Of a stretch of 42,105 bases of DNA, positions 1 to 42,105 are shown one piece after another. How positions within the stretch are numbered: position 1 is the first letter of the stretch; each line of letters begins with the position of its first letter. The stretch is taken from positions 1 through 42,105 of the forward strand of contig JABMQW010000208.1 of assembly GCA_013203115.1 (NCBI GenBank), read 5' to 3'. Below the pieces are notes generated by a model, which saw only the letters and a list, made by a program, of their open reading frames with translations, had not been told where the DNA came from and made no database searches. Both the position numbers and the translations under genes were made by a program. Origin of the DNA: Fidelibacterota bacterium (lineage in GTDB: Bacteria; Fidelibacterota; Marinisomatia; Marinisomatales; TCS56).

Positions 1-48
1 AGTGAATGTGACGTGGTATTCTTCTTGTCGGGATAAATTGCTATTGGT

Positions 49-1437
49 TTATTGATGTATCGCCTCACCATAGGCATCAGCGGCAGCTTCCATAATAGCT
101 TCTGAAAGGGTGGGGTGGGCATGGATCGTTGTGGCTAAATCCAACCAGGTGGCTCCAAGCGCTCTCGCTACTACCAACTCAGCTATCAATTCCGTGGCTT
201 CTACTCCAATAATGTGGCAACCTAATAATTTACCAGTCGATCTCTCAAATATAATTTTAACAAACCCGACATTTTCTCCAATAGCCAGGGATTTCCCAAT
301 ATTACGGAAAAGGAATCGCCCGATTTTGATTTCAATTCCCTGCTCCACGGCTGCCTGTTCAGTCATTCCTACCGATGCCACCTGGGGCTGGCAATAAGTG
401 CAACCGGGAATATTGCTCAAATCAAGCGGCGCCGGACTTTTACCAGCCGCCTTTTCCACGGCAATGCGTCCCTGGGCCGAAGCCACATGAGCCAACCAGG
501 GTGGACCAGTCACATCTCCGATCGCGTAAATATTAGTGATGTTGGTCCGACCGAAGCCATCTACAACAATCGCACCTCGATCAGTATTTACACCAACTTT
601 ATCCAAACCGATTCCCTCAATATTACCGGTTACGCCCACAGCTACCAAGGCATAATCGGCTTCTAAAATTGCTTCAATTCCATCTTTTTCGATAGTTACT
701 TGAACGCCATCACCCGTTTTTTCGATCCGGTCAACGCGGGTGCTGGTATGAATTTTCAGCCCTGATTTCTTAAAGTTTTTATCCAATTCTTTGGAGACTT
801 CCTGATCCTCGACCGGCAGAATACGGGGCAGCATTTCAACAATATGAACTTGTGTTCCGAACATATTGTAAAAATAGGCGAATTCCACTCCAATAGCACC
901 CGCGCCGATGATTACCATTTTCTTTGGTGGCGCTTCAAGTACCATGGCCTCCTTGGATGAAATCACCCTGTCCCCGTCTGTCTCCAAACCCGGGAAAGTG
1001 CGGTTACAGGCTCCGGTGGCGATTAGGATTGTATCAGCCATAACAAATTGCGAGTCGTTTTTTCCCGTAACAACTATTTCATTGGCAGATTTCAGTTTAC
1101 CCCTTCCAGCGAGGTAAGTAATTCCATTCTGCTTCATCAAATACTCAACCCCTTTTGATAGACGGTCGGCAGTCTGGCGGCTGCGTTTTATTGTGGCAGT
1201 AAAATCTATTTCGTATTCACTAACTCTAATTCCAAAACGCTTGGCATTTTTAACAGTATGCAGCACTTCAGCGTTTTTTAACAGGGCTTTAGTAGGTATG
1301 CAGCCCCAGTTCAAACACACTCCACCAAGCTTATTTTTATCGATTATTGCAACTTTCTTACCCAATTGTGCGGCCCGGATAGCAGCAACATATCCGCCGG
1401 GTCCACCACCTAATATAGCTATGTCAAATTTTTCCAA
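49..1437 (-). CDS. lpdA: dihydrolipoyl dehydrogenase
   Basis: Full-length ORF; GGGPGGYVAAIRAAQLG FAD motif, redox-active GGVCLNWGCIPTKALL, C-terminal HAHPTLSEAIMEAA. Confidence 0.96.
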   Translation of the reverse strand: MEKFDIAILGGGPGGYVAAIRAAQLGKKVAIIDKNKLGGVCLNWGCIPTKALLKNAEVLHTVKNAKRFGIRVSEYEIDFTATIKRSRQTADRLSKGVEYLMKQNGITYLAGRGKLKSANEIVVTGKNDSQFVMADTILIATGACNRTFPGLETDGDRVISSKEAMVLEAPPKKMVIIGAGAIGVEFAYFYNMFGTQVHIVEMLPRILPVEDQEVSKELDKNFKKSGLKIHTSTRVDRIEKTGDGVQVTIEKDGIEAILEADYALVAVGVTGNIEGIGLDKVGVNTDRGAIVVDGFGRTNITNIYAIGDVTGPPWLAHVASAQGRIAVEKAAGKSPAPLDLSNIPGCTYCQPQVASVGMTEQAAVEQGIEIKIGRFLFRNIGKSLAIGENVGFVKIIFERSTGKLLGCHIIGVEATELIAELVVARALGATWLDLATTIHAHPTLSEAIMEAAADAYGEAIHQ

Positions 1438-1534
1438 TCAGCTCTCCTTCGATTGTCATTATAGGCCCGTCGAATCATGCTGGATATTTAAACTCTTCGA
1501 CCAACTTAGAGCGACAGTTCATTAATTCCAGTCT

Positions 1535-2113
1535 TTACCTGAAATTGCGCAGACCGATAATACTCAGAAATTCCGCGCGGGTTTCCACTTCATCATGGAA
1601 TTCACCCAGCATAGCACTGGTAGTAGCAAAGGAATTTTGTTTTTCCACACCACGCATCTGCATACAGAGATGGCGTCCTTCGATGACTACAGCCACGCCG
1701 ATTGGATCAAGTACGTCCCACAAAGTTTCGGCCACCTGATGGGTCAGACGTTCCTGGACTTGCAAACGGCGTGAGAACATCTCAATGATCCGGGGGATTT
1801 TGGAAAGACCGATCACCTTGCCATTTGGGATATAACCAACATGCGCCTTACCAAAGAATGGCAACATATGGTGTTCGCACATTGAGAAAAATTCAATATC
1901 CCGAACGATTACCATCTCGGTGCATTCTTCTTCGAATATGGCTTCATTTATAATGTCATTCAGCTCGGCGCGATAACCGCGGGTAAAAAACTCCCAGGCT
2001 TTAGCCACCCTGAGCGGTGTCCTGACTAATCCTTCCCGTTCCGTATCTTCTCCAATTTCAATCAACAAATCATGTGTAATTGAAATAATTTTATCACGGT
2101 TGATAGTGGTCAT
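1535..2113 (-). CDS. folE: GTP cyclohydrolase I
   Basis: FolE1 motifs [18 protein letters not shown] and [11 protein letters not shown]. Confidence 0.96.
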
Positions 2114-2811
2114 AATAACTCCTTTTTAAAACTACGGTAGCCCCATTCCATTTCATCAGGGTCTTCATGCACTTTATCTTTTAACAGCCACACGCCCAAG
2201 TAAAATAGCGGTGTATCAAATAGGGCAAAGAAAAATTTGAACAGATAGGATGAAGCGATCAACTGCAGTAACATACCCACCGAATTGACTTTGTCACCCA
2301 GATTGTTGGCCAAATATAAAATCGTCAGAATTGCAGTGGTATCCACAAGCTGGCTGAAAGTTGTGGAAAGATTATTCCGCAGCCAGAGGTGCTTGCCCTT
2401 AGTCAGCCGTTTCCAGAAATGAAATAAATGCACGTCGATGGTCTGCGCAACCAGATAGGCTATCATCGACGCAACCGTGTTCCCCACCATGAAACGGTAT
2501 ACCTCTTCGAAAGTGGAAACTGCTCCGGAAACGCCGCTGGCATCCCGCAGTAAATGTCCCAAGGTCATGAGCCCTAACATGAAAAAATTCATGAAAAAAC
2601 CGATCCAAACCAGGGTCTGGGCACGTTTCTTACCGTAGAGTTCACAAATCAAATCGGTGGCCAAAAAGGTAAATGGATAGGCCAGCACCCCAGCAGGGAC
2701 GGTCATGAAAAATACTTGTACAAATTTGGTGGTTCCGATCACATTGCCCAGCACCAGCGATGTTAAAAATATACCAGCCAAAAACAGAAATAGTTTTTCT
2801 TTGAATTCCAT
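2110..2811 (-). CDS. queuosine precursor transporter, YhhQ/VUT family
   Basis: Multi-TM protein with [21 protein letters not shown] and [21 protein letters not shown], typical of the YhhQ family; overlaps folE by 4 nt and sits between folE and a QueD-like gene. Confidence 0.88.
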
Positions 2812-2814
2812 ATA

Positions 2815-3228
2815 TTAAATATCTTTGCCGAAATAATCTGTAAAAATCGTAGGTGTTTCCCGCAATCTAACTCGATACAACTTAGGTCCTTTCAACCGGG
2901 ATGCAATTTCTTCCCAGATAAATTTGACCATATTTTCTGAACTGGGTTGCCGGCCTGCGAACCACGGTACATCGGTTTCAATCTGCGAATGATCCAAATG
3001 ACTGATTACATTTTCATCAACAATTTTTTTCAATTCACCCAGGTCAACGCAAAAACCGGTATCATGATTTATCGGTCCGGTTACTGTCACTTCGAGGGCA
3101 TAATTATGTCCGTGCACCCGGGCATCGGGTCCGAAGACCTCCCAATTGCGCTCATCTGACCAGTCAGCATGGCCGTATTGATGAGCGGCACAGAAATGAA
3201 ATACTTTGGTTATATAAGGATTTGCCAT
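2815..3228 (-). CDS. 6-pyruvoyl-tetrahydropterin synthase / 6-carboxytetrahydropterin synthase (QueD) family protein
   Basis: Zn-ligand pattern FHFCAAHQY...VHGHNYALEVTV and HLDH; family clear. The expected catalytic Cys upstream of HGH is Asp here (FGPDARVHGH). Confidence 0.88.
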   Translation of the reverse strand: MANPYITKVFHFCAAHQYGHADWSDERNWEVFGPDARVHGHNYALEVTVTGPINHDTGFCVDLGELKKIVDENVISHLDHSQIETDVPWFAGRQPSSENMVKFIWEEIASRLKGPKLYRVRLRETPTIFTDYFGKDI

Positions 3229-3284
3229 ATCCTGCCTGCCTTCTTTTTACTTCAATTGAAAATTAAATTAATGAGCCACTGAAA

Positions 3285-3932
3285 TCAATGAACGTTTGCT
3301 GCCGGACAGAGATCAGATAGAACACAATTCCGACATTGAGGCCGCCGGGCAATGCACACCGCTCGGCCATGATCGATGATCATGTGAGTTAACATCACCC
3401 AATCTTCCTGATTAAAAATTTCCATCAATTCCCGTTCAATTTTTTCTGGTTTCCTGGTAGTGGTAAAACCCAGCAGATTCATGAGCCGCACCATGTGAGT
3501 ATCGATCACTACAGCCGGTTTCCCAAAACATTCCCCCAAAACACAGTTAGCTGTTTTTCGTCCAACGCCGGGCAGTTTGACCAGTTCCGATAGAGAATCG
3601 GGTACATTCCCCCTATAGTCCTCACTAATCCGCAAACTGGCGCCCTGAATACTACGGGCTTTCTGATTATGATATCCACAAGAACGGATATCCTGCGATA
3701 ATTCGTCCGGATTGGCATAAGCAAAATCTTGAGGGGACTTGTATTTTTTGAATAATGCCGAAGTAGTTTTATTTACCCGTTCATCGGTACATTGAGCTGA
3801 CAGAATGGTTGCCACCAACAATTCATGCTTACTGGAATAATTCAACGAACAAGTTGAATTGGGATACTCCCGTTTCAGACGGCTTACTACCTCACGAGCA
3901 CGCTCTTTAACCTGAGTCTGGGATTCAGCCAT
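3285..3932 (-). CDS. nth: endonuclease III
   Basis: HhH LPGVGRKTANCVLGECFG; [4Fe-4S] loop CIARRPQCRNCVLSDLC; LSAQCTDERVN. Confidence 0.95.
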   Translation of the reverse strand: MAESQTQVKERAREVVSRLKREYPNSTCSLNYSSKHELLVATILSAQCTDERVNKTTSALFKKYKSPQDFAYANPDELSQDIRSCGYHNQKARSIQGASLRISEDYRGNVPDSLSELVKLPGVGRKTANCVLGECFGKPAVVIDTHMVRLMNLLGFTTTRKPEKIERELMEIFNQEDWVMLTHMIIDHGRAVCIARRPQCRNCVLSDLCPAANVH

Positions 3933-3935
3933 AAC

Positions 3936-4283
3936 TTACAAATTCTTAACTAAGGTGGGAATATTTTTAGCCAACGATGAACGGGTTAAAATCAGATTGC
4001 ACCCGGCCGCTTTCATTTTATCATGGGTTTCTTTTACTGTATATTTAAAATAACCTACAATCTGTAATTCGGGCCGGCTGGCCCGGAGCAAGGATATTAA
4101 GTGTACTGTTCCAAAATCTGTGTCATCAAGATCCACAATACACAATCGGGTGTCAGATTGTAGCTGTCCCGGCCAGCGGGTCAAATCATCAACAAATTCT
4201 ACTGATCTATCTTCGCGGGTCAGGATATCGGATATTTTAGTACCCAATTTAAAATCATGAATAAAAAGTAGTACTTCGGCCAT
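3936..4283 (-). CDS. receiver-domain-like (pseudo-response regulator) protein
   Basis: About 115 aa with REC-like layout (CIVDLDDTDF as beta3 Asp region, AAGCNLILTRSSL near C-terminus). ORF track starts at 4322; internal Met (MAEVLLFIHD) at 4283 looks the better start. Confidence 0.5.
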   Translation of the reverse strand: MAEVLLFIHDFKLGTKISDILTREDRSVEFVDDLTRWPGQLQSDTRLCIVDLDDTDFGTVHLISLLRASRPELQIVGYFKYTVKETHDKMKAAGCNLILTRSSLAKNIPTLVKNL

Positions 4284-4370
4284 GAACGCCCCTGGGGTTA
4301 CTGGTTTTCGGAATATGTTCAACTGAAATTACAAACAATAGGATAATCGTTAGACAATGAATATCCCCTT

Positions 4371-4461
4371 AATAATGCCATTTCGATATGAGTCCCGATT
4401 ACAGAGGGATTCGAAATGACAAAGATGAATTGTAGTGATACGGTGCTCCGTGTCACTACCA
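4371..4461. repeat. tandem stem-loops in intergenic region
   Basis: CATTTCGA...TCGAAATG with inner GAGTCCC...GGGATTC, followed by GTAGTGATACGG-TGCT-CCGTGTCACTAC (4432-4459, one mismatch). Confidence 0.6.
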
Positions 4462-4470
4462 TGATTTATG

Positions 4471-5313
4471 CTAAATATTCACAACTTGGTTTTTGCGGTA
4501 ATGTTTTCCATCATATTTCACTGTGGTAGCGGCAATTTTAGGATCGTGCTCGAAAAATAGGGTCCAGTTCTCCTCCACTGCCTGGGGTAACAGCACCTGC
4601 TTTTCTTGCAGGGTTTCCAGCGGTCGCACGTCATAAGCCATGATCCACGGCAGTGGAATATGGGCTGTCGTCGGAATCAAATCGCCACAGTACAACAGTG
4701 AATGTGAGCCATCGGAAATCAGGGGCAGCATCTGGCCGTCAGTATGACCGTTTACCACCAGATTTTTTACACACGGCAGGAATTCTTCCAGACCGTTCAC
4801 CAGTTCCACCATCCCGTTTTCCGCCAATATTTTCCAGTCCGCTTCCATGAAGCTGCCCTGTTCCTTTTCACCGGGGGAATTGGCCAGCGCCCAGTTATCT
4901 TTCTGGAACCAGTAGCGGGCATTGGAAAAGGTAGGCTCTATTTTTCCATCAACCAGACGCGTGCCGCCGGCAATATGGTCGAAATGCATGTGGGTGTTGT
5001 AGACATCGGTAATATCTTCAACAGTGAAACCGTGTCTTGCCAGTGACGATTCCAGATTCACGGATTTGGTATCAATATCGTAGATCGCCTTGAATTTTTC
5101 CTGCCATTTGTCACCATTACCCGTATCCACCAGAATTTTGTGCTCATCGCTGACCAGCAGCAGTGAACGAGTGGACATCTCGATCCGGTTTTTTTCATCA
5201 GCGGGAAGGTATTTTTCCCACAGTGGTTTGGGAATGATTCCAAACATAGCGCCGCCATCCAGTCTGAAGCGGCTGGTTTCAATCTCGTATAATTTATAGC
5301 GTCCGATTCGCAT
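4471..5313 (-). CDS. MBL-fold metallo-hydrolase
   Basis: THMHFDHIAGG Zn motif, VNGHTDGQMLPLI, YCGDLIPT. Confidence 0.9.
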   Translation of the reverse strand: MRIGRYKLYEIETSRFRLDGGAMFGIIPKPLWEKYLPADEKNRIEMSTRSLLLVSDEHKILVDTGNGDKWQEKFKAIYDIDTKSVNLESSLARHGFTVEDITDVYNTHMHFDHIAGGTRLVDGKIEPTFSNARYWFQKDNWALANSPGEKEQGSFMEADWKILAENGMVELVNGLEEFLPCVKNLVVNGHTDGQMLPLISDGSHSLLYCGDLIPTTAHIPLPWIMAYDVRPLETLQEKQVLLPQAVEENWTLFFEHDPKIAATTVKYDGKHYRKNQVVNI

Positions 5314-5378
5314 GATTAATCCGCTTTAGTTCAAATTTGAATGGCAGGAAATTACGTTGGTTCCATCCAGAGAAAATG

Positions 5379-5400
5379 GGGGTACAGCGCGCCGTGCCCC
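5379..5400. repeat. GGGGYACAGC-type imperfect palindrome
   Basis: GGGGTACAGCGCGCCGTGCCCC; close relative of the perfect hairpin at 33219-33240. Confidence 0.6.
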
Positions 5401-5427
5401 TGGTAATTTATAACAACTAAATTGATA

Positions 5428-7434
5428 TCAGGCTAACGCCTGAGCCACATATTCGGCGATATCTTTGGACTGGGTTGTTTCCGTCAAACCCTCATCCTTG
5501 ATACCGTCATTCAGCATGGTGGCGCAGAAAGGACAAGCCGTGGCTACCGCTTCGGGGTTTAGCTTTTTCACGTCTTCCATCCGCTCCAGGTTGATCTTCT
5601 TCCCTTCCGTTTCCTCCAGCCACATACGGGCGCCACCGGCACCGCAGCAGAATCCATTGCGTTTAGTGCGTTCCATTTCCTGCAGGTCCACACCCAGCTT
5701 TTGTAAGATTTCCCGGGGACTGTCATAAATGCCATTATGCCGCCCCAGGTAACAAGAGTCGTGGTAGGCAAATTTGCCGCTGACATTGCCATTTATATTC
5801 AATTTTCCGCAGTTAATTAAATCCAGAATGAAATCGGTGTGATTCACCACCTCAAAATTTCCATCAAACTGGGGATAATCATTTTTGATTGTATTAAAAC
5901 AATGGGGACATTGGGTCACAATCTTTTTGAATTTGTACTGTTTAAAGGTAGTCACATTCTGCTCAGCCAGGGCTTGAAACAAATATTCGTTTCCTGCTCG
6001 CTGGGCTGAATCGCCACTACAGGTTTCTTCATTGCCCAGGATAGCATAATTCACGCTGGCAGCATTCAGAATCTTTATCATTGCCTGGCTGACTTTCTGG
6101 CCCAGGGCATCGTAGGAACCGGCACAGCCGACCCAGTAAAGTACATCGACGGCTTGTTTTTCACTCATTACCGGCACATCCAGTCCTTCGGCCCATTTGG
6201 CGCGATCCTCAGATGAGATACCCCAGGGATTACCATTGTTCTCCATATTCTTGAAGGTGGTCACTAACTCCTTGGGAAAATCGCTTTCCATCATGACACG
6301 GTCCTGACGAACACGGATAATATCGATCATCGGTTCATTCCCAACCGGACAGAATTCGATACAGGCAGCACAGGTGGTACAAGCCCAGGCCGCTTCCGGG
6401 GTCAGCATCCACTCCAGGAGCGGTTTTTCGGTTTCCTTGCCGCTGGCAAAATCTAATAGACTAACGTTCAGGAAATAGCGTTTATTGATTTCGATTGCCG
6501 CCGGAGACAACTGTTTATCGGTAACATAGGCCGGACAAACTTCCTGGCAACGGTTACACATGATACAGGCGTAGGCATCCAGAATTTCGGTTTGGGGTAA
6601 TTCCTCCAATTTGGCCACACCAAAATTTTCCAGTTCTTCATCCTCAAAATCAATTTTATCTGTGATCGCCGGACTGGGTCTTTCCACCTTCAGCATGTGG
6701 TTTAGTGGTCCTATGAATAAATGAGCATGTTTAGAGAAGGGAAAATAGGGAATAAAAGCCAGGATCAAGCCGATCGCCAGCCACCAGGCTACATGTTCCC
6801 CAATGACGATTCCTTCGTGTGACATTCCAGACCACAGTTCACCGATCATCGAAGCTACCGGCTGCCAAATTCTGCTACCCTGACCGGCCATTTCGAAGGA
6901 GGCGCCCAATAAACGAAAACCAACATGCAATAGGATAAAGAACCCTACAATGGCCGAATCCCGGCGCATTCCTTTTCGTACCTCCGGTAGAACCTGTACC
7001 CGTTCGGCAATCACCAGCGCCGGTGAATTAAATATGAAGCGCCGCAGCAGGAAATAAGCCACCCCGATCAGCGTCAGCAGACTAAAGATATCCACGAAAA
7101 TTTCATAGGCGTTGCCCAACCAGGTACCGGGAAAAAACTTGAACCCCGAAATGAAACCATAGAGTACATCGAAAAAATTGACCAGGATATACAGTGTAAA
7201 GCCCCAGGCCACAATGGCATGAATCAGGCTTGTCAAAGGTCGCTTGCGCCACAACACCGGTTGTACTATTAGAGTATAGATCCCTACCCCCAGTTGTGGA
7301 AAAAATTTATTCCAGCGCAGCGGTTCCGGCCCTCGGGCAATGGCTTTAAACATGTTTCCAAAGTTGTACCAGGTCAGGTAACCTACTCCAATTAAGACCG
7401 CAAAAAACAGAATCTTTTCAATCAGGGTCAGCAT
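5428..7434 (-). CDS. (Fe-S)-binding membrane oxidoreductase, heterodisulfide reductase HdrD / glycolate-oxidase-like
   Basis: N-terminal NarI-like TM region, two 4Fe-4S motifs (CIMCNRCQEVCPAY, CTTCAACIEFCPVG), CCG-domain motifs including GFCCGAGGARMW. Confidence 0.88.
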   Translation of the reverse strand: MLTLIEKILFFAVLIGVGYLTWYNFGNMFKAIARGPEPLRWNKFFPQLGVGIYTLIVQPVLWRKRPLTSLIHAIVAWGFTLYILVNFFDVLYGFISGFKFFPGTWLGNAYEIFVDIFSLLTLIGVAYFLLRRFIFNSPALVIAERVQVLPEVRKGMRRDSAIVGFFILLHVGFRLLGASFEMAGQGSRIWQPVASMIGELWSGMSHEGIVIGEHVAWWLAIGLILAFIPYFPFSKHAHLFIGPLNHMLKVERPSPAITDKIDFEDEELENFGVAKLEELPQTEILDAYACIMCNRCQEVCPAYVTDKQLSPAAIEINKRYFLNVSLLDFASGKETEKPLLEWMLTPEAAWACTTCAACIEFCPVGNEPMIDIIRVRQDRVMMESDFPKELVTTFKNMENNGNPWGISSEDRAKWAEGLDVPVMSEKQAVDVLYWVGCAGSYDALGQKVSQAMIKILNAASVNYAILGNEETCSGDSAQRAGNEYLFQALAEQNVTTFKQYKFKKIVTQCPHCFNTIKNDYPQFDGNFEVVNHTDFILDLINCGKLNINGNVSGKFAYHDSCYLGRHNGIYDSPREILQKLGVDLQEMERTKRNGFCCGAGGARMWLEETEGKKINLERMEDVKKLNPEAVATACPFCATMLNDGIKDEGLTETTQSKDIAEYVAQALA

Positions 7435-7437
7435 GGT

Positions 7438-7914
7438 TTATCCCCCATAATGCCAGTTAGTATGTTCCATGGTTAGTATTTCCGTATCGCGGCGAAAGTG
7501 AGTGGCAACTATTTTGCTAATAACGGGATGATGATCGCCAATTTCAATAATTTTTCGCAGTTCAGCTTCGATTATCATTGGGCTGTCACAGAGCAACGGC
7601 AGATCGTAGGTGCTGTTTTCATAAAGGTAGCCATTGATCTGATGAGCATCAAATGTTTTTGATTTGAAAAAATCCGCAACCAGATCTTTACGGTCACGGT
7701 CAATAAAATGCAGAGCAAAGCAGTGCTGCTCAGTTACGGCTTGATAAATTGTTGAATCCACCTTGAGCGCGGTCATGATCAGTGGTGGATTCAATGCTGT
7801 TTGAGAGACAAATGATACTACCGTTGCGACCGGATCACCGGCCAGACGGGTAGTCATAATATACAGACCATAAGGAATCTGACGCAGAATGGTCTTGCGA
7901 TCGCTGGAAACCAT
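7438..7914 (-). CDS. flavin reductase family protein (FMN-binding split barrel)
   Basis: GLYIMTTRLAGDPVATVVSFVSQTALNPPLIMTAL typical of flavin reductase-like domain; abuts the Fe-S oxidoreductase. Confidence 0.82.
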   Translation of the reverse strand: MVSSDRKTILRQIPYGLYIMTTRLAGDPVATVVSFVSQTALNPPLIMTALKVDSTIYQAVTEQHCFALHFIDRDRKDLVADFFKSKTFDAHQINGYLYENSTYDLPLLCDSPMIIEAELRKIIEIGDHHPVISKIVATHFRRDTEILTMEHTNWHYGG

Positions 7915-7921
7915 TAAATAA

Positions 7922-8605
7922 TTATTTTGTACTGGAAACTTTGTTTTTCTTGGGAATTTGCAATGAAACTTTCAGGGTCAAGCCAGTTAAGCGCGAGTAC
8001 TCCGATGGCATGCCCGAAGGAGAGATATGCGGTTTGTCACCGTAACTGGCGGCATTTTCGGCGCTATCATGATCCCAGTTGAAGGAAAAAACTTTTAATA
8101 ACGGCATTGATGCAAAATCGTGACAATAGCCCAACTCAACCGCGACGCGGGTCCCGATGGTGGTCCCCAGCACCAGACCAATCCGGGAGCTGGTATTATC
8201 ACTGATTCCCTTAGGAATATACATACCTCGAAAACCAATCCAAAAAGTGGTGGGTTTCCCATTGGGCGCAACTCGCGAGCGAAGCTTATAATAGGTAAAA
8301 TCAATGTTGGGATTATGGTTTAATGACCAACTGATATTCAACATGTCCCAGCGATTTTCCCGTTCAAACAGGATTCGACTCCAGTCGATTCCCGTACCAT
8401 AGATCGGTAGACCTAAACGCAGACCAATACTGGTATAATCGGATAAACCTCTTTGGTACCAGTAATAGGGAAATACATTTTCAATCGAAAAAGCATAGCC
8501 TGTGACCGATTCTCCCTTGTGTAATCTGGTAGTTGGTATAGTCGGGTGGGTGGAACAACCGCTTAAAACAAGCAACAGGACGAGCGCAGATAGGTAACGA
8601 AGCAT
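7922..8605 (-). CDS. outer-membrane-type lipoprotein of unknown function
   Basis: From internal Met (MLRYLSALVLLLVLSGC) there is a clean lipobox LSGC; ORF track start at 8662 adds an unlikely N-terminal extension. Confidence 0.65.
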   Translation of the reverse strand: MLRYLSALVLLLVLSGCSTHPTIPTTRLHKGESVTGYAFSIENVFPYYWYQRGLSDYTSIGLRLGLPIYGTGIDWSRILFERENRWDMLNISWSLNHNPNIDFTYYKLRSRVAPNGKPTTFWIGFRGMYIPKGISDNTSSRIGLVLGTTIGTRVAVELGYCHDFASMPLLKVFSFNWDHDSAENAASYGDKPHISPSGMPSEYSRLTGLTLKVSLQIPKKNKVSSTK

Positions 8606-8687
8606 GCCTGAAAATGAGGTATCTTGATAATATAAGTCAAGTTTTGTCAGCAGAGAATGCAACTAACCGCTGAAACAGGAATTAGCC

Positions 8688-10490
8688 CTATTTCAAATAG
8701 ATCATTTTACGGCTGAAGGTCACCGGCAGATATTCATCAATCTGAGCCTGAATAGTGACAAAATATACACCGCTGGAATAACCATGACCATCCCACGAAT
8801 ATTGATAATTGCCCGGTTCACTGGGTATATCCTCCAGGAAAACATCAATTTTCCTTCCAGTGGCATCAGTTATAAACAGACTAATGGTGGCCGATTGCAG
8901 CAAATCGAAGGCTATGGTGGTCTTGGCATTAAATGGATTGGGGTAATTCTGATACAGGGCAAAGACTTCGGGGATAGCTATTTCCGCGGTTCGCACCCGG
9001 GTCAGATCATTGGGATCACCCAAAGTACCAAAAGAAGTAGCAACCCAGCGACCGCCATCGGGAATACGGGCTTCAAAATTATCACGCGTCAAATCCACAG
9101 GCCGGCTCTCGATAATTTTCCAAGTACTGTCATTAACTTTTTTTGCCAGTGAAACCCACCCACTGCTAAAGGAATTGTCAGTAAGCCAAGAGTAGGTCTG
9201 ATATTCATGCTCTTGATTGAAGTAGGAAAGGTCAATTACCAGACTGTCATTCATGAACAAGCCCAGGCTGACGGTCGAGTCGGCTTTACCGCTTACCTCG
9301 ATCGAAATACGGGAATCATCCAGCAGGAAAATCAGTTCATTTATAAATACTTCCTGGGGATGGAATATCATACTGGATTCATCCCAGAAGACAGAATCTT
9401 TCAACAAATATTCATCGTTCAAAGAACAGATAAAACCCAAGTCACTAATGGTAGAAAACTGTTGGAGGATATTTCCATCAACTTCCAGGGTTACCCATTC
9501 AGTTCCTGGTTGTACCAGTAGAGTATCCCGTTCACCAATCCCTAAATCAGAATCGACTGATAATGGATAACGACTATTTCCGGCAATTATTGAGATATCG
9601 ACACCTCGCAATTCGCTTAGTTGCAGAAATACTAATTCCAATTGGATTACAGCGCTGGAATCCCTGACAAGACTAATTACACGCACCGGATCGCTTTCGC
9701 CTATCAGGTTCTGGGCATACGAATAATCGATTATAACCTGGTCAAGTCGCTCCGGTAACGGTGTAATAAAATCAGTTTTAACAGTCTGCCACTCATCCGG
9801 TGTCAGTAAAACATGATTACGCAGATAGGCTTCCCGATTATCAATTTTCTGCTCCAGCAACCGTACAAACTCAGTAATAAATGATAATCGACTCAGGGTT
9901 TCAAAATTTGAAAAGTCCTTTAATGGAAAGCGCTCAAACCAGGTTTGATCCTCGATTTGTTCGGTAGTAAAAATCTCCAGTAATTTATGGTTGTTTTCTA
10001 AGCCAAGCTCGGGAAATAGCTCAATTATTTGTTCCATAAGTATTGTATCTATAAAATAAACAGCCGGGGAAACAATTGAATCTGTTATTGCTGGCATCCC
10101 TGAAAAGACAAATTCATCGTCTTCCATAGTTCTGGTAAATGGTGGTGTATCCCAAGAGCTCACAAGTGTGCGGCCATCACCCGTAATAATATCGATACGA
10201 TAGAAATAATGAATACCAGGTTCCACTTCCTCATCGAGGTACCTGGATTGTTCCGTACTTAACTGTGCAATTGATATAAATCCGGTGTCCGGATTAATTC
10301 CCCGATAGATCGTAACAGACTGAACAGCCACTGATTCCGGTACCGCCCAGACCAACAGGATTGATCCGACGCCACTGAATACATCCAGAGGAACTTCAGG
10401 TGCTACAAGGGTGGTATCTTCCTGTCCCCAACCGATTGAAAAAAAGACAATCAGGATCAGGATCAGACTTTTATGTAGTTGATTAAGCAT
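8688..10490 (-). CDS. secreted protein with fibronectin-like region and T9SS type A C-terminal sorting domain
   Basis: Signal peptide from MLNQLHKSLILILIVFFSIGWGQ (start 10490 preferred over 10541); C-terminus YQNYPNPFNAKTTIAFDL...SSGVYFVTIQA...SRKMIYLK. Confidence 0.75.
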   Translation of the reverse strand: MLNQLHKSLILILIVFFSIGWGQEDTTLVAPEVPLDVFSGVGSILLVWAVPESVAVQSVTIYRGINPDTGFISIAQLSTEQSRYLDEEVEPGIHYFYRIDIITGDGRTLVSSWDTPPFTRTMEDDEFVFSGMPAITDSIVSPAVYFIDTILMEQIIELFPELGLENNHKLLEIFTTEQIEDQTWFERFPLKDFSNFETLSRLSFITEFVRLLEQKIDNREAYLRNHVLLTPDEWQTVKTDFITPLPERLDQVIIDYSYAQNLIGESDPVRVISLVRDSSAVIQLELVFLQLSELRGVDISIIAGNSRYPLSVDSDLGIGERDTLLVQPGTEWVTLEVDGNILQQFSTISDLGFICSLNDEYLLKDSVFWDESSMIFHPQEVFINELIFLLDDSRISIEVSGKADSTVSLGLFMNDSLVIDLSYFNQEHEYQTYSWLTDNSFSSGWVSLAKKVNDSTWKIIESRPVDLTRDNFEARIPDGGRWVATSFGTLGDPNDLTRVRTAEIAIPEVFALYQNYPNPFNAKTTIAFDLLQSATISLFITDATGRKIDVFLEDIPSEPGNYQYSWDGHGYSSGVYFVTIQAQIDEYLPVTFSRKMIYLK

Positions 10491-10565
10491 TTTGCATACA
10501 CTGACCAGTAACAATTTGGAATAACCGGTTAAATAAGGCAAGTATTATATTAAAAAGATCGGATT

Positions 10566-12269
10566 TTATTTAATCAAAATTAATTTTCGTGTTTCCGTTT
10601 GATCGCCCTGTTTTAGCCGTGCAAAATAAATACCTGAGGAATAATTACTGCCATTCCATTGGATGGTATATTCACCTGCCGTGAGCCATTCGTGGCGCAG
10701 TGCAGTCACAAGCTGTCCACGGAGATTTATGATTTCCAGCGTGATCACTCCATCCTGGTCCAAATGAATTGTCAGATTGGTGGCCGGATTGAATGGATTG
10801 GGGTAAGCTGGTAACAAGCCAAATTTCTGCGGCAATTCTTCGGGATCGGTGGTATCAAAATTGGTAAAATTGATTGCCGCCCAAACGTCAATAATGCCGT
10901 ATCCGTAAGCGGTATCAGGATGGTCAGCCTGGTCGGCGGTCATCATCAGGGCTTCCCTGACCTGTATAGGTGTCCATTCCGGATGGGCACTGAGAACAAT
11001 AGCGGCGGCTCCAGCTACCAGAGGAGTGGATAGCGAAGTCCCCGGTACAGAAACATAACCTGAACCAGTTGCACTGGCGCAGGCCGTGGCAACACCACGG
11101 GCACATACCTCCGGTTTAATACGCCCATCGTAAGTTGGTCCTCTGGAACTGAAACTGGCAATAATGCCATCAGCGTCGACTGCCCCGACCGCGATTACCG
11201 AATCAGCATCGGCGGGGGCAATAATATAGTTCCAAGCACTGCCGGCTTCGTTCCCTGCTGCCGTAACACAGACAATGCCAATGCTTACCGCATAATCGAT
11301 GGCATTGGTGGTTATCGCGGTATTTCCATCCATATCTTCGTAAGTATACCAGTCAAGGTATCCCAGGGATGAGGAAACCACATCGGCTCCCAAGGAATCC
11401 CCCCATTCCAAAGCAGCAACATAAAGATCCTCTTCCCACTGGATTTCCTGGTCTACAATCTCGGTTTTAGCCAGAAGGAACTGCGCGCCGAATGCCGGGC
11501 CGATCAGTTCACCCGGAGCATATCCCCCCAAGGCTGAAAATGTATAGGTTCCATGATTATGCTGAGAATAGTAATCACCGGCTTGATTTTCGACAACACT
11601 GTCAGAATTAATAAAATCCCAAGTAGCAACAATATCAAGCGAATCGAACACCGTATGAGCCAGATTGTAGCCCGTATCCACCATCAACACTCGTACACCT
11701 TGACCGTAATAACCATTGTTATGGGCAGTATGAGTATTGATTTGTTCAATTTGAGCCTGGGCATAACCATAGTCAAGATCGACAGGTTGAATCCGCGCTA
11801 CGGAAAAGGGCGGCAATTCCTGCGCCGGTTCGATGCTCCTGTAACTACCTAGGACCGGTTTGATTTGCTCAACGAATGATAATCGAGCCAATTCATCCAA
11901 TTGTTCCAAACTCGCGGCTACCGATACGGCATTCAACCAACGGCTCCGTACACGCAGGTCAGCACCGCTATTTCGGACGGCCTGCACATAATCCGCGACC
12001 AGCGGAATGTCCCGGAAAGTCACCGGGTTGACGGGGCGTACTTTTTGCCGGCGGACGATAGATCGCTCACAAAGCTGTACCCGGTTCAGAACACTATTCA
12101 ATGGACCAACCCCTTTATCAGTGAAATATATCCAGGCGTGAATTGAGCCATCTGTGCGCTGACCTGCTTTTAATTGTTCTGTCAGTAAATTAGTCGAAGC
12201 GCAAAGCGTCGAAACAGCAAACAGACTGTATAGCAGAATTAGTTTTATTAAATATCGTAAGGTGAACAT
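10566..12269 (-). CDS. S8 (subtilisin-like) serine peptidase with T9SS type A sorting domain
   Basis: Catalytic triad motifs VLMVDTGYN, HNHGTYTFSALGG, PGTSLSTPLVAGAAA; C-terminus AYPNPFNPATNLTI...SSGIYFARLKQGDQTETRKLILIK; N-terminal signal sequence. Confidence 0.93.
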   Translation of the reverse strand: MFTLRYLIKLILLYSLFAVSTLCASTNLLTEQLKAGQRTDGSIHAWIYFTDKGVGPLNSVLNRVQLCERSIVRRQKVRPVNPVTFRDIPLVADYVQAVRNSGADLRVRSRWLNAVSVAASLEQLDELARLSFVEQIKPVLGSYRSIEPAQELPPFSVARIQPVDLDYGYAQAQIEQINTHTAHNNGYYGQGVRVLMVDTGYNLAHTVFDSLDIVATWDFINSDSVVENQAGDYYSQHNHGTYTFSALGGYAPGELIGPAFGAQFLLAKTEIVDQEIQWEEDLYVAALEWGDSLGADVVSSSLGYLDWYTYEDMDGNTAITTNAIDYAVSIGIVCVTAAGNEAGSAWNYIIAPADADSVIAVGAVDADGIIASFSSRGPTYDGRIKPEVCARGVATACASATGSGYVSVPGTSLSTPLVAGAAAIVLSAHPEWTPIQVREALMMTADQADHPDTAYGYGIIDVWAAINFTNFDTTDPEELPQKFGLLPAYPNPFNPATNLTIHLDQDGVITLEIINLRGQLVTALRHEWLTAGEYTIQWNGSNYSSGIYFARLKQGDQTETRKLILIK

Positions 12270-12361
12270 TCCTTCAAATTATATTAAATATCATGCAAAA
12301 GGCAAATTATCTACCTTCTTATTTTATAACCTGTATTAATATCTGGCTGCGTTAAATAAAA

Positions 12362-13495
12362 TCAAGCTAATTGCAGATCGACAGCAATTGCATCAGCATA
12401 TAGCATTCCTTTTTCAGTCAATCTGACACAATCATTTTCCAACTTCAGATAGTTACCCCATTTCATAGCGCCCTGTTGGACCTGTTGGAGAACTTTTGAA
12501 CGCAATTTACCGGGAATGGCGCTGAGTTTAAATCCTTCCGCCAACCGCAAACCGAAACCAATTCGTTCGTTGGTTTGCTCATGGACAGTTAATACTTCGG
12601 TAGCCTGAATTGCTGATTGATCTGATTCGACCAGTTCCAGGTAATTCGCCAAATTGCGGACATTCCACCAACGTCGTCGACCATCGAAACCATGGGCTGA
12701 AGGACCGAATCCCAGGTAAGGTTCGATGCGCCAATAGTGCAGATTATGTCGGCATTCTTTCCCCGGACGGGCAAAATTGGAAATTTCATAACGGGGATAA
12801 CCATTTTCGGTTAGAAATTCACCAGTTCGCCGGAATAATTCCGCTCCCTCATCATCGGACGGCAACAAAACGCTCCCTGCTGCCACCAGATCGTGCAGCC
12901 GGGTGCCATTCTCCACCGTGAGCGTGTAACAAGACAAATGCGTGGGTTCGAACTCCAAGACAGTTTGCAGGTCATTGCGCCATTTTTCCCAATCCTGGCC
13001 GGGCAGACCGTAGATCAGATCACAACTAATGTCTTCGAAACCGGCACTCTGAGCAGAGATAATAGCGGCGCGGCTATCGACTGCAGTGTGAATACGGCTC
13101 AGAAAACGCAGATTATCATCATTAAATGATTGGATCCCCAGCGACAGACGGTTAACGCCCAACTCGCGCCAGGCATGTAGTTTGTCCTGATCAGCGCTAT
13201 CCGGGTTGGCTTCGATAGTCAATTCCCGCACAGCCGAAATATCAAATCGTTCGCTTAGAGCTAATAAAATTTGTTCCAATTGTTGGGGGGTGATCAGGCT
13301 GGGGGTACCACCTCCGAAGAAAATCGTATCGAATTGCCAACCGGAAATATCAGACGGCCAGTGTTCAATTTCGTTGAGCAGAGCCTCGATAAAGCGGGGG
13401 ATCAACTGCTCTTGCCGGGCAACCGAATAAAAATCACAGTAAATGCATTTGGCCCGGCAGAAGGGGAAATGAATATAAATCCCTGCTTTAATCAT
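12362..13495 (-). CDS. hemW: radical SAM heme chaperone HemW / coproporphyrinogen III oxidase-like
   Basis: GIYIHFPFCRAKCIYCDFYS (CxxxCxxC), FFGGGTPSLI, GIQSFND. Start at 13495 (MIKAGIYIHF); the ORF track extension to 13747 overlaps the divergent gene. Confidence 0.93.
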   Translation of the reverse strand: MIKAGIYIHFPFCRAKCIYCDFYSVARQEQLIPRFIEALLNEIEHWPSDISGWQFDTIFFGGGTPSLITPQQLEQILLALSERFDISAVRELTIEANPDSADQDKLHAWRELGVNRLSLGIQSFNDDNLRFLSRIHTAVDSRAAIISAQSAGFEDISCDLIYGLPGQDWEKWRNDLQTVLEFEPTHLSCYTLTVENGTRLHDLVAAGSVLLPSDDEGAELFRRTGEFLTENGYPRYEISNFARPGKECRHNLHYWRIEPYLGFGPSAHGFDGRRRWWNVRNLANYLELVESDQSAIQATEVLTVHEQTNERIGFGLRLAEGFKLSAIPGKLRSKVLQQVQQGAMKWGNYLKLENDCVRLTEKGMLYADAIAVDLQLA

Positions 13496-13550
13496 TCCAA
13501 ATGATACGAATCTTTGACTTAAATTCCGCTTAAAAGAAGGAATTAATCGC

Positions 13551-14264
13551 ATGAAATTTAGACGCCGACTAGGGATAATCTTTATCGCGCTACTAACTGC
13601 GCTGGTAATCTGGCTCATGACCAACAGCAGTGATCCGGGGCAATTGCGGGTCGGGTTCGATATCGATGATACGGTCTTGTTCAGTCGCGCTATCTTTGTA
13701 AATCTACCTCCGGATAAACGCAATCCGATTGATTTTGGGTGGGTCAATGTACACGACTGGCAATACTCCCTGCTGATCGAACCGATGGCGGACCTGATCC
13801 ATTTTTATCGCGCCCATGGCCATCGAGTATATTTTATTACGGCCCGTCCGGGAATCAACGGTGACAGCGTAGCCCTGTTCCTAACCAAACAACTAGGCTT
13901 CCCGGTAATAAAAGGCAAGAACCTGTTTTTCGAACCAAAGGAAAATGTGGGCGATTACCGCTATACCACCAAACACCGGCAAATAAACAAGCTGGGGCTC
14001 GATATTTTTTACGGCGATTCCGACACCGACATCGTAGCGGCCATCAAAGCCGGGGTGCAGCCGGTACGGGTGGTGCGCCATCAATCCTCTATTAACCAGT
14101 ATGGCAAGAATTACTTTGGTGATACCACTGACGGTACAACCCAAAAAGCACCCTTCTCAGCCAACGACCTGCAGAAATTTTACCGTGGCTATGTAGGTAT
14201 GTTCGGCGAATCCATCTATCCCCTGATCTGGGATGGTCCGCCCAGCGAAAACGGACCAGAATAG
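13551..14264 (+). CDS. HAD-superfamily, class B acid phosphatase-like protein (AphA-like)
   Basis: N-terminal TM/signal anchor; VGFDIDDTVLFSRAIF, VYFITARPG, IFYGDSDTDIVAA. Confidence 0.82.
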   Translation: MKFRRRLGIIFIALLTALVIWLMTNSSDPGQLRVGFDIDDTVLFSRAIFVNLPPDKRNPIDFGWVNVHDWQYSLLIEPMADLIHFYRAHGHRVYFITARPGINGDSVALFLTKQLGFPVIKGKNLFFEPKENVGDYRYTTKHRQINKLGLDIFYGDSDTDIVAAIKAGVQPVRVVRHQSSINQYGKNYFGDTTDGTTQKAPFSANDLQKFYRGYVGMFGESIYPLIWDGPPSENGPE

Positions 14265-14273
14265 GTTACCAGT

Positions 14274-15482
14274 ATGCAGCAAATCAAACTGATTACAGTA
14301 ATATTTGCCAGTTTTGCGGGCTTTCTTATGGCAGCCGATATGGACTGGCAGGCTCAATTCCGGGCACGGATGGAGCGGCCTGATAAACTACCTGATGACC
14401 AAATTTCAGCAGCTACCATAACCCATCTGCGTTCTCGTTTGATGTTCCATATGCAAAAAGATTATTTATCGGCGGTAATGCAATTCCAGGATGTTCGATA
14501 CCTGGGAGCGGACCAGTCCAACTCAGGCTTGACCAAACCGGACAGTACTAATTTCGGTCTGCACCAGGTATATCTGAGCATCGACCAACTATTTTCACCA
14601 GGTTGGAAGCTGACCATTGGTCGTTTCGAAATGAATCTGGGCAACCAACGTCTATTCAGTCCCAATAATTGGAATAACTACGGCCGGTCATTTGATGGGT
14701 TCCGACTCCAAACCAGTGGACAACGGTACGGCGCCGGGGAAATCTTTTACTTGAAAGTCTACGAAGCCTTTTTAGACAATCTTAGCGACAATCATGACAC
14801 TGATATAAATGGTATTTACCTGCGTCCGGTCACATTGAATTTATCCGGATTGGGTTTGAATCGGTTGGAAATCTATGGCTACCAGGAAATCAACCGCGGT
14901 AATACCGCCCGTCGGATAAAACGCACCACTTACGGTTCACGGTTAATCCTCTCGTTATTGATCTTTGGCTTCGAGGTTGAAGGCGCCCGCCAAATAGGAA
15001 CAGATGACAATAATAATGATATTAATAGCTGGTTTTCGGTAGCTAATCTGGAAATCAAAACCAGATTTTTACCAATCATTAAAAAAATTACCATCGGTAG
15101 GGAATTTTATGCTGGTGACGATACCAGTACAATCTCCCGGGAAGGGTTTGCCAATCCTTACGGAGCTGGCCACAAGTTTCATGGTTATTTCGACGCCCAC
15201 AAATATTTTCGTGATAATCAGCAAACCGGCCTAAGTGAGTGGAATGTGAAACTGAATCTGACCTTTAAACCGCATATTAGTACGCTTATTCATTATCACA
15301 GTTTCAGCGAAGGATGGGAAAATGGCCGTAGGCTTGGTAATGAGCTTAATCTGGAATACATCCAAAAAATTGGTCAGTACGGCCGCTTTACCATGGGTTA
15401 TGCCATATATAATTACGGACCTGCTTCCGGTGAATCCGGTACCGGTGAGATTGCCTATACCGTATTATCAATTACGTTATAG
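14274..15482 (+). CDS. alginate-export-family / porin-like outer membrane beta-barrel
   Basis: Signal peptide; QVYLSIDQLFSPGWKLTIGRFEMNLGNQRLFSPNNWNNYGRSFDGFRLQ typical of alginate_exp domain; ends in alternating hydrophobic strand. Confidence 0.75.
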   Translation: MQQIKLITVIFASFAGFLMAADMDWQAQFRARMERPDKLPDDQISAATITHLRSRLMFHMQKDYLSAVMQFQDVRYLGADQSNSGLTKPDSTNFGLHQVYLSIDQLFSPGWKLTIGRFEMNLGNQRLFSPNNWNNYGRSFDGFRLQTSGQRYGAGEIFYLKVYEAFLDNLSDNHDTDINGIYLRPVTLNLSGLGLNRLEIYGYQEINRGNTARRIKRTTYGSRLILSLLIFGFEVEGARQIGTDDNNNDINSWFSVANLEIKTRFLPIIKKITIGREFYAGDDTSTISREGFANPYGAGHKFHGYFDAHKYFRDNQQTGLSEWNVKLNLTFKPHISTLIHYHSFSEGWENGRRLGNELNLEYIQKIGQYGRFTMGYAIYNYGPASGESGTGEIAYTVLSITL

Positions 15483-15703
15483 AATCACTGTGAACTATAA
15501 TCGACAATTCGTATTCACACCCATATACGTTGCTTGCTGGATCATAAAGATGAACCATGCAACACCTACAGCACTGAATAATGCCAACAAATAATCGACA
15601 AAAAATGAACTAATATTGATTTCTTTAAAATTAAGAGGTATTTTCAAACTGCAATTGTACATAGTGTTATTTTTGTTAGAACTAGGGGGCAGGTAATTGT
15701 TGT

Positions 15704-15814
15704 ATGCTTGAATATAAAATATTCAATCAGATGAGGAGTGAAAAGCTACTCAATGAAGCACAAAAACTCGCCCGGGAAAATAAACAGAGGCACGGTTTAA
15801 TAGCGGTCAATTAA
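15704..15814 (+). CDS. possible small ORF (36 aa)
   Basis: ATG..TAA encoding MLEYKIFNQMRSEKLLNEAQKLARENKQRHGLIAVN, with AGGGGGCAGG about 10 nt upstream of ATG; not in supplied ORF track. Confidence 0.25.
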   Translation: MLEYKIFNQMRSEKLLNEAQKLARENKQRHGLIAVN

Positions 15815-15985
15815 ATTTTTATACGTTAAATTAGTTCAACCCTGCGGATAACTGTGTTAGACAGTTCAGTCTTTTAAAACTGGTACAACCCAGTTAATCA
15901 TTTATCAATCGGTTCAGGTTTAAAATCGAACTCAGATCAAAGGTATTCGTGACCTGAATAAAAAGGGATAAGTTAGGAGCAAAAC

Positions 15986-16792
15986 GTGTCAGATAATTCA
16001 TATAAGATGATAAAAAGCCTTCTGGCGAGTTCAAAACCGGGAGACGTGCGACGAGGACTCAAATTAGTGCGGGAAGAAATTGCCCGGGAAGGTACGAATG
16101 AAGCTCGACCACTTTTTGAAATGGTAACTGCCATTTTCTATATTGATCCCCTTGATCGACCCGATCTGGTGCCGGTCATAGATGAGGCAATTAATCTGGT
16201 CGTTGGGTTTGGTAAATGGATCATACCAGTTTTGGTAGAGAATCTGGATGCCGGTGATTTTAAAGTCCAATTGGCCATTAGTCACGCTTTAGGGCGAATC
16301 GGCGCCGACGCGATCAAACCATTAATAAACGAATTTCACACTACTAATGAACCTACTATCCGAGCTTTCATCTTGTATGCTATGGGAAAAATCAAATCCC
16401 ATAAAATCGTACAAGCGCTACCCCTGATTATCGAAGCTGCCCAGTCCCCGGATCCCGAACTGCGAGACACAGCTACACGGGCAATCGGAAAACTGGTAGA
16501 ATCAATTCCACTTTCAGACCTTTCCGATGAACAGCGGCTGGCTCTGATTGAACGACTAACCCAGAATCTAGGTGACTCAAATGCAGGAATACGAGCTAAG
16601 GCAGTGCGTAGTTTCGGAAAACTCGCTAAGTACGGACATCTGACTTCCGATGAAAAAGAAAAACTTAACGCTTTATGCCAACTAATCCTGGGTATTGATG
16701 AAAACTTTGAGTGGGATCGGGCCTATATTGTCCGTAAGGAAGCCGAAGAAGCGCTTAATTACGTCAAGAACCAGATGAACCAAAAAAGATAA
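15986..16792 (+). CDS. HEAT-repeat protein
   Basis: Repeats such as FKVQLAISHALGRIGADAIKPLINEF, PELRDTATRAIGKL, AGIRAKAVRSFGKL. Confidence 0.8.
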   Translation: MSDNSYKMIKSLLASSKPGDVRRGLKLVREEIAREGTNEARPLFEMVTAIFYIDPLDRPDLVPVIDEAINLVVGFGKWIIPVLVENLDAGDFKVQLAISHALGRIGADAIKPLINEFHTTNEPTIRAFILYAMGKIKSHKIVQALPLIIEAAQSPDPELRDTATRAIGKLVESIPLSDLSDEQRLALIERLTQNLGDSNAGIRAKAVRSFGKLAKYGHLTSDEKEKLNALCQLILGIDENFEWDRAYIVRKEAEEALNYVKNQMNQKR

Positions 16793-16837
16793 ACAGGAAT
16801 TAAAGAATAGTTATCTATTGATTATTAAAGGATTCAA

Positions 16838-17218
16838 TTACTGGGATAGGTCGCTTAAATCATCCCGGATTAAAACCATGATGGCCGATTGGGGTACGAT
16901 CAGGTAGTTAGTCTGTTCGAATTTTACTTCGATAGCAGCCTTATTTAAAAATAAAGCATAATCACCTAATACAGCCTGGGTAGGAATATATTTAATTTCT
17001 TTCTGTCCCTCCTGCTGCCAGGGTTCTTTACCCAAATCATCCGGATTGCTGACCGGAATTCCCGGCCCTACTTCCACGATAATACCACCACGGATTTCCT
17101 GTCTCTCTAACACACTGGGCGGCAGGTAAAGCCCGGCAGCGGACTTTCGTTCGCCTTCATCCGGCCGGATCAGCACACGGTCACCAACAACAATGATCTG
17201 TTTATTCTTGTGACGCAT
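16838..17218 (-). CDS. GroES-like co-chaperonin (orphan)
   Basis: VVGDRVLIRPDEGERKSAAGLYLPPSVLERQEIRGGIIVEVGPG...GDYALFLNKAAIEVKFEQTNYLIVPQSAIMVLI; no groEL nearby. Confidence 0.8.
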   Translation of the reverse strand: MRHKNKQIIVVGDRVLIRPDEGERKSAAGLYLPPSVLERQEIRGGIIVEVGPGIPVSNPDDLGKEPWQQEGQKEIKYIPTQAVLGDYALFLNKAAIEVKFEQTNYLIVPQSAIMVLIRDDLSDLSQ

Positions 17219-17246
17219 AATGGAAATTAAATTATGTCACTAGATT

Positions 17247-17723
17247 TTGCATTCCATACTACCGATTGGTTTTTACCGCTTCCCTGACCGAATTTCAGCC
17301 GTGCCAATCAGTATCAAAATTATTACAACTCCAAGCGAAATGGATAAAGCCTTGGCCATTCGGCGGGTAGTATTTATTGAAGAGCAGCAGGTTCCGGAAG
17401 CAATCGAAATCGATGAGTTTGAGGATGACGCCACCTACATTCTATACACCATTGATAGGCAACCGGTGGGCACTGCCCGTTGGCGTTCCACTAATGAAGG
17501 TATCAAACTGGAGCGATTTGCAGTTTTAAAAAACCACCGTGGAATTGGGATTGGCACTGCCTTGCTGATATTTGTTTTACAACAAATTGATCAGAATCAG
17601 CCGGTTTATCTCAATTCTCAGACCTCAGTTATCGATTTTTACCTGAAATACAATTTTAAACCGGTTGGTGATATTTTTTACGAAGCTGGTATTCCCCACC
17701 AAAAAATGATACTTGCGAAATGA
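17247..17723 (+). CDS. GNAT family N-acetyltransferase
   Basis: AIRRVVFIEEQQVPEAIEIDEFEDDATYIL...ERFAVLKNHRGIGIGTALL. Start uncertain; GTG at 17301 is an alternative. Confidence 0.88.
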   Translation: MHSILPIGFYRFPDRISAVPISIKIITTPSEMDKALAIRRVVFIEEQQVPEAIEIDEFEDDATYILYTIDRQPVGTARWRSTNEGIKLERFAVLKNHRGIGIGTALLIFVLQQIDQNQPVYLNSQTSVIDFYLKYNFKPVGDIFYEAGIPHQKMILAK

Positions 17724-17837
17724 ATCCTGTCTTTTCCATGTTGCTATTCGGATTACTTTTTAACGGGCTAATAGACAAAAGTGGTTGCTAAAACGGCTGT
17801 AACTGCTAATAATGTTGGAATTAGGGGGATTCTATTT

Positions 17838-17978
17838 AAATTCATAATATTGCAAAACAGTTGACCTAATACAACAAAATTTATGACTAAATCAATTTAT
17901 CTATGATTGGTAAATTTCGTCTTTATTTATTGGCCTTATTTATTCATTTCCATTCTGATGGCAATGATATTTTTGCCT
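17838..17978 (+). pseudogene. 5' remnant of a paralogue of the MsbA-type ABC exporter at 23521, with its upstream region
   Basis: Frame from 17883 reads MTKSIYL*LVNFVFIYWPYLFISILMAMIFLP against MTKSIYIRLASFAFQYWPYLVISMLAAFIYVT; the 45 nt upstream match 36/45 without gaps to 23476-23520. Confidence 0.88.
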
Positions 17979-18240
17979 GATGTCTTTGAAGTATTTGATT
18001 TGAGCTGCAATAAATTGATCATGGGTTTGAAATGCTTTTTCTAACATACCGTCCAATTGTGATAATTTCTCAACTATAGGTTCCAAACGCCAGTTTGCGT
18101 AGTGAAGATCGTTTCTCACTGTTTAATTTATGAGCGTAACAATTCATTAAATATTATTATACCACATAAATATGTAATTAAATTTCGTCCAGTTTATAAA
18201 AGAAAATGGATTGAAAAAAAATAAACAGCGAAATCTTTGA

Positions 18241-19383
18241 ATGAATGTTCTTCTACTAGATAGCACGGTCATCAAAACTTGGTCAGGTGTGAATAAATGG
18301 ATGCTTATGACAGCCAAAGGACTGCGTGAACGGAGACATACGATTTACTGTGGTGGGAAATTAAACTCTCTGTTTACTGATGTCTGTAGTAAGGAAGGTT
18401 TTTGTACCTACTCTTTAAAATTCGGAATGGATTTCAACATTCTCAACGGCTATCGATTATCAAGAATTATTCGTCGTCATCAAATAAATGTTGTAATCGG
18501 ACACTATAATAAAGATGTTAAATTGGCCAGCATAGCCAGAATCTTCTTTAAGCCATTTATCATTATTGCACGTGCCGGGCTACCGAGCGTACACAATAAT
18601 TGGCGCTACCGTTTAACTTTTAAACGTATGGCTGATGGAGTTATTACAAATACGATTGCTATTAAAAAAAAGTATTTGTCCTACGGCTGGATGGAGGATG
18701 ATTTCATTCGCGTTATTCCTAATGGAATCGATCTCAACGTACCTACTGATTTTAACTTCAAAGACATCAGGCAAAAATATAATCTGCCGAAACAACGTCC
18801 GGTAATCGGAATTTTTGGCAGGTTGGAACCCCAAAAAAAGATAAATCTTTTTTTAGATGTCGCTAAAAACATACGGAACGAATATTCTGAAGCAATCTTT
18901 CTGATAGTTGGAGATGGATCCCTGAATGATAAAATTCAACAATATGCTTGTGATTTGGGTATTGATGATAGTGTAATAATGATGGGACATCAAAATAATC
19001 TCCATGCCATATATGCCTATTGCGACATTGTCTTACTTACTTCAGCCTATGAAGGAGTCCCAAATGTTCTCATCGAAGCGATGTTATTCAAAAGACCTGT
19101 TGTAGCCTTTGATGTCGGAGGCGTAAAGGAGCTAATACAATCCGGAAAAACAGGTATAGTGGTTCCCTTTAATGATGTGCAATCGATGACTAAAGAAACA
19201 TTAGAATTGATAAAGTCCGATGAAGTCCGCGAAAGCCTCGGGCGGGCGGCACAGAGCCATATAAAAGAGAATTATTCGATTGAGAAAATGGCTACCAGTA
19301 TTGAATACTATCTAAAGGAATTAATGGACCGTAAATCAAATGGTAAAAAAGGACCTCAAGCGGCGAACTCCATTAGGAATTGA
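18241..19383 (+). CDS. glycosyltransferase family 4
   Basis: GIFGRLEPQKKINLFLDVAKNI, ADLV-equivalent YCDIVLLTSAYEGVPNVLIEAMLFKRPVVAFDVGG. Confidence 0.92.
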   Translation: MNVLLLDSTVIKTWSGVNKWMLMTAKGLRERRHTIYCGGKLNSLFTDVCSKEGFCTYSLKFGMDFNILNGYRLSRIIRRHQINVVIGHYNKDVKLASIARIFFKPFIIIARAGLPSVHNNWRYRLTFKRMADGVITNTIAIKKKYLSYGWMEDDFIRVIPNGIDLNVPTDFNFKDIRQKYNLPKQRPVIGIFGRLEPQKKINLFLDVAKNIRNEYSEAIFLIVGDGSLNDKIQQYACDLGIDDSVIMMGHQNNLHAIYAYCDIVLLTSAYEGVPNVLIEAMLFKRPVVAFDVGGVKELIQSGKTGIVVPFNDVQSMTKETLELIKSDEVRESLGRAAQSHIKENYSIEKMATSIEYYLKELMDRKSNGKKGPQAANSIRN

Positions 19384-19513
19384 AGATTTTCAATGATAAA
19401 CTAGTTGTTTTGTATTCAACTTTGGGGGAGTCTGCCTCTTTATTTTACAGGGTGCTGATTAATCAAATTGAAGCTAGATAGTCTATTTCTTGTTAGATTG
19501 ACCGAGGTAATAT

Positions 19514-20809
19514 GTGAGACTCAGTATTTTAAATATGTGTAAAGCAATAATTACACGATCTTCAGGCGGAATAATTGCTGATTATAGTGAAAAAAGAGCA
19601 ATGAAACTTCTGTTATACACCAAAAAGGTTTTTAATAAAAACGGGTTACCTTTTTGGCTGGATTCCGGTACGCTTTTAGGTTTTTACAGAGACGGTCGAC
19701 TCCTTCCGTACAATAAGAAACTGACAATCGGTATTCCATCAGAATATCTCAAACGAATTATAGCTCTAAGGTCCTCTTTTCTACCCTGGTACAGATTACG
19801 TTTAAAATATGACAAGTCCGGATATAATTGGATTGATGGTAATGTCACAAAGATATCGGTTGTACCGACTCTGGACATCAGTCGAAGGACCCCCAGTTTG
19901 AGTATAAACCTAAAATTCAATAAAGGGGAGTATACTCGCTGGGTTAGCGGTTTAGCCTGCAAACAAGTATTATCAGAACACTTTTCCAATCTAGAATCAC
20001 ATACTTTTGCAGGGAGCACTTTTCAAACTCCGGGGAAAATTGAGAAATATCTAACAGCACGATATGGAAATTGGCACCAGATTGTAGACCGTTGGGATAC
20101 CAACTCCGACGATGGTTCCATTATTGATAAGAAAACCATGCTTAATCTCCCGCGGAAAACCCGCTGTACAAATCCAAAGCGATTCAGAAAAGTTGTTCAC
20201 TTACAAGGTAAAAATCTAATTAAATTGAAAAAAGTTCTCTCTGACACGATCTCACTGTTTGAAAAACATGATATTAAATATTGGCTTGATCACGGAACAC
20301 TTTTGGGTATCATCCGTGATAAAGAATTAATACCTTGGGATCATGACGTTGATATCTGTATTTCTGGGGAAGATGTAGGAAAATTTCTGGCCATCAAAAA
20401 AAAATTCCCGTTCAAATACCGAATTAGTATGCGATATGATGATACTGGCAGACTACCTGGTACACTTCGTCTTGTTAAAATTAAATATTGGCATCGAAAA
20501 TATTTGCGTCTATTCAAGTTCCAAGAACTATTTCTGGATATCTTTATCAAATATAAGGTTGGTGATTATTATTACTGGATCGACACCCATACACCCAAAA
20601 GAGTAAAAGCCAAGTATCATGATGATCTTGATACAATCTATTGGGAAAACAGGGATTATGTTATTCCTTCCAATATTGATCAATATCTTACCGATAGATG
20701 GGGAGACTGGCGTACACCGGTTAAAGATTTTGATGCGAGCCTTGATGATTTAGCAATTTACGATCAGCTGCAGTATAAACCCAAAAGAAGAGCTAAGAAG
20801 CATGTTTAG
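19514..20809 (+). CDS. LicD-family phosphotransferase-like protein with two tandem LicD-type domains
   Basis: Repeat 1: FWLDSGTLLGFYRDGRLLPYNKKLTIGIP; repeat 2: YWLDHGTLLGIIRDKELIPWDHDVDICIS; each followed by a YLTARYGNW / YLTDRWGDWRTP C-terminal motif. GTG start as called. Confidence 0.85.
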   Translation: MRLSILNMCKAIITRSSGGIIADYSEKRAMKLLLYTKKVFNKNGLPFWLDSGTLLGFYRDGRLLPYNKKLTIGIPSEYLKRIIALRSSFLPWYRLRLKYDKSGYNWIDGNVTKISVVPTLDISRRTPSLSINLKFNKGEYTRWVSGLACKQVLSEHFSNLESHTFAGSTFQTPGKIEKYLTARYGNWHQIVDRWDTNSDDGSIIDKKTMLNLPRKTRCTNPKRFRKVVHLQGKNLIKLKKVLSDTISLFEKHDIKYWLDHGTLLGIIRDKELIPWDHDVDICISGEDVGKFLAIKKKFPFKYRISMRYDDTGRLPGTLRLVKIKYWHRKYLRLFKFQELFLDIFIKYKVGDYYYWIDTHTPKRVKAKYHDDLDTIYWENRDYVIPSNIDQYLTDRWGDWRTPVKDFDASLDDLAIYDQLQYKPKRRAKKHV

Positions 20810-22025
20810 TGCTGTAATCTTTATTCTATCACCATTAATATACTTGATTAACAAAATTATCCCGTTGAATAAAGGGAAAGTACTATTTTATGGTAAGCGC
20901 GGACTGTTTCATGGAAATCCTAAGTATTTATTTAATTATCTTATTGAGAAGCAATGGGGGCAACCACTATGGGTTACAAAATCAAAAAGTATATATCATA
21001 ATTTAAGTAAGCAATATTCGCAAAAGAATTTGGTTCTGCGGAAAGGAATCGTTGGGCAATTCAAGTATATTTATCATTACTTGACATCAACTGCAATAAT
21101 AATCCGAGGTAGGAATGATTGCTGGCACATGTTACGTTATACAAAAACAAAAAGGCGCAAGATAATCAACGTAGGTCATGGTATACTAGTACCGGGAAAC
21201 AAGAAAACAGGTATTGAAATACGATCATCAGGCAGATCAATCAGAAAAGAAATCAGACGAAGACGAGCAGTGACCCATTATACTATGTGTTCAGATATCG
21301 AAAAATATATCCGTGCCTCCGCTTATCATGTAAATATTGAAAATTTTGTTGTTACCGGTTTGCCATTAAGTGATATAATAATTAATTGCCACAATAAAAA
21401 ACAAACAACTGTAAAGTTGTTAATTGAATTATTAAACCCAAAAGTTGATTTCGTCAAGGTTATACTGTACGCACCAACGCATAGGGATGCAGGCCGATGG
21501 AAAGATAGTATTCACCGAAGTACCTTTTTCCCCTTCACCGATTTTGAATTAAAAAGATTACAGTTGTTTCTGGAAGAAAATAATGCGATTATGCTATTGA
21601 GAACGCATGATTTAGAAAATAAATTTGCGATAAAAGATCAATCTCAAACCAAATCGATCATTGATGATAAACGAATATTTTATTTCTCGCATTCTGTTTT
21701 ACTAGATGTAAATGAAATTTTACCTGTAGTGGATCTTTTAATTACTGATTTCTCAACGATTGCAACGGATTTCCTACTTTGCAATAGACCAATAATTTAC
21801 ATCCCTTATGACCTGAAGGAATACCACCGTGGGATTATTTTTGATTATGATACCTGGACACCTGGCGAAAAAGTCTATGATTTTAAACAATTTCTTAAAA
21901 CCGCACATGAATATTTAGCTCATCCGGAGAAAGACTCAGAACATCGAGAGCAGTTAAAAAGGATGTTCCACCAGTACTTAGATGGAAATAGCTGCGAACG
22001 TATTCTTAAACTGATTAAGAACTGA
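20802..22025 (+). CDS. CDP-glycerol glycerophosphotransferase (TagB/TagF-like) family protein
   Basis: NVGHGILVPGNKKTG, YAPTHRDAG, LLRTHDLENK, VDLLITDFSTIATDFLLCNRPIIYIPYDLKEY. Confidence 0.88.
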   Translation: MFSAVIFILSPLIYLINKIIPLNKGKVLFYGKRGLFHGNPKYLFNYLIEKQWGQPLWVTKSKSIYHNLSKQYSQKNLVLRKGIVGQFKYIYHYLTSTAIIIRGRNDCWHMLRYTKTKRRKIINVGHGILVPGNKKTGIEIRSSGRSIRKEIRRRRAVTHYTMCSDIEKYIRASAYHVNIENFVVTGLPLSDIIINCHNKKQTTVKLLIELLNPKVDFVKVILYAPTHRDAGRWKDSIHRSTFFPFTDFELKRLQLFLEENNAIMLLRTHDLENKFAIKDQSQTKSIIDDKRIFYFSHSVLLDVNEILPVVDLLITDFSTIATDFLLCNRPIIYIPYDLKEYHRGIIFDYDTWTPGEKVYDFKQFLKTAHEYLAHPEKDSEHREQLKRMFHQYLDGNSCERILKLIKN

Positions 22026-22096
22026 TTCTCCACCAGGAAAACATAACATTTTGGAATCGTTGATTGGAAAACTCAAATTAGCAGATGGAGTTTTAG

Positions 22097-23113
22097 ATGA
22101 AATTGAAGTTTAATATTATTTATTCACCCGGGGATGTGCTGTACTCGAGGCTGTTTCTATTAAGTTTGTTAAAATGGTCTGAAGGTAGTTTTAGAGTAGT
22201 CAATAATGGTTGTACAGGCCAAGAAAAGGAAATGATAATACAGTTTTGTGATAATTATTCGCGTCTGGAATACTATGAATTATCTTCAGATAAGGTATTT
22301 GCGCATGGAGCCGCGTTATCACATCTTCAATCAATTGAAGATTCTGATTATTTTTGCTTTATGGATCCTGATATTTTTGGTGTTGGCAATTTCATGGATC
22401 AGTTCATTCCACTCACACAGCAGTTCTGTGGAGTTTTTTCAGGGAGCGCAATCTGGCAACCGGAACAAGACCAAATCATTGAAAAATTAAATTTACGTGT
22501 TGGGGGAAGATTTCATTGGACCAGCGATAATTTTTGTCTTGGTAGTTCATTTTTTGCAATCTACCATAATGACACCTTATCTCAACTTCTCAAGGATACC
22601 GGTATTACCTTTGATAAATATTTATCCTGGCAAAGTATACCTAATAATCTTCGAGAAGGAATTGAGAAAATCGGCTTAAAGAAAAAAGCCTATGATACTG
22701 GAAAGCTTATTAATATTATGTTGCAGGTCAACGGACATAAAATCATCTATAAGAACTCCGAAACTTTATGGCACCTAGGAGGATTATCTTCCCTATCAAT
22801 AGGTCCCCTTTCTAAGGTACCTCCGAAAGGTATAAAAAGAATCCGTAAAAATATCAGTACACGGATATCATTAAAGAGTATGATAAATAGAGCAGCGCGT
22901 AAAGAAAGAGAGTATCAGTTAAACATCAAATATAATAGATTCGATACAGCACAGTATTTTACTAAGGTTTTACATTGTTTGTTTGATGGCCTTCCGGTAA
23001 CAGCCACACTAAAGGTTAAAGATGAAGCTGTCTCGAAAAAGATACAAATAGCACGCAATTATATTGAAGATCTATACAACGAATTTCAAGATGAACTTCG
23101 ATATGACAATTAA
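22097..23113 (+). CDS. putative GT-A-type glycosyltransferase (uncharacterised)
   Basis: DYFCFMDPDIFGVGNF (DxD-type metal site) after an SLLKWSEGSFRVVNNG N-terminal region; lies in glycan locus. Confidence 0.55.
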   Translation: MKLKFNIIYSPGDVLYSRLFLLSLLKWSEGSFRVVNNGCTGQEKEMIIQFCDNYSRLEYYELSSDKVFAHGAALSHLQSIEDSDYFCFMDPDIFGVGNFMDQFIPLTQQFCGVFSGSAIWQPEQDQIIEKLNLRVGGRFHWTSDNFCLGSSFFAIYHNDTLSQLLKDTGITFDKYLSWQSIPNNLREGIEKIGLKKKAYDTGKLINIMLQVNGHKIIYKNSETLWHLGGLSSLSIGPLSKVPPKGIKRIRKNISTRISLKSMINRAARKEREYQLNIKYNRFDTAQYFTKVLHCLFDGLPVTATLKVKDEAVSKKIQIARNYIEDLYNEFQDELRYDN

Positions 23114-23520
23114 GATCAGATGATCAACAGAATCGTTATTTGACTAATTATATTGTCGGTACCCATTCCTGGCCTGTTCCAATAATAGTAGAATCCCCCC
23201 GGAGAATTGCTCTTCGAATGCCAAAGCCTGATTGCATTATTGTAAAAGCGGCTTCGGTAGCGGTGGTTGGATGTTCATAACTGGTAAATGAACTTCAGAA
23301 TTGAATTGTACACTGAAATTCAGGTTTCGCACAAGACTAGGAGATTAATATTAATCCTGGTATTAGTATGCGAGCACAATATATAATTAAATTCGGTATA
23401 TTAATCTCCAAAGTAAACTCATTCGATTAATTTGAATGGAATTCTGGAAATTTCGTCTCATAAGATTGTAAATTTGAATTCGCAATGTTTTAAAACAGTT
23501 GACCCAAAGCAACAAAATTT

Positions 23521-25356
23521 ATGACTAAATCTATCTACATACGACTGGCGAGTTTTGCATTTCAATATTGGCCCTATCTGGTAATATCAATGTTAGCGGC
23601 ATTTATTTATGTGACGCTAAATGGCGCATCATTATGGTTAACCGCGTCGCTGGTGAATAATATTTTAATGGATTTCAATGATCTGGTTAAACAGAATAAT
23701 GATTTATTAACTGCAACTAATTTAAGCATTAATGATCACTTAAAAATCTGGACCAATCAGCTAATCCTCCGTAAGACACCCATCGAAACATTAAAAGTTT
23801 TATGTCTCACGATCTTAACTGTATTTGTCCTTAAAAATATATTCCTGTACATAAAGAATATTCTGATTTCGTTCATTCAATACAAGCTGATCACACAATT
23901 ACGTGAGCAGCTTTATGAACATTACCATTCTATGTCGTTGTCGTATTTCAACCAACGGCGCTCCGGTGTCCTGGCCTCAATCATTATTAACGATGTTTCT
24001 TATATGCGCAGGGCTTTTGCAACCAGTTTTCAAAAATTGCTGGTTGAGCCAATAAATATATTATTTTTACTAGGTTTATTGTTTGTCATAAGCTGGAAAC
24101 TGTCCTTGATTGCGTTATTAGTCGTCCCCTTGGCTGGCGCTACTATTATTCTGGTCGGCCGCAGTATTCGCCGCAAATCGCTTCGAACAGCGGTTAAAAT
24201 CGCCGGGATAATGAATATTATTTACGAGACCTTTTCTTCCATACGAATTGTCAAAGCCTTTGGCATGGAAAATTATGAGGTAAAGCGGTTTAAGCGCGAA
24301 ACTAATAAATTTTTCAATCTAATATTGCGCCGCGCCCGCCTGCGTCACTTGTCGACCCCAATTACCGAAACTTTAGGCGTTATCATTGGTGTTACAATCC
24401 TGTGGTTTGGTGGTCTGGAAGTATTTAGCCAGCAGGGTATTACTGCTGAGGATTTCATTCGTTTTGTGATTCTGATGTTCTCTTTACTTACGCCTATTAA
24501 AACTTTAACCCATGTAAATATTGATCTTCAAGTCGGAATCGCCTCGGCCGAGCGAGTATTTAAGGTACTTGATACTGAGCCTATTATCACTGATGTTAAG
24601 CAAGCAATTGAGAAGACAGATTTTAAATCAGATATCAAGTTTCATAATGTTTTTTTCCGCTACCAAGATGATAATGATCGGGTACTGGAAGATATCAGTT
24701 TCTCTCTTAAAAAAGGTCAAGTACTGGCATTGGTAGGTCCCAGTGGTGCCGGCAAATCTACAATCGCAGATCTCATTCCGCGTTTTTATGACGTTACTGA
24801 CGGATCAATTACTTTAGATGGTCGCGATCTAAGGAACCTATCTCTAAAATCTTTACGCAATCTGATGGGGATTGTAACCCAGGAAACTTTTCTGTTCAAT
24901 GATACCATTGAAGCCAATATTGCCTACGGTTTACCTGATATACCAATTGCTAAGATACGTGAGGCGGCGACTATCGCCAATGCCCTGGAGTTTATCGAAA
25001 GACAATCGCACGGATTCAATACAATCGTTGGTGAAAAAGGCGTAAAACTTTCCGGTGGACAACAACAAAGATTAGCCATCGCCAGAGCGGTATTGAAAAA
25101 TCCACCAATTTTAATATTAGATGAAGCGACTTCCTCTCTGGATACCGAATCAGAACATAAAGTGCAAAAAGCTATTGAAATGTTGATGAAAGATCGTACA
25201 GTTCTGGTGATAGCACATCGTTTATCGACCGTCCAAAATGCCGATAAAATAATTGTTGTGGATCGAGGTAAAATTATAGAATCCGGTGTCCACAACGAGC
25301 TAATTAAAAAAGACGGTTTATACAAACACTTATATTCCGTTCAATTTGGATCATAG
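23521..25356 (+). CDS. ABC transporter, permease + ATP-binding (MsbA-like exporter)
   Basis: Six-TM N-terminal region; Walker A GPSGAGKST, signature LSGGQQQRLAIARA, Walker B PPILILDEATSSLD. Confidence 0.95.
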   Translation: MTKSIYIRLASFAFQYWPYLVISMLAAFIYVTLNGASLWLTASLVNNILMDFNDLVKQNNDLLTATNLSINDHLKIWTNQLILRKTPIETLKVLCLTILTVFVLKNIFLYIKNILISFIQYKLITQLREQLYEHYHSMSLSYFNQRRSGVLASIIINDVSYMRRAFATSFQKLLVEPINILFLLGLLFVISWKLSLIALLVVPLAGATIILVGRSIRRKSLRTAVKIAGIMNIIYETFSSIRIVKAFGMENYEVKRFKRETNKFFNLILRRARLRHLSTPITETLGVIIGVTILWFGGLEVFSQQGITAEDFIRFVILMFSLLTPIKTLTHVNIDLQVGIASAERVFKVLDTEPIITDVKQAIEKTDFKSDIKFHNVFFRYQDDNDRVLEDISFSLKKGQVLALVGPSGAGKSTIADLIPRFYDVTDGSITLDGRDLRNLSLKSLRNLMGIVTQETFLFNDTIEANIAYGLPDIPIAKIREAATIANALEFIERQSHGFNTIVGEKGVKLSGGQQQRLAIARAVLKNPPILILDEATSSLDTESEHKVQKAIEMLMKDRTVLVIAHRLSTVQNADKIIVVDRGKIIESGVHNELIKKDGLYKHLYSVQFGS

Positions 25357-25564
25357 CACATCGAAGATAAAGCATTTTTACAATTCAATGACGATTGAAA
25401 AAAATTACGATTCTTTGGATTCAATTACCTGGGAAGGAAGAACGATTTCAATACCTTCTCACGCCGAAGAATATTTACAGTTACGCTACGGGGATTGGAA
25501 AACTCCTGGCAGGAATTTTCTAGCTGGTCATCAGGATAGTTCGATCGCCGAACGAGGATTTTAA
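25346..25564 (+). pseudogene. orphan LicD C-terminal fragment
   Basis: ITWEGRTISIPSHAEEYLQLRYGDWKTPGRNFLAGHQDSSIAERGF aligns with LicD tail IYWENRDYVIPSNIDQYLTDRWGDWRTPVKDFDASLDDLAIYDQ in the 19514 gene; no catalytic LicD region present. Confidence 0.7.
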
Positions 25565-25637
25565 TTAAATTGAAAAATCAATTAACGTTAGTAACAATTT
25601 CAGTTTCAGAATAAATACTTACAAACGGAGAAAAATA

Positions 25638-26939
25638 GTGAAAAAGGTTTACGTGGGGATGTCGGCCGATTTATTCCATTTCGGCCATTTAAATATAATT
25701 AACGAAGCAAAAAAACTGGGATATTTAATCGTCGGTGTATTAACAGATGAGGCGATTGCCAGTTATAAGCGACTGCCCCATGTTCCGTATAAACAGCGGA
25801 AGGTGATCGTTGAGAATATTCGTGGTGTGGATGAAGTTGTTCCTCAGGAATCCCTGGATTATGTTCCCAACCTACGGAAAATCAAGCCTGATTACGTAGT
25901 ACATGGCGACGATTGGAAAACAGGTGTTCAAAAAGAGACCAGACGGAGGGTTATTGACGCCTTAAATGAATGGGGTGGCAAACTGGTTGAGCCAACCTAC
26001 ACGGACGGAATTTCATCAACACAACTAATCAAAGCGGTGACTGAAAAGGGTACGACACCAAGCAAGCGTCAGAAAACATTGAGACGCTTATTAGATGTGA
26101 AACCAGTTGTACGAATTCTGGAAGCCCATAATGGAATTACCGGTCTGATTGTTGAAAAAACGAAAATATCGACTAATTTGGGGATACGCGAATTCGATGG
26201 TATCTGGTTAAGTAGCTTGACAGTATCGACTTCCAAAGGAAAACCAGATACAGAAGTGGTTGATTTTTCCTCCCGTTTTCAGACTATTGATGAAATTCTG
26301 GAAGTTACCACAAAACCGATAATCGTGGATGGTGACACAGGCGGAGACATTGAGCATTTCAGATTCCGGGTTCGTACCTTAGAGCGGATGGGCGTTTCAG
26401 CCATAATAATTGAAGATAAAATTGGCACAAAACGTAATTCTCTTTTTGGTACTGATGTGGTTCAAGAACAGGATACGATTCAGCACTTCGCCAAAAAAAT
26501 CTCGACCGGTAAAAACGCATTAGTCACCTCCGATTTCCTGATCATTGCCCGAATTGAAAGTTTGATCCTGAAACAGGGAATGAAAGACGCAATTAATCGC
26601 GCAAAAGCCTATATCGCCGCAGGTGCAGATGGAATTATGATCCACAGCAAAGAAAAGGATGGCAAGGAGATTGTTGAATTCTGCCAACAGTTCAGAACAT
26701 TTGAACCAGCACTACCACTAGTTGTTGTACCATCCACCTATGGTCATCTGACTGAAACAGAGCTGGCTGAGCTGGGTGTAAACATTGTCATTTACGGAAA
26801 TCACCTGATCCGGAGTGCCTATCCCTCAATGGTCCTGACCGCCGAAACAATCCTGAAAACCGGTCGCTGTAAAGAAGCATCAGATCAATATTGTATGCCA
26901 ATAAAAGAAATATTAACACTTATCCCTGAGGATTACTGA
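25638..26939 (+). CDS. bifunctional cytidylyltransferase-phosphoenolpyruvate mutase (Fom1-like)
   Basis: N-terminal nucleotidyltransferase motifs [13 protein letters not shown] (HxGH) and [11 protein letters not shown]-terminal PEP mutase signature [12 protein letters not shown] (EDKxxxKxNS) and VDGDTGG. Confidence 0.93.
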
Positions 26940-28072
26940 TGAGTATTTCACCAATTAATTTTTTTAATTTATTAACTAACGATGGCATCGATTTTTTTTC
27001 TGGAGTCCCGGATTCACTTCTAAAGGAATTCTGTTTATGCCTAGACGATAATGTAGCTCCCCAAAACCATGTGATTTCCGCGAATGAAGGGAATGCAATT
27101 GCCCTTGCAGCCGGGTATCATCTCGGAACCGGAAAATTACCCTTAGTGTACATGCAAAATTCCGGACTGGGAAATGCTGTTAATCCTTTAATATCGCTAT
27201 GCGATCCAGAGGTTTATTCGATCCCGATGCTGGTAGTAATTGGCTGGCGCGGGGAACCTGGAGTTGCTGATGAACCTCAGCATAAAAAACAGGGCCAGAT
27301 ACAGGAAAATCTATTAGCCGCTCTTGATCTACCATATATAACATTTTCTGCCACTGAAAATAATATCGAATCAAAAATCAATAAAGCCGTAACCAGCGCC
27401 ATGGCTGATAAACGGCCGTTTGTCATATTGGTGAAAAAAGGTACTTTCAGTAAATATGGAACATCGCTAAGCCAGAAAGAAACTGGTCTGATAAAACGGG
27501 AAAATGCATTGGAAATAATCCTGGAAAGTCTTCCGGATAATGCAATAATTGTTTCCACCACCGGTAAAACATCCCGAGAGATTTTTGAAATACGAGCTAT
27601 CCGAAACGAACCACATTATAAAGATTTTCTTACAGTTGGATCAATGGGACATTGTTCCTCAATCGCCCTTGGTATCGCTTTGTCTAAACCTGATCGGAAG
27701 GTTTTCTGCATCGATGGTGACGGCGCTTTAATCATGCATATGGGAAGTCTTGCAACGGCAGGCAAGCTGCAAGCCAAAAACTTATATCACCTTTTGATCA
27801 ATAATAAAGTACATGAATCGGTTGGAGGACAAAAAACTGCGGCTAACGGAATAAATTTACCCGCCCTGGTTAGATCAAATGGCTACAATTCTGTCCAATC
27901 ATGCAGTAAAAAGACTGATCTGAAAAAAAAGGTTGAACAATTTGTACTGGCAACTGGTCCGGCCTTCCTGGAATTGATTGTAGAGCCCGGTTCACGAAAC
28001 GACCTGGGTCGCCCTACCATCAAGCCTGTCGATAACAAACAGGAATTCATGAAATACATTTCCGGTGAGTAA
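26939..28072 (+). CDS. phosphonopyruvate decarboxylase
   Basis: ThDP enzyme motifs GDGALIMHMGSLATAGKL..LINNKVHESVGGQKT; FSGVPDSLLKEFC; translationally coupled (TGATG) to PEP mutase. Confidence 0.94.
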   Translation: MSISPINFFNLLTNDGIDFFSGVPDSLLKEFCLCLDDNVAPQNHVISANEGNAIALAAGYHLGTGKLPLVYMQNSGLGNAVNPLISLCDPEVYSIPMLVVIGWRGEPGVADEPQHKKQGQIQENLLAALDLPYITFSATENNIESKINKAVTSAMADKRPFVILVKKGTFSKYGTSLSQKETGLIKRENALEIILESLPDNAIIVSTTGKTSREIFEIRAIRNEPHYKDFLTVGSMGHCSSIALGIALSKPDRKVFCIDGDGALIMHMGSLATAGKLQAKNLYHLLINNKVHESVGGQKTAANGINLPALVRSNGYNSVQSCSKKTDLKKKVEQFVLATGPAFLELIVEPGSRNDLGRPTIKPVDNKQEFMKYISGE

Positions 28073-28119
28073 AGATTCCCCCTATATACCTATCCCATTG
28101 CAGATAAATTGAATCAAAT

Positions 28120-29226
28120 ATGACAGCAAATTATTTTAATCCGGTTAAGATCATCGACAGTGAAAATTGGCTCGAGTCCTGGCAGACAATCCGTAGAAAG
28201 CTCAGTATCAATAAACCATTAGTGATCACATTCAAAGAAAACGTCAGGTGTTTAGAGCTGGAAAAAATCTGTAGCCCGGCCGGTATGTTCACTGCTGTGG
28301 TCAATAATCCCACCTTCACAAGTTGCCAGGAAGCAATCGATTTTAGTCACAGTGACAGCTTTGATTGTGTTATCGCATTTGGTGGAGGGTCGGTAATGGA
28401 TACTGCCAAAGCTGTGATTGCTGCCCAGAGATCGGGGATTTACAATCTATCGGATTTACTGAATTACCGTGATAAATACACTAAAAGACTTCCTTCGATA
28501 TTTATTCCAACGACCCACGGAACATCCAGCGAAGTGACCATGTGGGCAACAATCTGGCATCCGGCTGAAAAGAAAAAATATTCCCTGTCGCACCCGGATC
28601 TATACCCCGATTATGCAATTCTGGACGGCGCCCTCACTTTAAGCCTACCATTAGATATTTCACTTTCCACGACTTTGGATGCTATAAGTCATAGTTTTGA
28701 GGCAATATGGAATAAAAATTCAAATGATCAGTCAACAAAATATGCTATCCAAGCCATCAGTCAGATTATCGAGAATATTGAAGGATTAAAGAATGATCCG
28801 TCTGATGTTCAAATCCGCCGAAATTTACTCAAAGCCGCCAATAATGCCGGACGGGCCTTTTCAAATACTAAAACTGCTGCTGCTCACTCAATCAGTTATC
28901 CACTCACTTCATTTTTTGACATCCCCCATGGGATAGCCGCATCCATGCCAATGATACCTCTAATCGAGATCAACCAGAAAGCTATTACTAAAGAATTGGC
29001 GCAACTCAATGCCAGATTAAATCTTGGGAGTAATACAGAACTTCAGTCTCTGATAAAATCAATACCCGGCAGTATAATTAAATTTAATCTTAAGGATTGG
29101 GGTGTTGATCGGGATGACCTGCAGATGCTGGTGAAACATTCATTTACTAAAGGCCGAATGGATAATAATATTGTTGATCTTACCAAGGATGATGTTGTCT
29201 GGATTCTTAACGAAATATATTCCTGA
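28120..29226 (+). CDS. iron-containing alcohol dehydrogenase, probable phosphonoacetaldehyde reductase (FomC/PhpC-like)
   Basis: AFGGGSVMDTAKAV, PTTHGTSSEVTMWATIW, DAISHSFEAIW, AAHSISYPLTSFFDIPHGIAASM; directly downstream of pepM-ppd. Confidence 0.87.
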   Translation: MTANYFNPVKIIDSENWLESWQTIRRKLSINKPLVITFKENVRCLELEKICSPAGMFTAVVNNPTFTSCQEAIDFSHSDSFDCVIAFGGGSVMDTAKAVIAAQRSGIYNLSDLLNYRDKYTKRLPSIFIPTTHGTSSEVTMWATIWHPAEKKKYSLSHPDLYPDYAILDGALTLSLPLDISLSTTLDAISHSFEAIWNKNSNDQSTKYAIQAISQIIENIEGLKNDPSDVQIRRNLLKAANNAGRAFSNTKTAAAHSISYPLTSFFDIPHGIAASMPMIPLIEINQKAITKELAQLNARLNLGSNTELQSLIKSIPGSIIKFNLKDWGVDRDDLQMLVKHSFTKGRMDNNIVDLTKDDVVWILNEIYS

Positions 29227-29275
29227 GCACCCGTGGTAATCTGGTAATGAGTCACATTGCAGGTTTCAATAGGTA

Positions 29276-30328
29276 ATGGTTTTGAAATATTTATTTTTTG
29301 TCACCAAATCCTATTCTTTCCCAATCCTGGAACCAGTACAAGATGCAGTAAACAAACTCGGCCGTGGATCGGTAGCCTGGTTTACTGCCAGCACAGCAAA
29401 AAATCATCCGCCACCGGGTCTACGGCTAACTTCATCAGAAGAGGTTTTAAATTATAACCCGGACGCAATCTTAGTACCGGGCAATATTGTCCCGCATTTC
29501 TGGCCAGGACTAAAAGTACAGATCTTTCATGGTATCGACGATGAGCCCAAAGGCTTCTACCGCATTACCGGTTTTTTTGACCTGTACTGCACTCCCGGTC
29601 CTGATATAACAACCAAGTTTAAGCAACTAGCACGGCGTAAAGGTCATTTTCTGGTTGAGGAAACCGGTTGGCCCAAGTTGGATCCAGTCGGTCCCATGGT
29701 CAATATTTCAGACACTGATAAAAGAAAATTGAAAAAAAAGTATGGTTTAGATCCCGATCAACCGGTTATTCTTTACGCCCCGACATTCCCACCCAAATAT
29801 ACCTCGGCACCGGACTTATTCCAGACAATCAAAGGCTTAAAGAATCGCTTCCAATGGCTGATAAAATTCCATCCCCTCATGAATAGGGATGTGCAGCAAC
29901 AGTATCAAAAATTACGCAATACTAACTTTATTATTTGTGAAGACTTAAATATTATTAATTATATGTCGGTAGCTGATTTGTTGATCACCGATACATCTTC
30001 GGTAGCGTATGAATTTTTAGCCTTTGATCGGCCCATTATTACCTACCGGGCAATTGCGCGACAAGACAAAGGAATTAATATAATTGCGGCGGAAGAATTA
30101 ATCGGCGCCATTGAACGTGCTATCGCTGAACCGCAGGAATTCTCTGAAAATAGAGCTAAATATCGTAATAAAATACATCCTTATGCGGATGGAAAGTCTT
30201 CGAATCGTATAATTAATTACATCGAAAATATCATCGAATCTGATTCGTATAAACAATTGAAACCTAAACCAAGAAATTGGATTCGAAAACGACAAATCAG
30301 AAAATTAATCGAAGCGAAGCGCAATTAA
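29276..30328 (+). CDS. CDP-glycerol glycerophosphotransferase (TagB/TagF-like) family protein
   Basis: IFHGIDDEPKGFYRITGFFDLYCTPG, GWPKLDP, ILYAPTFPPKY, IKFHPLMNRD, VADLLITDTSSVAYEFLAFDRPIITY. Confidence 0.82.
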   Translation: MVLKYLFFVTKSYSFPILEPVQDAVNKLGRGSVAWFTASTAKNHPPPGLRLTSSEEVLNYNPDAILVPGNIVPHFWPGLKVQIFHGIDDEPKGFYRITGFFDLYCTPGPDITTKFKQLARRKGHFLVEETGWPKLDPVGPMVNISDTDKRKLKKKYGLDPDQPVILYAPTFPPKYTSAPDLFQTIKGLKNRFQWLIKFHPLMNRDVQQQYQKLRNTNFIICEDLNIINYMSVADLLITDTSSVAYEFLAFDRPIITYRAIARQDKGINIIAAEELIGAIERAIAEPQEFSENRAKYRNKIHPYADGKSSNRIINYIENIIESDSYKQLKPKPRNWIRKRQIRKLIEAKRN

Positions 30329-30336
30329 GATAAGCG

Positions 30337-31449
30337 ATGAAAATTAAGATATTATTTAAAATGTTCTATTTATATCACAAAGCGGCCTATGATCCACTTT
30401 TAGAAGTATTTAAAAATGATCCGAAATTTGACGTAGCAATATCGTTGACTAATGAAGTAATACGATCCTTCGGTTTCCTGGATCGACAACAATCAGATAT
30501 CTATTTAAACCAGTTTCAAAAAGATGGTTATCGCGTAACCGATGAAAATGAACAGTTTGACATTGTAATTGTTCCGGATGTCGTGGATGAATCCAAATTC
30601 GGAAAAACTTTATTATGTCTGATCTATCATGGAATTACATTTACTAAAACGGTCACTTTTCGAGCACTGAATAAACATCGTGATCAGCGCTATATCATAT
30701 TTGCGGAAGGGAAATTTTCCGTAGCACAACTTCAGAAATCTGGTTGCCTGGGAAAATCTGAAATCCATAAAGTCGGTTATCCCAAGCTGGATCCCTATTT
30801 TAAAGAAGGACAGTTTGATCGAGAACAAATTATGATGTCGCTGGGATTGGACCCTGCTAAAAAAACGGTGGTATTTGCACCAACTTATAAACCCACCTGC
30901 CTATACGAAATAAAGGATGCGATTTTCGAAGCGACTAAAGAACATAATTTAATCATTAAACTCCATCATTATGCCTGGTCAGGGAAATATGCCCGCCATA
31001 GTCAACACCGTATTTTTGAGCGTCGCATACCAAAATATCCCCATGCTGTTCTTATTCCACAAGCAACCTATAATATTCTGCCACTGCTATATATCGCTGA
31101 CACATTGATTTCCGAAGCATCAGGAGCAATCACGGAATTTCTCGCAACCGGTAAATTCGGAATTATTTACGATTTGGACCACGAAAAATTAAGGCATTCG
31201 GATGGTGAACATTTGTTAACCAACGATAATCGCGAATTTTTAAGCGACTCCTTTGTCCATATCAGTCACCCCGATCAACTATCCGCCGGAATAAAACGGG
31301 CGCTTAATCCAACTCCCGATATGATTGCCGCTGCCAACAAAGAACGTAATTATTATTTTCATAAATTGGATGGTCACGCCTCGGAACGTACTAAACAGGA
31401 AATTGAACGACTTTTTGCCGAAGGTACCCATTTCAACCCGGTTGAATAA
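30337..31449 (+). CDS. CDP-glycerol glycerophosphotransferase-like family protein (divergent)
   Basis: IYHGITFTKTVTF, GYPKLDPYF, VVFAPTYKP, IIKLHHYAW, IADTLISEASGAITEFLATGKFGIIYD. Confidence 0.75.
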   Translation: MKIKILFKMFYLYHKAAYDPLLEVFKNDPKFDVAISLTNEVIRSFGFLDRQQSDIYLNQFQKDGYRVTDENEQFDIVIVPDVVDESKFGKTLLCLIYHGITFTKTVTFRALNKHRDQRYIIFAEGKFSVAQLQKSGCLGKSEIHKVGYPKLDPYFKEGQFDREQIMMSLGLDPAKKTVVFAPTYKPTCLYEIKDAIFEATKEHNLIIKLHHYAWSGKYARHSQHRIFERRIPKYPHAVLIPQATYNILPLLYIADTLISEASGAITEFLATGKFGIIYDLDHEKLRHSDGEHLLTNDNREFLSDSFVHISHPDQLSAGIKRALNPTPDMIAAANKERNYYFHKLDGHASERTKQEIERLFAEGTHFNPVE

Positions 31450-31742
31450 TCAATTAAATATGAAGATATAATAATCAGGAATTATTCCAATTTTTTCTCC
31501 TTTTACTCGCATACTATTAATATCGGACGATAAATTTTTATTGCAAAAGCATAGACATAATGCACAGATTGCTGAAATCTAAATTTATTGATTTACCAAA
31601 CCTGCTAAAATCCATGTTGAAGATGGTATGAAGCAGATTGTATCCAAACCAAAATTTCGAACAAAAACCCAGCCATGAATATCAAATTTTCCATTACTGA
31701 TAATGATTGTAGTAACCCCGTTTTCATAAAAGGAGTATCCCA

Positions 31743-33194
31743 ATGAGTATAGATCTGAAACTTGAAAATCTGGATGAATTATTCCCGGAAAATTTCACCC
31801 AGGAACAGGTTGCGAAAGCGAAAACCCTGTTTCTTAAGCAACTTGCGTTAACTGCCCATAAGTTCTATGGTGGTAAAATGCAGACTGCTCCCAAAGCCGG
31901 TGTATTCGGTTTTAACTGGTTTAACGTTTGGTACACGCCCGGTGTATCAAAAATTTCTACCACTATCAGAGATGATAATGACACCAGTTTCGATTTATCA
32001 AACCGTGGTAACCTGGTTGCGGTTGTGAGCGATTCCACCCGCGTATTGGGCGATGGTAATTGTACTCCTCCCGGTGGTTTGGGTGTAATGGAAGGTAAAG
32101 CATTTTTGATGAAATACCTCGGTGGCGTTGATGCAACCGCCCTGTGTATTGACAGCCGCAATGCCGCTGGTGAACATGATCCGGACGTGATCATTGATTT
32201 TGTTAAACGGCTCCAACCCAGTTTCGGCGCCATCAACCTGGAAGATATTTCGCAGCCCAATTGTTATAAAGTACTGGACACCCTACGGGAAGAATGCGAT
32301 ATACCGGTTTGGCATGATGATGCTCAAGGGACCGGTTCAGTAACAGTCGCCGGACTGATAAATGCTCTGAAAGTGGCTGGCAAGGAAATGGGCAATGTAC
32401 GCATCGTAATGCTGGGGGCTGGCGCTTCCAATACCACAATTGCCCGTCTGATGATCAAAGCCGGAGCCAATCCACAGAAAATGGTCCTGTTTGATTCAAA
32501 GGGATCGTTGAGCTCCAATCGCGAAGATCTCAAAGCTGATCCCCGTTTTTACCGCAAATGGGAGTTGTGCCAGGCCACCAACCCGGAAGCTTTCCCGGAT
32601 ATGGCAACGGCCTGCAAAGGAGCTGATGTTTTGATTGCCCTGTCCAAACCGGGACCGGACATCGTCAAACCGGAATGGATCAGCGTAATGGCTGAAAAAT
32701 CGATTGTTTTTACCTGTGCCAATCCGGTGCCGGAAATTTATCCTTATGCCGCTAAAGAAGCCGGTGCCTATATCGTCGCTACCGGTCGTGGAGATTTCCC
32801 TAATCAGGTAAATAATTCCCTGGGATTCCCAGCTATTCTGAAAGGCGCTTTAATAGTTCGGGCGCGCAAGATTACGGACGAAATGGCGATTACCGCCGCC
32901 CGGTCTCTGGCACGATTTGCAGAAGAAAAAGGACTCAGCCCCAATTACATCATTCCAACTATGGATGAAGCGGGTGTATTTCCTTATGAAGCTGCCGATG
33001 TGGCCATGCAGGCTATCAAAGACGGGGTTGCCCGAATTGAAATGACCCGCGATGAAGCTTATGCCATTGCCGAAAAAGATATCACCTATGCTCGTAGCAT
33101 GACCGACAATCTGATTGCCAATGATTTCATCAAGGAACCACCGGCTGACTTGATTGAAGCCGCTTTGAAATCAGCAATTGAAGACGTCAGTTAA
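31743..33194 (+). CDS. malic enzyme (malate dehydrogenase, decarboxylating)
   Basis: WFNVWYTPGVSKISTTI, DSTRVLGDGNCTPPGGLGVMEGKAFLMKYLGGVDA, WHDDAQGTGSVTVAGLINAL, MLGAGASNTTIARL. Confidence 0.93.
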   Translation: MSIDLKLENLDELFPENFTQEQVAKAKTLFLKQLALTAHKFYGGKMQTAPKAGVFGFNWFNVWYTPGVSKISTTIRDDNDTSFDLSNRGNLVAVVSDSTRVLGDGNCTPPGGLGVMEGKAFLMKYLGGVDATALCIDSRNAAGEHDPDVIIDFVKRLQPSFGAINLEDISQPNCYKVLDTLREECDIPVWHDDAQGTGSVTVAGLINALKVAGKEMGNVRIVMLGAGASNTTIARLMIKAGANPQKMVLFDSKGSLSSNREDLKADPRFYRKWELCQATNPEAFPDMATACKGADVLIALSKPGPDIVKPEWISVMAEKSIVFTCANPVPEIYPYAAKEAGAYIVATGRGDFPNQVNNSLGFPAILKGALIVRARKITDEMAITAARSLARFAEEKGLSPNYIIPTMDEAGVFPYEAADVAMQAIKDGVARIEMTRDEAYAIAEKDITYARSMTDNLIANDFIKEPPADLIEAALKSAIEDVS

Positions 33195-33218
33195 TTATTA
33201 AGTTTTTATATTGTAGTA

Positions 33219-33240
33219 GGGGCACAGCGTGCTGTGCCCC
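33219..33240. repeat. perfect palindromic hairpin
   Basis: GGGGCACAGC-GT-GCTGTGCCCC; related to 5379-5400. Confidence 0.75.
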
Positions 33241-33252
33241 ATCAATTTCATT

Positions 33253-33281
33253 AACGGGGCTCAGCTAGCCCCGTTTTTTTT
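33253..33281 (+). terminator. rho-independent terminator of the malic enzyme gene
   Basis: AACGGGGCT-CAGCT-AGCCCCGTT followed by a T-tract. Confidence 0.85.
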
Positions 33282-33445
33282 GTAGGAAGCCGAAATAGTG
33301 TCACCCTTTCAGGGTTGATCAAGCAATGCCGGCAGCTTGGGTTACAATTATTTCATCCCTTTGGGATTCAATTCACCACAGCACTTGAATACCCAGATAC
33401 TTTTTCCATTAATTCGGCGTCGGAACACTTTGCGCCCTTACTGCT

Positions 33446-33508
33446 GGTTACACTGCTCAGCGGTGTAACCGATAGTGGATAAACGTCACAACGCAGAGCA
33501 TTGTGACG
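33446..33508. repeat. two tandem hairpins
   Basis: GGTTACAC-tgctcagcg-GTGTAACC (33446-33470) and CGTCACAA-cgcagagca-TTGTGACG (33484-33508). Confidence 0.65.
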
Positions 33509-33549
33509 AGGTAAAAGAGTGATGAACTGCTAGGGCGTCCGTTGTAAAA

Positions 33550-35658
33550 CTACTCCACTCCTAACTGCCACATTAGGAAGGATAATACGTCCACGGTTTC
33601 TTCAATTTTCTTGCTGACCGGTTTCCCAACACTATGTCCCGAACTCTGCTCATAGCGAAGCAAGATCGGCCGATCTCCGCTATTCTTTTTCTGCATCAGA
33701 GCGGTCATCTTGCAGGCGTGCAGCGGGTCGACCCGGGTATTGTATTCGCTGGTGGTAAACATGGTGGCAGGATAATTGGTGTACGACTTCACATTATGGT
33801 AGGGCGAATAGCGGTAGATGAAATTAAATTGATCACAATCCTCGGATGAACCGAATTCAGGTATCCACAGTCTGGCAATACTGAATTTATGGTAGCGCAC
33901 CATATCGAGTAAAGGTACGGCACTAACCGCTGCCTGCCAGAGATCCGGACGCTGAGTTATGGCGACTCCAACCAACAAACCGCCATTGCTGCCACCCAGA
34001 CATGCTAGGCGACGCGAATTAGTATAACCATTATCAATCAACCATTCTCCAGCGGCGATGAAATCATCATAGCAGTTCTGTTTTTTTTCCAGGCGGGCTG
34101 CTTCATGCCAATCACGGCCATACTCGCCACCGCCCCGCAAATTAGCTACCGCATAGACACCTCCGGCTTCAATCCAGGCAACTGCCGTTTTACTGAAGTA
34201 GGGATTCAAAGAAATATCAAACCCACCATAGCCATATAACAACGTAGGATTATCGCCGTTCAGTTCAATATTATCATGATGGATGATAAACATTGGAATT
34301 GAAGTACCATCCCGAGATGGATAAAAAACCTGTTTGATAATGTAGGATGAAAAATCAATTGTACTGGGAGCCTGTTCCAATTGCATCAGACGATCACTGA
34401 AAAGATCAAAATGATAAATTGCCGGTTGGTAAGTAAACGATTCAAAGTTGAAAAATAGATCATAGGAACGAATATTACCACTTATCTTGGTAATTGAACC
34501 CATCATCGGTAGAGGTATTTCCCATTTGCGTTTTCCATCCAGAGAGTACATCCAAAGATGCGATACCACATCTTCAATTGTAATCACAGTTAGTTGCCCA
34601 TCGGCAAAAATAAAGGATTCCAAGCGGACTGCCGAAGCAGGGATAATCTCGTGCCAATTTTCCTGTTCCGGTTCACTAACAGATACGGTTAAAATACGAT
34701 AGCGCGGTGCTTCCAGGTTGGTCAGCAGATAAATATTATTATCAAATACGTCGGCCGTAAAGCTTCCATCCAATCCTACTGCCAGTGGCTTGATTGCCTC
34801 AGGCTGGTCAATTGGCATAAAATAAAGATCATTGATGGCCCAGTTGACGGATACATAAATGAACATAAATTGCTGATCAGAAGAAGGGTAAGCATTCACC
34901 CAGTCTGCACGTCCCAGATCTGCTCCGAAAATCATGGGATCGTCCCGCCAGATTGAGTCAGCCAGATTATGAAAAAACAAGCGGCGAAAATAATACTCAT
35001 CTCCTTCAGGTACAGTACCTGGCTCGGGATAGCGTACATAATAAAAGCCACTTTCATCCGGCAACCAGACTACCGGACTGGCACGGGTGTACGGTATTTC
35101 AATTACCAAATCAGTTTGAGTCGCAACCTCCCGTACCCTAAGCGTACTAATCTCCGATCCACCAAACGAGGCACCATAAGCCAGCAAACTGCCGCTGGGA
35201 GATGGATAATGCCAATCCAAACCGATAGTACCTTCCGCACTGAATTTATTGGGATCCAGTACAACTTGCTCATTCTCACCGGGAAAATCATCGGTAAAAT
35301 ACAGTACTTGGTGATTTTGCCCGGCTATTCGCCGAAAGTAAAAATAACGCTGACCATGCAATTCCGGATTGGTCATCACTGGCATATTATATAAATCTGT
35401 TAATGTATTTGCAACCATATCCCGTTGCGGTAACGTATCAAGAATGGAACGGCTAAATACCATTTGAGCATCGACCCAATTAACAACTACTTGGTTGCTT
35501 CCATTTTCCAGCCAACGATAATCATCTGATATTTTGATCCCATGTAATTCATCAATAACTGTTTCAACCTGGGTTGGCGGATAATCCCACTGGCTATATA
35601 TCTGAAAGGGTATTGTCAATACCACTAGAAATAATAAAATTTTTTTATTTATGGTCAC
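33550..35658 (-). CDS. prolyl oligopeptidase family serine peptidase
   Basis: YPPTQVETVIDELHGIKISDDYRWLENG, catalytic LGGSNGGLLVGV, YNTRVDP, SSGHSVGKP. GTG at 35658 preceded by GGAGGAAG and followed by a signal peptide; ORF track start at 35718 is probably too long. Confidence 0.92.
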   Translation of the reverse strand: MTINKKILLFLVVLTIPFQIYSQWDYPPTQVETVIDELHGIKISDDYRWLENGSNQVVVNWVDAQMVFSRSILDTLPQRDMVANTLTDLYNMPVMTNPELHGQRYFYFRRIAGQNHQVLYFTDDFPGENEQVVLDPNKFSAEGTIGLDWHYPSPSGSLLAYGASFGGSEISTLRVREVATQTDLVIEIPYTRASPVVWLPDESGFYYVRYPEPGTVPEGDEYYFRRLFFHNLADSIWRDDPMIFGADLGRADWVNAYPSSDQQFMFIYVSVNWAINDLYFMPIDQPEAIKPLAVGLDGSFTADVFDNNIYLLTNLEAPRYRILTVSVSEPEQENWHEIIPASAVRLESFIFADGQLTVITIEDVVSHLWMYSLDGKRKWEIPLPMMGSITKISGNIRSYDLFFNFESFTYQPAIYHFDLFSDRLMQLEQAPSTIDFSSYIIKQVFYPSRDGTSIPMFIIHHDNIELNGDNPTLLYGYGGFDISLNPYFSKTAVAWIEAGGVYAVANLRGGGEYGRDWHEAARLEKKQNCYDDFIAAGEWLIDNGYTNSRRLACLGGSNGGLLVGVAITQRPDLWQAAVSAVPLLDMVRYHKFSIARLWIPEFGSSEDCDQFNFIYRYSPYHNVKSYTNYPATMFTTSEYNTRVDPLHACKMTALMQKKNSGDRPILLRYEQSSGHSVGKPVSKKIEETVDVLSFLMWQLGVE

Positions 35659-35937
35659 AAACTTCCTCCGGTAATGGTTAATGAATTTAAGTCGGTTTAA
35701 AACCATCTGCCCGGTCAATTTATTTAGTCATTTGCTGTTCTCTTTTCTGCTCTCTTTCACTTGCTTGATATACAAATGCACTTTTAAGATCATAGTAACA
35801 AGGTCTTATTATAATAAATAGATTCTCTACTAATTCCAGAAAATACTGTGGAACCGACCCTAAATTTTATACTACGGTAATCTAAAATATAAATAGTAAG
35901 AATCACTTCCTTTTGTCCATATTAATCAACTTCTCAA

Positions 35938-37014
35938 TTGGTGCTAATTATGAATAAACACAATTTGTTGTTACAAAATATTCCCGATTTTGTAGCACAT
36001 CTGCAAACCTATGGTGAGGTGCATGCTCCATGTCAGAAAGGGGAAAATTCATTCAGCTTTGAACAAGTAACCGATCCTAGTAGAGTCGTACTGGATTATG
36101 CACGGACATTACAATCGATCAGGAAATATTTCCTTCCTCCGACTGAACGCCTCCTGAATTTTTCCTTAACTGATAATACATTTACCAAAGTCGCAATAGA
36201 GAACAACCACCGAATCTTCCTGGGCGTTCATTCGTACGATATGAAGGCGGTTCTAAAGCTGGATTTTAATTTCAGTCACAGGACACCAGAAATTAATTAT
36301 CTGAAGCGACGTGAAAACTGCACTTTTATCGGAGTTTCATACGAGCCGGATGATTATCATTTCAGCCGCTCAGTAGGTATCACTGTGGAAAATACCGAGG
36401 GTTTTGATCTTTTCCTGGATCGTCATGAAAATGGATATACCGTACAAGTTCTGACCGAGCGGGGAACAGAAATCACAAAAGATTTTACTGCTTTAGGGGA
36501 AGCACTGGAGATACCGGAAATCAGCCGCCAGTTTAAAAATAAAATTAAATTTAATTACAATCGGCTGCCGGAAGTGATGGAACAATCCTGGAATTCACCG
36601 GTGTGGGAAGAGGTTGCCCAACGCTGTGTTGGCTGCGGCACCTGCAATCTGGTTTGTCCGACCTGTTACTGCTTCAATATGGTTGATAATGTCGATCTCA
36701 AATTAACCGATGGCTCCCGCGATCGCCATTGGGATGGCTGCCTGCTGAGTAGTTTCGCTGCCGTTGCCGGAGGTGAGAATTTCCGGGAAAAACTAGCGAG
36801 CAGACAGCGCCACCGTATATACCGCAAATTTAAATACATCACTGATAAAACCGGTGATCCCTGGTGTGTTGGTTGCGGTCGCTGCACGGCTTATTGCACA
36901 GCAGGAATCAGTATTGTTGAAATTGTGAACAGGCTCAGTGATGAATTTGAACAGACTCATTTAAGAAAATCATCCGCTCCGGTTGGACAGAAGATACAGG
37001 GAGTTTCATTATGA
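35938..37014 (+). CDS. [NiFe]-hydrogenase (sulfhydrogenase-type) beta subunit, 4Fe-4S
   Basis: CVGCGTCNLVCPTCYCFNMVDNVDL and CVGCGRCTAYCTAGISI; first gene of hydrogenase operon. Confidence 0.87.
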   Translation: MVLIMNKHNLLLQNIPDFVAHLQTYGEVHAPCQKGENSFSFEQVTDPSRVVLDYARTLQSIRKYFLPPTERLLNFSLTDNTFTKVAIENNHRIFLGVHSYDMKAVLKLDFNFSHRTPEINYLKRRENCTFIGVSYEPDDYHFSRSVGITVENTEGFDLFLDRHENGYTVQVLTERGTEITKDFTALGEALEIPEISRQFKNKIKFNYNRLPEVMEQSWNSPVWEEVAQRCVGCGTCNLVCPTCYCFNMVDNVDLKLTDGSRDRHWDGCLLSSFAAVAGGENFREKLASRQRHRIYRKFKYITDKTGDPWCVGCGRCTAYCTAGISIVEIVNRLSDEFEQTHLRKSSAPVGQKIQGVSL

Positions 37015-37859
37015 ATATCTTAACCAAACATGAACATACGCCACTGGAGTTGTATTACCCGGAAATGGCCGAGATCACGGCCGTTAATCAATTTACTGAG
37101 CTGGAAAAATGGTTTGAAATAAAATTACCGGATGGCAAGGAACTAGGGCACCAACCCGGTCAATTTGCCCTGTTCTCTATCTTCGGAATCGGTGAAGCCG
37201 CTATATCAATCTGCTCCGCACCTACCAAAAAAGGCGCCTTCGACATCTGTGTGCGTAAAGTTGGTATGCTGACTGAAAAAATGCACCAACTCGAAGTTGG
37301 GCAAAAAATCGGCGTCCGTGGTCCGTTTGGGACAGGCTTTCCCGTTAATGATTTCAAAGGCAAAGATATATTAATTATTGGTGGTGGAATCGGCATCGTT
37401 CCATTGCGATCCTTAATTAACCATGTGATTGCTTATCGTGAAGATTTCGGTCGTATAATCATCCTTTACGGTGCAAAAAACCCCGATGAACTACTTTTCC
37501 CCGACGAGTTGGAAAATTGGGATAACGATCCCAGTATCGAATATCATGTCACCGTTGACCAAGGCACACCTGAATGGCAAGGAAACACTGGTGTTATCAC
37601 CACATTGATCCCCGGTCTTGACCTGGATCTTGACAACACAATTGCCGCCATAGTAGGGCCTCCCATCATGTACAAATTTGTCCTGATGGCCCTTAAAAGC
37701 AAACGCCTGCCGGAAGATAATATTTACATGTCACTGGAACGGAGAATGAAATGTGGTGTCGGCAAATGCGGTCATTGTCAGATCAACGATTCCTATGTGT
37801 GTCTGGATGGGCCAGTTTACCAATTTTCCGATATTAAGAATCTGCCGGAGGCCATCTGA
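37011..37859 (+). CDS. hydrogenase gamma subunit, FAD/NAD(P)-binding reductase with [2Fe-2S]
   Basis: GQFALFSIFGIGEAAISICSAP, GGGIGIVPLRSLINHV, MKCGVGKCGHCQINDSYVCLDGPVY. Confidence 0.92.
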   Translation: MNILTKHEHTPLELYYPEMAEITAVNQFTELEKWFEIKLPDGKELGHQPGQFALFSIFGIGEAAISICSAPTKKGAFDICVRKVGMLTEKMHQLEVGQKIGVRGPFGTGFPVNDFKGKDILIIGGGIGIVPLRSLINHVIAYREDFGRIIILYGAKNPDELLFPDELENWDNDPSIEYHVTVDQGTPEWQGNTGVITTLIPGLDLDLDNTIAAIVGPPIMYKFVLMALKSKRLPEDNIYMSLERRMKCGVGKCGHCQINDSYVCLDGPVYQFSDIKNLPEAI

Positions 37860-38626
37860 TGAGTACCCAGACTGCACCGAAGACGAAACCACAAATCGCC
37901 TTTTTCGATTTCACATCCTGCGAAGGTTGCCAATTGAATAAACTAAACCTGGAAAATCACCTGCTCGAGATACTGGAACATGTGGACATCGTTGAATTCC
38001 GTGAAGCCATGGATGATAAGGCCGATGCTTACGATATCGCCTTTATCGAAGGATCCATATCCACCCCGAGTTGCGTAGAACGAATCCATGATATCCGCCG
38101 GCGCGCGAAAATCCTGGTCGCATTGGGTTCCTGTGCCGTGACGGGCGGTATCAATGCCATGAAGAATCTGCAGCCAATCGAGGATGTCCGCGAAACCGTT
38201 TATGGCAAAGACAAATATCTCTTTCCGACCCTGCCAGCCATGCCAGTATCGGCCATTGTGAAAGTAGATTACGAGATCCACGGCTGCCCTATGAGCATCC
38301 CCGAATTCCTGGTCGTATTTAAAGCGCTGGTTATGGGCAAACAACCAATCAAACCCGATTCTCCTGTGTGTGTTGAATGTAAACTGAGGGAAAATGAATG
38401 TTTATATGACCGCGGAATGGTTTGTCTGGGACCGATTACCCTCAGTGGTTGTGATGCTATTTGTCCCAGCTTCGGGCAATTTTGTACCGGTTGCCGCGGG
38501 CTGGTACCCGACGCCAATAAGAATGCCATGCTTGATATCCTGACCGATCATGGACTGTCCCTGCAGGAAGCTGAAAAGCGGTTATTGCTATTCAACAGTT
38601 ACAAGCAACCGGACACATTCAAATAA
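37859..38626 (+). CDS. [NiFe]-hydrogenase small (delta) subunit
   Basis: FFDFTSCEGCQLN, ALGSCAVTGGINAM, EIHGCPMSIPEF, CLGPITLSGCDAICPSFGQFCTGCRG. Confidence 0.93.
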   Translation: MSTQTAPKTKPQIAFFDFTSCEGCQLNKLNLENHLLEILEHVDIVEFREAMDDKADAYDIAFIEGSISTPSCVERIHDIRRRAKILVALGSCAVTGGINAMKNLQPIEDVRETVYGKDKYLFPTLPAMPVSAIVKVDYEIHGCPMSIPEFLVVFKALVMGKQPIKPDSPVCVECKLRENECLYDRGMVCLGPITLSGCDAICPSFGQFCTGCRGLVPDANKNAMLDILTDHGLSLQEAEKRLLLFNSYKQPDTFK

Positions 38627-38670
38627 CACATTGCTGCTCGCAATATTTAAAGGTTCACAAAGGATTTACA

Positions 38671-39987
38671 ATGAGTAAAAATCTAGACATTAATGTACAT
38701 CATCTTACTCGTGTCGAAGGACATGGCAATATTGTTATCAATATGAAAGAGGGGCGGCTGGAGAAGGCGGAATTACAAATTGTTGAGGCTCCCCGCTATT
38801 TTGAAGCCCTGCTGAAAGGTCGTAGTTTCCATGAAGCTGCGATTATTACTTCGCGAATCTGTGGTATCTGCGCACTGGGCCATCAGATTGCTTCTTTAAA
38901 AGCTACAGAGGATGCACTTGGGTTGGAAGTCTCCGAACAGACCATTCTGTTGCGGAAACTGCTGGTAAATGGCGCTACCCTTCAATCAAACGTGCTGCAT
39001 GTCTATTTTCTAGTAGCCCCGGACCTTCTGAACGCACCTAGTGTATTTCCGCTGATCCCAACCCATAAGAATGTAATCCTGCGGGCTCTGCGAATGAAGC
39101 GTCTCGCCAATGATATTGGTGATATTGTCAGCGGTCGCGCGGTTCATCCGATCACTCCGGTCCCCGGTGGCTTCACCCACATACCCACGGCCGGTGAGTT
39201 AAAAGAACTCCGCCGCCGTCTAATCGAAGAAGGTCTCCCGGACGTGGTGGAAACCGTGAAAACAATCAAATCCCTGGCCGGTAGAATTCCCGATTTCGTG
39301 CGCGAGACTGAATATATTTCACTGCAGGATAAAAATGAATATGCCCTTTATGACGGGGAAATCTTTTCCTCCGATACCGGCGCTACCGCTGTTCGCAATT
39401 ACCGTGATATTACTAGTGAATTCGTTGTAGCGCATTCCACCAGCAAACATGCCAGGCATGCACGCAGCAGTTATATGGTTGGCGCCCTGGCCCGTTGGAA
39501 CAACAACCACAACCAATTGACCGAAATATCGCTCAATGCCGCGGAAGAGATGGGATTGAAACCCGATTGCTACAATCCTTACCTGAATAATGTTGCCCAA
39601 GTTGTGGAATGTGCGCACTGTGTCGAAGATTCAATCGCTATCATCGATCGTCTATTAGAGCTCGGTTTAAAAAATGAAAAACCGAATCAAACACCAACCA
39701 AATACGGTGTCGGTATCGGCTCAACTGAAGTACCACGGGGAATTCTTTTCCACGAATATGAATATGATCGTAAAGGTAATATCGTTTTTGCCAATTGCAT
39801 TATTCCGACCGGTCAGAACCTGGCCAATATCGATGACGATATGAAGAAACTGGTACCGGAAATCATCGATAAACCCAAAAAGGATATCACTAAACAGCTC
39901 GAAATGCTGGTACGGGCTTATGATCCTTGTATCTCTTGCTCAGTTCATTTATTGAATGTAAAATTCATCAATGACTCAGAAGATTAA
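38671..39987 (+). CDS. [NiFe]-hydrogenase large (alpha) subunit, group 3b-type
   Basis: L1 motif RICGICALGHQ, L2 motif DPCISCSVH near C-terminus with cleavable tail LLNVKFINDSED. Confidence 0.94.
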   Translation: MSKNLDINVHHLTRVEGHGNIVINMKEGRLEKAELQIVEAPRYFEALLKGRSFHEAAIITSRICGICALGHQIASLKATEDALGLEVSEQTILLRKLLVNGATLQSNVLHVYFLVAPDLLNAPSVFPLIPTHKNVILRALRMKRLANDIGDIVSGRAVHPITPVPGGFTHIPTAGELKELRRRLIEEGLPDVVETVKTIKSLAGRIPDFVRETEYISLQDKNEYALYDGEIFSSDTGATAVRNYRDITSEFVVAHSTSKHARHARSSYMVGALARWNNNHNQLTEISLNAAEEMGLKPDCYNPYLNNVAQVVECAHCVEDSIAIIDRLLELGLKNEKPNQTPTKYGVGIGSTEVPRGILFHEYEYDRKGNIVFANCIIPTGQNLANIDDDMKKLVPEIIDKPKKDITKQLEMLVRAYDPCISCSVHLLNVKFINDSED

Positions 39988-40477
39988 ATCGGAGACGATT
40001 GAAATTTCAGACTCTGCCAAAATGAAAATTATTGCAGTAGGCAACAGTCTTTATGGCGATGACGGTATCGGTGAAGCGGTCTTGAAGGCTCTCACCGATA
40101 TTCCCGAACTGGAGAATGTGGATTTGATCGACGGCGCCACGGATGCCCTGGGATTGATCGACTATTTTACCGATACCGATCATGTCATTATCATCGATGC
40201 CGCCAGCATGAATAAAGAACCGGGCACGGTACAGGTTTTTAATTCCGATCAGGTTGATTTGATGATTAAAACCGATCATTTATCCTTACATGGTATCAGC
40301 CTGGCGGAGACTTTTGAAATTGCGAAGCTGGCTGACGAATTGCCTAAAAAAATTACTATTATCGGAATTGAGCCAATGCAGCTTAATGTAGCCTCCGGTC
40401 TCAGTGAACCGGTGGAACAGGCAATTCCAGTTGCCGTAACCAAAATAATTGAAATACTTCAATCATCAACCTTATAA
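39971..40477 (+). CDS. hydrogenase maturation protease
   Basis: KIIAVGNSLYGDDGIGEAVL, DGATDALGLIDYF, IIDAASM, LSLHGISLAE. Met at 40022 (MKIIAVGN) is an alternative start. Confidence 0.92.
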   Translation: MTQKIKSETIEISDSAKMKIIAVGNSLYGDDGIGEAVLKALTDIPELENVDLIDGATDALGLIDYFTDTDHVIIIDAASMNKEPGTVQVFNSDQVDLMIKTDHLSLHGISLAETFEIAKLADELPKKITIIGIEPMQLNVASGLSEPVEQAIPVAVTKIIEILQSSTL

Positions 40478-40489
40478 TCCGAGAGAAAT

Positions 40490-40879
40490 ATGCCCAAGAA
40501 AATAATGATCATTGATGATGACATCGACCTGGTAGAAGCAATGCGGATCACCCTGGAGTCAGGAGGGTACGAAGTAATTGACGCCCAGGAGGGCATTAAA
40601 GGCTTTGAAATATTGAAAAATGAACAGCCTGACCTATTAATTCTGGACGTTATGATGGGTACTCAGGACGAAGGATTTCATCTGTCCTACCAGATTCGGA
40701 ACAGTGAAGAAACAAAAGACATTCCAATCGTAATGGTAACCGCTGTCGGTGCCCAGACCGGTTTTACTTTCGATCCGGTTAAGGATGAAAATTTTCTTCC
40801 GGTAGATGAATATCTGGAAAAACCAGTCAATCCACAAGCATTGTTAGACACGGTAAAAAGGAATTTGCCGATTGGTTGA
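40490..40879 (+). CDS. single-domain response regulator
   Basis: KIMIIDDDIDLVEAMRITLESGGYEV, LLILDVMMG, VMVTAVGA, YLEKPVNP. Confidence 0.93.
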   Translation: MPKKIMIIDDDIDLVEAMRITLESGGYEVIDAQEGIKGFEILKNEQPDLLILDVMMGTQDEGFHLSYQIRNSEETKDIPIVMVTAVGAQTGFTFDPVKDENFLPVDEYLEKPVNPQALLDTVKRNLPIG

Positions 40880-42105
40880 ACCAACGCAGAGTAAAATTAC
40901 AACTGATATAAAGTATTCATTTTATACTCCCGGCTCACTACGTCGAAAAAATATCTGGTTGATCAATCTCAGATGGATTTCCACCGGGGCAGCTCTGGTG
41001 TATGTACTGTTAGCACATACTTTACTGCCCAAGGTTATACCGCTCGGTACTTTGTTAGGCGTTATTGTAGCCTTAGGCGCTGTCAACCTTGCCTATATCC
41101 GCTATTTCCAGGTACATCCGCCAATAGCGTTAAAACAGGAAGAAAAACTTGTATTCATTCAAATTTTAATAGATTTTATAATACTCACTTTTTTAATTCA
41201 CTATACGGGTGGAATCGAAAATCCCATATATTTCTTCTATATCTTCCACATAATAATTGCTTCAACTATCTTTGAAAAACCGAAGCAACCATTCTGGGTC
41301 GCCGGTATTATAGTCGTAATGTTTACTTTACTGACGGTATTGGAACACTATGAGATAATTACCCATTATTATATCATTAATTATTCCAAATCCACGATAC
41401 AGTTAGGACTTTCACTATTAGTATTTTATGTTACTATTTTTGTTAGTTCTTACATCGGCGTGACTTTAATGAATCGCCATCGAAAAGTGAAAAATTTATT
41501 CTATACGCAAAATCAAGCCTTGAAACAGGCTTCGGAAACTAAGACAAAATTTTTCCGGTTTGTTTCACACGAGTTGAAATCACCAATAGTTGCCGTTCAA
41601 AGTTCCATCAACGTTGTACTCGATGTTATGGGAACTGATATCCCGGACAAAGCCCATGATATGCTTAGCCGGGCCAGCGAGCGTAGCCGCCAGATGATTA
41701 ATGTATTAAAAGACCTAGTTGATATCAGCTATGACCGGCCTAAGTCCAATTCGCAGGTTGATCTGGTTAATCCCTGCGATTACCTCGGGAAATATATCGA
41801 AAACGAACGTCCCCATGCAGAAGAAAAAAATATAACTCTAACTCAAAATGTATGCCGTACGCGCAAAAACTTTAAAATCGATCGCTATATTCTGGAAAAA
41901 ATCATCTCCAATTTATTATCCAATGCAATCAGATACACACCTCCCAACGGACGAGTAACCATTTCGACTAACATGAAGAATAATTTCTGGTCACTCATAA
42001 TATCTGATACCGGCATTGGGGTATCTGATTCAGACCAGGTCAAAATATTTGACGAATTCTACCGAGCGGAAAACGCTAAAAAATTCGCGACCATAGGTAC
42101 CGGAT
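40872..42105 (+). CDS. membrane sensor histidine kinase, truncated by window end
   Basis: Open frame absent from the ORF track because it runs off the window; probable TTG start at 40872 with AGGA upstream. About 5 TM helices, H-box RFVSHELKSPIVAVQ, N-box NLLSNAIRYTPP, G1 DTGIGV, F-box FDEFYRAENAKKF. Confidence 0.88.
   Translation, partial: MVEPTQSKITTDIKYSFYTPGSLRRKNIWLINLRWISTGAALVYVLLAHTLLPKVIPLGTLLGVIVALGAVNLAYIRYFQVHPPIALKQEEKLVFIQILIDFIILTFLIHYTGGIENPIYFFYIFHIIIASTIFEKPKQPFWVAGIIVVMFTLLTVLEHYEIITHYYIINYSKSTIQLGLSLLVFYVTIFVSSYIGVTLMNRHRKVKNLFYTQNQALKQASETKTKFFRFVSHELKSPIVAVQSSINVVLDVMGTDIPDKAHDMLSRASERSRQMINVLKDLVDISYDRPKSNSQVDLVNPCDYLGKYIENERPHAEEKNITLTQNVCRTRKNFKIDRYILEKIISNLLSNAIRYTPPNGRVTISTNMKNNFWSLIISDTGIGVSDSDQVKIFDEFYRAENAKKFATIGTG

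Follow-up and report, generated by a model that had tools for sequence, protein, structure and literature searches.

A likely five-gene operon of a Candidatus Neomarinimicrobiota genome probably makes CMP-2-hydroxyethylphosphonate (CMP-HEP) and uses it as the donor for a surface polymer. It is encoded on the forward strand at 25638-31449 of the window, the stretch of 42,105 nucleotides analysed here, which is one whole contig of a draft metagenome-assembled genome of 2.64 Mb that is 88% complete. In the proposed pathway the PEP mutase half of a bifunctional first protein would convert PEP to phosphonopyruvate, phosphonopyruvate decarboxylase (Ppd/AepY) would take this to phosphonoacetaldehyde, and an iron-dependent alcohol dehydrogenase (Fe-ADH) would reduce the aldehyde to HEP, which the Fom1-type N-terminal domain of the first protein would then join with CTP to give CMP-HEP. 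TagF-like proteins and/or an upstream LicD protein would take the HEP phosphonate off CMP-HEP and attach it to a hydroxyl group on a surface glycan or a teichoic-like polymer with release of CMP, a step modelled on TagF with CDP-glycerol, and the MsbA-like and glycosyltransferase genes alongside would serve polymer building and export. The reactions, and most of all the donor and acceptor of the transferase and the surface location, we infer from gene content, protein families, conserved residues and co-occurrence.

The operon and its locus

The three ORFs picked out in the first-pass annotation lie exactly at 25638-26939, 26939-28072 and 28120-29226, and its reading of them as a fusion gene coupled to Ppd and then Fe-ADH agrees with the layout: the fusion and Ppd genes overlap by 1 nt and Fe-ADH starts 47 nt past Ppd. 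Genes for two TagF-like transferases, A (TagA, 29276-30328) and B (TagB, 30337-31449), follow on the same strand after further gaps of 49 and 8 nt. Given the overlap and the three short gaps, the operon likely takes in all five genes and is longer than the span annotated earlier. A promoter scan gave sites that were no commoner than in shuffled sequence.

The genes upstream, also on the forward strand, are of the surface-polymer kind. By family profiles, 23521-25356 encodes an MsbA/HepA-type ABC exporter that adjoins the module in relatives too. Before it are a protein of unknown family with a weak glycosyltransferase-2-like signal (22097-23113; PF10111, E 0.017, below cut-off), a full-length TagF/TarL-like polyol-phosphate transferase (20802-22025; PF04464, with H126 and H269), an intact LicD protein composed of two LicD-like halves (19514-20809) and a GT4-type glycosyltransferase (18241-19383; PF00534, 132 bits). 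All three PF04464 genes and the sole LicD gene found in the genome sit in the window.

The module had been described as flanked by LicD and TagB/F-like families. The families are as described, but the adjoining LicD is a 3′ remnant, which weakens that part of the description, and the intact gene is four genes upstream. Several relatives have the order MsbA-LicD-fusion-Ppd-ADH-TagA-TagB, while in the window just the 54 C-terminal residues of this LicD are encoded between MsbA and the fusion (25400-25564, forward strand; 67% identity to residues 344-397 of the LicD of locus L039, E 4e-19), the remainder being gone. A near relative has the same LicD 3′ end on a contig that begins inside LicD, and the loss could be either a real deletion or an assembly fault.

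In 23 of 245 genomes of the phylum there is a match to the fusion over most or all of its length, three of these having an in-frame stop inside the match, and the module with both TagA and TagB is kept in 13. The nearest named record, Candidatus Neomarinimicrobiota JABMPO010000035.1, has a fusion that is 96% identical.

Enzymes for HEP synthesis and activation

The fusion protein, 433 aa long and initiated at GTG, matches PF01467 at residues 9-132 and the PEP_mutase family PF13714 at 149-406 (194 bits), and scores 389.6 bits against the NCBIfam PEP mutase TIGR02320, whose cut-off is 319.6. The HFGH (residues 14-17) and GISSTQLI (124-131) motifs of the cytidylyltransferase (CyTase) domain and the EDKx5NS motif of PEP mutase are present, and the Pfam and NCBIfam profiles agree with the domain fusion that had been proposed from these motifs. 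Residues 1-133 match the solved Fom1 domain (5x3d) at about 195 bits (E 6.5e-57) and are about 65% identical to it, the scores against the solved ethanolamine-phosphate and glycerol-3-phosphate CyTases being 76 and 57 bits. In a 94-row tree, Fom1 clusters with Alteromonas and Stutzerimonas fusions within the family of the window protein, and the window CyTase carries the same L35/K44/Y75 set as Fom1.

The Ppd protein scores 474 bits against TIGR03297, over the cut-off of 312.5. The Fe-ADH protein has domains PF00465 and PF25137; TIGR03405 (Phn_Fe-ADH) is the best of its 14 NCBIfam matches, at 249.6 bits under a cut-off of 423.7, and so its assignment as a probable phosphonoacetaldehyde reductase rests on context and residues. 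The metal ligands D187, H256 and H270 are invariant across 76 aligned homologues from fusion loci, the gene adjoins Ppd, and the genome has no transaminase over cut-off.

HEP and AEP branches among fusion loci

For comparison, genes were called around the best 80 of some 570 GTDB fusions and in longer stretches from the phylum, giving 90 distinct loci. An Fe-ADH is encoded within four genes of the fusion in 77 and a class-V aminotransferase of the type associated with 2-aminoethylphosphonate (AEP) in four; no locus has both, and several of the nine with neither end at a contig edge. The L35/K44/Y75 set of Fom1 is found in all 76 alignable reductase-linked CyTase domains. At the same positions the four AEP-linked ones have H/F/Q (twice), H/W/Q and M/T/Y, K44 being lost in every one, and in L154, a fifth AEP-linked protein of greater divergence, position 44 is N. 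It was the only addition from a search of plasmids, phages and IMG/VR for further AEP-linked fusions, IMG/VR giving none, and the AEP-linked cases total five. The losses of K44 fall on three separate branches; the lysine is retained in an archaeal, reductase-linked protein that is sister to one of them. A separate nucleotidyltransferase of MobA type is present in all four AEP-linked GTDB loci as against five of 76 reductase-linked ones, and those five keep L/K/Y.

From these sequence comparisons the Fom1-type domain appears to go with HEP and the MobA-type PntC with AEP. Since phosphocholine and phosphoethanolamine cytidylyltransferases also have a lysine aligned with K44, its loss in AEP loci may be decay of a redundant domain rather than a switch of specificity. 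For that reason, and given the MobA-type nucleotidyltransferase in each AEP-linked GTDB locus, K44 by itself was dropped as proof of HEP specificity and retained as support. The fusion of the window belongs with the intact HEP set and is predicted to have CTP:HEP activity.

The slot after the reductase and the candidate transferases

Where the next gene past the reductase is present on the same strand, as it is in 62 loci, it encodes a PF04464 protein in 27, LicD in 14 and a CDP-alcohol transferase in two, that is 43 of 62 as against 54 of 979 background neighbours (Fisher 3e-34, indicative only, as the loci are related, kin of the window are over-represented in the sample and the same loci served to build the profiles). 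A search for the fusion next to LicD or TagF genes had been suggested in the first-pass annotation, and both families do occur in that position. TagF-like, LicD and CDP-alcohol transferases normally use CDP-alcohol donors, and what the three have in common is chemistry, not fold: an acceptor hydroxyl attacks the CDP-alcohol and CMP leaves. The strongest argument for CMP-HEP as the likely donor is that these families take one another's place directly after the genes for its predicted synthesis. Related cassettes are found in Bacteroidales, Spirochaetota, archaea and others, with a similar one in an Alteromonas locus, and in a single ORF from Patescibacteria Fe-ADH is fused to LicD and a methyltransferase.

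TagA and TagB, of some 350-370 aa, reach the curated domain score of PF04464, a profile that they match well only in its C-terminal, donor-side portion. In profile searches both match Cps3D, and TagA also matches TarL and TagF. An N-terminal HG histidine and a KxH histidine (H85 and H199 in TagA, H98 and H210/H211 in TagB) are invariant in 13 and 11 aligned sequences, respectively, and correspond by motif to the two histidines that are essential in the TagF family (Schertzer 2005, as cited in PMC5974469). Of a TDxSS-like motif, TagA keeps TDTSS and TagB has SEASG, a change that counts against the proposal. The predicted model of TagA (pLDDT 70) has TagF as its top structural match at a low TM of 0.53, and that of TagB (pLDDT 63) was set aside as too poor.

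Because the LicD that adjoins the module is a remnant, the TagA/TagB pair is the better candidate for the transferase here, with TagA a putative CMP-HEP:acceptor phosphonotransferase. The earlier idea of CMP-HEP as a donor is kept, with co-occurrence, residues and whole-genome content in its favor, and the case for LicD as the adjoining transferase is weakened.

Alternative fates of the module

CMP-HEP could be made while the TagF-like enzymes use CDP-glycerol or CDP-ribitol for a teichoic-like backbone, with LicD alone adding HEP. The solved structures closest to the TagF-like proteins are indeed those of TagF, TarL and Cps3D, an intact LicD is encoded in the same region and LicD fills the slot after the reductase in the 14 other loci, and yet such a division of labor seems rather unlikely: TagA and TagB share an operon with the HEP genes and accompany them in 13 genomes, they are intact where the LicD beside the module has decayed, and the genome has no glycerol-3-phosphate cytidylyltransferase over cut-off; what scores best, though far under it, is the fusion. 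That absence is supportive only, since 12% of the genome is missing and genes of a pathway to CDP-glycerol or CDP-ribitol could lie in that part.

In a variant of the proposal with CMP-HEP as donor, the TagB/TagF-like pair would first prime and then polymerise HEP to yield a teichoic-like polymer with a phosphonate-ester backbone, which the free C2 hydroxyl of HEP would permit. We regard this as doubtful; if it were true, the polymer would be phosphatase-resistant and might supply HEP to dissolved organic matter.

A diffusible product of the module, be it fosfomycin-like or some other phosphonate, made by way of short-lived CMP-HEP, is very unlikely. CMP-HEP is an intermediate of fosfomycin synthesis (Cho 2017, as cited in PMC6697681) and the first three genes match the fosfomycin order, but the conserved neighbors are surface-polymer transferases, and a Pfam scan of the ORFs of the window, in agreement with what had been noted before, revealed neither Fom3 (cobalamin radical SAM methylase) nor Fom4 (epoxidase), nor any other phosphonate tailoring enzyme, the only radical SAM protein being of HemN type. 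With the late enzymes absent from the window, a fosfomycin-like antibiotic cluster was rejected.

There is an even slimmer chance that CMP-HEP goes into a phosphonolipid through a CDP-alcohol phosphatidyltransferase: 10 other loci, of which many are archaeal, have a PF01066 gene close to the fusion, but the window has none and the three copies elsewhere in the genome may be the usual phospholipid enzymes. Least credible of all is AEP as the product, which would make the module akin to the Pnt pathway that Rice et al. 2019 (PMC6697681) described: PEP mutase and Ppd are common to the AEP pathway, but Fe-ADH stands in place of the AEP transaminase, the CyTase retains the HEP-linked residues, a MobA-type PntC and an AEP transaminase are both absent from the window (the best MobA-type match in the genome, of 65 bits, being on another contig), and the AEP pathway was rejected since no transaminase in the 88%-complete genome is over cut-off, the best having 40 bits as against 361.

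Relation to known systems

The suggestion that the locus may be undescribed stands in part. No description of HEP synthesis, a Fom1-type CyTase and TagF or LicD genes as one system was found in a literature search that covered mainly open-access papers; the fusion is common, however, CMP-phosphonate tailoring had been proposed before and HEP phosphonoglycans were already known. The enzymes are of known types, and it is the apparent cassette leading from HEP through CMP-HEP to the surface that is widespread and little described. The phosphonoglycans of Glycomyces and Stackebrandtia are reportedly of HEP type. They resemble what is proposed here in having a phosphonate ester on a bacterial exopolysaccharide (Yu et al. 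2014, as cited in PMC8931226), but are from Actinobacteria, and the likeness drawn is one of product type. According to Rice et al. 2019 (PMC6697681), 23.6% of Ppm proteins are fusions with PF01467, and the authors proposed tailoring with CMP-activated phosphonyl groups and LicD-like transferases; the branch assayed was that of AEP with a MobA-type enzyme, Fom1 was cited for HEP, and the main text does not have the terms ‘glycerophosphotransferase’ or ‘reductase’. Their Pnt pathway and the window are alike in a CMP-activated phosphonate, predicted for the window, near PEP mutase, LicD-like transferases and glycan genes, and differ in that Pnt uses AEP through a MobA-type (PF12804) PntC, whereas the window is predicted to use HEP through a PF01467 Fom1-type domain and has TagF-like genes in the next slot.

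PMC8931226 names methylphosphonate and HEP as the commonest phosphonates in marine high-molecular-weight organic phosphorus. Only some of the organisms that make them have been identified. An operon for HEP, CMP-HEP and a polymer in at least 13 Neomarinimicrobiota genomes would provide named enzymes to test, and a link to marine phosphonate chemistry, though inferential, is attractive. An assayable rule is suggested: that Fom1-type CyTases with L35/K44/Y75 activate HEP and MobA-type PntCs activate AEP, and that the next gene, be it for a TagF-like protein, LicD or a CDP-alcohol transferase, tells whether the acceptor is polymer or lipid.

The likeness to fom1-fom2-fomC that the first-pass annotation drew is upheld by the PEP mutase-Ppd-Fe-ADH order and the CyTase identity of about 65%: Fom1-Fom2-FomC of Streptomyces wedmorensis has the same domain fusion and gene order, with the same CMP-HEP product expected, and differs in that in the window TagF-like genes in a surface-polymer setting follow instead of the later fosfomycin enzymes. 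With TagF, TarL and TagF-like capsule polymerases such as Cps3D (PMC5974469), TagA and TagB have in common PF04464, two catalytic histidines and, by prediction, CDP-alcohol-type donor chemistry, the differences being their short length, C-terminal profile match and predicted CMP-HEP donor. By RefSeq annotation, an O-antigen-type locus of Segatella copri DSM 18205 has the same order of aepX, aepY, phosphonoacetaldehyde reductase and CDP-glycerol glycerophosphotransferase; its CyTase part lacks HxGH and belongs to a triple fusion with a MobA-type domain.

Choice of activator

The Fom1-type fusions linked to an AEP (2-aminoethylphosphonate) transaminase (loci L056, L058, L061 and L079) are in all four cases accompanied by a separate MobA-type nucleotidyltransferase, the type to which PntC of the AEP pathway belongs, and their fused cytidylyltransferase domain has lost K44, the Fom1 residue kept in reductase-linked counterparts. 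In Segatella copri a MobA-type domain is at the front of a triple fusion (L152, 6284-8293), the cytidylyltransferase part of which is without the HxGH motif and retains K44. At L140 and L141 the PepM has only 34-35% identity to that of the window, and the reductase encoded 3′ of it has 53% identity to the window’s reductase. A MobA-type nucleotidyltransferase gene is also 3′ of their PepM genes, and these two are predicted to be HEP (2-hydroxyethylphosphonate) pathways with this different kind of activator.

Neighboring genes

MsbA and the fusion flank an intact LicD gene in the relatives L039, L041, L042 and L120; in the window a 3′ remnant of LicD lies there (25400-25564). In a Patescibacteria contig, Fe-ADH, LicD and methyltransferase domain form one 892-aa ORF directly 3′ of Ppd (L073, 6278-8956). 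CDP-alcohol phosphatidyltransferase genes adjoining or near the fusion in L047 (13978-14727), L060 (11302-12030), L069 (11302-12018), L072 (8908-9576) and L109 (11305-11979), several of them archaeal, may point to HEP phosphonolipids. In a Portnoybacteria contig (L057), CyTase-PepM/Ppd/Fe-ADH is followed at once by a gene for a B12-binding radical SAM protein (13639-15063), possibly a Fom3-like methylase in a candidate-phylum genome.

Elsewhere in the window’s genome, a second nucleotidyltransferase, a stand-alone PF01467 protein and a GlpT/PgtP-like transporter are encoded consecutively (contig C244, L150, 403-3130). The window itself has a sulfhydrogenase-like NiFe hydrogenase operon of four subunits with a maturation protease (35938-40477).
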